From the NCBI GenBank assembly GCA_030154085.1, contig JASKKR010000016.1, positions 1 to 45,592 on the forward strand: a stretch of 45,592 bases of DNA, read 5' to 3'. Every line of letters starts with the position of its first letter. Positions within the stretch are counted from its first letter, which is position 1. The stretch is from Candidatus Cloacimonadota bacterium. GTDB taxonomy: Bacteria > Cloacimonadota > Cloacimonadia > Cloacimonadales > Cloacimonadaceae. The notes under the pieces are model-generated. The model saw nothing but the letters and a program-made list of their open reading frames with translations. It ran no database searches and was not told the DNA's origin. The position numbers and the translations under genes are program-made. Below are positions 1-45,592 of the stretch, piece by piece.

Positions 1-11
1 TGCTTGGTCAT
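1..11 (-). CDS. Possible start of a reverse-strand gene leaving the window
   Basis: On the reverse strand an ATG lies at 11-9, and an AAGGAG ribosome binding site (18-23) sits six bases upstream, which is ideal spacing. Only three codons (Met-Thr-Lys) are inside the window, so the product cannot be named. The repeat array further upstream at 282-385 would fit a transposase gene near the end of its element. That link is inference from position only. Confidence 0.35.
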
Positions 12-281
12 CTTGATCTCCTTCTCGGTTACCCGACTGTTGATTAATGGGTCTACTGTACACCCCTCGCAACCGTAGTCAAGTCCTTTCCACTCAATAT
101 GATAAAGATTAGGCAAGAATCTTTACTAACAGAAATCAAACCAAATCTCAAATTAAATACAGACTACAGACCATACATAGTAATGCCTTCGATTTGTGGG
201 TATACCGCCCGGTGCTTCCCACGATATTTTTTATGCTATTAATAGGCAGATATGGGTCCCATGATCGTCGCTCGCTAAAGC

Positions 282-385
282 CGATTTGCAATTTTCGGTG
301 ATCGATTTGCAATTTTCGGTGATCTAAATGGGCAGAAAAGGGGGCTCAAAAAAACCACTTTCCCTCGATTTGCAATTTTCGGTGA
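282..385 (+). repeat. Array of three 20-21 bp direct repeats, likely transposon end sites
   Basis: The unit CGATTTGCAATTTTCGGTGA occurs at 282-301, 303-322 and 366-385. The first two start exactly 21 bp apart, two helical turns. The second copy continues into CTAAAT, and the 23 bases at 307-329 are identical to 40144-40166, inside the right end of the large transposon described below. Closely spaced direct repeats of this size are typical of transposase binding sites at IS21, Mu and Tn7 type ends. Spacers are absent or irregular, so this is not a CRISPR array. Confidence 0.7.
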
Positions 386-434
386 CTCTTTATAATAATT
401 TGAGAGATCTTCTCGCTAAAAAGATAAAAACAGA

Positions 435-463
435 TTGACAAAAAAACGCCCTTGAATTCTAAG
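435..463 (+). promoter_or_regulatory. Probable promoter of the tRNA gene
   Basis: A perfect -35 box TTGACA (435-440) is followed after 17 bases by a weak -10 candidate TTCTAA (458-463). The tRNA starts 24 bases further on. The -35 box is convincing; the -10 box is poor. Confidence 0.35.
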
Positions 464-486
464 GAAAGCACAATGATTAGTGATTG

Positions 487-562
487 GGGCCTATAGCTCA
501 GCTGGTAGAGCTTCCGGCTCATAACCGGATGGTTGGGGGTTCGAGTCCCTCTGGGCCCACCA
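487..562 (+). tRNA. tRNA with CAT anticodon (Met, or lysidine-modified Ile)
   Basis: A full cloverleaf can be folded. The acceptor stem is GGGCCTA (487-493) with TGGGCCC (552-558), with one G-T pair. The anticodon stem is TCCGG/CCGGA, the loop is CTCATAA and the anticodon CAT is at 520-522. The T loop is TTCGAGT, the discriminator is A559 and CCA is encoded at 560-562. From sequence alone, elongator Met and Ile2 (lysidine-modified CAT) cannot be separated. It does not look like initiator tRNA, because the acceptor begins with a G-C pair. Confidence 0.92.
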
Positions 563-616
563 CTTTTTTCTTTTCTTCTTTGCCGCGAGGTTTAACTTAT
601 CTGAGAAGGAATTATT

Positions 617-1564
617 ATGAAAAACATCCAGATAGCATTATTGCTCCTGATCATGAGTATTCCATTGGGAGCTACGAAATACGCGGGAGAGATCTTTAGC
701 TTTAGTCCTGGGGTAGTGAATCAAGCTATGGGTAATACCGGGCTTACTATGCAAGCGTCTTATGCTGCAGGATGGTGGAATCCAGCCCTTTTGGTTGGTG
801 ATAAACTCCGGGGAATTGAAGTTATGCGCAGCGATCATTTTGAGGGGCTGCTCACCGAGAATCAAGTTTCAATCAGATTATCAGACGGCACTGCCCTGAG
901 CATCAATCACCTCGCCATAGACAAGGTCAAGCTCACCAAACTTGAAAATGAAGACGAAGAATTGAGTAATGAAAATCGCCCCTATGTCTGGAAGACAGTT
1001 ACAAATCAAGATGTCATCTTATATGGGAGTTTTGCGCGTCCGTTAAACGAAACATTCTTTGTCGGGATATCCCCCAAGCTCGCCTACCGGGATCTTGCTG
1101 AACATAGTGGTTGGGGATTTGGGGCTGATCTTGGCGCCTATTACCAGCCAGGCAAGAACTTTGCCTTTGGATTGAATCTGCGAGATTTCTTCGGAACTCA
1201 AATCATCTGGGAAAACGGAGAGAATGAGATTGCTCTCCCAAATTTAGATTTGGAAGCAAGCTATGGCTTTTCTGCTCTCAAATATGAGATTCCTGTCAAC
1301 TTAGTGCTCCGTGCTCAAAACTTTTTTGAAGAACGTGGGGATGTCTCCAATCTCAGCAGTTCAGCCGTAAGCACAGAATTTCATGCTGGATTGATGGTAC
1401 AACCAATACCTGCATTGCGAGCTATGATGGGCTATGATGTTGATAGTTTTACTGCCGGATTGAGCGTGGGGATTCGGGATTTGGGCGTTAACTATGCTTT
1501 CAAGAGTAGTGCTCCCGATGGATTGGGCCACAGCCAGAAGATTTCATTGACATATTCATGGTAA
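617..1564 (+). CDS. PorV/PorQ-family outer-membrane beta-barrel protein
   Basis: The protein has 315 residues. It opens with a signal peptide (a short Lys-containing start, then a hydrophobic stretch, cleavage probably near residue 19). A region typical of the PorV/PorQ (UPF0164) family follows: FSPGVVNQAMGNTG, then GWWNPA near residues 50-57. The rest alternates polar and hydrophobic residues as beta-barrel strands do, and it ends in an aromatic residue (YSW), as outer-membrane barrels usually do. In Bacteroidota, PorV works with the type IX secretion system, shuttling cargo that carries a C-terminal sorting domain; such a cargo protein is encoded at 42941. The start has an AGAAGGA ribosome binding site at 604-610. 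The stop overlaps the next gene by 7 bases, so the two are probably translated together. Its exact partner role is not shown. Confidence 0.75.
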   Translation: MKNIQIALLLLIMSIPLGATKYAGEIFSFSPGVVNQAMGNTGLTMQASYAAGWWNPALLVGDKLRGIEVMRSDHFEGLLTENQVSIRLSDGTALSINHLAIDKVKLTKLENEDEELSNENRPYVWKTVTNQDVILYGSFARPLNETFFVGISPKLAYRDLAEHSGWGFGADLGAYYQPGKNFAFGLNLRDFFGTQIIWENGENEIALPNLDLEASYGFSALKYEIPVNLVLRAQNFFEERGDVSNLSSSAVSTEFHAGLMVQPIPALRAMMGYDVDSFTAGLSVGIRDLGVNYAFKSSAPDGLGHSQKISLTYSW

Positions 1565-2715
1565 AGAAGGTAGCTCTTTTGGGAGCAACCGGATCTATCG
1601 GTAGCTCCTTCTTTTCTGTATTTCAGGAACATAGAGATAAACTATCGATAAGATTTGCTACTGCACATAGCAATGTTGACAGCATGTTGGAGCTTGCCCG
1701 CAGTTTTGACATTCCATGTCTTGTTATCACCGGTATAGATAATCTTGCGCGGATTTCCCACATTAGACAGGCGAATCCTCAACTCTCAATCTATTTTGGC
1801 GAAAGTGAGATGCTGCGCCTTTTATCCGAAGAAGATTATGACCTTGCTCTTAATGCAATCAGCGGATCTGCAGGGATCAGAGCCACTTTTGCCATTATCC
1901 AACGGGGAAAGACCCTTGCTCTGGCAAATAAGGAGTCCCTTGTCATGGGTGGTCACCTGGTGAAAAAACTGGCAGCTCCTGATCAGATTGTCCCGGTGGA
2001 TAGTGAACATTCTGCCATATTTCAGGCTCTGGGAAGACATCCCCATAATGAGCTCAAGAAACTTATCATTACTGCTTCCGGGGGTGCTTTTAGGGATACT
2101 CCTTTGGAAGATTTTCCCAAGATAACTCCTCAAATGGCGTTAAAACATCCCAATTGGGACATGGGAGCCAAAGTTACGCTGGATAGCGCTACAATGTTTA
2201 ATAAAGCTTTGGAAGTGATGGAAGCACATTGGCTATTTGATATGCCCTATGAACAGATCGAAGCAGTGATTCATCCTCAATCAGTGATTCATTCTATGGT
2301 GGAATTTATAGATGGTTCGATCTTGGGGCAAATGAGTCATCCAGACATGAGATTGCCTATTCTCTATGCTCTCAGCTATCCTGAGCGCTGGGAATCAAAT
2401 CTTGTCCACACAGATGTTTTAGACCTTGCTCAGCTAAGTTTTGCACCCGTGGATCCCAAGCGCTATCCTTTGTTTTTTCTTGGCTTGGATGTTGCTAAAA
2501 CAGGAGGAATCCTTCCCACTGTCATGAATGCCGCTATTGAAGCAGCAACTAAGCTCTTCCTTAATAATATTGTTAAGTTTACAGATATCCCTCCTGTAGT
2601 GGAAGAGACTATCCAATCTTCCAATTTCATAGCAGAACCCACACTGGAAGAGATCATCCACACAAACCATTACGTTTACCACAGTGTGCTCAATAAATAC
2701 AATTTCCAGGAGTAG
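1558..2715 (+). CDS. dxr: 1-deoxy-D-xylulose 5-phosphate reductoisomerase
   Basis: This enzyme converts DXP to 2-C-methylerythritol 4-phosphate with NADPH, the first committed step of the MEP isoprenoid pathway. Its 385 residues are the usual length. The NADPH-binding start GATGSIGSSFF, the ALANKESLVMGG segment, the metal and substrate loop VDSEHSAIFQ, TASGGAF, the HPNWDMGAKVTLDSATMFNK block and IHPQSVIHSMVEF are all present in the expected order. The gene overlaps the preceding one by 7 bases and is followed after 2 bases by an aminopeptidase gene, so it sits in a compact forward operon. Nothing in the sequence suggests a defect. Confidence 0.96.
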   Translation: MVKKVALLGATGSIGSSFFSVFQEHRDKLSIRFATAHSNVDSMLELARSFDIPCLVITGIDNLARISHIRQANPQLSIYFGESEMLRLLSEEDYDLALNAISGSAGIRATFAIIQRGKTLALANKESLVMGGHLVKKLAAPDQIVPVDSEHSAIFQALGRHPHNELKKLIITASGGAFRDTPLEDFPKITPQMALKHPNWDMGAKVTLDSATMFNKALEVMEAHWLFDMPYEQIEAVIHPQSVIHSMVEFIDGSILGQMSHPDMRLPILYALSYPERWESNLVHTDVLDLAQLSFAPVDPKRYPLFFLGLDVAKTGGILPTVMNAAIEAATKLFLNNIVKFTDIPPVVEETIQSSNFIAEPTLEEIIHTNHYVYHSVLNKYNFQE

Positions 2716-2717
2716 AA

Positions 2718-3743
2718 ATGGAATATACAGATTACGCTATCAAGCAGATCATCACCCTATGCAAGATCCCCAGTCCCTCAGGATTTACCCAGAAAGTCAC
2801 GGCTTATCTCGAAAAAGAATTGAAGTCTTTGGGGTTTGAAGTAGAATTTTCCCGTAAGGGATCAGTGCTTGCTACTCTTGGTGGAGAGGGCGATCCACTG
2901 GTCTTGGCAGCGCATGTGGATACCCTAGGAGCTATGGTGAGATCTATTAAGTCAAATGGTCGCATCCGCTTCACCAAGATCGGCGGTTATCCTGAGAACA
3001 ACATTGAAAATGAAAACGTGATTATCTATACTCGAGAGGGCAAAGAATATACTGGGACTGTCTACATAAACGGTCCTGCTGTACATGTATACCGGGATTC
3101 CGGTAATGCTAAGCGTGATGACGAGCACATGGAGATTATCATCGATGAAATCACAAAGAGCAAAGAAGAGACCATCAAGCTTGGGATTTCCGCAGGAGAC
3201 TTTATTACTCTTGATCCGCGCACAACCTATACGCCTTCCGGTTTTCTCAAGACCAGGCATTTGGATGACAAAGCAAGCGCCGGTATACTGTTAGCATTAG
3301 CAAAGGCAATCTCGGAAAAGAAGCTTAAGTTGGGACGCAAAGTAAGCATCTTATTCACTACTTATGAAGAAGTTGGGCATGGTGCTGCTTCGGGGTTTCC
3401 AACAGATACTGCGGAGATGATCTCGGTGGATATGGGCGCTGTGGGTGAAGATCTATGCACGGACGAATATTGTGTTTCGATCTGTGCTAAAGACAGCGGT
3501 GGACCCTATGATTGGGATGTGACGGATAAGCTCATTCGCCTTGCCAAAGAACACAAACTACAGTATGCTGTCGATATATATCCCTATTATGGTTCAGATG
3601 TAGAAGGCGCCTTGCGAGCTGGTCATGACATCAAACATGGACTCATTGGTCCGGGGGTCTTTGCTTCCCACGGCTATGAACGTACTCATAAGCAGGCAAT
3701 TGAAAATACCCTAATGTTGCTTTGGGAATATCTGCAATCCTGA
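2718..3743 (+). CDS. M42-family metallo-aminopeptidase (glutamyl aminopeptidase/endoglucanase M type)
   Basis: This is a cytosolic di-metal peptidase of 341 residues, the usual M42 length. The visible metal and catalytic motifs are AAHVDTLGAMV (first ligand), LDDKASAG (bridging Asp), YEEVGHGA (catalytic Glu-Glu), SVDMGA, and HGYERTH near the end (last His ligand). M42 enzymes form tetrahedral dodecamers that trim N-terminal residues from peptides, which would fit an amino-acid-fermenting lifestyle (inference). The ribosome binding site CAGGAG overlaps the end of dxr. A bidirectional hairpin at 3867-3898 probably ends the operon. Confidence 0.93.
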   Translation: MEYTDYAIKQIITLCKIPSPSGFTQKVTAYLEKELKSLGFEVEFSRKGSVLATLGGEGDPLVLAAHVDTLGAMVRSIKSNGRIRFTKIGGYPENNIENENVIIYTREGKEYTGTVYINGPAVHVYRDSGNAKRDDEHMEIIIDEITKSKEETIKLGISAGDFITLDPRTTYTPSGFLKTRHLDDKASAGILLALAKAISEKKLKLGRKVSILFTTYEEVGHGAASGFPTDTAEMISVDMGAVGEDLCTDEYCVSICAKDSGGPYDWDVTDKLIRLAKEHKLQYAVDIYPYYGSDVEGALRAGHDIKHGLIGPGVFASHGYERTHKQAIENTLMLLWEYLQS

Positions 3744-3866
3744 AAAGCAGCACTCTTGAATTCATCACTTTGTCTAATGTGAGAAGACCATTACAGACGT
3801 TATAGTTCCCGATGGTTAATTATAATTGTCTGAAAAGTTCAGCAATATTCTTGATTTAGAACACAA

Positions 3867-3898
3867 AAAAGGGATGCCAAATATTCGGCATCCCTTTT
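3867..3898. terminator. Bidirectional intrinsic terminator between M42 peptidase and nifJ
   Basis: A 12-bp perfect stem AAAAGGGATGCC (3867-3878) pairs with GGCATCCCTTTT (3887-3898) around an 8-base loop. On the reverse strand the stem runs into six T residues, so it serves nifJ. On the forward strand the T run is four bases, so it may also serve the peptidase operon. Confidence 0.85.
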
Positions 3899-3917
3899 CG
3901 GTATATGGTGACGAGTA

Positions 3918-6900
3918 TTATTGTTCGCTTAGCTTCTTATATTGTTCGTAGCGTTCTTTGAAGAAGATCTCGGAGCGAGAAGCAAATTCTTTTGCGCGTT
4001 CCGGGAAGATTCTATGCAAGCGGCTATAGCGATTCTCGGTTTTGATGAAATCATGCACACTGATGGTAGGTGCTTTGCTGTCTAGCGTAAGTGGGTTTTT
4101 GCCTTCAAGGCTTTTGCGTGGGTCGTAACGATAGAGCAGCCAATATCCAGCATCCACCGCTGCTTTTTCATGCTTTTGACTCATACTCATATCGATACCG
4201 TGGTTGATACAGGGTGAGTATGCGATGACGATGGCAGGTCCTGGATATTCTTCAGCTTCTCTGATGGCTTTCAGGGCTTGATTTTTATTTGCTCCCATGG
4301 CGATGGATGCCACATAGACATAGCCATAATTCATAAGCATCATTCCGAGGTCTTTCTTGTTTGTAGCCTTACCTGCTTCAGCAAAGCGGGCGATAGAACC
4401 CATCGGGGTGGATTTTGAGGCTTGTCCGCCTGTGTTCGAATACACTTCAGTATCCAAGACCAAGATCTTGATCTTCTGATTTGATGCCATCACGTGGTCT
4501 AATCCACCATAACCGATGTCATATGCCCATCCGTCTCCACCGATAGACCAGATGGATTTATCGACCAGGTAGTCTTTAAGTTCGTCTACTTTGCGGAGCA
4601 ATTTGCCACAACCTTCGCAAGCATTTTCCAGAGCTTTGGGTAGCATTTCTTTTATCTTTGCAGCGTTGTTTTGGGCTGCTCGATCCACATCTTCAAAGTG
4701 TTCCACGTTGTAGCGGATAGCATCTTTGAGTTCGGCATCAATCTCTTTTTCCAAGAGGGCTTCCAAGGCGAGTTTGAGCTGTTTACGATGAGAATTTACA
4801 GCCAGACGCATACCAAAACCATATTCAGCATTGTCTTCAAAGAGGCTATTTGCCCATGCCGGTCCATTTCCATTCTTATTCTTGGTATATGGGATAGTGG
4901 GGAAGGTACCACCGTAGATTGAAGAACATCCAGTTGCGTTGGCGATGATCATGCGATCCCCATAGAGCTGGGTGAGCAGTTTTATATATGGAGTTTCACC
5001 ACAACCAGCGCATGCACCAGAAAACTCAAAGAGCGGCTGTTTAAACTGGCTGCCTTTGACTGTGCTTTCCTTATAGTTTGCCAATACATCTTCAGGTAGT
5101 TTATCAAAGAATTCGTAGTTGTCTTGTTCTCCAGCTTCTCGTTCGGTCTCGATCGGGCTCATCACCAGAGCTGCTTGGGGGCATTCATTAACACACACTT
5201 GACAGCTCTGACAGTCGTCGATATAGACCTGAAGCTTATATTGATATCCTTCTGCGCCTAAGGCTTTGAGAGTCTTGAAGCTCTTAGGAGCGTCTTTAAG
5301 ATCATCTTCAGTCATCAGTTTGGGACGGATAACTGCATGAGGGCAGACAAAGGAACATTGGTTACATTGGATACATTTATCCGGAAGCCATTTGGGTACT
5401 GCTGGAGCTACTCTGCGTTTTTCCAATTTGGCAGTTCCGCTTTCTACGTAGCCATCTCGGGGCATTTGCGAGACCTTAATTTTGTCGCCTTCTTCGCGCA
5501 TGATCGGTTCAATCACGTCTTTAACAAATCCAGTAGAGCCTTCCGGTACTAATTGTTTTCGCGGAGTGCAAAGCTCTGGAACAGTGGCTGGAACATCCAC
5601 TTGGACTAAGGCTTCGTTTACTTTATCCACCGCTTTGAGGTTCATCTGCACGACGTCATCACCCTTTTTGCCGTAAGTCTTACGAATAGAATCTTTGATC
5701 AAGTCTATGGCTTCATTGCGATCCAATACGCCAGAGATCAGGAAAAATGCTGTCTGCATCACGGTGTTTATTCTTCCGCCAAGACCAACTTCTTCGGCAA
5801 TTTTTAATCCATCGATGTTATAGAACTTGATCTTGCGATCGATGATGGTCTGCTGCATATCGCAGGTAAGGTGGAAAAAGGCTTCGTCGCGACTCCAATT
5901 TGAATTCAATAAGAAGACACCACCTTCTTTTATGCCGCCCAAAATGTTAAATCTACCGATAAAGGCTTGATTGTGGCAAGCCACAAAATCTTCATTGGTA
6001 ACCAGATACTGGCTGTGAATAGGTTTTTTACCGAAACGCAAGTGGCTGCGTGTGATGCCACCACTTTTTTTACTGTCATATTGGAAATAGCCCTGAACGT
6101 TCATGTCAGTATTGTCACCAATAATCTTGATGCTGTTTTTGTTCGCACCTACTGTCCCATCAGAACCTAATCCCCAGAATTTGCAGGAAATAGTGCCTTC
6201 GGGAACGGTCGATATTTCTTCGTCCAGAGGCAAGGAAAGGTTAGTCACGTCATCTTCGATGCCAACCGTGAATCCATGGAATCCATTCTTTTGTAGGTGT
6301 TTGTATACGGCTAAGACCATGGTGGGAGTAAATTCTTTGCTGGAAAGTCCATAACGTCCACCGATAACGCTGAGATCTTTGCCTTTAAGAGCTGCCACGA
6401 CATCTAAATAAAGAGGTTCGCCGTTGGAACCAGGCTCTTTAGTGCGATCTAAAACTGCAATGCGCTTTGTGCTCTTGGGTAGAGCTGCCAAGAAGTGCTC
6501 TTCACTGAAAGGACGATATACCCGCACTTTTACCAAGCCGAGCTTCATTCCACGCTCTTTGTTCAGATATTCGATAGTCTCTTGAATCGTCTCACAAGCA
6601 CTGCCCATGGCAACGATCACGTCTTCAGCATTGGGGTCGCCTACATAGTCAAAGATCTTATATTTGCGACCAAGCTTGGCACCTACTTCATCCATATACT
6701 TTTGGATAATGGCAGGTGCTTCATTGTAATACTTATTTACAGTCTCACGACCTTGGAAATAAACGTCTGGACCCTGCTGTCCTACTTTGACACGAGGTTT
6801 GTCCGGAGTCAAAGCGCGAGTGCGAAATTCTTCGACAAGCTTGAGATCAAGCATTTCGCCCATGGTCTCATAATCCACCACATCGATCTTCTGAAGTTCG

Positions 6901-7436
6901 TGAGAGGTCCTAAAACCATCAAAAAATACCAAGAAGGGAATCGAACTTTTCAGAGTCGATAATTGGCTGACGATGCCGAGATCCATTACTTCCTGGACAC
7001 TGTTGCAAGCGATGAGGGCAAATCCGGTATTGCGAGCACTCATTACATCGGAATGATCACCAAAAATAGAGAGTGACTGCGCTGCTAAAGAGCGTGCTGA
7101 CACATAAAATACGGTTGGCAGCATCTCTCCGGCGATCTTATGCATATTTGGCAACATAAGCATGAGTCCTTGCGAGGCTGTGAAAGTAGTGGTCAAAGCA
7201 CCTGCTGAGAGAGATCCATGCACTGCGCCAGCTGCTCCGGCTTCGGATTGCATCTCCACAACATCCACTGTGGTGCCAAATATATTCTTCTTGCCATCTG
7301 ATGCCCAAGCGTCAGCAAGCTCTCCCATCCCAGAGGAGGGAGTGATCGGGTAGATAGCTGCTACTTCGTTGAAAGCATAGGCTACATGAGCCGCTGCATT
7401 GTTACCATCCATGGTAGCTTTTGTTTGTTTAGCCAT
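3918..7436 (-). CDS. nifJ: Pyruvate:ferredoxin (flavodoxin) oxidoreductase, single-chain
   Basis: This enzyme oxidatively decarboxylates pyruvate to acetyl-CoA and CO2 and passes electrons to ferredoxin, a hallmark of anaerobic fermenters. The chain of about 1172 residues has all fused domains in order. They are an N-terminal thiamine/pyruvate domain with YPITPSS, a ferredoxin-like domain with two [4Fe-4S] motifs (CIQCNQCSFVC near 685, CQSCQVCVNEC near 740), the C-terminal thiamine diphosphate domain with CAGCGETPY and IGGDGWAYDIGYGG (near 964), and a third Cys pair ACEGCGKL. I chose the start at 7436 (MAKQTK) because AAGGAG stands eight bases before it. An upstream ATG at 7478 is in frame but has no such site. 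A near-perfect promoter lies at 7489-7517 and a strong terminator follows the gene. Confidence 0.97.
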   Translation of the reverse strand: MAKQTKATMDGNNAAAHVAYAFNEVAAIYPITPSSGMGELADAWASDGKKNIFGTTVDVVEMQSEAGAAGAVHGSLSAGALTTTFTASQGLMLMLPNMHKIAGEMLPTVFYVSARSLAAQSLSIFGDHSDVMSARNTGFALIACNSVQEVMDLGIVSQLSTLKSSIPFLVFFDGFRTSHELQKIDVVDYETMGEMLDLKLVEEFRTRALTPDKPRVKVGQQGPDVYFQGRETVNKYYNEAPAIIQKYMDEVGAKLGRKYKIFDYVGDPNAEDVIVAMGSACETIQETIEYLNKERGMKLGLVKVRVYRPFSEEHFLAALPKSTKRIAVLDRTKEPGSNGEPLYLDVVAALKGKDLSVIGGRYGLSSKEFTPTMVLAVYKHLQKNGFHGFTVGIEDDVTNLSLPLDEEISTVPEGTISCKFWGLGSDGTVGANKNSIKIIGDNTDMNVQGYFQYDSKKSGGITRSHLRFGKKPIHSQYLVTNEDFVACHNQAFIGRFNILGGIKEGGVFLLNSNWSRDEAFFHLTCDMQQTIIDRKIKFYNIDGLKIAEEVGLGGRINTVMQTAFFLISGVLDRNEAIDLIKDSIRKTYGKKGDDVVQMNLKAVDKVNEALVQVDVPATVPELCTPRKQLVPEGSTGFVKDVIEPIMREEGDKIKVSQMPRDGYVESGTAKLEKRRVAPAVPKWLPDKCIQCNQCSFVCPHAVIRPKLMTEDDLKDAPKSFKTLKALGAEGYQYKLQVYIDDCQSCQVCVNECPQAALVMSPIETEREAGEQDNYEFFDKLPEDVLANYKESTVKGSQFKQPLFEFSGACAGCGETPYIKLLTQLYGDRMIIANATGCSSIYGGTFPTIPYTKNKNGNGPAWANSLFEDNAEYGFGMRLAVNSHRKQLKLALEALLEKEIDAELKDAIRYNVEHFEDVDRAAQNNAAKIKEMLPKALENACEGCGKLLRKVDELKDYLVDKSIWSIGGDGWAYDIGYGGLDHVMASNQKIKILVLDTEVYSNTGGQASKSTPMGSIARFAEAGKATNKKDLGMMLMNYGYVYVASIAMGANKNQALKAIREAEEYPGPAIVIAYSPCINHGIDMSMSQKHEKAAVDAGYWLLYRYDPRKSLEGKNPLTLDSKAPTISVHDFIKTENRYSRLHRIFPERAKEFASRSEIFFKERYEQYKKLSEQ

Positions 7437-7488
7437 TGTGGTAAACTCCTTATATGGTTTTTTAAAATGCAAAATCATTTTTTATATC

Positions 7489-7517
7489 ATTATATTTTAT
7501 TTGGCATATTATGTCAA
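7489..7517 (-). promoter_or_regulatory. Consensus sigma70-type promoter of nifJ
   Basis: Read on the reverse strand, TTGACA (7517-7512) is followed after exactly 17 bases by TATAAT (7494-7489). Both boxes match the consensus perfectly. The start codon lies about 50 bases downstream, which leaves a short AT-rich leader. This suggests strong constitutive expression of pyruvate oxidoreductase. Confidence 0.88.
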
Positions 7518-7576
7518 TGAAAATCGGTCTAAACAGCCTCCATCCCATTTATATAAGGCATTTACTAACAAAACAA

Positions 7577-7604
7577 AAGAGAGCCGCAGCTAAGGGGCTC
7601 TCTT
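7577..7604 (-). terminator. Intrinsic terminator after the SDR gene
   Basis: A 9-bp stem AAGAGAGCC (7577-7585) pairs with GGCTCTCTT (7596-7604) around a 10-base loop. On the reverse strand the stem is followed by TTTTGTTTTG. It lies just downstream of the SDR gene that ends at 7664. Confidence 0.8.
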
Positions 7605-7663
7605 CGATTGTAAGCAACTACTATCATAAATGCAATAGGGAGTATTTGCATATGATTTCTTGA

Positions 7664-8413
7664 TTACGGGACTGTCCAGCCTCCATCAATCACTAGCTCT
7701 GCACCGGTCACATAGGAACTCTCGTCGCTTGCCAAATATAGAACACCATAAGCAACTTCTTCAGCCTTGCCCATGCGTCCTAAGGGGATGAGACTTAAAA
7801 TCTGCTTTGTTGCTTCTTCAGAAATTTCTCCAGAGACCATTCCGGTATCTATAGCTCCAGGAAAAATGGTGTTTACTCTGATCTTGTCTTTGATAAATTC
7901 CATTGCTGCAGTTTTGCTCAGGGTGCGTATAGCTCCTTTCGTAGCCTGATAAGCAGCGGAAGTTCCAGTGCCAATCATACCATAAACGCTACTGGTATTG
8001 ACGATCGCCCCTCCACCAGATTTACGCATTAATGGAACAATGTATTTCATCCCAAGCCAGACCCCAGTCTGATTGACTTCAATGATCTTATTCCAAAGCT
8101 GCATATCAGTAGCCTCTATTCCAGCGACATTCAATATCCCAGCATTGTTAATAAGTATGTCTACCTTGCCAAAATGCTTTTCTGCTTGCTTGGCAAGTTC
8201 CTGCCAGTCCTTTTCACTGGCAACGTTATGCACGATTGCCAGTACCTTGCTCCCCTGATCGGAAAGCTCCGCAGCAATACTCTTTAGACTGGGCTCATCA
8301 ATATCACATAGGATGAGGGAAGCTCCTTCTTTTGCAAATAGTCTTGCATCGGCTGCTCCCATGCCCTTGGCAGCCCCCGTGATGATTGCCACTTTGTCTT
8401 TTAATCTCAGCAT
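7664..8413 (-). CDS. Short-chain dehydrogenase/reductase (classical SDR, FabG-like)
   Basis: This is a 249-residue NAD(P)-dependent oxidoreductase. The Rossmann glycine motif TGAAKGMG is at residues 12-19, the structural NNAG at 89-92, the catalytic Ser at 141/142, and the YxxxK pair at Tyr155 and Lys159. An acidic Asp37 at the end of the second strand (LILCDID) usually means NAD preference. The ending ASDESSYVTGAELVIDGGW is typical of the FabG/glucose 1-dehydrogenase/hydroxysteroid dehydrogenase group. The substrate cannot be told from sequence. The ATG at 8413 has an AAGGAG ribosome binding site. The gene stands alone, facing away from the SdpR/SdpI pair, with its own terminator. Confidence 0.88.
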   Translation of the reverse strand: MLRLKDKVAIITGAAKGMGAADARLFAKEGASLILCDIDEPSLKSIAAELSDQGSKVLAIVHNVASEKDWQELAKQAEKHFGKVDILINNAGILNVAGIEATDMQLWNKIIEVNQTGVWLGMKYIVPLMRKSGGGAIVNTSSVYGMIGTGTSAAYQATKGAIRTLSKTAAMEFIKDKIRVNTIFPGAIDTGMVSGEISEEATKQILSLIPLGRMGKAEEVAYGVLYLASDESSYVTGAELVIDGGWTVP

Positions 8414-8745
8414 CTTCAGCTCCTTTAGATCGTCTATACAGGAAATTACCTATAAGATCTGTATGATATCTATAGAGAGTATAAATGATTCTTCGGGGAA
8501 GCCAAATATTTTATTGCGAAATTGCCGGTTTCGTCAACATGGGATTAAATTCACTCCAACCGATTTCGTTTATGCTTAGAAATTATACATAGCTGATGCC
8601 TTGTCCACTTACTTGCTCATCATGCCCTGGGCAAGTGGTTAGAGTTTGTAAGTGTGCTTGGGAATAATTGTGACCAAAACGTTTTGAATGAGAAAAAGCT
8701 TGACGCGAATCGGAGCGTCAGATACAATAGTTAAAAGTAGATATA
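8414..8745. other. Intergenic stretch without a recognisable gene
   Basis: About 330 bases separate the reverse SDR gene from the forward SdpR-like remnant. It is the divergent upstream region of both. I see the SDR ribosome binding site at the left edge but no convincing promoter pair, RNA gene or repeat. Confidence 0.5.
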
Positions 8746-9009
8746 TTAGGAAAAACCATCAAAGCTGTCGCTGATAAAAATCGGAGAAAGATATTTATGC
8801 TACTCAAGCGAAATGTGAGTCTCACTGGCGTTGAGCTGGCTGAGCACTTTGAGAATAGCAAAGCCAGTCTGAACACGCACTTCAAGTTCTTGCGTTTCAG
8901 CGAGATCATCTATGCCAAGAAAAAAGGTCAATATACATCCAGTATCGTCTCAATACCGGAGTTTTTGAGGAGATGCTTGCTTAGTGTTTGGGACTTTATC
9001 AGAAAATAG
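8746..9009 (+). pseudogene. SdpR-like ArsR-family repressor with lost or non-canonical start codon
   Basis: From 8746 the frame reads a normal ArsR/SdpR beginning (GKTIKAVADKNRRKIF), then helix-turn-helix text GVELAEHFENSKASLNTHFK and the wing KKKGQYTSSIVSIPEF. Family members such as Bacillus SdpR start with Met just before this KAVADKNRRKI segment. Here the expected start position is TTA or ATA, and a TAG stop in the same frame lies at 8728-8730, so no ATG, GTG or TTG is available before the ATG at 8797. Starting there would remove the first helix. It is either a recently disabled gene or one using an unusual start. It is followed after 10 bases by the SdpI-like gene, the usual operon order. 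Confidence 0.6.
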
Positions 9010-9019
9010 AGGAAAAATA

Positions 9020-9676
9020 ATGGAACGCATAAAGTTGTTTCGTAGCAGCATAATCATTTTGATAATTTACATCGCCATCGTGATTAGTTTAGCTTTGGTC
9101 ATTGACTCTGAGGCTCGCATTCCAACTCATTGGAATGCCGAAGGAGTCATCGATAATTGGGCATCCAAAAGCACTGCCGTGAGTTTTGCTTTGGGGATCA
9201 ATCTCTTTCTTTTTTTGCTTTTGTATCTAATGCCATGGTATTCTCCTAAGTATCGGCAAAATCAAAAAGGATTTGACATCGTCATGCCCAGACTTACAAA
9301 TATTCTTTTAATTATTATGGGGTTGATCAATATCTACGGCTTGTCTTGGCCATTGGGGTCACAGAAACTTCCAGGCAACCCAATTTTTCTGATGTTAGGT
9401 TTGCTCTTTGTCCTACTCGGGAATCTCCTCCCCAAACTACCCCTTAATTTCTTTGTGGGTATTCGTACTCCTTGGACTATCTCAGACGAAGATAATTGGT
9501 CTCAGACTCATCGCTTGGGAGCTTGGCTTTATATGATTGGTGGCATTCTCATGATGATGCTGGGGATCCTTCCTCTGCCAACCAATCTGATGATGATTTG
9601 CATTTGGTGCATTATAGGCGTAATACTTGTTCCAGTATTATATTCCTTTATCTTATTCCGCAGAAAACAGAAATAG
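9020..9676 (+). CDS. SdpI/DUF1648-family membrane protein
   Basis: The protein has 218 residues and six or so membrane segments. The N-terminal DUF1648 part carries the typical RIPTHWNAEGVIDNWASK motif just after the first membrane helix, and the SdpI part carries NFFVGIRTPWTISDEDNWSQTHRLG. In Bacillus, SdpI gives immunity to the SdpC toxin and sequesters its repressor SdpR at the membrane; most homologues elsewhere have no known toxin partner. I chose the start at 9020 because GAGGAAAA precedes it at good spacing. The upstream in-frame ATG at 8984 would run through the end of the regulator gene. No sdpC-like toxin gene is nearby. The large transposon begins 38 bases after its stop. Confidence 0.82.
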   Translation: MERIKLFRSSIIILIIYIAIVISLALVIDSEARIPTHWNAEGVIDNWASKSTAVSFALGINLFLFLLLYLMPWYSPKYRQNQKGFDIVMPRLTNILLIIMGLINIYGLSWPLGSQKLPGNPIFLMLGLLFVLLGNLLPKLPLNFFVGIRTPWTISDEDNWSQTHRLGAWLYMIGGILMMMLGILPLPTNLMMICIWCIIGVILVPVLYSFILFRRKQK

Positions 9677-9714
9677 CCAAGGATTATTCGTGTATTTTGC
9701 TAACTGATATAAAC

Positions 9715-9738
9715 TGACACCCAAAGCTGCAAGTTGTG
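9715..9738 (+). repeat. Left terminal repeat L1 of the transposon
   Basis: The sequence has the form TGACAC-N6-CTGCAAGTTGTG. Against the right terminus it differs only at positions 6, 8, 12 and 19 of 24. It begins 38 bases after the SdpI-like gene. Confidence 0.72.
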
Positions 9739-9841
9739 ACACAAGGGGAAAGTGGGGATAAGGCTTTGATTGGTGTTTAGTTGCGATGGACTGGCTTTGG
9801 AAATGTCCAAGCGCCTATTTGGACGTTTTTGGACTGTTTGC

Positions 9842-9861
9842 TGACACTATTACTGCAAATT
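9842..9861 (+). repeat. Left internal end site L2
   Basis: TGACACTATTACTGCAAATT repeats the L1 pattern (TGACAC, then 5 instead of 6 bases, then CTGCAA and RTT) in the same orientation 127 bp further in. It is a likely second transposase site. Between and next to the two sites lie TGTCCAAGCG (9804-9813) and its inverted variant (9869-9878), a different motif family. Confidence 0.55.
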
Positions 9862-9917
9862 AGCGAGGCGTTTGGACATGCTTTGGAAAGAGCAGTTGGA
9901 AAAACAGAACTTTGAAA

Positions 9918-10664
9918 TTAGAAAAAGCGCAATTGGAGTGCGATTGTGCCGATCAGGAAAGCTCCGTAATTCCAATCTGAGTCTAAAACAAGAACCGGGT
10001 AGTCTATATTAAATGGTTGGAGGATAATCTGTTGCCTGTGGTGGTCGATCTGCACCTTCTTGATGGTGAGACCATCGTCAGTTCTTACAACTGCAATTTT
10101 ACCATCGGCATTTTCCCAACTCTGATCGCTTTTGATGACCACGATGTCCTGATGCTGGATCACAGGCTCCATGCTCTGTCCATTTACTTGAAAGACAGTG
10201 TATTGCTTGGGGTTGCCGGTCAGGAATGAGATCGGCAACTGAATCTGACCGACTTGACTCCACTCGTCTCTGATCTCCATCGGAGGTCCGGCAGCTATTT
10301 CACCGACTATGGGATAGGTGATAGATCGAGTGAGATCGAAGTCCTGATTGTTGATAGGATGTAGGATTGGAGAGATGATGGATGGGTTTGGACTGTTTGG
10401 ATTAGTTGGTGCTTGATTGGATTGGAGAAGCTCTTGAAACTCATCTTTGGCATACATAGAACCGCTTCCCGTAAAGAGCCAGTGGATATTGATCTTATCC
10501 TTGGAGAGTGCTTCTAAGAACTCAGGATCGGGATATCTCTCATTCAGCTTGTATCGGGAAAGCGAGGCGCGGGAGATGCCATACTTATTGGCAAACTGGT
10601 AATCCTTGAGTCGCATTGCCTTAATCACCAAGCTAAGGCGTTGTCCGATAGTCGGTTTATTCAT
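9918..10664 (-). CDS. Self-cleaving XRE/S24 repressor (LexA/CI type) of the transposon
   Basis: The protein has about 248 residues. The N-terminal half has a helix-turn-helix (YQFANKYGISRASLSRYK). The C-terminal half is an S24 LexA-like peptidase, with an Ala-Gly cleavage site in GEIAAGPP, catalytic Ser164 in VNGQSMEP and Lys202 in GLTIKKV, 38 residues apart as in LexA and UmuD. Such repressors cut themselves when RecA filaments form on damaged DNA. The start MNKPT at 10664 has GGAG at six to seven bases; an in-frame ATG lies slightly upstream. The gene is divergent from the transposase operon, in the same place as the Mu c repressor, so it most likely represses transposition (inference). Confidence 0.87.
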   Translation of the reverse strand: MNKPTIGQRLSLVIKAMRLKDYQFANKYGISRASLSRYKLNERYPDPEFLEALSKDKINIHWLFTGSGSMYAKDEFQELLQSNQAPTNPNSPNPSIISPILHPINNQDFDLTRSITYPIVGEIAAGPPMEIRDEWSQVGQIQLPISFLTGNPKQYTVFQVNGQSMEPVIQHQDIVVIKSDQSWENADGKIAVVRTDDGLTIKKVQIDHHRQQIILQPFNIDYPVLVLDSDWNYGAFLIGTIALQLRFF

Positions 10665-10690
10665 CGTGGTCTCCATATAGTAACTTTGGC

Positions 10691-10761
10691 ATTGACTATA
10701 TCCGCATGGCTGCAAGATTAGTTCCAGATGCCATTCTGCTGCAAGGCGGATTGGAGTCAAT
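10691..10761. promoter_or_regulatory. Probable operator between repressor and transposase operon
   Basis: A long interrupted inverted repeat is visible: ATTGACT (10691-10697) and ATCCGC (10700-10705) are mirrored by GCGGAT (10746-10751) and AGTCAAT (10755-10761). Inside it, CTGCAAG occurs twice (10710-10716, 10739-10745), the same core as the transposon end sites. A divergent intergenic position next to a repressor gene supports an operator role. Confidence 0.55.
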
Positions 10762-10905
10762 ACTAAAGTGTATAGTGTGACCCAGGTGGATTATAAAGTA
10801 TTGCCGGATAATGCGTAAGAAAGATGGCAAACTTGCAGAAAGGACTTCCCAAGGTTCTGCTCTTGTGGTTGTTAGCACCCTACTAATACATAAGAGAGGT
10901 GTAGA

Positions 10906-11478
10906 ATGACTACCAAGAAACAACGCCATGCGGAAGTGCAGAAACGAGCTTGTAATGGCAATGTCCAAGCGGGTACCCCTGTCCAAGCGGGGGTAGGCAT
11001 GAGGCTTAACTCATTGATAACTATGATGAGAAGCCAAAATGACCAAGCGCTTAACCGCATTTTTCAAGATTCCCGACTGAAATGTCCAAGCGGGTCACAG
11101 TTTTTGAAGGATTTGGACATGGACATGAAAGTCGATTTTATCTGGTTTCCCATTGATAGAGTAGCCATGCTGATGGACAAGAATCTGAAGACGATCAGAA
11201 GAATGGTGGATGCCGGAAAGCTGACTGCACTCAAACATCAGATACCGACCAAGAACGGAGCCACGATCAAGACCTTTGTGCTGGCAACGGAAGAGATCAT
11301 TCAGGCTGAGTATGATAGATTCAGAGATAGCCTGCGTAAGCCGGAGCTTTACTTTGAGGAAGTGATCGATCTGGGCGAGCATAGCTATCCCAGTGTCTTC
11401 CTGGTCTATTATGATAATGGTAATGAATTGGTCGTAAAGAGCAGCGAGAAAGCAGGAGGTTCAGATGTTTCCCTATAG
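10906..11478 (+). CDS. Small DNA-binding protein with excisionase/MerR-like helix-turn-helix
   Basis: The frame gives 190 residues, but the useful part is the last 119. IDRVAMLMDKNLKTIRRMVD followed by a basic wing resembles excisionase or MerR-type winged helices, a fold also used by the enhancer-binding domain of MuA. The first 71 residues are coded by DNA that carries a cluster of TGTCCAAGCG sites, which accounts for the odd repeated VQAG peptide. The ATG at 10906 has GAGGTG at good spacing; the ATG at 11119 has GAAGGA at good spacing and may be the real start. The gene overlaps the transposase gene by 14 bases, so the two are translationally coupled. Confidence 0.6.
   Translation: MTTKKQRHAEVQKRACNGNVQAGTPVQAGVGMRLNSLITMMRSQNDQALNRIFQDSRLKCPSGSQFLKDLDMDMKVDFIWFPIDRVAMLMDKNLKTIRRMVDAGKLTALKHQIPTKNGATIKTFVLATEEIIQAEYDRFRDSLRKPELYFEEVIDLGEHSYPSVFLVYYDNGNELVVKSSEKAGGSDVSL
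10962..11092 (+). repeat. Cluster of TGTCCAAGCG sites (possible transposition enhancer or operator)
   Basis: TGTCCAAGCG occurs at 10962-10971, 10980-10989 and 11083-11092, with a one-mismatch copy TGACCAAGCG at 11040-11049. A related copy lies at 9804-9813 and an inverted variant at 9869-9878 near the left end. The cluster sits about 1.3 kb from the left terminus, comparable to the internal activating sequence of phage Mu (about 1 kb in). It could bind the excisionase-like protein, the repressor or both. Confidence 0.6.
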
Positions 11479-14059
11479 TGGCAGACCAACTGAGGAGTTC
11501 TTGAGAGAGTATCGTAATAAGCTGAATGAACTGCAAGAATTGATGGAGAGCCAAGGACTGAAGCTTGAAATCAAGAGTGGTGGCAGATGCATAGTGGTAC
11601 CGGAGGTAAAGGCTAATCTCAGCAAGGTTAGTGGGAATGGTAACGGTGGTTGTGATGGGAATAGCAGAAACAACAGTGGAGATGCCACCGATGCCGACAA
11701 CAGCTTCATGCTCGCCTACAGCCAGCAGTATAATGCCAAAGCAGATAGTACAGAAGATAACCTCGAGTCTGAGACGGTCTATGAGACCTATGAAGACTAT
11801 CTGGACTTTGAACGTAAGCTTACTCTGATCCATGAAGCCCGGGACAATGATGTGGTAATCGACTTCTCCAGTGAGTTTCTCGATCTGGCTCCGGTGGAAG
11901 AGGAGAGACTGCTCTTCAAAGATGAGGCTCAGCTCTATGGCAGATTCTGCCAGGAGGTGTTCCGCAGATTGCATGGAGTCGATTCAAAGACATTAGCTTG
12001 GAAACGCATCACCAGTGACTATAACACCAAGAGACTGGTACCGGAACTCTACAATCTCAAAGGACCCCGAAAAGAGAGGGCACTGCGAGAGTGGCTCAAT
12101 ATCTACCTGGAGAATAAGCTGGATATGTATGCCCTGATCCACAAGAGCAAAGGCAAGTATAAAGAACGAAAGATCACTTTTCAGGAACAGCACTACCTTC
12201 TGCATCTGCTGCTCAATCCTAACCGGATCAAAATCGGCTCTGCCATCACCAACCTCAAGCAGATGAGCAGAAACAAAGTAATAGAATCAGAGACCAATGA
12301 ACGGACGCTCAGACGCTGGTGCGAGGAATGGGCAGCCAGGCACCCGGCAGAGTGGCATCAAGCCAGAGATGGCAGCAAGTTCGTCTCAGAGAATCTCATC
12401 AAGAGCATTATGAGAGATGACAGCACTCTGGAAGTGGGACAGGTCTGGGTGGCTGATGGACATACCCTCTCCTTCGATATCCTCAATCCCCAAACCGGCA
12501 GAGCCCAACGCATGACCATGATCATGGTGATGGACTGGGCAAGCAGGTATCCGGTGGGAGCATCTTTAGCCTTTACCGAAGATAGCCAGCATATCCTCAC
12601 CGCCTTCCGCAATGGCTTCATCAACTGCGCTCAGATTGCCGATAACAATAGCGGAACCATGGCTGTGCTACCCAAGTATGTCTATCTGGATAACGGCAAA
12701 GCCTTCCGAGCCAAACTCTTTCATGAGAGATGGGAAGAGCATGATCTGAACAAGGAACTGGGCGGTATCTTCCCCCGGCTCAATATCGGAGTGCGATTCG
12801 CCGAGAGCTACAATGCCAAGGCAAAGATCATCGAACGCTTCTTCAAGACCTTCCAGGAGCAGTTTGAGAGGTTCATTACGACTTTCAGAGGAGCATCGAT
12901 AGACGATAAGCCCTCTGTCCTGCATCGAAACGAGGTATGGGCTAAGAAGCTCTATGCCGGTAAGCCACCCACCATTGAAGAGACGATGCAGATGATCGCC
13001 TTCTATGTGAGGTTTTGTTATGGCGAGACACCGCATACCTCACTCAACAGACGCACTCCCTATGAAGTCTTCAGTGCTGCCAGGATAGCTGAGAGTCGGC
13101 AGATTGAGATCTCCAGGCTCAACTTCCTGATGATGGCAATGGAACGCAAGAACATCCGCGCGGAAGGCATCAGGCTGGATAAGAAGGTCTACTGGCACCG
13201 GGAACTGGTTAACCATGTGGGACAGCCTTGCATCATCAGATTCGATTACAGCGATGCCAGGTGGATCGTGGTCTATGACAAGAACGATGTCTTCATCTGC
13301 CAGGCAGCCCTCCGCAAGGCACAGCATCCCTTCATCGAGGTCTCGATGGATCAGGCGGTCTCGCATAAGGAGCTGAACAAGGAATACAAAGAGATCAAGG
13401 GACTCCGACGGGAGAAAGAACGCAGTGCCAAGAAGTGGGTGGTCAACTCGCAGAAGGCAGTTGATAAGATACTGAGCAACTCCCCATCTAAGCAGGAGAA
13501 GCTTGAATATCAGGGTGCCAGAGCACTTTTCAATAGTCCTCCCATGCTGGAAGCACCACCTAAGGATAGTGATGAGATCATCGAGGAAATGACCAGAAAG
13601 ATGATGATGAGGCAGCCCATACATCCGGATATGCTGAGTCCGGAAGAACGGGAGAAGCTTAATGCGGAAGAGAAGGAGAGACTGGCAGAGCAGGAGAGGG
13701 ATAGGATAATCCTAAAGGAAATCAAAGAATCGTTCGACCGTATAGGACTCGAATATCAGACAAGTAATGATAAACCAGCCATGGAGTTCGCGATAGGCTT
13801 CAGCCAAACAGCCAGAGAGTACTACAAAGCTCAACAAAGATCCCAAGCAGAACAAGAAGCATCAGATGAAGCACCCACTGCCACCGCAACAAAAGATGCC
13901 ACAGGTATAGAATCTGAAGATCATGATCCAGCGGAAAAGATCTCCATACCAGCAGAAGGGCCTGATGATAAGCAAGCACAGGATGACACCAAGACTGGGC
14001 AGTCACCCTTCGCACACCTCTCCAGAGCGGAACTCCTCAAGCGCATCGGGATAAACTAA
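11465..14059 (+). CDS. DDE transposase of MuA/TnsB type
   Basis: The chain of 864 residues catalyses strand cutting and joining at the transposon ends. The RNase H-like integrase core has Asp331 in VWVADGH, Asp409 in VYLDNGKAF and Glu457 in KAKIIERFF, giving a DD48E triad. A Mu-transposase-like beta-barrel follows (about 560-620). The tail (about 640-864) is rich in Glu, Gln, Lys and Ala and probably coiled or disordered; in MuA the C-terminal part contacts the ATPase partner MuB and ClpX, and the conserved-looking final FAHLSRAELLKRIGIN may play that role (inference). The start has an AGGAGG ribosome binding site and overlaps the previous gene. It is longer than MuA (663) and IS21 IstA (about 500). 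Confidence 0.9.
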   Translation: MFPYSGRPTEEFLREYRNKLNELQELMESQGLKLEIKSGGRCIVVPEVKANLSKVSGNGNGGCDGNSRNNSGDATDADNSFMLAYSQQYNAKADSTEDNLESETVYETYEDYLDFERKLTLIHEARDNDVVIDFSSEFLDLAPVEEERLLFKDEAQLYGRFCQEVFRRLHGVDSKTLAWKRITSDYNTKRLVPELYNLKGPRKERALREWLNIYLENKLDMYALIHKSKGKYKERKITFQEQHYLLHLLLNPNRIKIGSAITNLKQMSRNKVIESETNERTLRRWCEEWAARHPAEWHQARDGSKFVSENLIKSIMRDDSTLEVGQVWVADGHTLSFDILNPQTGRAQRMTMIMVMDWASRYPVGASLAFTEDSQHILTAFRNGFINCAQIADNNSGTMAVLPKYVYLDNGKAFRAKLFHERWEEHDLNKELGGIFPRLNIGVRFAESYNAKAKIIERFFKTFQEQFERFITTFRGASIDDKPSVLHRNEVWAKKLYAGKPPTIEETMQMIAFYVRFCYGETPHTSLNRRTPYEVFSAARIAESRQIEISRLNFLMMAMERKNIRAEGIRLDKKVYWHRELVNHVGQPCIIRFDYSDARWIVVYDKNDVFICQAALRKAQHPFIEVSMDQAVSHKELNKEYKEIKGLRREKERSAKKWVVNSQKAVDKILSNSPSKQEKLEYQGARALFNSPPMLEAPPKDSDEIIEEMTRKMMMRQPIHPDMLSPEEREKLNAEEKERLAEQERDRIILKEIKESFDRIGLEYQTSNDKPAMEFAIGFSQTAREYYKAQQRSQAEQEASDEAPTATATKDATGIESEDHDPAEKISIPAEGPDDKQAQDDTKTGQSPFAHLSRAELLKRIGIN

Positions 14060-14071
14060 TAGGAGGATTAC

Positions 14072-14782
14072 ATGAAACAGGGAACGCTCGTCAGAACTCA
14101 GAACGTGATAGCCGCAGATAAATGCATCGAATACCTGCTAACACGACCTAAGCTGGAGATGGTCGGACTTGGCTTGCTCTATGGCAGACCGGGACTGGGA
14201 AAGACCACTTATGCCAGTCGGATCGCTTTCAGTAAGGGCTATCTCTATCTCAGGCTGGAGGCAACTACCACTCCCAAAGCCTTTGCATCCAAGCTGCTCT
14301 TAGCCCTATACAAGAGATTTGGCATGGGAGAGTACATCCCCTACGGGACAGCTAATGACCTCTTCATGATGTGTATAACGCTTCTGGAGGATCACAAGGA
14401 TACGATCATAGTTGTTGATGAGATAGACTACGCCTTCCGGCATCCCCAGCTCTTAGGTGCGATCAGGGATATCGTGGATGTGACCACAGCGATTGTCATC
14501 CTGGTCGGGATGCAGAATGCCAAAGACCGGCTCAATCAGATCAACGAGTACTACTTCGATAGGTGCAACTTCTTCTATGAGTTCCAAGACCTGCCTAAGA
14601 AGGACATAGCCCAGTTATGTAGTGAGATTCTGGAGATCAAGTTCCATCCGGACATAGTCGACTATGTCCACTTCCACTCCTGTGGCAATGTTCGTAAAGC
14701 CATGAAGCTAATCCGCTCAGTGGAAGAGATAGGTAGATACAAGAATCTGGACATAGTATCCCAAGCCGATCTGGATGATTGA
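14072..14782 (+). CDS. AAA ATPase of MuB/TnsC type (transposition target selector)
   Basis: This 236-residue protein has Walker A GRPGLGKTT at about residues 38-46 and Walker B IIVVDEID at about 112-119, with the LVGMQNAKDRL sensor segment after it. MuB, TnsC, TniB and IstB form ATP-dependent filaments on target DNA and recruit the transposase; length and position directly after the transposase match that group. It lacks an obvious N-terminal DNA-binding extension like that of MuB. A 12-base gap separates it from the transposase, with AGGAGG before its ATG. The next gene follows after 7 bases. Confidence 0.85.
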   Translation: MKQGTLVRTQNVIAADKCIEYLLTRPKLEMVGLGLLYGRPGLGKTTYASRIAFSKGYLYLRLEATTTPKAFASKLLLALYKRFGMGEYIPYGTANDLFMMCITLLEDHKDTIIVVDEIDYAFRHPQLLGAIRDIVDVTTAIVILVGMQNAKDRLNQINEYYFDRCNFFYEFQDLPKKDIAQLCSEILEIKFHPDIVDYVHFHSCGNVRKAMKLIRSVEEIGRYKNLDIVSQADLDD

Positions 14783-14789
14783 GGTGATA

Positions 14790-15293
14790 ATGACGGACAA
14801 AGAACTGATCCTCAACTTCATCAATCAGTATGATCGCCCCTTCAATGCAGAACTGATATCCAAGCTGACCAGTGTAAGCATAGAAGCAACAGAAAAGCTA
14901 CTGCCCGAATTGCTCCAAAGCCAGGCAATCAAGCAGATTGAAGATAGTCCTCCAATTTACGTCCGAGCCAACCGCTTTCAAGCCAGGATTGGCTATCAGC
15001 ACTACAAGGGCTGGACTTTCAGCATAGCAGATGCCCACAGGCTACTGGACATCCTGGAACAAGGCAGATTCAAATCCATCCGAGAGATTGCTCAAGACAT
15101 AGGAAAATCAAGGCAATGGGTCTATATCTATCTGGAGGCACTGGCATCAATTGAAGTGGTTGATCTGAGGGGCTTCATATATGTGGTCATATCCCGCCAA
15201 AACGTGCCAAAAATCGGCAGAAAAGTCCAGAAAGGTATCTTGGGTCAACTCAGGAGTTTGAATAAGGCTGGGTGTTATAGATTAATCGAATAG
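14790..15293 (+). CDS. Double winged-helix protein of the transposition module
   Basis: The protein has 167 residues and appears to have two helix-turn-helix units: NAELISKLTSVSIEATEKLL (about residues 18-37) and SIREIAQDIGKSRQWVYIYL (about 95-114). The second ends in a short basic tail. The start at 14790 has GAGGTG at good spacing; a GTG or ATG slightly upstream overlaps the ATPase gene. Its place as last gene of the transposition operon suggests an accessory regulator or target-choice factor, as TniQ/TnsD or Mu early proteins are, but I see no TniQ zinc motifs. The function is unknown. Confidence 0.6.
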   Translation: MTDKELILNFINQYDRPFNAELISKLTSVSIEATEKLLPELLQSQAIKQIEDSPPIYVRANRFQARIGYQHYKGWTFSIADAHRLLDILEQGRFKSIREIAQDIGKSRQWVYIYLEALASIEVVDLRGFIYVVISRQNVPKIGRKVQKGILGQLRSLNKAGCYRLIE

Positions 15294-15313
15294 GCGATGT
15301 TTTTGAAAAGTAC

Positions 15314-16864
15314 CTATGGCTTCTCCTGCTTTAGATGATTCTGCATCGCCTGAAGCGTTTTGAAACCGAGTTTCCTAGCAGCTTGGCTTTGGCTTGTGCT
15401 TGTTTCGATGCTTTCCCGAATGGCTTCTAGCTTGATCTTTTGTATGTCATTCATTAGATTACACTTCTCTTCAATACTTACTCTTAGCTGCTCGGAAATA
15501 GGGAATCTGATACACGAAGTATTGTTCTCCGTAGGTCGCTTTTTGTAGGACTCTCGTGCTAATGTATCTGCTGTTATCAATGGATCGGAACTAAGTATGC
15601 AGCAACGCTTTACAACAGAAATAAGCTCTCGTACATTCCCCTCCCATTGATGGCTCATAATGAATTCATAAGCGGTTTTATCGAAGCTCTTTGCTTGGTA
15701 CACTATAGAGAATTTTGCTTTAGAGGCTAAATCTGATAATTCTTTGTTAGTGTCTTCTAAGCATTTGTCTGCAATAATTACCACATCTTTTCCACGACTT
15801 CTGAGGGGGGGTAACTCAATGATACCTTCGGATAAACGGAAAAACAAATCGAGTCTTAGCTTATCAGGACTATTTGTGGCAGACACCAATCTCACATCTA
15901 CGCTCTCCCCTTTATCACTACCTATGGGTTTTACTATGCCATCCTCCAATACTCTTAGAAGCTTTGCTTGTAGATTATGAGACAACTCACCTATTTCATC
16001 TAAAAACAGAATTCCTTTATGAGCCTGTTTAAACAGACCAAGTCTATCTTCTTTTGCGTCAGTGAATGAACCCTTAATATGACCAAACAACTCAGACTCT
16101 GCCAATGTGTCGGGCAGGTTTGCGCAATTGAAGCTGAAAAATCTATTATTATCCCGAGCTGAGGCATCCCTGTATAATTGAGCAAAAAGCTCTTTACCTG
16201 TACCGCTTTCCCCTGTGATAAGAACGTTACGATCAAACATGGCATATTTACGAACATCATTAATCGCAGATTTTATCGCCTCGCATTCCCCGATAATCTC
16301 TTTCCCTCTAACATCACCATATAGCACTTGTCTTTTCATTTGAGTGTCAGCAGGTAGTTGTTTTTGTAGTACGTCAAAGCTGATCGAAAATGGAAAGTTT
16401 ACCTCTTCCACATTTGATGTTTTTCTCGGAGTATCAGTCCATGTTTGAAGTAGGGTTGCATCATATTGAGTCCTGCCAAGTATTATAAATGAGACCGTGA
16501 TGGCATTAGTTCCAGAAGATGTGTTGAAGTAAAGTGCTGTCGCTTTGCGTTTTGTTGCAAGAATTTTAGCAACCTCATCACTCATTAGTTTATGCATCAC
16601 AGTAATATCTGATGTCACAAGATCGTCTTGCATTGCAATGGGATATACTGTGCAGTTATACTTTTCTTTGATTTTATTGAGATAACGCCTCAGGTTCAAC
16701 TCATAGCGATCTATATAGGAGTACTGGTAGAAAGCATATACTTCATCTATCGAATGATTGCCCTTAGCCAGTATAGTTTCAATAGGGCCATAAGGTTCTA
16801 CCTGCCTTGTTGCGCTTTCACAATCATGTTTCCCAATCCAACTGATTAATAAGTTCATACTCAC
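15314..16864 (-). CDS. Sigma54-dependent activator with CARF-like sensor domain (RtcR-like)
   Basis: The protein has 516 residues. Residues 1-160 start with MNLLISWIGKHDC and contain ALYFNTSSGTNAITVSFIIL, which looks like the CARF fold of Csx1/Csm6 and RtcR that binds cyclic oligoadenylate or RNA-end signals. An AAA+ bacterial enhancer-binding domain follows, with Walker A GESGTGKE, Walker B GILFLDEIGE and arginine-rich sensor text ELPPLRSRGKD. The C-terminus has a Fis-like helix-turn-helix (SQSQAARKLGFKTLQAM). The sigma54-contact loop reads GSFTDA instead of GAFTGA, so coupling to sigma54 may be altered. The gene converges with the transposition operon and diverges from the HNH cassette, which is its likely target. 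I found no well-spaced -24/-12 promoter there. Confidence 0.82.
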   Translation of the reverse strand: MSMNLLISWIGKHDCESATRQVEPYGPIETILAKGNHSIDEVYAFYQYSYIDRYELNLRRYLNKIKEKYNCTVYPIAMQDDLVTSDITVMHKLMSDEVAKILATKRKATALYFNTSSGTNAITVSFIILGRTQYDATLLQTWTDTPRKTSNVEEVNFPFSISFDVLQKQLPADTQMKRQVLYGDVRGKEIIGECEAIKSAINDVRKYAMFDRNVLITGESGTGKELFAQLYRDASARDNNRFFSFNCANLPDTLAESELFGHIKGSFTDAKEDRLGLFKQAHKGILFLDEIGELSHNLQAKLLRVLEDGIVKPIGSDKGESVDVRLVSATNSPDKLRLDLFFRLSEGIIELPPLRSRGKDVVIIADKCLEDTNKELSDLASKAKFSIVYQAKSFDKTAYEFIMSHQWEGNVRELISVVKRCCILSSDPLITADTLARESYKKRPTENNTSCIRFPISEQLRVSIEEKCNLMNDIQKIKLEAIRESIETSTSQSQAARKLGFKTLQAMQNHLKQEKP

Positions 16865-17050
16865 CTCTGGAACTAAGTTAGATACACCACGTGTAATGTC
16901 AATATATTATTCAAATCATTCAACATATTGTTGATTGACATCTCATTCTCCTAATTAGATATATCTATGTTATGCAATAAGATAAAGAAAACTGAGAGCA
17001 CTTTGGAACGCCTTGCTTGTATTAGGGACAAAACACATAAGGAGATAACA
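16865..17050. promoter_or_regulatory. Divergent control region of CARF activator and HNH cassette
   Basis: The region is AT-rich. A small palindrome TACAC-CAC-GTGTA lies at 16883-16895, just before the activator start. TTGACA occurs at 16935-16940 facing the HNH gene, followed by only weak -10 candidates (GATATA or TATGTT). A TGG...GC pair near 17001 has 8 instead of 10 intervening bases and is not a valid sigma54 promoter. Confidence 0.3.
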
Positions 17051-17266
17051 ATGAGTAAGTTTAGAATCAACAATGGTTACAAACAATACCTAAGTGGCAG
17101 TGGCTGGGCTTACACCCACAGACGAGTTGCTGAGAAGCAGATAGGCCATACTATCCCCAAAGGATATGAAGTTCACCATAAAAACGCTGTAAAGACTGAC
17201 AACCGGCCTGCTAATCTAGCTATTTTACCTAAGGGCATCCACCAGAAAATTCACAATAACAAATAA
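17051..17266 (+). CDS. Small HNH endonuclease-like protein
   Basis: The protein has 71 residues. It carries the phage-type HNH layout: HRRVAEKQIG, then PKGYEVHHKNAVKTDNRPAN (the His pair and Asn), and IHQKIH (last His). This fold binds one metal and cuts DNA. I place the start at 17051 because AAGGAG stands nine bases before it; a longer in-frame ATG at 16967 has no ribosome binding site. No extra DNA-binding domain is present, so it may work with the protein encoded 12 bases downstream. HNH proteins of this size are common in phages and mobile DNA. Confidence 0.72.
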   Translation: MSKFRINNGYKQYLSGSGWAYTHRRVAEKQIGHTIPKGYEVHHKNAVKTDNRPANLAILPKGIHQKIHNNK

Positions 17267-17278
17267 GGGGTTATCCTG

Positions 17279-18100
17279 ATGAAAAGAAGAACTCAAAACA
17301 TCCATGCCCATAATACGATCAGACACGGATACGAAGCGAAGGTGATTAACGAGTCCCTGAAAAGAGCAGGCAATAATCCACAACTCAAAGGGATTGTGCA
17401 CGAAGTTTTGATCAAGGATGGGATCAACTACAATCCGGTAAACATGGTTAAAGGGATAAATGCCGCACTTACAAAGAGCACAAATGCAAAAACAGTCGAT
17501 GTTGTAGTAAAACAGGGCAGCAAAATCGTCGGACGAATCCAAGCGAAGGATACAGCTAACTCGATAAGCAAAGTAGTTAAGCAAGTGAAAAACGGGCAAT
17601 ACAAATCGGCACAGATCTTGGGTACCAAGGAGACAGCCGCAAAACTAACCGCGAGATTAGCAAAGGACGGTGTATCAAAGACAGTTAAATCGTCTGGTAT
17701 AAGCTCTAGAACAACTCAAGCTATAGCAACCAAAGCAGGAGTTAACGGATTCACTGGATTATCCAAGGCTTGCACCACTGCAGCAAAAGGAAGTGCAGTA
17801 ACAGGAGCTGTAGTTGGAACCGGTTTCGCCGTATACCAAGGGATCTGTGATCTATCTGATGGATCGAAAGACTTGGGTGAGGTCGCCCTTGATGTTGGGA
17901 AAGAAGCCGTCGGAAGTGGACTTTCCGCTGCTGGCGCAGGGGCAGCTGCTACTGCTGGCGGTGCAGTTGTTGCCACTGCTGTTACTGCTGCAGGGATAAC
18001 TGGTGGAGCAGCTATAGCCTTGACGGTAGGTGCTCCGGTTGTAATAGCAGTAGGGGTTGGTTACGCGATTAAGTCGATCTGGGACTCAATCTTTAATTAG
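17279..18100 (+). CDS. Possible nuclease-like domain fused to Ala/Gly-rich hydrophobic region
   Basis: The protein has 273 residues and I do not recognise it as a named family. Residues 1-110 contain an E...D...QxK pattern (GIVHEVLIKDG, TVDVVVKQG, GRIQAKDT) that could be a PD-(D/E)xK nuclease core. Residues 165-265 form two or three Ala/Gly/Val-rich hydrophobic stretches with small-residue repeats, which could insert into a membrane or pack as a glycine zipper. The combination recalls effector or toxin proteins, but this is inference. The gene lies 12 bases after the HNH gene and 65 bases before another small gene, probably one transcript. The ribosome binding site (AAGGGG) is somewhat distant. 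Confidence 0.5.
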   Translation: MKRRTQNIHAHNTIRHGYEAKVINESLKRAGNNPQLKGIVHEVLIKDGINYNPVNMVKGINAALTKSTNAKTVDVVVKQGSKIVGRIQAKDTANSISKVVKQVKNGQYKSAQILGTKETAAKLTARLAKDGVSKTVKSSGISSRTTQAIATKAGVNGFTGLSKACTTAAKGSAVTGAVVGTGFAVYQGICDLSDGSKDLGEVALDVGKEAVGSGLSAAGAGAAATAGGAVVATAVTAAGITGGAAIALTVGAPVVIAVGVGYAIKSIWDSIFN

Positions 18101-18165
18101 AACGAGTGCTCTGATTTAATGGATGAAACACAACAACACAAACAAACCTCAAGGAGGATAGAGCT

Positions 18166-18420
18166 ATGTACTTTGGTTATATGAATCAATTGCTCAAAAT
18201 GATAGTCACCGTGAAGCAAATCGAACAGCTTAATCAAATCTGTAACAATCCGCAGAGGAGTTATTCTCAGGAGTCCGCAGAATCAGACGGAACTTGTAAC
18301 GAAAAAGCTTCAAAACTTGCCGATGCTTACAGAGCATATGGTGAGTATTGCACACTATTCGGATTTACACCATGCGAAGAAGGATTCAAGGTGTGGTATG
18401 GTGAGAACATTGATGTATAA
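18166..18420 (+). CDS. Small protein of unknown function
   Basis: This is an 84-residue reading frame with a very strong ribosome binding site (AAGGAGGA, 18151-18158, seven bases before ATG). It begins with a mildly hydrophobic helix, then a polar linker with Ser, Glu and Cys, and ends in an aromatic-rich segment (AYGEYCTLFGFTPCEEGFKVWYG). There are four Cys in total. I recognise no family. Position at the end of the HNH cassette would allow an immunity or partner protein, without direct support. Confidence 0.5.
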   Translation: MYFGYMNQLLKMIVTVKQIEQLNQICNNPQRSYSQESAESDGTCNEKASKLADAYRAYGEYCTLFGFTPCEEGFKVWYGENIDV

Positions 18421-18449
18421 GCCGATGCTGGGATGAATCCATTCAAGTA

Positions 18450-18477
18450 TTGACAATTTTGATCACTCTAACATAAT
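18450..18477 (+). promoter_or_regulatory. Promoter of the main defence operon
   Basis: TTGACA (18450-18455) is followed after 16 bases by CATAAT (18472-18477), five of six matches to the -10 box. The next start codon is at 18505 with GAGGTG before it. No terminator-like hairpin is seen downstream until 38325, so this could drive up to ten genes. Confidence 0.6.
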
Positions 18478-18504
18478 GGAAATTTATAGGTTGTGAGGTG
18501 AAAA

Positions 18505-21500
18505 ATGATTGAATTAATAAGGAAGAAATGCAAGCAGGGTGACATTGTTAAAATCACTCTTGATGGTGGCCGCGAGATTACTGGCGCATTGGATGAGATC
18601 AGTTCTGAGCATCTAACTTTGATGGTAGATAAGAACCCCGTAGTCCTGACCCACAAGATAATTGTTCTCTTTGAAATCGTAAAGAAGATGGAAATCTCAC
18701 AACCCGCAACTAATCCAGTTATGGATCAAACCCAAGTTAAGTCTGTAGAGCCAGAAAACACTCCAGCAGATGAGGTAGATAAACAAGTTTCAGATAACCC
18801 AACATCACTTATTAAGCCCACGCTCAAGGTTCAAAAGGAAACACAAGAATTCACTGTTGAACTTCTAACAAACTACAATGAAGCACTCTCATATTGTTCT
18901 TATCTTGATGATTTCGACATATGCAATAAGGTTACATCACTTGATTTCAAATATGAAAATCCTACCGAAACCAAGAACAGCATAGATAAAAAACTGATGC
19001 GCCTATCCGCAATATATGATGAATTCAAGAAAGATCCCAATATAAACTCAATTCAGCCAGCAGTCGCTGAGATAAACAGCTTGTTTGCTGATAATCCTGG
19101 TAATACGAACCTTGCGTGGAACTACTTCATTTTGTCTTGCATCAATGGTGATCATGAAACAGCGTTTAATTGCCTTCATACTTATGCGTTGAAGTCTGCA
19201 AACACCGATTTAAAGTCCTGGCAAGATTATTATATCCTCTTGATTGGACAAACCAGATTATACGAAAAACTTGAGGAGTTGATCAGGCATTGCAAAAGCA
19301 CGTTGAATGAGAATGCTCAGTTAGTTGAATTTTCGCGAAAGGCATTAAGTTACATGCTATATAAAAGCAAGATGAACACAGCTATTGAATCAGCTCTTAG
19401 CATTGATGAAAATAACCTTCTAAAAACCGTTAAAGAGCTTACTGACATAGTACCGAGGAAAAGCATCTACTCATCTGCATCAAGTTCTCCACGGCAACCC
19501 CAACAACGAAGACCATCCTTACCTAAAACACAAACACGTCAATTCTACAGCCTTACTGAAGAGATCAATTTCGCAGTTAACAATGGCGATATCAAAGCTG
19601 TAGATTCTCTGTATGAACGATACAAGTCAAGAAGCGACGCCACAAAACTGATTCAAATCGGGACAGCTTACCAAAGACTCGGGCAGTATGACAAAGCCTT
19701 GGAAATTTTTAATACTGGTTTGCAGAAGTATCCTGACAAAGCTGTTGGTTTCTTGACCTCCCGCGTGCAGATTTATGAACTTCAGAATGAATGGACTTTG
19801 GCAGATGGGGACTACAAGAGATTATTAGAAGTAAATGGTGATACTGAATCAAAGAGAAAGAACTATAATTTTCAACGAGCAAGAGTCCTTCTGAAGGATA
19901 GAGAGATAAACAAAGCAAGAAATATCCTGTTCGAGTTAAGTAAAAAGTACCCAACTGATACTGGTATAGCCAATGCCCTAGCTGAGATAGATAGAGTAAC
20001 TGAGGATATTGCTTCTGGTTCTGATCAATTTGTTGAAATCCCAATTATTGATATTGGTGATGACCAAATTGAGATCATTAGCCCCATGTTAAGGTTTGAT
20101 ATTGAGGAATGCGATTACAGGGATGAAAGCATTTTAAAACAAGGCAACAAACCGACTTTAGAAGACGCCATGCGCTTAAAATCCAGAGCTATGACTAGTA
20201 TAAAAGATCAAGTCGAGATGTCTGAAAGGTATCCGCTATTTCTTGAGGCTGCCAAAGCATATAATGATTTGAATCCCGGAAGCTATGACCCAACAGATCT
20301 TTACGAGTTATTGGCTAGATACGCAGCCTTGAGAGCAGGAACCATATTCTCGGATCTAAAGAAAAAACTCTTGATGCCTTCGAGAATGATAGATCCCCAA
20401 ACTGCTCAGTTAAAGGCAGACACTGCATCAAGTTACTATCTAGAGAGCGTAAACCTGCAAGCCATGGTAAAGCCAGAAAACATGCTGCTGCCCTTAACAA
20501 ATCATTTAAAGATTCAGATGGCTATCTTGTTGTACAAATTAAACAAACCTCTTTCTGAGGATATTTTCTCTGGCAATTTCACAACGATATTCAAAGTATG
20601 TATTGCCTCAAAAATCTCCGAATTGAATGAGCTTGCATACAAATCTGTTGTCACGATCGGATCTACAAATGTCATCGCGTGGAATAAACTGAAGGATGTA
20701 AGAGGGGGAAGTGCTGTATTCTATGGAACAATCCCAACTGAAAGCAAAAGAGTTATGCCCTACATGTATTTGAGTAATTTATCAGGAACAATCTTATCAC
20801 CTATAGACCTTCCTGGTGATGCCCTAAGAAAGGTGTTCCAAGCAAGAAAGAGTCAAAATGAGCATTTTATCGAGCTAACTAAATCTCCCAAGCTTATAGA
20901 CTTCAGACCCCAGAATATTAGTAACATAGAGAACATTATTCAGGAAATGGAGAAATTCAGAGCTCTTTTTTTTGAATCCGATTTAGTGATATTGGAGAAG
21001 CTGAAGTATATTGTGAACGTTTTCAAGCCTTATGAAACAAGAGGTGCCAACGAAAGGGTATCAATAATCGTTAAGGTACGTTCAGAGATATTCAGTATCA
21101 TCGAGTTCATTGAGAGTAACCCAACTTATTGGGGGCGAGTCGCGTTTTTCCCAATTCTACAGTCATGGAAAAAAAGCATTCTGAAACTTGAGTCTGAGAG
21201 AATCCAATCAGTCATACCAAGACTGTCAGTTAACGTAGATCCTCAAGTATATCGTAGAGACAACACCCTAGTGTCAATCAATGTGGTTATTCAAAATACT
21301 GGACAGGCAACGACGGACAATCATGCGATAAAAATAGAGTTACTGGACAATGAAACAGGTACTCTATTCAATAGTAGCGAAAAAAGCTTCAATCAGGAGC
21401 TACATGTTGATGATCATCACTATTATCAATACCAGGCAGAAGTGCCAGTTAATCACAAGGGATCATTGTTTTTAAGAGTAGCCCCATCATTTTCATATCA

Positions 21501-22803
21501 AGGTTCTGGCAATCAGCAAGCTGCTTTTGAGTTTACGGTTTCGCCTGGAGATTCGTTCGATTTAAAAGTTGAAGATATAAAATGGAATTATCTTAAAATC
21601 CCCGATAAACACATGTTTAAGGGCAGAGAAAAGGATATAAGTAAGATAACCACCCATGTTCAATCCCCTGAAAGGTCTCTTTCCTACATACTATATGGTC
21701 TGACTCGTACCGGTAAGACCTCTATCCTAAAGTATCTCAAATCTGAGTTATACGGTTTGAGTATAACTTCTTCTGGGCGTACTTACCATTTATGTCCTAT
21801 TAGGTGGGATTTTGATCAAGCTGCCGCCCAAAACAATGCAAGAGATCTTTGGAGGTACCTGATCAATACAACTATACTACAAGAAATTAATACTCTCCGT
21901 GAAACAGGAGACTTATACTCGCAGCTCCCTCAGATCAATAAACTAGATAACCCAAGATTCAAGGATTTAGGTGAGATACTATCTTTAATCCATGCCAGTG
22001 GATTTTATCCAGTATTCCTCATAGACGAGTTTTCTCACATAATAAACATGATTAAAAAGAAACTCATTGATTCCAGTTTCTTAGCACAACTTAGATCATA
22101 CGCTTTGGAAGGCAAGGCATCGTTTATTTTTGCCGGAACTTATGATATAAATAACCTCGTCACTGATCCAGAATTTGGCATAACCGGGCAATTTGCGAAT
22201 GTTATAAAAATGAAAGTATCAAAAATCAATAAGCAAGCTGCTGCAGAGCTTATACATGCTATGGGCGATAAACTGCAGTTTACAGATTTAGCCGTAAAAC
22301 ACATACTTGAGTTATCTTTCTGTATTCCGTATTTTATCCAGATTATCTGTTACCACTGTGCAAAATATGCGCTTGAAAACGAAATTACATATATCGGGTA
22401 TCCAGAGGTTGAAGAAGTGGTGAAGATTCTATCGGGAGAAAATGAAAATGACCCAGATTCAGTGATACAAAGACTTGAGGCCGAAAGATTCTCAAATAAT
22501 CTACTGTCATCAGCAGATCCACCAGAAACCAGTGCTCTACTGGCAACAATCGCACATTCCAATTATCCATTCACCCCTTACCATGAGATTATCAGGATCT
22601 GGGGCGAGCATAAAATCAAGGAGTTTCAGAGCGTAGTTGCACAAACCCTGGATACATTGGTCAATAAGGAAATTCTCTTGAGGAAAGAAGAAGAAGGTGA
22701 GTTCTATTTCAAAATAAGTGTTGGATTGTTTGAGCGATGGCTTCGGAAAGAAATCCCAAATCTCAACTATGCATTGGATAAACTACACAAGATTACCGAG
22801 TAA
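18505..22803 (+). CDS. Giant AAA ATPase with N-terminal Sm-like domain and TPR repeats
   Basis: The chain has 1432 residues. Residues 1-60 look like a small Sm/LSm beta-barrel (GDIVKITLDGGREITGALDE...). Residues about 100-510 are helical with TPR units (IQIGTAYQRLGQYDKALEIF). Residues about 910-1020 look like an immunoglobulin/CARDB-type beta domain (VVIQNTGQATTDNHAIKIEL). The C-terminal 400 residues are a STAND/COG1672-like ATPase with Walker A YGLTRTGKTS near 1065, Walker B PVFLIDEFSH near 1170, and a winged helix at the end. The architecture resembles sensor ATPases of bacterial immunity, but I know no system with this exact order. It is first in the operon and 11 bases before a second ATPase gene. 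Confidence 0.7.
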   Translation: MIELIRKKCKQGDIVKITLDGGREITGALDEISSEHLTLMVDKNPVVLTHKIIVLFEIVKKMEISQPATNPVMDQTQVKSVEPENTPADEVDKQVSDNPTSLIKPTLKVQKETQEFTVELLTNYNEALSYCSYLDDFDICNKVTSLDFKYENPTETKNSIDKKLMRLSAIYDEFKKDPNINSIQPAVAEINSLFADNPGNTNLAWNYFILSCINGDHETAFNCLHTYALKSANTDLKSWQDYYILLIGQTRLYEKLEELIRHCKSTLNENAQLVEFSRKALSYMLYKSKMNTAIESALSIDENNLLKTVKELTDIVPRKSIYSSASSSPRQPQQRRPSLPKTQTRQFYSLTEEINFAVNNGDIKAVDSLYERYKSRSDATKLIQIGTAYQRLGQYDKALEIFNTGLQKYPDKAVGFLTSRVQIYELQNEWTLADGDYKRLLEVNGDTESKRKNYNFQRARVLLKDREINKARNILFELSKKYPTDTGIANALAEIDRVTEDIASGSDQFVEIPIIDIGDDQIEIISPMLRFDIEECDYRDESILKQGNKPTLEDAMRLKSRAMTSIKDQVEMSERYPLFLEAAKAYNDLNPGSYDPTDLYELLARYAALRAGTIFSDLKKKLLMPSRMIDPQTAQLKADTASSYYLESVNLQAMVKPENMLLPLTNHLKIQMAILLYKLNKPLSEDIFSGNFTTIFKVCIASKISELNELAYKSVVTIGSTNVIAWNKLKDVRGGSAVFYGTIPTESKRVMPYMYLSNLSGTILSPIDLPGDALRKVFQARKSQNEHFIELTKSPKLIDFRPQNISNIENIIQEMEKFRALFFESDLVILEKLKYIVNVFKPYETRGANERVSIIVKVRSEIFSIIEFIESNPTYWGRVAFFPILQSWKKSILKLESERIQSVIPRLSVNVDPQVYRRDNTLVSINVVIQNTGQATTDNHAIKIELLDNETGTLFNSSEKSFNQELHVDDHHYYQYQAEVPVNHKGSLFLRVAPSFSYQGSGNQQAAFEFTVSPGDSFDLKVEDIKWNYLKIPDKHMFKGREKDISKITTHVQSPERSLSYILYGLTRTGKTSILKYLKSELYGLSITSSGRTYHLCPIRWDFDQAAAQNNARDLWRYLINTTILQEINTLRETGDLYSQLPQINKLDNPRFKDLGEILSLIHASGFYPVFLIDEFSHIINMIKKKLIDSSFLAQLRSYALEGKASFIFAGTYDINNLVTDPEFGITGQFANVIKMKVSKINKQAAAELIHAMGDKLQFTDLAVKHILELSFCIPYFIQIICYHCAKYALENEITYIGYPEVEEVVKILSGENENDPDSVIQRLEAERFSNNLLSSADPPETSALLATIAHSNYPFTPYHEIIRIWGEHKIKEFQSVVAQTLDTLVNKEILLRKEEEGEFYFKISVGLFERWLRKEIPNLNYALDKLHKITE

Positions 22804-22814
22804 ATGGAGGAATA

Positions 22815-24416
22815 GTGGGCAAGTTTAACCCAAGCTCAATAGTAACTGATCCAGAATTTCTGTTTGGGAGGAAGAAGCTGCTTGATGATGCATGCGAAGG
22901 TATTCTAAGCGGTTCATCATTCTTTGTGTGGGGAGAAAGAAGAAGCGGTAAGACGTCATTCCTTAATTGCTTAAACAGAGAATTGTCTGATTCCCCGGGT
23001 GTCATTTCCATATTGATAGATTTCAAGTCGTTGACATTCATCACACGTACTGCCGATGCGTATAGATGGATTTCCTCGATGCTGCTAAATGCTGCTTTAT
23101 GTATAAACGAGAGTATTGAATTAAGAGTGTTTGATCTCTCGATTTACAAGATGGATACTGAATACGACTATTATGAGTTACTCAAGAGCGTCGGAGATAG
23201 CGAGTGTGTTGCTGGGCTGTTGGATAGAGTTATTCAAGCTATAAGTAGTGCAATGGAAATAAAGCGTTTTGCTGTGCTTATTGATGAATATGAGCACTTG
23301 TTTGAGCGCACATTCGGCGAAGCAAACGGATTTATGTACATCCGAAGTTTAGCATCTGATCCAAAGTTCTTATTTAGTTATGTTCTGTCTGGATCAATAC
23401 ACTGGCGTTATATGAGTAGTGCTATAGGAAGTCCTGAGCTAAACAACAGCATTACGAAGTATCTGCAACCCCTAAAATGGGATGACTTCCAAGCCTTTTA
23501 TAGCTACGAATTGAGTACGCTAGATGCCGGAGCTAAGAAAGAAATCATTATCGATTTAGCATCCACTATCCATTCTCAATCTGGTGGGATACCATTCTAT
23601 GCCAAAGTAATCGCAAGCGGATTGATGGATGAAATTGATAAAGAGGAGCTATTCTCTGTACTAAGCCAATACTTTGATGAAAGGTACAAGAATATGTTGC
23701 GTAACTGTGGATGCAAGTCACTAAATGAAGTCAAATGCATGATAGATAACAAGGCAAGCCAGTATAGTGAGTTTCTAAGATTGGGCATTATCAAAAAAGA
23801 TGGCGATCAAGCAGAGTTCAATGGAGACTATTGGAAATCATATCTTGATCAAAAAGAAATTGAAGCTGATGCTGGAATTCATCATTTGGAAAATGAGATA
23901 CTTAAAAAGCGTATCGAAGTTGAAAGATTGATAGGAAGGATAAACCTTAATCAGTGGAATTTAGCATCTGAGGAACTGTTTGTAAGATGCGTTGATGACT
24001 ATAAGGACTATGATATGCTAAGCACGATGTGCCTAGATGAAAGCGATTTTATATGTTTTGCGGGTGCGATGTTCAAGATATTCTATGAGAGGACTGCCAA
24101 TACAATTATGGATGAGCTGAAGCATCGTCCGGTTCAAAAAAATCGAGAATCTCTTCCCAAAATGATCCGGTCACACGAATTCATGATTGACGTTGGATCG
24201 ATTAGGCACAACTTCGGAGGCCATAAAACGTCATCACCTTTCTGGAACAGCTTAAACGGAAGCCTTAGTAAGGCTGATCTGTTGATGAAGTATTTGGGAA
24301 AGAAGCTTGAGCCTGCTCCGCATGAATATCTGATTTTTCAATCCAGGTTATTGGCAGCAGCTATTGAATACTTGAATAAGGTTATTCAGATTCAGTCAGA
24401 TATTACCCTGAGTTAG
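22815..24416 (+). CDS. AAA ATPase, COG1672-like, partner of the giant ATPase
   Basis: This 533-residue protein starts at GTG 22815 with GGAGG five bases before it. It has Walker A WGERRSGKTS near residue 40, Walker B AVLIDEYEHL near 155 and a sensor segment YVLSGSIHWRYM, then a helical C-terminal half with a basic and acidic coiled part (about 350-390). The beginning (FLFGRKKLL) matches the FKGREKD opening of the preceding ATPase, so the two are related and may form mixed rings. The C-terminal region (RSHEFMIDVGSIRHNFGGHK) is unlike known effectors. No nuclease, protease or membrane part is evident. It is cotranscribed with the helicase that follows after 13 bases. Confidence 0.65.
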   Translation: MGKFNPSSIVTDPEFLFGRKKLLDDACEGILSGSSFFVWGERRSGKTSFLNCLNRELSDSPGVISILIDFKSLTFITRTADAYRWISSMLLNAALCINESIELRVFDLSIYKMDTEYDYYELLKSVGDSECVAGLLDRVIQAISSAMEIKRFAVLIDEYEHLFERTFGEANGFMYIRSLASDPKFLFSYVLSGSIHWRYMSSAIGSPELNNSITKYLQPLKWDDFQAFYSYELSTLDAGAKKEIIIDLASTIHSQSGGIPFYAKVIASGLMDEIDKEELFSVLSQYFDERYKNMLRNCGCKSLNEVKCMIDNKASQYSEFLRLGIIKKDGDQAEFNGDYWKSYLDQKEIEADAGIHHLENEILKKRIEVERLIGRINLNQWNLASEELFVRCVDDYKDYDMLSTMCLDESDFICFAGAMFKIFYERTANTIMDELKHRPVQKNRESLPKMIRSHEFMIDVGSIRHNFGGHKTSSPFWNSLNGSLSKADLLMKYLGKKLEPAPHEYLIFQSRLLAAAIEYLNKVIQIQSDITLS

Positions 24417-24429
24417 TTAGAGTCTATAC

Positions 24430-27400
24430 ATGAAAATCGCGGTTAATCAAATCATTTCCAGTCCCCTCTTCAACGAACCCATGAGGGTTGTAACCATTAC
24501 TCCTGGGGGCAACGAAGTATTTGCCTTAGGCTTGGTAGGGACTAAGAGCCAAACCTTCAGACAGGTCAATCTTACTGTCTCCCAGATTGAAGATCTTGAA
24601 ATCATAGATAGCGCATACACATACGCTGGGAATGCCAATCTCCTCAGGCTCGGGTTGCAAGCCTATATGCTTGGCATCGCATACGAGTTCGACCCCTATT
24701 TTGGACTATCAATATCCCGGGTCGACCCCCTACCCCATCAGCTTGAAGCAGTATATGATTACTTTCTCAAACTTGCCAGGATAAGGTTTCTATTAGCTGA
24801 TGATGCGGGAGCCGGAAAGACTATTATGGCTGGGTTATTGATCAAAGAGCTTAAACTTCGCGGTTTAGCTGATAGAATTCTGATAGTATGTCCATCTAAC
24901 TTATCGTTCCAGTGGCAACGCGAACTCTTGGAAAAATTCGACGAGAAATTCACCGTGCTCAAGGGCTCTAATATCCGCAACCAATTCGGCTCGAACCAGT
25001 GGCTGGAGCATAATAGGATCATTACTTCGTTGGATTTAGCAAAACGGGAAGACATCCTACCCGGCCTAAAACAATCTCATTGGGATCTGGTGATCGTTGA
25101 CGAAGCACACAGGATGTCTTGCTCCACAGGTGGGAAAACTGCCAGATATCAGCTCGGAGAGTACTTGCGAGACATTACGGATCATTTTGTTCTCTTGACC
25201 GCCACACCGCACAAGGGAGATCCCGAGAACTTCACTTACTTCCTGCAGCTTCTGGATAAGGACGTTTTCGCTGATGTAAAGTCTATCCGCCATGCCATGG
25301 AAAACCAAAGAGCTCCATTTTACCTGCGCAGAACCAAGGAAGCCATGGTCTATTTTCCAGAGAGAGACAATGCCGGAAACTGGCTGCAAGCTAAAATATT
25401 CACCAAGAGGATAACCCAGACTATTGCCTTCCAGATAGAAGGTGCGGAATTTGAACTCTACAGAAACATCACCAACTACGTTAAACGACAAAGCGCTTTG
25501 GCTGCCGCAGATGGTAGCAATCCAAGAGCAAAGGCCATCGGCTTCCTTATGTCCATGTATCAAAGGAGATTGGCTTCCAGCACCTTTGCCATGCGAAAGA
25601 GCTTGATAAACAGGGCAAATCGCCTTGAAGATGCCTTGAAGGATGCCTATAAACTGGCTAATGAAGCACCTCCATCAATTCCGGATGAAGAAGAATGGGA
25701 AGAGATGGAGGAGTATGAAAGAGAGAAGCTGGAGCAAATCTTGGAAGCGATGTCCCTGGTTCAGAATAAAGAACTGGTGAAGGCCGAGATTGCCGATCTA
25801 CGGGCTTTTGCCAAGGAAGCAGAAGCAGTTGAACAAGCCAACCAGGAAGCAAAACTGGCAAAGCTTAGGTTCCTGCTCCAACAAGAGGGATTCTTTGAGC
25901 ATAGAGATCGCCGTCTCTTGATCTTCACCGAGTTCAAGGATACCCTCTATTACTTGGAGGAAAAGCTCAAGTCCTGGGGCTTTGCGGTTGGCTGCATCCA
26001 TGGCAGCATGAAACCAGGTTCTCGTAATGAGCCCGGGACCAGGCTTCACTCAGAGCAGATGTTCAGAGAAGGGCAGATCCAGATCCTGCTCGCTACAGAA
26101 GCTGCCGGAGAAGGCATCAATCTCCAAGTCTGTAACATCATGTTCAATTACGACATCCCATGGAACCCCAACCGTCTGGAACAGAGGATGGGACGTATCC
26201 ACCGTTATGGACAGAAGAAGGATTGCCTGATCTTCAACTTCGTGGCTGAAAATACCATTGAGGGCATGGTTCTGAAGAAGCTGCTGGAAAAACTCCAAAA
26301 TATCCGGGATGCATTGGATGATGATGCCGTATTCAATGTTGTAGGCGAGGTTATGCCTTCTGATCAGATTGAGCGCATATTAAGAGATTATTATGCAGGG
26401 AAGCTGGGAGATGCTGACCTGGAACTCAGGATTCTGCAAAACGTAGATGAAGACCGCTTCCGGGCAATCTGCCAGAATGCCTTGGAAGGACTGGCATCCA
26501 AGAAGCTGAATCTTAGCATGCTCATTGAGCGCAGAGCCCTCGCCCAGGAAAGAAGAGTAGTACCCGAGACCATCCACAGATTCATCAATGAAACTGCTAA
26601 AATTGCAAGTTTCACAATCAAGGATCATCCCAGCCTAGCACATAGCTTTGATCTTGGTAAAACTCCCGCGCATCTGAAGTCATACGAATCGGAGCGGGAT
26701 TGGAAGTTACCTGCCCTGGCCAACCAATATCCCCGCTGCACTACAGACAGAACCACTTCAGAGAAACATAATCTGGAGTGGGTGACTCCCGGTCATCCTT
26801 TGTTTGAGGCTCTCAGACGCTTTACAGAGAGTAAGGCAAGAAAGGAGCTTGGCAGCGGTGCCGCCTACTACTCACTGCAACATTCAGAGCCAGTAAGGTT
26901 GGATTTTTACCGGGCCAGAATAGTGGATGGCTTGGGCATCGTAATCCATGAGCGCCTTTTCGTGGTAGAAATTGCTGAGTATAAAGAGCCGATCTTGCGA
27001 GAACCCACCATAATCGGAGATTTTATAGCTGCAGAATCAGAGATTGAACTGCCAGCAGTTGCATTCTCTGAGGAAGCCCTCAATTGGCTAAATGATAATG
27101 CCTTCATGCCTTTCCTGAATGAAATCAAAGCAGAACGGGAAGATGAGATAAAGCGGGTTGAGAAACACGTTGAACTTTCCCTAACGGAGATCATCGGTAA
27201 AGCAGATCAGGAAATCGGTAAGCTGGAGGATGAGATAAAACTAGGGGTCGCCGGAGCCGAAGGTCGCTTGGCAATAGCTGAAAACCACCAGGCCAATATG
27301 ATCGCCCGCCGGGAGAAAAGAAGAAAAGAGCTTCAACAACAGAAGTCACTCACCTTGCAGGGCGTTGAACGTATCACCAGTATTGTGGTGCTTCCTCACC

Positions 27401-27828
27401 CCGAAGCCCAGTCCGATTCCTTGAAGAATCTGAAGCCAAATTATGAAACTGAGGCAATTGCCATGAAAGTGGTTATGGAATATGAAGAATCCCAAGGCAG
27501 AAAGGTCTTTGATGTACACGAGAAAAACTTGGGATACGATATCACCAGCCTTGATGTATCCTCTGGAGAACTGCGGCTTATTGAGGTCAAAGGGATTGGG
27601 GCTGAATCCGGCACCATTATCCTTACTCCTAACGAAAGAAGAGTTGCGGAAGATAGACCGGATTGTTTCTGGCTTTATGTGGTAACCAACTGCAACAGTG
27701 CGCCCCAACTTCAATCTCCAATACTAAACCCAGCACAGTATCAATGGAATGAAGTGAAGAAAGTACAGCATTATACGATAAGCACGGCGAAGATAGTCGA
27801 AGGTAATAGGAATGGCACTAGGATTTAA
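24430..27828 (+). CDS. SNF2-family helicase with C-terminal DUF3883
   Basis: This is a 1132-residue superfamily 2 DNA translocase. Its motifs are PLPHQLEAVYDYF (Q-like), Walker A ADDAGAGKTI near 125, VDEAHRMS near 224, LLTATPHKG, then the second lobe with LLIFTEFKDT, LLATEAAGEGINLQ and NRLEQRMGRIHRYGQ. A Glu-rich helical part (about 900-1000) leads to a DUF3883 domain (KNLGYDITS, LRLIEVKG, near 1020-1090), related to nuclease-like folds and common in defence helicases such as DISARM DrmD. The stop overlaps the nuclease gene by 17 bases. Codon choice and base composition are more GC-rich than in the next two genes, so this block may have a different origin. Confidence 0.88.
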   Translation: MKIAVNQIISSPLFNEPMRVVTITPGGNEVFALGLVGTKSQTFRQVNLTVSQIEDLEIIDSAYTYAGNANLLRLGLQAYMLGIAYEFDPYFGLSISRVDPLPHQLEAVYDYFLKLARIRFLLADDAGAGKTIMAGLLIKELKLRGLADRILIVCPSNLSFQWQRELLEKFDEKFTVLKGSNIRNQFGSNQWLEHNRIITSLDLAKREDILPGLKQSHWDLVIVDEAHRMSCSTGGKTARYQLGEYLRDITDHFVLLTATPHKGDPENFTYFLQLLDKDVFADVKSIRHAMENQRAPFYLRRTKEAMVYFPERDNAGNWLQAKIFTKRITQTIAFQIEGAEFELYRNITNYVKRQSALAAADGSNPRAKAIGFLMSMYQRRLASSTFAMRKSLINRANRLEDALKDAYKLANEAPPSIPDEEEWEEMEEYEREKLEQILEAMSLVQNKELVKAEIADLRAFAKEAEAVEQANQEAKLAKLRFLLQQEGFFEHRDRRLLIFTEFKDTLYYLEEKLKSWGFAVGCIHGSMKPGSRNEPGTRLHSEQMFREGQIQILLATEAAGEGINLQVCNIMFNYDIPWNPNRLEQRMGRIHRYGQKKDCLIFNFVAENTIEGMVLKKLLEKLQNIRDALDDDAVFNVVGEVMPSDQIERILRDYYAGKLGDADLELRILQNVDEDRFRAICQNALEGLASKKLNLSMLIERRALAQERRVVPETIHRFINETAKIASFTIKDHPSLAHSFDLGKTPAHLKSYESERDWKLPALANQYPRCTTDRTTSEKHNLEWVTPGHPLFEALRRFTESKARKELGSGAAYYSLQHSEPVRLDFYRARIVDGLGIVIHERLFVVEIAEYKEPILREPTIIGDFIAAESEIELPAVAFSEEALNWLNDNAFMPFLNEIKAEREDEIKRVEKHVELSLTEIIGKADQEIGKLEDEIKLGVAGAEGRLAIAENHQANMIARREKRRKELQQQKSLTLQGVERITSIVVLPHPEAQSDSLKNLKPNYETEAIAMKVVMEYEESQGRKVFDVHEKNLGYDITSLDVSSGELRLIEVKGIGAESGTIILTPNERRVAEDRPDCFWLYVVTNCNSAPQLQSPILNPAQYQWNEVKKVQHYTISTAKIVEGNRNGTRI

Positions 27829-28732
27829 ACAAAGAAATGCAATAAGGAAGCTTGCGGAGATACTTACCAATTTCTTGCCAGCGTCAGGTAATCCAATGTG
27901 GAAAGGACACGTTAATTTTGGTTCTGTAGCTACAAAACTCGGATTATCAGAATACTGGCATGGTGGAAGTAAGCTTCCTGCCATAATCTATCTGCTCGAA
28001 AACACATACGAGAGAAAAAGAAGTTGCTTTCAAAACTTGATAGAAGCAGTCGTATTAGAAGGGAAAACCTATAGAAACAACAAGGGTAATCCATTGTTAA
28101 GGAATGAGGTTGACGAACTGAATAAATGTCTGCTTGAGTTGGAGTTTAAGTTTCCCGATCTACATGATCCTAAGTTTCTGGAGTCTCTTGAAGATACTTT
28201 GTCCACAATCATTAAAACTGCTGTAGAAGGGTCAGTTGAGACAATATACCGACAACAGTTGTATGAACTTAAGACAGAATTTTATGATCTTTCTAAGCTT
28301 GACAATCGGCAGGATGCAGGATATAGATTAGAAAAATTATTGAGCAGATTGTTCGAAACTTCAGGGCTAAATTCACGCTCTCCCTTTAAGGTTTGTGGTG
28401 AGCAGATAGATGGATCTGTCGAGATAGATACTAACACATATCTAATTGAGGTTAAGTGGACAAAGAAACCCATAAACGAAAGTGACCTATTGGTTTTCAG
28501 AGGTAAGGTAGAGGGTAAAAGCAGTTTTACACGAGGGATGTTTTTATCGATTAACGGTTTTACCGAAGAAGCAATAACTGCAATTACGACTGGGAAACAA
28601 CCAAACTTCTTTTTGCTAGACGGGTATGACCTAACTACGGTGCTAGAAGAGAAGTGCTCATTAGGTGAATTACTAAGACATAAAATCAGAAAGCTTGCCG
28701 AGGAAGGATCTGTCTATGTTAGGCTTCCTTAG
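27812..28732 (+). CDS. Mrr-like restriction endonuclease (PD-(D/E)xK)
   Basis: The protein has 306 residues. The C-terminal part carries the Mrr-type nuclease core: AGYRLEKLLSRLFETSGL (helix with catalytic Glu), then an Asp in GEQIDGSVEI near 200 and the LIEVKWTK motif near 214, and GMFLSINGFTEEA. The N-terminal 170 residues are helical and unlike known DNA readers; they may bind the helicase or DNA. The gene overlaps the SNF2 gene by 17 bases, which suggests a fixed stoichiometry and a joint helicase-nuclease function. Mrr relatives often cut modified or foreign DNA. Which substrate is used here cannot be seen. Confidence 0.8.
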   Translation: MALGFKQRNAIRKLAEILTNFLPASGNPMWKGHVNFGSVATKLGLSEYWHGGSKLPAIIYLLENTYERKRSCFQNLIEAVVLEGKTYRNNKGNPLLRNEVDELNKCLLELEFKFPDLHDPKFLESLEDTLSTIIKTAVEGSVETIYRQQLYELKTEFYDLSKLDNRQDAGYRLEKLLSRLFETSGLNSRSPFKVCGEQIDGSVEIDTNTYLIEVKWTKKPINESDLLVFRGKVEGKSSFTRGMFLSINGFTEEAITAITTGKQPNFFLLDGYDLTTVLEEKCSLGELLRHKIRKLAEEGSVYVRLP

Positions 28733-28773
28733 AAAATCAAAAAATGGTGTAACTATTACTAGGTGGATTAGAA

Positions 28774-30714
28774 ATGCCATGGTATAATAACCTATTAGAT
28801 AATCAACGTGAAGCAGCCAGTTGCGATTGTGACAGAGTTGTGCTATTAGCGGGCCCTGGTACCGGGAAAACGCTAACGTTAACCAGGAGAGTCTGCTACT
28901 TATTAGAGGTGCAAAACGTTGACCCCAGGAACATTTGTGTAATTACGTTTTCCCGAGCTGCAGCAGCTGAACTAAGAACAAGAATTACCAAAGAATTGGG
29001 AGAAACATCGATACCCAAGACATCAACCCTCCATTCATTTGCTTTAAGTCAATTGCTTAGGTTAACAAAGTACAATAACAACTTACCTATGCCGATCAGG
29101 ATTGCAGATGATTGGGAAGAAAGATACATAGTGCTTGAAGACCTGAAAAGGCAACTAAGTATTCCCAAGGTTTCTGATGTGAATGATCTGTTGAATCAAA
29201 TGTCCTCTGACTGGCAAAGCCTTACAGCGGATGAGCAGGAATGGGAAAACCGTTTCCCAAATCCTCGATTCATTGGAGCCTGGCGAGAGCATCGGCAAGT
29301 TTACGCATACACACTAAGATCAGAATTAGTATACCAATTAAAACACACAATTCAGCAGAACCCACAAATAATTGACAATATTGGTTTCGGGTACCTCCTT
29401 GTTGACGAGTACCAAGACCTTAACAGGTGTGACCTTGCAGTTATTAAATTCCTCTCGGAGGCAGGTATTCGGCTTTTTGTTTCCGGAGATGACGACCAAA
29501 GTATATATGGGTTTCGCAAAGCTCATCCAATGGGAATCAGAAGGTTTACAGTAGATTACCAGCAATCTGAATCTAAGAATCTGAACATTTGTAAACGATG
29601 CGATCAGAACATACTAGACTTCAGCTTGTTCGTTGCAAGACAAGACCCCCTAAGGCTTGATAAAGTTATCGTATCTGACAGCACGAGAACAGCAGACATC
29701 CGTGTGCTGAGATTTGATAATCAAATCTCTGAAGCGGAGGGTATCTCACGGTTATGTAGTTACTTAATTAATCACGAAGGCATACAAGCGCATGACATAC
29801 TAATCCTGCTAAGATCTAACAAGAATAATTGTTTTTCAAACATCATTGCTAATAGTCTTCTTGATCATGGCATATCCGTAAAAACCCAGGAAACGGAATC
29901 AAGCGTCTTTGATGATACAGGGGGACGTAGGCTATTATCTTACCTGAGGCTTATCGTTAACCCAACAGATGAGCTTTCAATGAGATCTATAATACAAACA
30001 ACCCAAGGTATAGGTGCAGGTGCAATTGATGCTATCTATCGCATATGCCAAGAGAGAAATGTTAGATTTTGCCAATCCTTGGTTTTGATAGCCCAACAAC
30101 CATCAATACTAACGAGGTGGGGAAATAGAATCAAGCTTGCGTTTGAAAGTATACATGTGAATCTAGCTCGATATAATCAACTATATGATCCTTCATGTAT
30201 TACAACCGCCGAACTTCAAAATCTGATTTCAATCATTTGTATCGATCTTGACCTGCAGGAGACTGAGCAAGTTCAAATCTTGAACTGGTTTCAAAACTAT
30301 ATTGACGCTTCTGATGATGATTTATTAAGGATAGACGATATCTTAAGGGAAAAAGACACCTCACTCGAGAATGCCGAAGTCGTCTTTGAAAAAGGCAAGG
30401 TTCATATAATGTCAATGCATAAAGCTAAAGGCCTGACCGCCGAAGCAGTTATAATACCAGCATGCGAAGATGAGCATATACCTGGACGGAATACTGAAAT
30501 TGAATCCATGAAAGAAGAAATGCGCTTATTGTACGTATCTTTGACGCGCGCAAAGCATTATTTATACCTGACCTATTGTAATAGGAGAACTGATAGCCAA
30601 TGTTATGCAGGTAGTAATTTAGGTCGGACTCAACGAACTTTATCACGGTTTCTTGCAGATGCTCCTGTCTCACCTACTGACGGTACACAATTCACAAGGA
30701 GTTTACCTAATTAA
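28774..30714 (+). CDS. UvrD/PcrA-like superfamily 1 helicase
   Basis: This is a 646-residue DNA helicase with Walker A LAGPGTGKT near 26, motif Ia VITFSRAAAAELRTR, motif II LLVDEYQD near 209, motif III VSGDDDQSIYGFR, motif V VHIMSMHKAKGLTAEAV and motif VI LLYVSLTRAK. UvrD-like helicases with a partner nuclease are frequent in defence loci (for example Gabija GajB, AbiJ-type and Zorya-linked genes), but here the partner would be the Mrr-like protein upstream. It is shorter than UvrD (720) and lacks the usual C-terminal Tudor-like tail. An AGGTGG ribosome binding site precedes ATG. The next gene begins 2 bases after its stop. Confidence 0.87.
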   Translation: MPWYNNLLDNQREAASCDCDRVVLLAGPGTGKTLTLTRRVCYLLEVQNVDPRNICVITFSRAAAAELRTRITKELGETSIPKTSTLHSFALSQLLRLTKYNNNLPMPIRIADDWEERYIVLEDLKRQLSIPKVSDVNDLLNQMSSDWQSLTADEQEWENRFPNPRFIGAWREHRQVYAYTLRSELVYQLKHTIQQNPQIIDNIGFGYLLVDEYQDLNRCDLAVIKFLSEAGIRLFVSGDDDQSIYGFRKAHPMGIRRFTVDYQQSESKNLNICKRCDQNILDFSLFVARQDPLRLDKVIVSDSTRTADIRVLRFDNQISEAEGISRLCSYLINHEGIQAHDILILLRSNKNNCFSNIIANSLLDHGISVKTQETESSVFDDTGGRRLLSYLRLIVNPTDELSMRSIIQTTQGIGAGAIDAIYRICQERNVRFCQSLVLIAQQPSILTRWGNRIKLAFESIHVNLARYNQLYDPSCITTAELQNLISIICIDLDLQETEQVQILNWFQNYIDASDDDLLRIDDILREKDTSLENAEVVFEKGKVHIMSMHKAKGLTAEAVIIPACEDEHIPGRNTEIESMKEEMRLLYVSLTRAKHYLYLTYCNRRTDSQCYAGSNLGRTQRTLSRFLADAPVSPTDGTQFTRSLPN

Positions 30715-30715
30715 T

Positions 30716-33688
30716 ATGATTCAAAAAGAATGTAAACGACTCGCAGAAGTAGATTTTCCGATTGCCGCAGTTTCAAAACACGCTGTCCGAGAGAAGTCTA
30801 TCCATCATGGTCATCCCAGTACTCTCCATCTTTGGTGGGCAAGGCGTCCTCTTGCTTCGAGCCGGGCGATGCTCATGGCTCTACTATTGCCAGATCCTTG
30901 TGATCCCTACTGCCCCGGTGCCTTCAAAGAAAAAGCCAGGAAATTACTTCCTTCTTTGTGTGGGACCATCGGTGAAACCGACTATGATCTGCAACGTAAG
31001 CTACTGCATTTCATAGCTGATTTTGCCAACTGGGATAACGCGCATAGAAAGGAATACCTGGAACTTAGCAGGGCTTTGATCAAAGCAGCCCATCCGGAGG
31101 AAACACCTTTGGTGGTAGATCCCTTTGCCGGAGGAGGCAGCATACCTTTGGAAGCACTCAGAATCGGCTGCGATGCTTTTGCAAGTGACTTGAATCCGGT
31201 TGCCTGCCTGATCCTGAAAGTAATGCTTGAAGACATCCCCAAAAGCGGTCCTGAGTTGATAGATGAACTAAAGACCGTTGGAGACAGAATTATCAAACAT
31301 GCAAAAGAAGAGCTTAGCAAATACTATCCCGATGATCCTGACGGCTCAAAACCGGTTGCCTATATCTGGGCAAGAACCGTACGCTGTGAATCTCCCGACT
31401 GCGGAGCAGAAATCCCTCTAATGCGCAGTTTCTGGCTATGCAATAAGGCAAAAAAGAAAGTAGCTTTGAAGCCAATAGTTAAGCGAATGGATGGAGATGC
31501 CCCATCCGTTGATTTTGAGATCTTTGAGCCAAAAAAGGAAAGCGAAGTACATGGACCTACAGTTGCTCGCGCCAAAGCTACTTGCCTTTGCTGCGGATCG
31601 GTTCTTCCTCCTGATCGGGTTCGATCTCAGCTAGCCAATCAAAATGGTGGTGCTGATGTAATCTTTAACGATAAAGGTGAGCGATCCGGTGGCGCAAGAC
31701 TCTTAGCGGTAATTACTATTAAGGAAAATTCAATCGGAAAGAATTATAGAATCTCGCAACATAAAGATTACAACGTGTTGATAAAAGCCCAAGATTCAAT
31801 AATGGCTATTTATAATCAGTGGAACGATAGTGGAAAAGGTGATGTTTGCCCCATTCCTTTCGAAGCTACTCCTAAAGGGGGTGGATCTGGCGCTGGAAGA
31901 GCCTTTTCTATTCATAGTTATGGGATTCTAAGATATAAAAACCTTTTTTCAAATAGACAATTACTAAGTTTGCTCACAGTTCGTAAGTTGATTGAAGCCG
32001 AGAATAGTGCAATCATACCTGATATGTTAGCTCTTTCTTTTACAAAAGGAGCGGATGGTAATAATGCACTTTGTAGATGGATGCCAGGATACGAGAGTCC
32101 TGTGAATCTCTTCTCTAGACAAGCCATTCCAATAGTGTGGGATTTTTGTGAGTCATCACCAGAGTCAAGATCTAGGGGCGTTTTTCTTTCTTCTCTTGAT
32201 AGTCTGATTGAAATAATAAAGAACTACTCGTCAGATAAGTCTGGACAGGTGCAACAAGCCGATGCTTGTTGCTCGCCTCTACCATCTGATTCTGCTGACT
32301 TGTTCTTTACCGATCCGCCGTACTATGATGCCATTCCGTACTCTGATTTATCAGACTTCTTCTTTGTTTGGTTAAAGAGACTTTTGCCCAATCATCCTCT
32401 CCTAAAAGACCCTTATAACACATCAAATGATCTCACACCAAAGGATAGAGAAATTGTCCAAGATGAAACTCGATCATACGATAATCACGTAAAAAACCGA
32501 GAGTTCTTTGAGAATATGATGGCAAAAGCTTTTGCAGAAGGCAGAAAAACACTTGCCGACCACGGTATAGGTTCAATAGTCTTTGCTCATAAATCCACGG
32601 AAGGATGGGAAGCACTACTCAATGGTATTACCAAAGGTGGATGGACTGTTACTGGTTCCTGGCCTATCGCAACAGAAATGGGAACTAGGCTAAGAGCCAG
32701 AGAATCTGCTGCACTCGCTACCAGCATACATCTTGTATGCCGTCCGCGACCAGACAATGCTGGGGTTGGAGATTGGTCTCATGTTCTGCAAGAGCTCCCT
32801 CAAAAGGTAGGTAAATGGATTGACCGTTTAGAAGCAGAGGGAGTGAGAGGGGCAGATCTGGTTTTCTCCTGCATAGGTCCTGCCTTGGAGATCTTCAGCC
32901 GTTACCGCAGGGTGGAAACTGCAGAAGGACAAGAAATAAGTATCGGTACCTATCTGGAAAAAGTGTGGGAAGTGGTAGGCAGGATAGCTCTTGAGCAAGT
33001 GCTGGGATCGGAAGAATCAATGGCAAGAAATGGCGCTACCGGAGCATTGGAAGAGGATGCCCGGCTTACTGCCCTATTCCTCTGGACGCTACAATCCTCT
33101 GATACCACATCTACTTCCACAAACGAAGAGATGGATGACGAATCAGAAGATGATGAGGACACTCCCAAGAAGGCTAAAGCCAAAGCCGGATTTTCTCTGG
33201 TCTATGATGTTGCCAGGCGCTTTGCGCAACCCCTGGGGATAGACTTGACTAAATGGGATAAACGAATCATAGACATCGATAAAGGCAGTGTGCGGCTGAT
33301 CCCCGTATGGGAAAGGGCAGGTACGCTGTTTGGCAGCGATAAGGTTTCGCGGGTCGATGCAACATTTGACGTCAAAGAACAGCTTGAGATATTTGAAGAA
33401 TATGCTTCAAAGCCACTGCCTAAGATCAAGGGCAAAAAAGTGAAACTATCGGGAGCTGAAGAAGCTCAACCGATCATGGTCACTACTCTGGACAAGGTAC
33501 ATGCGGCCATGCTCTTGCAAGACAATGGACAGACCAATGCCCTCAGGGCTTTGATTAAAAGTGAGATGGAGCGGGGACAGGATTTCCTACGCCTGGCTAA
33601 CTCATTATCAGCCCTTTACCCCAAGGGCTGTGATGAAAAGAGATTGGTCGATGCGATGCTCTTGAGCGTTAGGGGCATAACCAAGTAA
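30716..33688 (+). CDS. DUF1156-type adenine-specific DNA methylase with zinc ribbon
   Basis: The methylase has 990 residues. It starts with the DUF1156 signature (EVDFPIAAVSKHAVREKS, then HPSTLHLWWARRPLASSRAM). It has the SAM-binding motif VDPFAGGGSIPLEA near 135, Cys pairs that look like zinc ribbons (RCESPDCG near 225 and CLCCG near 310), and the catalytic DPPYYDAIPYSD near 531. The order FxGxG before DPPY marks a beta- or gamma-like N6-adenine class. The tail is acidic and then ATPase-contact-like. I start at 30716; an in-frame ATG at 30653 would lie inside the helicase gene. Bases 31690-32450, between the two motifs, are more AT-rich than the rest, which may mark an exchanged recognition region. 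Confidence 0.85.
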   Translation: MIQKECKRLAEVDFPIAAVSKHAVREKSIHHGHPSTLHLWWARRPLASSRAMLMALLLPDPCDPYCPGAFKEKARKLLPSLCGTIGETDYDLQRKLLHFIADFANWDNAHRKEYLELSRALIKAAHPEETPLVVDPFAGGGSIPLEALRIGCDAFASDLNPVACLILKVMLEDIPKSGPELIDELKTVGDRIIKHAKEELSKYYPDDPDGSKPVAYIWARTVRCESPDCGAEIPLMRSFWLCNKAKKKVALKPIVKRMDGDAPSVDFEIFEPKKESEVHGPTVARAKATCLCCGSVLPPDRVRSQLANQNGGADVIFNDKGERSGGARLLAVITIKENSIGKNYRISQHKDYNVLIKAQDSIMAIYNQWNDSGKGDVCPIPFEATPKGGGSGAGRAFSIHSYGILRYKNLFSNRQLLSLLTVRKLIEAENSAIIPDMLALSFTKGADGNNALCRWMPGYESPVNLFSRQAIPIVWDFCESSPESRSRGVFLSSLDSLIEIIKNYSSDKSGQVQQADACCSPLPSDSADLFFTDPPYYDAIPYSDLSDFFFVWLKRLLPNHPLLKDPYNTSNDLTPKDREIVQDETRSYDNHVKNREFFENMMAKAFAEGRKTLADHGIGSIVFAHKSTEGWEALLNGITKGGWTVTGSWPIATEMGTRLRARESAALATSIHLVCRPRPDNAGVGDWSHVLQELPQKVGKWIDRLEAEGVRGADLVFSCIGPALEIFSRYRRVETAEGQEISIGTYLEKVWEVVGRIALEQVLGSEESMARNGATGALEEDARLTALFLWTLQSSDTTSTSTNEEMDDESEDDEDTPKKAKAKAGFSLVYDVARRFAQPLGIDLTKWDKRIIDIDKGSVRLIPVWERAGTLFGSDKVSRVDATFDVKEQLEIFEEYASKPLPKIKGKKVKLSGAEEAQPIMVTTLDKVHAAMLLQDNGQTNALRALIKSEMERGQDFLRLANSLSALYPKGCDEKRLVDAMLLSVRGITK

Positions 33689-33703
33689 TATGCTGATAAT
33701 CAA

Positions 33704-33768
33704 ATCACTAACTTGCTTTTCGCTCATTAACATTTATAATGTTAGTGATGCAAAATCGTGTTAATGAG
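33704..33768. promoter_or_regulatory. Nested palindromic operator before the AbiE-like pair
   Basis: Three inverted repeats are stacked here: ATCACTAAC (33704-33712) with GTTAGTGAT (33741-33749), CTCATTAACA (33723-33732) with TGTTAATGAG (33759-33768), and TAACATT (33728-33734) with AATGTTA (33738-33744). All are exact. The last arm reaches the ribosome binding site GAGAGGA of the next gene. AbiEi antitoxins are known to bind two inverted repeats upstream of their operon, so this is a strong candidate for autoregulation. Confidence 0.78.
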
Positions 33769-33776
33769 AGGATACC

Positions 33777-34751
33777 ATGGATGATTTGACACTAAAGACC
33801 AAAAGATATCTGGAAGATACCCTGGATGTGAGAGCGGAGATTCGCTCAATTGATCTATCTGCACAACTACCTTACTTCTACTCGGAACATTATCGATTTT
33901 ACGATCTTGATTTAAACGGGGTAAGCTACCTATTATGCGAGGGGAGGGATATCCTTGTGGCGAAACAGGTACGCACTCAGTTAACTGAGTTGGAAAGCCG
34001 GATAGGCAGGCAATCAATTTACTTGAATACTGAAATCAACGCCAATCTCAGACGTTCGCTGGTCGAGAATCGGGTGTCGTTCATTGTCCCCAATAATCAG
34101 ATCTACCTCCCCAAACTTGGGATTGTGTTCAATGAGCGTTATCGTAAAAACTTCAAGGCCACAGATCGCCTTAGCCCTGCCGCTCAAGTGATTCTGTTGC
34201 GAGCCATACTAAATCATGAGTATGACATGGTCACAGCTTCAGAATACGCAAAGAGGCTCAAATACACAGTTATGAGCGTATCAAGAGCATTTGCTGAACT
34301 GCAGGAGTATGGAATAGTTTCCAGGGAAGAGAATTGGAAGGAAAAGCCTTTTATGTGGCTTTTCAAAGGTAGAGAATTGTGGGATAAAGCCCTTCCATTC
34401 TTGATCAATCCTGTGCGTAGATCTATGTGGATTATGGATAATGGTCGATTACCTTACTGCTTGGCAGGGATATCAGCTCTTTCCAGATATAGCATGATCA
34501 ATGAAGATGATTTCAATACGTATGCTACTATTAGTAGTATCGCACAGAACAACTTGGACATAGTAGAGATAAGTCAAGATAGTCGACCAGCTGATAATGT
34601 TACTAAGATGCAAATCTGGAAATACAACCCTAAACTAATCTCAAGCGAAGACTGTGTTGATCGACTATCATTGTATCTGAGCATGAGAGACAGCAAAGAT
34701 GAAAGAATTCAGATATCTTTGGATGAGATGATGGCTGGTATAAGATGGTAA
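33777..34751 (+). CDS. AbiEi-like winged-helix antitoxin/transcription regulator
   Basis: The protein has 324 residues. A central winged helix (VILLRAILNHEYDMVTASEY, then KYTVMSVSRAFAELQEYGIV, about residues 140-185) resembles MarR-type DNA readers, and the C-terminal region (about 200-324) resembles the AbiEi C-terminal domain. The N-terminal 130 residues are of unclear fold. It lies just after the nested operator at 33704-33768 and overlaps the next gene (an AbiEii-like nucleotidyltransferase) by 7 bases. This layout is what type IV AbiE systems show. Its position inside a methylase-ATPase operon is unusual and could instead mean it regulates the whole island. Confidence 0.68.
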   Translation: MDDLTLKTKRYLEDTLDVRAEIRSIDLSAQLPYFYSEHYRFYDLDLNGVSYLLCEGRDILVAKQVRTQLTELESRIGRQSIYLNTEINANLRRSLVENRVSFIVPNNQIYLPKLGIVFNERYRKNFKATDRLSPAAQVILLRAILNHEYDMVTASEYAKRLKYTVMSVSRAFAELQEYGIVSREENWKEKPFMWLFKGRELWDKALPFLINPVRRSMWIMDNGRLPYCLAGISALSRYSMINEDDFNTYATISSIAQNNLDIVEISQDSRPADNVTKMQIWKYNPKLISSEDCVDRLSLYLSMRDSKDERIQISLDEMMAGIRW

Positions 34752-35494
34752 GAGGGCTGGCAACATTTAAGAACCATTTTGCTGAATATAGTGATCAATA
34801 CGTTCTGATCGGCGGAGCAGCCAGCGCAGAGCTGATGGAGCAGTCCGGTCTTCCTTTTAGAGGAACTCGAGACTTGGATGTCGTCCTTATTGTTGAGGCA
34901 ATGACAAATGAATTTGTGCGGGCTTTTTGGGACTTTATCGAGAATGGCAGGTATGATGTTAGGTCTCACAGTCAAAGTGAGAGAAAGTATTATCGATTCG
35001 AGAACCCTGAAGACGAAATCTATCCAGCGTGCCTTGAGTTGTTTTCCAGGATTCCTGATAACATCAGATTTGAAGGTCATGGGCGTTTTACGCCAATACC
35101 TTTAGACGATGATCTATCATCTCTCTCTGCCATACTGCTTGATGATAACTATTATCCTTTGATTTTGAATGGAAGAGATGATTTAGATGGATTGTCTTGC
35201 CTAAAGGTAGAATACATCATTATCCTCAAAGCCAAGGCATGGTTGGATTTGCATCAACGGAAAGCAGACTCGAGAAAAGTCAACAGACAGAAAAACGATG
35301 TTATCCGCCTATTTCCCCTGCTCAATCCTAGCATGAGGATTGATATTCCGGAAGCGATCCAAGACGACCTTAAAGAGTATTTGAAAGCTATAGCAGAAGA
35401 TAAAACCATAAACTTGAAAGACCTAGGAATCAGCCAATTCGGTATCACAGAAATTGTCAAAAGTATGGAACAAATATATGGTCTTTCTAACTAA
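34745..35494 (+). CDS. AbiEii-like nucleotidyltransferase toxin
   Basis: The protein has 249 residues. It has the nucleotidyltransferase signature LIGGAASAELMEQSG (residues about 21-35) followed by FRGTRDLDVVLI (about 37-48), the GG...DxD arrangement that binds metal and NTP, and a later Lys-rich helix (LKAKAWLDLHQRKADSRKVN) matching the AbiEii tail. AbiEii proteins are bacteriostatic, and some add nucleotides to tRNA ends. The start overlaps the antitoxin gene by 7 bases, so it is translationally coupled with no strong site of its own. Other GG..DxD proteins such as DUF6036 remain possible. A fresh ribosome binding site (GGAG) precedes the next gene 25 bases later. Confidence 0.7.
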   Translation: MVRGLATFKNHFAEYSDQYVLIGGAASAELMEQSGLPFRGTRDLDVVLIVEAMTNEFVRAFWDFIENGRYDVRSHSQSERKYYRFENPEDEIYPACLELFSRIPDNIRFEGHGRFTPIPLDDDLSSLSAILLDDNYYPLILNGRDDLDGLSCLKVEYIIILKAKAWLDLHQRKADSRKVNRQKNDVIRLFPLLNPSMRIDIPEAIQDDLKEYLKAIAEDKTINLKDLGISQFGITEIVKSMEQIYGLSN

Positions 35495-35519
35495 TTTATT
35501 GATATATGGAGATAAATAA

Positions 35520-38324
35520 ATGGAACCCTGGCATAAACTTGTAACACCACGAAAAGAAGTCCGAGAAGGCAGATCATTCAATCCGGATGAATTTGCAATA
35601 CATTTGGAGCAGATTGTAAACGGCACAGCTCCGGAAGACTACAAGAACCCTGAGCCGTTCTTTGCCCGCACCTGTTTTACTAGCGCTTTGAAAGAACACT
35701 GTGCCATGACCCTACGCAGATTGGCAGGAGATACTGTGAATACTGCTCCGGTTATGACTTTGATAACTCAGTTTGGTGGAGGTAAGACGCACACTCTAGC
35801 TACCCTCTATCATTTGGCGAATAGCGGTGATGCAGCCAGGGCTTTTGCTGGTATCCAAGATTTCTGCAACTGGACTGGATTGTCAGGAATTCCCAAAGCA
35901 AAAGTAGCCGTATTTGTGGGGAATGCATGGGACCCTACTCCTGGTAGGGAAACACCTTGGATAGACATTGCCTATCAGCTAGCCGGTCAAGAAGGTGTAA
36001 ATGAGCTGGGCTTGAATTCTACCAAAGTCCCACCCGGAACCGAGACCTTGAACAGGGTGTTTGCAGCAGCAAAAGCTCCGGTTTTGATCCTCTTTGACGA
36101 GGTGTTGAACTTCATGAATCGTCATAGACATATGTGTGACCAATTTCACGCCTTTATCCAAAACCTTACCGTGGCTGCAACCGGGGCCTCGAACTGCGCT
36201 GTGATGATCAGTTTACCGCGCAGCCAAGTGGAGATGACGGACTGGGATATTGCCTGGCAGGATAAGATCACCAAGGTTGTAAAGCGTGTGGCTAAAGACT
36301 TGATCGCCAATGATGAATCAGAGATCAGCGAAGTCGTCAGAAAGCGCCTCTTTGACGATATCGGTGACTCCAGAAAGATCAGGAATATCTGCAAAGAATA
36401 TGCCCAATGGGCGTTTGAACGCAGGGCCCAGCTTCCCCCAGAGTGGATGGCTGTTGATAGATCCACCACAGAAGCTTCAGCTATCGAGATGCTGCAAAAG
36501 AAATTTGAACAATGCTATCCCTTTCACCCAGCTACCCTGTCGGTCTTCCAGAAGAAGTGGCAAGCGCTTACTCAGTTCCAACAAACACGTGGGACTTTGG
36601 CTATGCTAGCACAGTGGATTTCTTATGCTTATAGAACCGGTTATACTGAAGCAAGAAGAGAAACCCTGATAACACTGGGTTCCGCTCCTCTGGAGGCTAC
36701 TGAGTTCAGAGCTGTGGTTTTAGGTCAACTAGGGGAAATGAGGCTTCAAGCTGCCATTGATGCTGATCTTGCTGGCAAGCAGTCCCATGCGAATGCTCTG
36801 GATGCTGATGCTAAAGATGATCTGAAATATATCCATCGCAAGGTTGGCACGGCGATCTTCTTTGAATCTTCAGGCGGTCAGAGCGATAAAACCGCTCATC
36901 TACCGGAACTCAGATTTGCCCTGGGCGGTCCTGGCTTGGATACCACAACAATTGATAATGCGGCCTTTGCACTTGAAGATAAGGCCTATTTCATCCGCAG
37001 GGTTGGCACAGATGGCTATAAAATCGGTTTTCAACCCACTCTGAAGAAAGTGGTCAATGACCGTAGGGCATCCATCGATTATGAAAGCCAGGTTAAGCCA
37101 TTACTCAAAGAGACCATTCAGACAGAATTCAAAAAGAACAGCCAGCTACCTATATCGTTTTTCCCTGCTGATAGCAGTTCTATTCAAGATACTACTAAGC
37201 TGACGATTGTAGTAGCCGAACCCGATAAAGAATGGATGGACAGTGAGGGATTCAAATCTGATCTATCTCACTGGATCAAATCCAGAGGAACTTCACCCAG
37301 GCTGTATCCAGCAGCTTTGATTTGGTGCTTTAAAAAGCCAGGGCGAGAGTTGAGGGATAAGGCTGAGGTTCTGCTAGCTTGGAAACAAGTAAACAAGGAA
37401 TACGCTGACGGCCTGCTCGGAAGCGATATGAGCAGCAGCGATATTGCTGAGCTGAGATCAAAACTAGTCGATTCGGAAAATGCGGTTAAAGATGAGATAT
37501 GGGCATCATACCGGTATATTGCTCTATATACCAAAAATCAGGAAAATCACAATCTTCACATAATCGACCTAGGCCAGGGGCACTCCAGTGCCAGCATCTC
37601 GCTAAGCGATAGGATCATTACAGCGCTAAAATCTCAAGCAATTTTGAATGAATCTGTGGGAATTGGATACCTGGAGCGATACTGGCCACAGGCATTCATA
37701 GATAAAGGCGCATGGCCTCTGAAGAGCCTAAGACAAAGCTTTCTGGACGGCTCACTTACACGTTTGGCAGATCCTGATGCAGTATTGAAAAGCAAGATTC
37801 ACGACTTTGTGTATAAAGGTGATGCGGGACTTATCTCATCATCCAGTACCGATGGCCAAGGTTATCACCTCTGGTTTAAGGAAGACATTGATCCTTCAGA
37901 GATCATGTTTGTGTCAGAAGTGAGCCTGGTGATGGCAAAAAAGGTGGATCTATACAAACCCAAAGATGAGCCTGGACCTCAAACTGATCCTAATGGAGGA
38001 GTGATGCCTCCAGAGCCAGAGGGAGATGGTCAAGGGTCTGGTACTGACTCCGATACAGATTCCACTTATGGTCAAGGTCAACATGATCCTCAGCCTGAGC
38101 TGCATCGCATCGAAACAATAAAACTGAGCGGAGAACTACCTTATGAGCTTTGGAACAAGTTCTCCAGATCCGTTCTCACTAAGCTCAACGCTAGCAGTAA
38201 TGGTCTTATTATCAAGATAGATATCAAAGCCGAGACCGAATCCAATCGCTCTGAGAATGTTAAAAGAGAGCTTTCTAGCGGGATACAAGAGGTGAAACTG
38301 GATGATAAGATTAAGATTATATGA
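35520..38324 (+). CDS. DUF499 AAA+ ATPase of the methylase-helicase defence core
   Basis: The protein has 934 residues. Walker A TQFGGGKTHTL is near residue 87 and Walker B PVLILFDEVLNFM near 185, with an arginine-rich sensor part (FERRAQLPPEW) near 300. The start VTPRKEVREGRSFNPDEFA and the GGGKTHTL variant are typical of DUF499 proteins, distant relatives of BREX BrxC/PglY. Residues about 818-860 form a Pro/Gly/Asp-rich linker, followed by a small C-terminal domain. DUF499 genes repeatedly sit beside DUF1156 methylases and helicases in defence islands. Here the AbiE pair separates it from the methylase. The stop is followed by a small hairpin. Confidence 0.84.
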   Translation: MEPWHKLVTPRKEVREGRSFNPDEFAIHLEQIVNGTAPEDYKNPEPFFARTCFTSALKEHCAMTLRRLAGDTVNTAPVMTLITQFGGGKTHTLATLYHLANSGDAARAFAGIQDFCNWTGLSGIPKAKVAVFVGNAWDPTPGRETPWIDIAYQLAGQEGVNELGLNSTKVPPGTETLNRVFAAAKAPVLILFDEVLNFMNRHRHMCDQFHAFIQNLTVAATGASNCAVMISLPRSQVEMTDWDIAWQDKITKVVKRVAKDLIANDESEISEVVRKRLFDDIGDSRKIRNICKEYAQWAFERRAQLPPEWMAVDRSTTEASAIEMLQKKFEQCYPFHPATLSVFQKKWQALTQFQQTRGTLAMLAQWISYAYRTGYTEARRETLITLGSAPLEATEFRAVVLGQLGEMRLQAAIDADLAGKQSHANALDADAKDDLKYIHRKVGTAIFFESSGGQSDKTAHLPELRFALGGPGLDTTTIDNAAFALEDKAYFIRRVGTDGYKIGFQPTLKKVVNDRRASIDYESQVKPLLKETIQTEFKKNSQLPISFFPADSSSIQDTTKLTIVVAEPDKEWMDSEGFKSDLSHWIKSRGTSPRLYPAALIWCFKKPGRELRDKAEVLLAWKQVNKEYADGLLGSDMSSSDIAELRSKLVDSENAVKDEIWASYRYIALYTKNQENHNLHIIDLGQGHSSASISLSDRIITALKSQAILNESVGIGYLERYWPQAFIDKGAWPLKSLRQSFLDGSLTRLADPDAVLKSKIHDFVYKGDAGLISSSSTDGQGYHLWFKEDIDPSEIMFVSEVSLVMAKKVDLYKPKDEPGPQTDPNGGVMPPEPEGDGQGSGTDSDTDSTYGQGQHDPQPELHRIETIKLSGELPYELWNKFSRSVLTKLNASSNGLIIKIDIKAETESNRSENVKRELSSGIQEVKLDDKIKII

Positions 38325-38339
38325 GTCCTTCACAAGGAC
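38325..38339 (+). terminator. Weak hairpin after the DUF499 gene
   Basis: GTCCTT-CAC-AAGGAC forms a six-pair hairpin right after the stop codon. The following bases are T-rich but interrupted (GAGGCTTTATTGTTTTG). It may slow or partly end transcription before the last cargo gene, which has its own possible -35 box TTGAAA near 38354. Confidence 0.35.
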
Positions 38340-38408
38340 GAGGCTTTATTGTTTTGAAAAAAATTGTGAAGTGTCCTATCTGCATACTAACATAAAATCG
38401 AGGAGAAA

Positions 38409-40094
38409 ATGAAGAATAAAACAACATCCCTAAAGAGCATAGTTAAGTATCTTAACAACAAAGATGAGGATGGTGGGTTCTGGTTACCCAATATCCAGAG
38501 AGCATTTGTATGGAAAGAAGAACAGATATGCAAGCTGTACGATTCAATAATGCGTGAATACCCAATTAGTTCTCTTCTAGTATGGAAGACGGTATCCCCA
38601 ATATCTACACGGAAATTTATCGACAACTATAAGATTAAATATGAAAATGAACTGAGTGGTTTCATTAATCAGACAGATGAGAAGAAGAAAAACTTGGTTC
38701 TTGATGGGCAACAGAGGCTACAGAGCCTTTATATAGGGTTAATGGGGTCATATGAGGGCAAAGAATTATACTTCGACACAACTAGTAATCACGATGATAT
38801 CAAGGAAGAAATCAGATATAGGTTTGCTTTTTTGGAACAATCGAAGGTGACATTTCCGTGGGTTAAGGTTAAGGACATTGTATATGGACCGAAGAACTGG
38901 AACTTGGCATTCAAAAATGTGGTTGCAGGATACAAAAGTGACTGGAATCCAGCATACGAGGAAATCGTAAAAAACAACATTGCCTCAATTGTCCAGATAT
39001 TTACCTCAGATGAGGGGATCTCATATCAAGAAATTGACAGCACCGAAAATGATGGATTATATACTGATAATGACATAGTTGAGATTTTTATCCGAGCAAA
39101 TTCCGGAGGTACTCTATTAGGTAAATCGGATTTGTTATTTGCCTTGCTAGCTGCCAATTGGGATAAAGCTATAACTGCCATAGAAGACCTCTTAGACGAT
39201 TTAAACCGTAATGGCTTTGATTTTACTAGAGACTTTGTTTTGAAAACATGCCTGACTCTTCTCGACAAATATGCTCGTTATGATGTTGATAAGTTTAGAG
39301 ACCAGTCTGTGTTGCAAGGTATTGAAGAAAACTGGGATAGAATTTCTAATTCAATCAAAGTTGTATGTGATTATCTCCGCAACCGGACATTTATCAGGAC
39401 TGATAAAGCTCTTCCTTCGTACTTGATATTGATCCCCATTATTTATGGAGTGTACAAATATAAAGTTGATATAAATCAGGTTCCAAAACTTAACGAGTAC
39501 TTAATCCGAGTATCACTGGTCGGTGCTTATGGCTCTCGTCCAGACCAACTTATAGATGCCAGTGTAAAGGCAATTCAGAACAAGAAGGATATTGTAGTCG
39601 AGGAACTTTACGAAGTTATCAGGCAACAGCAACGACCGCTTGAGATTACTGGAGAGAAACTTATGCAAATCAGTTACGGCTCCAAAAACATCCACTTACT
39701 CTTCAATCTCTGGTATGAATCATTCGAGTATACCCCTGTCTTTTACAACAATGTTCCACAAACAGACCACATTTTTCCACGAAGCATATTAGAAAAGGTG
39801 AAAATTCTCAATCCTGAGACAAACAGAAAAGTCATGAAGTACACAGAATCACAAAGAAATCAATTAGCAAATTGCATGTTATTGACTAGAAAAGAGAATG
39901 GTGCTAGTGAAAAATGGGATACCTCTCCAGAGGAATGGTTCAAGGATAAAACTAGTGATTATCTTGATTTACATTTAATCCCGCGAGATACTGCCTTGTG
40001 GACACTGGATAATTACGACCGCTTCATTGAAGAGAGGAAGAAGCTAATACTGAATAAATTTAGGTATTTGATATCTCAGGATACGACAATTTAG
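38409..40094 (+). CDS. Fused DUF262-DUF1524 protein (GmrSD-like type IV restriction enzyme)
   Basis: The protein has 561 residues. The N-terminal DUF262 (ParB/sulfiredoxin-like NTPase) part shows LPNIQRAFVWKEEQICKLYD, YPISSLLVWK and the hallmark VLDGQQRLQSLY near residue 97. The C-terminal DUF1524 part shows the HNH core TDHIFPRSIL near 452 with NQLANCMLLTRKEN. In GmrSD, one half hydrolyses NTP and the other cuts glucosylated hydroxymethylcytosine DNA of T-even phages. It may therefore attack phage DNA modified in ways that escape ordinary restriction (inference). It is the last cargo gene, about 40 bases from the first right-end repeat. A GAGGAG ribosome binding site precedes ATG. Confidence 0.85.
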   Translation: MKNKTTSLKSIVKYLNNKDEDGGFWLPNIQRAFVWKEEQICKLYDSIMREYPISSLLVWKTVSPISTRKFIDNYKIKYENELSGFINQTDEKKKNLVLDGQQRLQSLYIGLMGSYEGKELYFDTTSNHDDIKEEIRYRFAFLEQSKVTFPWVKVKDIVYGPKNWNLAFKNVVAGYKSDWNPAYEEIVKNNIASIVQIFTSDEGISYQEIDSTENDGLYTDNDIVEIFIRANSGGTLLGKSDLLFALLAANWDKAITAIEDLLDDLNRNGFDFTRDFVLKTCLTLLDKYARYDVDKFRDQSVLQGIEENWDRISNSIKVVCDYLRNRTFIRTDKALPSYLILIPIIYGVYKYKVDINQVPKLNEYLIRVSLVGAYGSRPDQLIDASVKAIQNKKDIVVEELYEVIRQQQRPLEITGEKLMQISYGSKNIHLLFNLWYESFEYTPVFYNNVPQTDHIFPRSILEKVKILNPETNRKVMKYTESQRNQLANCMLLTRKENGASEKWDTSPEEWFKDKTSDYLDLHLIPRDTALWTLDNYDRFIEERKKLILNKFRYLISQDTTI

Positions 40095-40134
40095 CATTAT
40101 AGTAAATCTGGTCTTGAGACAATTGCAGAAGTCA

Positions 40135-40166
40135 TGTCACAAATTGCAATTTTCGGTGATCTAAAT
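40135..40166 (+). repeat. Right internal end site R3
   Basis: The core TTGCAATTTTCGGTGATC begins at 40144, and the 23 bases 40144-40166 are identical to 307-329 in the array at the left edge of the window. TGTCACAAA precedes it at 40135 and recurs at 40178-40186. Its core matches R1 and R2 (TTGCARTTTTCG) in the same orientation, 96 bp before R2. Confidence 0.65.
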
Positions 40167-40236
40167 TGCAGGATTCTTGTCACAAACTACTCAAATTGTC
40201 TTGTAAAGGATGTCCTACGATGCATAAGGATGCGAC

Positions 40237-40278
40237 AGTTTGCAGTTTTCGCTGCACAATTTGCAGTTTTCGTTGTCA
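40237..40278 (+). repeat. Right terminal repeats R2 and R1 of the transposon
   Basis: TTTGCAGTTTTCG occurs at 40239-40251 and again at 40260-40272, exactly 21 bp apart. The outer copy ends in TTGTCA at 40278. Its reverse complement starts TGACAACGAAAACTGCAAAT and aligns with the left terminus. The 21-bp spacing equals that in the 282-323 repeats. Confidence 0.75.
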
Positions 40279-40665
40279 CGTTGCACAAAACCAGGATAGG
40301 GCAGACTTGATTAATTTTCGTTCTTAATGATATATGCTTGATATATGCTTACTATCTCCAGCAATTTGCTGGCTATCACAAGCGCATTGCTAGCAGAAGC
40401 TACGAGAAACAAAAACCATATGAAATGAGTTCTCTTGTCTAAATGCCGGGAGTTCACAGTCCAACAAAATCGACAAGCTTCTCTGGGTTCCATCCATGTT
40501 CGGGAATAGCTTAATAAATAATCACCTTATCTATACTTTCTTTAGAAGCAACCGATCTTCCCTCAACACGTGAGAAAAGAAAAATTATCCCTTTTTGCAT
40601 CAATAGCTTAGATCGGAGCCAACCTTTATCTATTCTAACTTAGAGGGACAAATAAAAGATTTCTC

Positions 40666-40695
40666 TTGACTCTTCAGGGAGCTCGGCAATATTAT
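40666..40695 (+). promoter_or_regulatory. Promoter of the aldolase-gap operon
   Basis: TTGACT (40666-40671) is followed after 18 bases by TATTAT (40690-40695), each one mismatch from consensus. The AAGGAGG ribosome binding site is at 40724-40730. Confidence 0.7.
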
Positions 40696-40735
40696 ATTAA
40701 TAGAGTGATTAAGTTTATACTCCAAGGAGGAGAAT

Positions 40736-41710
40736 ATGTTTTTAAGCGGAAAGCAGCTCATGGAAGTTTTCCAGAAAGCAAAGAAGAACCGTTTTGGCAT
40801 CATTGCTTCAAATGTAGTCTTTGACACCCAGATTCGGGCTATCATTCAAGGATACAATAGTGTAGGCAGTGATGGACTTTTACAGATGAGTTCCGGTGCA
40901 TGCAAATATGCAGCTGGAGAAAGTCAGGATATGCAAGTTGGTGCGAGAATGATCTCGACCATGGTTCAGACCTTTGCTGCTCAGTTCCCCAAATGCGGGA
41001 TTGGTTTGCATATAGATCACGCCACTCCCAATTATTTTGATTTCATCGTTTATTGCATCGAAAACAAGCTGGTGACATCGGTAATGATTGATGCTTCCAA
41101 GGAAAAGCTTGCCGAAAACATTCGTGTAACCAAAGAAGTAGTGGATGTTGCTCACAAACACGGCATCCTGGTCGAGGGTGAGATTGGTCATATCAAAGGG
41201 ACAGAAGATGAAATCGTATCGGAAACCGAGCTCTATACCCATCCTGATGAAGCATTAGAATTTGTGAAAAAGACCAATGTGGATCTTTTTGCTGCCTCTG
41301 TAGGCACCAATCACGGAGTCACTAAAGGGGAAAACATTGTGCTGAGATTGGATCTGATAAAAGAAATTGACGACCTCTTGATCAAAAACGGAGTAGAGCG
41401 CGGGTTGGTCTTGCACGGTGCCAGCGGTCTTACGGACGCTCAACAGCGAGAGGCGATCAAAAACGGCGTGGTCAAGATCAATAAAGACACCCACTATCAG
41501 ATGGATATGGCTCGCGAGATTCAAGCTTATTGGGAAAAAGAGAAATACGCGATTGTCTGTCCTCCGGATGTAGATCCCAAAGACTATATGCCCAATAAGA
41601 GCAAATTTGATCCCCGCAAATGGCTGATCAAGGCAGAAAACAAAATGCAGCAAACGGTTAAGGACTTCTGCCTGGTTTCGGGCAGCGCACATAATAGCAT
41701 CTTACTATAA
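40736..41710 (+). CDS. fba: Class II fructose-bisphosphate aldolase
   Basis: This enzyme reversibly splits fructose 1,6-bisphosphate into glyceraldehyde 3-phosphate and dihydroxyacetone phosphate, using zinc. Its 324 residues show the first zinc His and catalytic Asp in GLHIDHATPNY, GEIGHIKGTEDE with the metal-proximal Glu, the second zinc His in VGTNHGVTKG, the third in LVLHGASGL, and the phosphate-binding VVKINKDTHYQ. The motif HIDHAT replaces the commoner HLDHG. It is followed after 12 bases by gap, the next glycolytic enzyme, so the two form a glycolysis/gluconeogenesis operon. It is the first chromosomal gene right of the transposon and is intact. Confidence 0.94.
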   Translation: MFLSGKQLMEVFQKAKKNRFGIIASNVVFDTQIRAIIQGYNSVGSDGLLQMSSGACKYAAGESQDMQVGARMISTMVQTFAAQFPKCGIGLHIDHATPNYFDFIVYCIENKLVTSVMIDASKEKLAENIRVTKEVVDVAHKHGILVEGEIGHIKGTEDEIVSETELYTHPDEALEFVKKTNVDLFAASVGTNHGVTKGENIVLRLDLIKEIDDLLIKNGVERGLVLHGASGLTDAQQREAIKNGVVKINKDTHYQMDMAREIQAYWEKEKYAIVCPPDVDPKDYMPNKSKFDPRKWLIKAENKMQQTVKDFCLVSGSAHNSILL

Positions 41711-42721
<1,011 letters not shown>

Positions 42722-42752
42722 AATAAGCTACTTACAAATCAGATAAAATTGT

Positions 42753-42778
42753 CCCCGGGGGATCTCTCCGGGGTTTTT
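42753..42778 (+). terminator. Intrinsic terminator after gap
   Basis: CCCCGG (42753-42758) pairs with CCGGGG (42768-42773), extended by a G-T pair, and is followed by TTTTT. It is a GC-rich stem with a proper U tract. Confidence 0.88.
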
Positions 42779-42940
42779 GTCTTAAAGAGAAGAATAATCC
42801 AGAGCTATGGATAACGGAAGCGAGTCTTTGCGGAGGAGCTTTACAAACTGTAGAGATATTGGCAAAGCGAGTTTTTAACTGAAATGGAATTGAAATTGCT
42901 TCAAAGTTATGCAGTGAAAGATTAATTTATGGAGAAATAT

Positions 42941-45235
42941 ATGCGGATATATCTTATTGCTATCCTGCTGATCTGCTTATTGCCTTTGGCATTAAGCGCA
43001 GATCTGCCTGAGTGCTATCATACTTATGATGAGATCACCACGATTCTGTTTGACCTTGAAGCCCAATATCCAACGCTTGCTAAAGTGCATATGATTGGTT
43101 ATTCGCAAGAGGATCATATACCCATCTATGCTATGCAGATATCTAATAATGTAGAGGGAGAATGGGAACGTCCTGCTTTGCTTTTTGTGGGGCAAGTACA
43201 TGCTGAAGAAGTTTTAGGAGTCGAGATTGTCCTGAGCAACATCGAGGAGATCCTCAGCAATCACAATCAAAGTCCATATTCTTCGTGGGTCAATCAATTG
43301 GACTCATGGTGGATTCCTACCCCAAATCCGGAAGGGCACAATGTCGTGACCTCCAATCTTGACACCTCCTATCGCAAGAACAAAAGAGACAACAATGGTA
43401 ATGGCATCTTAGATTTTTCTCCTTTAGTAGGATATGACATCGATGGCGTAGATATAAACCGTAATTTTGATTTTAACTGGGTGCATGGAGATACACTGAT
43501 GCAGCCGGGAGGCGATGAAGTTTATGACTACTATCGCGGACCTTATCCCAATAGTGAGAGCGAGAATCAAGCCATAATTCAATTGGCTGATGAGAAAAAA
43601 TTCATCTATAGCATTTGTTGGCACTCATCCCGTAGTGGGAACTTCTCTGAGAAAGTATATTATTCCTTCAATTGGAAGGATGTGCGCCCATCTCCAGATT
43701 TGGCTTTTGCTCAGAGCATAGCTCAAGGAGTTGCCAATGAGATCATCAAAGAGAATGGCAATCATTACGAATACTATCCTAACGCAAGTCGGCGTGGTGC
43801 GTTCCATGACTGGATGTATAAGCAATATGGCACGTTCCAGTTGCTAATCGAAGTAGGTACGCGCAATTTACATCCTGAAGAAGCCTTGATGCTGGATACA
43901 ATTGATCGTGCCTCAAACGGAGTGTGGTGGATGATGAACCGCGCACTTCTCTTCTCTATGGATGTTCCTTCAAATTCACTTTTAACGGGGCACACTATTG
44001 ATGCCCACACTGGTGAGCCGATCTCAGCTGAGATCATCATCCAAGAGCGTCATGCCCCCTGGTTTCATCCTCGCACAAGTTTTGAGGATACCGGGAGATT
44101 TTACAAAGCGTTGCCGATGGGAAGCTACACTTTCCGTGCTCGGAAAAAGGGATATTGGGATCGCATCATAGAATCTGTGAGTGTAAATAACGGAAGTTGG
44201 ACTACTATCACAGTGGAGCTGGAACCAAAGGCAGAAGCAACTTTGCATGGCATGGTACGGAGTGGAAGCGAGCCAATCCCCGCTCGCATTATTATTCATG
44301 ATGTCATCCCTGACACGTTAATTGTAGATGGAGAGTACATCTATAATGGCTACGAGGGAGATTATGAGGTCGAGATCTATTCCGATGGCTACTATCCCTA
44401 TCTGGGCACCATCACTCTGCAACCCGGGGCTCAGCAAAGCTATATCAATCTTAGCCCGGAAAACGTTATCTTTTCAGAAAATTGGGAGTCCGGCACAGAG
44501 GCTTGGGAGATCAATGGTCCGTGGGTCTTGCAAGATGAGCTTTCGGCCTCTGGCAATGCAATTACTGACAGCTGGGGTGGACGGGGGCACTATGCCCCAA
44601 ATTGTGATGTTTGGATCCAGACTGTCGATCCGATCCAGATTCCCGAAGGCAATACTGCCATGCTCTATTTTGATTCTCATCTCTATACAGAATGGGATTT
44701 TGACCCTGTGACCGTTGAGGTTTCCCTTGATGGCGAGAATTTCACTGAAATCTTTCGTAAATCTGGGCGTTATGATTGGTGGCAAAAGGAGTATATATCG
44801 TTGGCAGAATATGGCGGTCAGAGCATATATCTACGCTTCCGCTTGCAAGATGATAGCATTGCTGATGAATTGACCGATCCGGGTTGGACTCTTGATAATA
44901 TCCGGTTGGTTACCGGAACTGCTACCGACAACATGGACCAAGTTCATGAGGCATTGCACTCCGTGATCTTGTATCCCAATTATCCTAATCCTTTTAATCC
45001 CGAGACTACTATTCGTTACAGTCTGAGTAGCCCCCAGGAACTGAGCATCGAAATATTCAATATCAAAGGACAAAGAGTCGCTAGCTACAATCCCGGTATA
45101 CAGAGTGCCGGCGATCACAGCTTTGTCTGGCGCGGCAAAGACGATGCCGGGCGCAATGTCTCCAGCGGAATATATTACTATCGGCTGAGCTCTGATGGAT
45201 ATCACAAGACCCGCAAGATGGTCTTGATGAAGTAA
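42941..45235 (+). CDS. Secreted M14 zinc carboxypeptidase with type IX sorting domain
   Basis: This is a secreted peptidase of about 764 residues. A signal peptide (MRIYLIAILLICLLPLALSA) comes first. The M14 domain follows, with zinc ligands in QVHAEEVLG near 86 and in ICWHSSRSG, and the catalytic Glu in LLIEVGTRN near 302. Then come two carboxypeptidase-regulatory-like beta domains (TGHTIDAHTGEPISAEIIIQ and LHGMVRSGSEP), a jelly-roll-like module (EVSLDGENFTEI) and a C-terminal FlgD-like sorting domain starting at YPNPFNPETT. That tail directs export and surface attachment in type IX secretion, matching the PorV-like protein at 617. I start at 42941, where GGAG is six bases away; an ATG 12 bases earlier contains that same site. 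Confidence 0.92.
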   Translation: MRIYLIAILLICLLPLALSADLPECYHTYDEITTILFDLEAQYPTLAKVHMIGYSQEDHIPIYAMQISNNVEGEWERPALLFVGQVHAEEVLGVEIVLSNIEEILSNHNQSPYSSWVNQLDSWWIPTPNPEGHNVVTSNLDTSYRKNKRDNNGNGILDFSPLVGYDIDGVDINRNFDFNWVHGDTLMQPGGDEVYDYYRGPYPNSESENQAIIQLADEKKFIYSICWHSSRSGNFSEKVYYSFNWKDVRPSPDLAFAQSIAQGVANEIIKENGNHYEYYPNASRRGAFHDWMYKQYGTFQLLIEVGTRNLHPEEALMLDTIDRASNGVWWMMNRALLFSMDVPSNSLLTGHTIDAHTGEPISAEIIIQERHAPWFHPRTSFEDTGRFYKALPMGSYTFRARKKGYWDRIIESVSVNNGSWTTITVELEPKAEATLHGMVRSGSEPIPARIIIHDVIPDTLIVDGEYIYNGYEGDYEVEIYSDGYYPYLGTITLQPGAQQSYINLSPENVIFSENWESGTEAWEINGPWVLQDELSASGNAITDSWGGRGHYAPNCDVWIQTVDPIQIPEGNTAMLYFDSHLYTEWDFDPVTVEVSLDGENFTEIFRKSGRYDWWQKEYISLAEYGGQSIYLRFRLQDDSIADELTDPGWTLDNIRLVTGTATDNMDQVHEALHSVILYPNYPNPFNPETTIRYSLSSPQELSIEIFNIKGQRVASYNPGIQSAGDHSFVWRGKDDAGRNVSSGIYYYRLSSDGYHKTRKMVLMK

Positions 45236-45255
45236 ATCCTTCTCTGATAGTTATC

Positions 45256-45294
45256 AAAAGCTTTGGCACCTTTATCGGGACCAAAGCTTTTTTT
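45256..45294 (+). terminator. Intrinsic terminator after the M14 peptidase
   Basis: AAAAGCTTTGG (45256-45266) pairs perfectly with CCAAAGCTTTT (45281-45291) around a 14-base loop and continues into a T run. It could work in both directions. Confidence 0.85.
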
Positions 45295-45478
45295 GTAGGG
45301 TTGAGTGCATTTAGCTGAGCAATTCATCAAGATACAGATTGTCCAGAGGCAAGTAGCTTGTCCTTTGAATATAAAATCACATATCTATGTGGACTATTTT
45401 TGAGATCAATGAATAACTTATACAGACTCTAAATCTATCGGATGCTATACAGTAGCCTCTGTAGTCAGTTTATCATCC

Positions 45479-45592
45479 TTAGAATACGGGGCTTGACTCC
45501 CTATCACAGCTGTTTAATAAAGCTTCTTCTTCTTTTATGCTGTCTATAATCAAAGTACTTCCATTGAGCTTGAACCCTGTTGTTGGTTTCAA
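45479..45592 (-). CDS. Possible C-terminal end of a reverse-strand gene entering from the right
   Basis: Reading backward from the window edge, a frame stays open for 37 codons to TAA (45481-45479). The peptide has a plausible look (FKLNGSTLIIDSIKEEEALL) but is too short to recognise. An open run of this length can occur by chance. Confidence 0.3.
   Translation of the reverse strand: MKPTTGFKLNGSTLIIDSIKEEEALLNSCDRESSPVF

Follow-up and report, generated by a model that had tools for sequence, protein, structure and literature searches.

The window, meaning the whole 45,592-nucleotide stretch analyzed from a Candidatus Cloacimonadota bacterium (contig JASKKR010000016.1 of assembly GCA_030154085.1), contains a mobile element of about 31 kb with a leftward repressor gene near its left end, a rightward operon of transposition genes and a long block of defense genes. 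Its features are as follows, with coordinates and strand.

9708–40285, whole element, 30,578 bp, beginning TATAAACTGACACCC and ending ...GTTGTCACGTTGCA, delimited by the shared left edge and an empty site
9708–9860, left-end block, terminal TRTAAA...CACCCAAA plus a conserved non-coding stretch, from the alignment of transposon and prophage left ends
9918–10664, minus strand, HTH and peptidase S24 repressor, 248 aa, from PF00717, the LexA profile, fold matches and dN/dS
10059–10061, minus strand, codon of catalytic Lys202, invariant in alignments
10173–10175, minus strand, codon of catalytic Ser164, invariant in alignments
10287–10292, minus strand, codons of the predicted cleavage bond Ala125-Gly126, invariant in alignments
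10692–10697, plus strand, −35 box TTGACT of the predicted rightward (transposase operon) promoter, its distance to the start of the repressor gene being constant among relatives
10700–10714, plus strand, putative operator arm 1, ATCCGCATGGCTGCA, in the rightward promoter spacer, from the arm-pattern search and inverted-repeat test
10737–10751, minus strand, putative operator arm 2, ATCCGCCTTGCAGCA, in the leftward promoter spacer, from the same search and test
10755–10760, minus strand, −35 box TTGACT of the predicted leftward (repressor) promoter, from its spacing to the opposing −35 box
10906–11478, plus strand, orfA, 190 aa, with no Pfam, PHROG or NCBIfam match
11465–14059, plus strand, TnsB/MuA-like DDE transposase (Mu-transpos_C 1.6e-14; PHROG 310 transposase 2.9e-71)
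14072–14782, plus strand, TnsC/MuB-like AAA ATPase (AAA_22, TniB; PHROG 296 DNA transposition protein 7e-22)
14775–15293, plus strand, HTH protein, closing the conserved early block, with the same position in prophages and transposons
15314–16864, minus strand, RtcR-like sigma-54 activator of the cargo (Sigma54_activat 4e-53; NCBIfam RtcR 1.5e-76, below cut-off)
16967–40094, plus strand, cargo block overall, from PADLOC, Pfam and NCBIfam
24430–27828, cargo, HmaA-like SNF2 helicase
30653–33688, cargo, HmaB-like DUF1156 methylase
35520–38324, cargo, DUF499 protein
38409–40094, cargo, GmrSD
40104–40285, right end, in which the terminal motif recurs (TGACAACGAAAACTGCAAATTG on the minus strand), from motif matches and the empty-site edge

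A preliminary description of this DNA had taken the element to be mobile, which is borne out by an empty site, by copies at different sites and by a near-identical copy in another species. Eight copies begin TATAAACTGACACCC at different sites with unrelated flanks, and the terminal motif of the right end is also matched in the right ends of G040, G047, G033 and G005. The empty allele, in contig G025:C3, joins 9707 to 40286 between flanks that are 99.6–99.8% identical over ~6.4 kb; G025 is formally another genus, and such similarity suggests that the contig was mis-binned from a close strain or that the stretch was transferred, the join being informative in both cases. About 128 bp of target found only in the empty allele are missing at the window copy, which consequently has no target-site duplication; the complete copy in G040 has the 5-bp repeat CATAT on both sides. 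The genome of the window holds a second element of the same kind (L057, G000:C31:1-3010), which is truncated by the contig end and whose repressor is ~90% identical to that of the window. A contig of another species (G011) is 99.97% identical to the element over 11,067 bp while flanking-type host genes are ~86% identical, pointing to recent horizontal transfer; since both are metagenome bins, this calls for some caution. Among IMG/VR viral contigs there was no near-identical element of the window clade (best TnsC match 78%); named phage records gave no DNA match, and transposase relatives were all below 30% identity among the matches listed.

The same description spoke of the element being released. 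A Pfam scan of element genes of 84 aa or more detected no TnsA, TniQ/TnsD, TnsE or resolvase; with TnsA, TniQ and resolvase not found and a MuA-like transposase, excision is unlikely, and we infer that the element instead moves by copying, replicative transposition being the expected mode. Transposase and ATPase are both under purifying selection (dN/dS 0.14 and 0.04, respectively). Short repeats of the AATGTCCAAGCG type occur in the left end (9802–9880) and, in several copies, where orfA begins (10960–11095). The same layout is seen in L157–L192, with CACTGTGACA or CGGTGTGACA types outside the window element, and the left-end and orfA-start repeats change together between subfamilies. Perhaps they form an internal enhancer-like array for transposition.

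The repressor gene starts at ATG 10664 (CAT on the plus strand at 10662–10664), preceded by GGAG, and this start is conserved in relatives; the listed open reading frame from TTG 10760, upstream of that ATG, is overlong. Counting from ATG 10664 reproduces the residue numbers given earlier (Ala125-Gly126, Ser164, Lys202). A Pfam scan of the protein returned PF00717 (peptidase S24) at 7.9e-18 and HTH_3 at 4e-4, just under the cut-off. It matches P22 C2 and LexA profiles, and a sequence profile retrieves LexA C-terminal domains at ~1e-9. Its AlphaFold2 model, of moderate confidence (mean pLDDT 72, linker 73–111 disordered), has LexA, lambda CI, 186 CI and UmuD' as best Foldseek matches, and several of the matched structures (LexA, lambda CI and UmuD among the nearest) were solved on RecA filaments. 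The gene is under purifying selection (dN/dS 0.10 across 12 close-clade copies). Its product is not the SOS master LexA of the host: the N-terminus is of the HTH_3 type with no LexA winged helix, and the NCBIfam lexA score is 42.6 bits against a cut-off of 111.

The cleavage site reported in the preliminary description holds, Ala125-Gly126, Ser164 and Lys202 being present and invariant both in a 12-row alignment and in 20 of 20 element and prophage repressors with identities down to ~31%. Three host paralogues and Escherichia coli LexA align at the same Ala, Gly, Ser and Lys columns. The spacing, described as that of LexA, is approximately so: Ala to Ser is 39 and Ser to Lys 38 residues here, the E. 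coli LexA values being 35 and 37. By architecture, scissile bond and dyad the repressor is of the LexA/CI-type self-cleaving class, with cleavage itself predicted from sequence. The Ala-Gly/Ser/Lys set is likewise retained by 24 of the 25 full-length repressors in IMG/VR viral contigs. The exception is the Mu-like viral contig L319, where Ile replaces the catalytic Ser (GHIMEP), which makes this protein a natural candidate for a non-cleavable repressor.

Across an inverted repeat at ~10683–10769 the repressor gene faces the orfA-TnsB-TnsC-HTH operon. The left half of the repeat scores 25 against the reverse complement of the right half, a value reached by 3 of 2000 dinucleotide shuffles and at 1 of 1979 window positions, so the repeat is non-random. 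It had been described as one long operator, a model that we dropped because relatives show two opposed promoters in its place. Each half is recognizable in distant relatives as a clear sigma-70-like promoter (e.g., TTGACC-N17-TATTAT rightward, the second promoter being on the other strand) with a palindrome in the spacer (e.g., TACCC-N4-GGGTA). The opposing −35 boxes are separated by 63–65 bp in most of the genome copies and in 23 of the 25 viral ones; with few exceptions, relatives keep this spacing as far out as 35% repressor identity. Compared with the prophages, the window clade has weaker −10 boxes, and its operators differ from theirs. Exact matches to the 15-bp arm pattern number two in the 1.95-Mb genome, both at this switch, and the repressor would bind at these arms. 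The inverted repeat is best described as two predicted promoters, opposed and overlapping, with a putative operator in each, on the scheme of a prophage switch. Because they overlap head-on, the repressor and transposase-operon promoters should exclude each other, as opposed promoters do in P2-type switches.

This resemblance to prophages extends beyond the switch. Mu-like prophages of Candidatus Cloacimonadota have the same kind of repressor, switch and left end as the element, the ~150-bp left end being conserved between prophages and transposons in alignment. The transposase tree pairs the window clade with two sister prophages (99/93), all within a larger prophage clade. With a MuA-type transposase and a MuB-type ATPase beside a left-end repressor, the element is Mu-like in its gene content. 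In distant relatives the early block continues into gp16-like, DUF3164, terminase and MuF genes, and the G020 prophage goes further, with endolysin, portal, head protease and tape measure genes. Genes for terminase, portal, head and tail are all absent from the window element. It descends from a transposable phage, has lost the virion genes and carries an anti-phage island, a prophage ancestry that is evident from the transposase tree, the shared early block and the left end and that the preliminary description had missed. The element L053 of G018 has its own, separate nested place in the transposase tree; along ~14 kb it has a DpdE-like helicase gene but none from phages. Some prophages have defense genes between MuF and endolysin (L050, L144 and L139): Gabija with a type I restriction-modification (R-M) system in G020, a type III R-M system in G006 and a type II methylase in G003.

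The cargo is a defense island, as claimed, with HmaA- and HmaB-like proteins, DUF499, DUF1156, Mrr and GmrSD; it also encodes HNH_3 and large AAA proteins, the Mrr-like nuclease, a UvrD helicase and an AbiE-like pair. That pair, at 33777–35494, has weak AbiEii (0.007) and MarR-like matches and may represent a toxin-antitoxin module within the island. The gene for the RtcR-like activator is divergent from the defense operon, and the cargo may be expressed in response to a signal of its own; near this gene, no match to the sigma-54 (−24/−12) promoter consensus was found. Close relatives with the same core carry other cargo, namely Ssp genes (G040), a DrmD-like helicase with SIR2 (G033), BREX BrxC/PglZ with Drt1a (G019) or a TmtA-like gene (G009). 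In two members of the window clade, G047 (L046) and L160, Mrp/NifH-like metal-cluster genes (names read from sequence) replace the defense cargo, so defense is the commonest cargo and not the sole kind. Among related transposons, L170 and L182–L185 have no detected S24 repressor, and L170 carries apparent Zorya-type membrane proteins.

The host has a RecA gene, and no SOS regulon could be recognized in it; almost none of the searched genomes of its family has classical LexA. Most genomes of the family encode an HTH-S24 protein with intact cleavage residues (L035 at G000:C1:191118-191840, near rplQ in the genome of the window; orthologues L104–L123), and many copies have a 13-bp palindrome, TWAGC-N3-GCTWA, inside the promoter of the gene, through which the protein appears to control itself. 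It is possibly the LexA substitute of the lineage, a role for which no regulon was found: the palindrome is not at recA or the umuD-like gene, and five of its 12 genome matches lie in a dispersed repeat. This intergenic repeat, in which the palindrome TTAGCCWGGCTAA is flanked by CCTACTTTTGCA-like sequence, occurs in contigs C10, C11, C30, C35 and C37 of G000. Control of the element by host LexA was rejected, classical LexA being missing and the operator of the host HTH-S24 protein not being at recA or the umuD-like gene.

With classical LexA missing almost throughout the family and the element's operator nowhere else in the genome, the proposed tie to the SOS response can amount at most to RecA-triggered cleavage. 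The tie stands insofar as the S24 architecture is that of mitomycin-inducible Mu-like phages; in the comparison of these phages all repressors were HTH plus S24, a type found in none of Mu, D108 and B3 (PMC8541194). It does not extend to membership of a known SOS regulon, and “SOS response” should be read narrowly here as predicted RecA-stimulated cleavage. For a Francisella S24 phage repressor, up-regulation by ciprofloxacin without LexA is reported, with a RecA route inferred (PMC13148647).

The locus is probably a phage-derived Mu-like transposon in which DNA damage would lead to cleavage of the repressor and so free transposition along with the defense cargo. In the quiet state the HTH-S24 repressor would occupy both operators, holding the orfA-TnsB-TnsC-HTH operon off and tuning its own synthesis. 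Upon DNA damage, RecA filaments would induce the repressor to cut itself at Ala125-Gly126 by means of the Ser164/Lys202 dyad, the rightward promoter would open, and TnsB and TnsC would copy the element, defense genes included, to new sites by replicative transposition. Damage-triggered derepression is the best reading because of the phage lineage and the intact cleavage machinery, and we word it conditionally because the hankyphage was not induced by mitomycin C and the host lineage lacks classical LexA.

The same switch might be relieved by an antirepressor, a host protease or random loss, with the S24 fold serving mainly for dimerization. The CI of phage 186, a near fold match, is indeed relieved by an antirepressor, but the dyad is missing from 186 CI itself. 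A host without classical LexA would also suit such a route, as would the hankyphage of Bacteroides, a transposable phage with a CI-like repressor that showed no response to mitomycin C or other inducers (PMC12135933). Dimerization alone needs neither the scissile bond nor the two catalytic residues, all invariant here while the linker varies, and we regard relief independent of damage as unlikely, though not far-fetched. Related prophages with a switch of this type abound in the bacterial family, as would fit an element that is largely immobile and keeps its repressor as immunity against related Mu-like phages; the purifying selection on transposase and ATPase, the near-identical copy in another species, the empty allele and operators unlike those of prophages make this improbable. 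That the repressor was recruited into the host damage regulon to replace LexA, missing in nearly all family members, has a parallel in the reported takeover by a captured phage repressor in Francisella (PMC13148647), but is very hard to credit given an operator pattern with no other exact genome match and a better candidate in the different HTH-S24 protein of most family members.

The defense transposons may be satellites of their parent Mu-like phages, packaged by a co-resident phage that the same damage induces. This idea, which we consider doubtful, arises because the element keeps the phage left end, transposase sites included, and the damage switch without virion genes. The conserved non-coding block of the left end could hold a packaging signal. 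Two complete copies of ~31 kb (30.6 kb here and ~31.8 kb in G040) are close in size to many related viral contigs of ~32–36 kb, but the G047 copy measures only ~11 kb. Were it true, defense cargo would travel in particles of its own source phage group.

The locus reveals how transposable phages can become vehicles of bacterial immunity. The window clade and L053 of G018 make up at least two lineages that have retained transposition and the phage switch but are no longer viruses. Should the switch behave like that of inducible prophages, entire defense islands would be copied to new sites upon attack or DNA damage, predicting that immunity genes spread in bursts. In the literature searched, which was covered in part, no phage-derived transposon with such a switch and rotating defense cargo is described. 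Its components are already known, namely S24-repressed Mu-like phages, defense-carrying Tn7-like transposons and SOS-controlled integrative and conjugative elements (ICEs) with BREX. The view that a link between immunity cargo and damage-induced mobility is rarely described needs correcting, since SXT/R391 ICEs with the SetR repressor and BREX in hotspot 5 already join SOS mobility to defense (PMC4542580, PMC11580459). Like the window element, they have a CI-type repressor cleavable at Ala-Gly over their mobility and carry defense cargo, but they move by site-specific integration and conjugation and not by transposition, with no shared core genes seen; the genes of the element include no integrase or conjugation genes.

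Opposed repressor and early promoters also form the mutually exclusive lysogeny switch of P2 and 186. These phages are of a different type, the P2 C repressor not being S24 and 186 being induced through its antirepressor. The HTH-S24 Mu-like phages such as Shewanella MuM16-1 likewise have a left-end repressor followed by a DDE transposase and an ATPase (PMC8541194), and the hankyphage similarly places a MuA homologue under a CI-like repressor but is a complete phage (PMC12135933). The Mu-like prophages of Cloacimonadota (G020, G027, G003 and G017) have, in addition to this arrangement, the same early gene order, switch geometry and left-end block; compared with them and with the HTH-S24 Mu-like phages, the window element has defense cargo in place of terminase, portal, head and tail genes. 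Assignment to the Tn7-like transposons was rejected, TnsA, TniQ and resolvase not being found in the Pfam scan of element genes of 84 aa or more. Defense-carrying Tn7-like transposons (PMC8649781) have in common with the element a TnsB/TnsC-type core and exchangeable defense cargo, but unlike them the window element lies under a phage-type S24 repressor and has phages as its closest kin.

Follow-up and report, generated by a model that had tools for sequence, protein, structure and literature searches.

In the described model of phage Mu transposition, six MuA subunits occupy the ends of the element through their Ibeta and Igamma domains and bridge to an internal enhancer through the Ialpha domain (PMC3562280). 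Two reports describe an enhancer requirement that can be bypassed in vitro (PMC3562280) and an Ialpha domain that is dispensable in some conditions and highly variable among 44 homologues (PMC3362531). Why evolution keeps MuA Ialpha, a domain that can be dispensed with under some laboratory conditions, is still debated in these sources (PMC3362531, PMC3562280). In the transposases (TnpAs) of Leptospira prophages, the enhancer-binding domain is described as missing and as one that "so far appears specific to Mu" (PMC8705779). A split MuA Ialpha was not found in the literature searched, which mostly excluded subscription journals and preprints.

Here, we describe a Mu-like transposon in a stretch of 45,592 nucleotides from a Candidatus Cloacimonadota bacterium (contig JASKKR010000016.1; hereafter the window), which extends from about position 9708 to somewhere near 40.3 kb. 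A sequence-only reading of this DNA had pointed to a winged helix encoded by its own small gene, overlapping the transposase gene and carrying candidate enhancer sites in its 5' part, and had taken this as a hint of a two-protein version of MuA. The features on which the present analysis rests are collected in Table 1.

Table 1. Features of the left part of the element, in window coordinates
Feature	Position	Strand	Basis
Left terminus and first CAAA..TGCAA end-type site	9708..9745	+	alignment break in relatives
Array-type site TGTCCAAGCG near left end, exact	9804..9813	+	
Array-type site near left end, 1 mismatch	9869..9878	-	
S24/HTH repressor gene	9918..10760	-	PF00717 E 7.9e-18
Small ORF, 190 aa: weakly constrained leader with site array, winged helix, C-terminal beta hairpin	10906..11478	+	
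Internal site array: 10962, 10980, 11040 (1 mismatch), 11083	10962..11092	+	
Winged-helix domain, candidate split-off MuA Ialpha, from Met72	11119..11295	+	
MuA-type transposase TnpA without Ialpha, 864 aa	11465..14059	+	PF09299, phrog_310
TnpA residues 144-310, MuA Ibeta/Igamma-like end-binding domains	11894..12394	+	fold alignment
TnpA catalytic core motifs D331, D409, E457	12455..12835	+	motif positions
MuB-type AAA ATPase TnpB	14072..14782	+	phrog_296 E 7.1e-22; PF13401
Third operon gene, winged-helix protein	14775..15293	+	

The left terminus of the element is likely to lie at 9708, because the match to the window ends at 9706-9708 in eight of the ten loci compared, the other two being limited by their contigs. 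Relatives open with the same TATAAA..CACCCAAA..TGCAA terminus, and the flanks beside it differ. The TTG listed as the start of the repressor gene is probably too far upstream, since the conserved part of the protein begins at MNKPTIG. Downstream of the third operon gene lies cargo, which in the window copy is defence cargo.

The transposase query had matches in 37 of 124 genomes from this phylum, and the small protein in 22. Sixty-four loci were picked for study from these matches, with most contig-end fragments excluded, and were assigned to classes by the upstream ORF, the TnpA N-terminus and HMM. Thirty-eight are split, with the wing encoded upstream of TnpA (one of them, L102, is identical to the window element); 15 are fused, with the wing inside TnpA, as is L056, whose frame is interrupted; eight are without any wing, and two are unclassified. 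The wing was found either inside TnpA or upstream of it, and in none of the 64 loci in both places. In five wing-less loci (L050, L053, L079, L080 and L083) the leader of the small ORF is joined in frame to TnpA and the wing is gone, and in three (L049, L076 and L078) the leader forms a 122-aa ORF. A scan of genome_contigs yielded 53 loci, many of them the same contigs, mostly titled Candidatus Cloacimonadota, with a few in bins named otherwise. A viral scan yielded 48 loci, with the small protein in 39, a TnpA-internal wing in six and the remainder cut off or unresolved. In G127 (stretch L218), a viral record of the split class, Pfam matches identify a Phage_Mu_F protein (E 6.7e-11), a portal (6.9e-12) and an XkdF-type protease (2e-32), and a further ORF, lacking a Pfam match, is one that we read as a terminase; on the strength of these genes, at least one transposable phage carries the split form. 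Portal_Mu was detected in one of nine viral records, a fused one.

In a tree of 63 transposase cores built from genome rows with the wing excluded, 37 split and eight wing-less rows form one clade (support 97, starred) nested in fused rows. A FastTree analysis of 114 rows, which added all viral loci whose core was long enough and five genome_contigs loci and dropped the short L160, placed the fused viral row L207 inside the split clade; a richer model applied to 48 chosen rows, viral ones included, placed it outside with a support of 84. With viral rows, this support for a single origin of the split clade is not decisive.

The small ORF of the window overlaps the transposase gene by 14 nt, as the sequence-only reading had stated, and an AGGAGG ribosome-binding site stands ahead of the TnpA ATG. 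In the predicted structure of its product, residues 78-127 form a winged helix (block pLDDT 76-93), in agreement with that reading, and the extent of the domain within the ORF was taken as about codons 72-130. The nearest PDB folds are BldC, mycobacteriophage Xis and P2 Cox, all at low Z (2.7-4.0); the Foldseek list is without a MuA Ialpha entry, which shows nothing by itself. The sole family matches are to two models below their cut-offs, PF10743 (Phage_Cox; E 0.019, residues 84-119, 15.2 bits against a cut-off of 27.5) and, weakly, the Cox-like phrog_272 (E 0.055). Across 35 aligned small proteins, with L051, L081 and L102 excluded as near copies, seven residues are invariant, including Met72, Trp80 and Arg85. 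The 71-codon leader that precedes Met72 is free of stops, a count (35 of 35) that is partly circular because the open frame was used to pick the ORFs. The dN/dS ratio of the leader is 0.58-0.81, with low synonymous change, versus 0.10-0.21 for the wing, and the substitution pattern of the leader looks like constraint on DNA. The Shine-Dalgarno sequence before Met72 is of only moderate strength (median rank 12% among some 540 positions), and Met72 is a possible internal start, used instead of Met1.

The transposase itself matches PF09299 (Mu-transpos_C; E 1.6e-14) and rve (E 8e-4), and its residues D331, D409 and E457 are presumably the DDE core residues of the MuA-type family. By its profile match, the gene adjacent to it encodes a MuB-type AAA partner. 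The phrog_310 profile, which covers MuA from its start (residues 1-644 on profile positions 6-639), matches the window TnpA (E 2.9e-71) beginning at residue 201, profile position 155. On fused TnpAs the same profile is entered near its beginning in L057 (residues 2-610 on 8-599), L095 (1-658 on 8-609) and L062 (17-616 on 23-599), and the match begins later in L055, L101 and L103 (profile positions 105, 94 and 99). Residues 1-340 of TnpA, modelled from 34 split sequences (pTM 0.34), are predicted to be helical from residue 146 onwards. In this model, the segment 144-310 aligns with MuA 94-247 of the Mu transpososome (4fcy; Z 7.8, 138 aligned, rmsd 7.3) and with a TnsB chain at Z 8.8. No wing was seen in modelled residues 1-143, a region mostly of low confidence, and an HMM of the fused Ialpha, even with the threshold relaxed to E<=10, matched 0 of 38 TnpA ORFs from the split loci. 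A Pfam search at E up to 10 of ten proteins, six fused TnpAs among them, returned no Mu domain I family (PF02316-type). An intact MuA domain I, the finding that would have contradicted the two-protein proposal, was not detected in the 864-residue protein, in which only Ibeta and Igamma were recognised.

Natural fusions, which the sequence-only reading had suggested looking for, do occur in this phylum, and their match is specific to the small protein. When the profile of 35 split wings was compared by hhalign with that of 15 fused N-termini, the result was a score of 53 and an E of 2.5e-11 in a Met-to-Met alignment (97.1% probability and E 5e-11 in a first run on the same pair), and the alignment with the nearest fused set (L055, L091, L099 and L101) spans 50 columns without a gap. 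The Met72 that is invariant in split small proteins aligns with the start Met of the fused transposases. When the fused-domain HMM was run on the 2765 ORFs of the 64 loci, at E<=0.05 it recovered 27 of the 38 small proteins of split loci and two extra ORFs, the interrupted TnpA wing and a Ner-like protein; in the viral loci it matched 24 of 39 small proteins and six fused TnpAs, and otherwise 0 of 2943 ORFs. The reverse search, with the split-wing model, found three fused TnpAs and no further ORF at E<=0.05. The small protein of L180 (fused-model E 4.3e-8) and the fused TnpA of L214 (split-model E 8.3e-4) look like intermediates between the split and fused wings. Compared directly, the profiles of the split wings and of 11 Ialpha sequences from phage MuA proteins showed no significant similarity (E 0.16), an HMM built from these 11 sequences matched no ORF, and PDB sequence searches, run with the wing profile of either the fused or the split class, returned weak Cox, Xis and BldC rows and no MuA Ialpha entry. 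The link from wing to phage Ialpha passes through the fused relatives, whose own match to it is no better than E 3.8e-6. These alignments show that the wing forms the N-terminus of the transposase in the fused relatives and that TnpA of the present clade starts past the Ialpha/Ibeta border. The fused relatives begin with a MuA-type Ialpha, and with the HMM, tree and Met72 results the origin of a two-protein MuA by gene fission is well supported; we consider it probable. The structural half of the earlier proposal is thereby supported, in that the wing matches fused N-termini and no Ialpha was found in TnpA.

The presence of candidate sites in the 5' part of the small ORF was confirmed as well. 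Seven matches to TGTCCAAGCG with at most one mismatch occur in the window versus 2.17 expected, a number reached by none of 100 shuffles, and four of them, three exact and one with a mismatch, lie in the 5' third of the small ORF. In most loci a short site is repeated near the wing in 3-13 copies. In split loci this array lies upstream of the wing Met, at about -280 to -35, and in fused L055, L091, L095, L099, L101 and L103 directly after the wing, at about +137 to +330. Repeats are weak in L060, L062, L096 and L097, and no 8-mer repeated three times was found in fused L056, L092 and L093 or in split L094. The motif varies by group: the window group has TGTCCAAGCGG, another group TGTCCAAGTCC/GG, and the remaining loci CACTGTGACA and variants of it. 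A clear motif is present in 76 of the 78 loci with a scored small protein: all 30 TGTCCAA loci have a wing helix without Trp, and all 46 TGTGACA-type loci have the wing helix R-T-x-W-R. Motif class therefore agrees with wing helix in 76 of 76 informative loci, an agreement that amounts to two changes on the tree, so that no test of it can reach significance. Array, wing and repressor are physically linked, which bears on this agreement. The third operon gene was set aside as an array binder, its second helix being identical whatever the motif.

From the gene structure and the kinship, which are read directly from the alignments, we infer the steps of binding and contact as follows. Coupled translation would produce the wing and TnpA near each other. 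The wing protein would bind the array in and just before its own gene, together with the matching left-end site, and TnpA would occupy the element ends through its Ibeta and Igamma domains. The array-bound wing may then load or check the end-bound TnpA, and contact between the two would regulate synapsis under the control of the repressor, the S24 protein competing for or sharing the wing's sites as in Mu. We lean slightly towards reading the product of the small ORF as a DNA-binding regulatory subunit of the transposase, encoded separately and acting at the array with the repressor. That the wing has a role at the array in transposition is quite possible, if just short of probable. The complete picture, a two-subunit Mu transposase with its array in the 5' part of the wing gene, arising by one fission across Cloacimonadota and followed by repeated loss of wing and repressor, is put forward tentatively.

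The alternative that survives best, although we regard it as unlikely, accepts the fission and holds that the wing is a transcriptional switch only, Ner- or Cro-like, with the array as operator and the protein outside the transpososome. The repressor bears directly on this alternative, since its recognition helix also follows the array motif: A-type sites occur with A (24) or V (4) and C-type sites with N (32) or T (2), a readable helix missing in 16 of the 78 loci. As a candidate array binder, the S24 repressor is on a par with the small protein. A repressor homologue accompanies the wing in 37 split loci, the one exception among the 38 being cut off by a contig end, versus none of eight wing-less loci, so that wing and repressor have been lost jointly though the array sits between them. 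The eight elements that lost wing and S24 repressor retain the array, which speaks against the proposed role of the wing there, and hence something other than these two proteins uses or used the sites, or proteins from elsewhere act on them. These elements also seem able to move, because close copies sit in different genomes, and ner lies directly upstream of A in Mu, which would suit a switch. Against it, the wing derives from a transposase N-terminus and not from a regulator, or at the least matches the former better, and the fused relatives have the array beside the same domain within the transposase gene.

It is improbable that the small protein is instead an unrelated Cox-, excisionase- or MerR-type regulator that replaced Ner, TnpA having lost Ialpha independently. 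Family searches name Cox-like models alone, the fold neighbours are BldC, Xis and Cox, and a single P2 Cox sequence matches the split wings at E 4e-7, so that on profile score alone the wing may be kin to excisionases. A Ner-like ORF, moreover, occupies the position of the small ORF in four fused loci (L060, L062, L092 and L093). The other controls of the split-wing profile gave E 0.0036 for lambda Xis, 0.0057 for the downstream winged-helix protein, 0.011 for two Ner-like ORFs, 0.045 for four phage Ner proteins and 0.054 for the S24 HTH; at E 0.045 (hhalign), the small protein does not fall within the Ner-type HTH family. What speaks against an unrelated regulator is the reciprocal HMM specificity for fused TnpA N-termini, the alignment with the sister group of fused TnpAs, which runs full length from Met to Met and is free of gaps, and the strict complementarity of the wing's two locations across the 64 loci; the intermediate-looking L180 and L214 point the same way. 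A programmed frameshift in the overlap, yielding a full MuA-like fusion beside the two separate proteins, is scarcely credible: the 14-nt overlap is common to most split loci, but the frame varies among loci (14, 8, 11 and 17 nt in one relative frame, 1 and 4 nt in the other) and a good ribosome-binding site precedes the TnpA ATG at each overlap type, a pattern that suits coupled re-initiation rather than a slip site under conservation.

If the two-subunit reading is true, the domain that binds the enhancer now works in trans as a regulatory subunit, in a lineage that comprises transposable phages as well as transposons with defence cargo. The split family, comprising Mu-like transposons and phages of Cloacimonadota, offers a natural way to study the purpose of Ialpha, and the separate-gene lineage, its fused sisters and the derivatives without wing and repressor together constitute a natural experiment on enhancer control. 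A report that the enhancer-binding domain is missing, as in the description of the Leptospira prophages (PMC8705779), may mean that it has moved next door.

The element shares with phage Mu the Ibeta/Igamma domains, the DDE core, Mu-transpos_C, an adjacent AAA ATPase, a divergent repressor, and internal sites that lie some 1.2-1.4 kb in from the left end. Unlike Mu, it encodes Ialpha as a separate overlapping gene with the array within its 5' part, its repressor is of the S24/HTH_3 type and not MuA-Ialpha-like, and no Ner gene is seen between the repressor and the wing gene. The Leptospira transposable prophages are likewise described as having a MuA-like TnpA that lacks the enhancer-binding domain, whereas a separate wing gene is not described for them in the portion of the report at hand (PMC8705779). 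Ner of Mu-like phages is also a small DNA-binding gene directly upstream of A, and that of phage Gregale overlaps A, yet the Ner profile fails to match the wing. Finally, P2 Cox and Xis belong to the same wing superfamily, and in contrast to these proteins the small protein falls below the Pfam cut-off and has as its partner a MuA-type transposase and no integrase.

The Mu-like transposon of the window has a near-identical copy on an 11 kb contig of a second genome (locus L102, genome G044), which matches window positions 9875-20941 at 99.97% identity and suggests that the element moved recently between species. Immediately 3' of its transposition genes, and in reversed orientation, lies a gene of the sigma-54 activator type, and the cargo of the element includes an Hma-type defence system recognized by PADLOC (24430-38324). 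The window also has a gene of the GmrSD type.

Genes of the window outside the transposition genes
Feature	Positions	Strand	Evidence
Sigma-54 activator-type gene	15314-16864	opposite to transposition genes	PF00158, E 4.1e-53
HmaA-like	24430-27828		PADLOC
HmaB-like	30653-33688		PADLOC
HmaC-like	35520-38324		PADLOC
GmrSD-type restriction endonuclease	38409-40094		PF03235, E 1.5e-28; HEC-05 in PADLOC

Among the compared loci, eight (L049, L050, L053, L076, L078, L079, L080 and L083) keep the array of short repeated sites without the winged-helix gene and the divergent S24 repressor gene, and in five of them the array leader is joined in frame to the MuA-type transposase, TnpA. Where the winged helix forms the N-terminus of TnpA, a short peptide repeat serves as the linker C-terminal to it in L055, L091, L099, L101 and L103, and the DNA encoding this repeat is itself the tandem site array; in L060, L062, L092 and L093 the fused gene is immediately preceded by a Ner-like open reading frame of about 80 amino acids.
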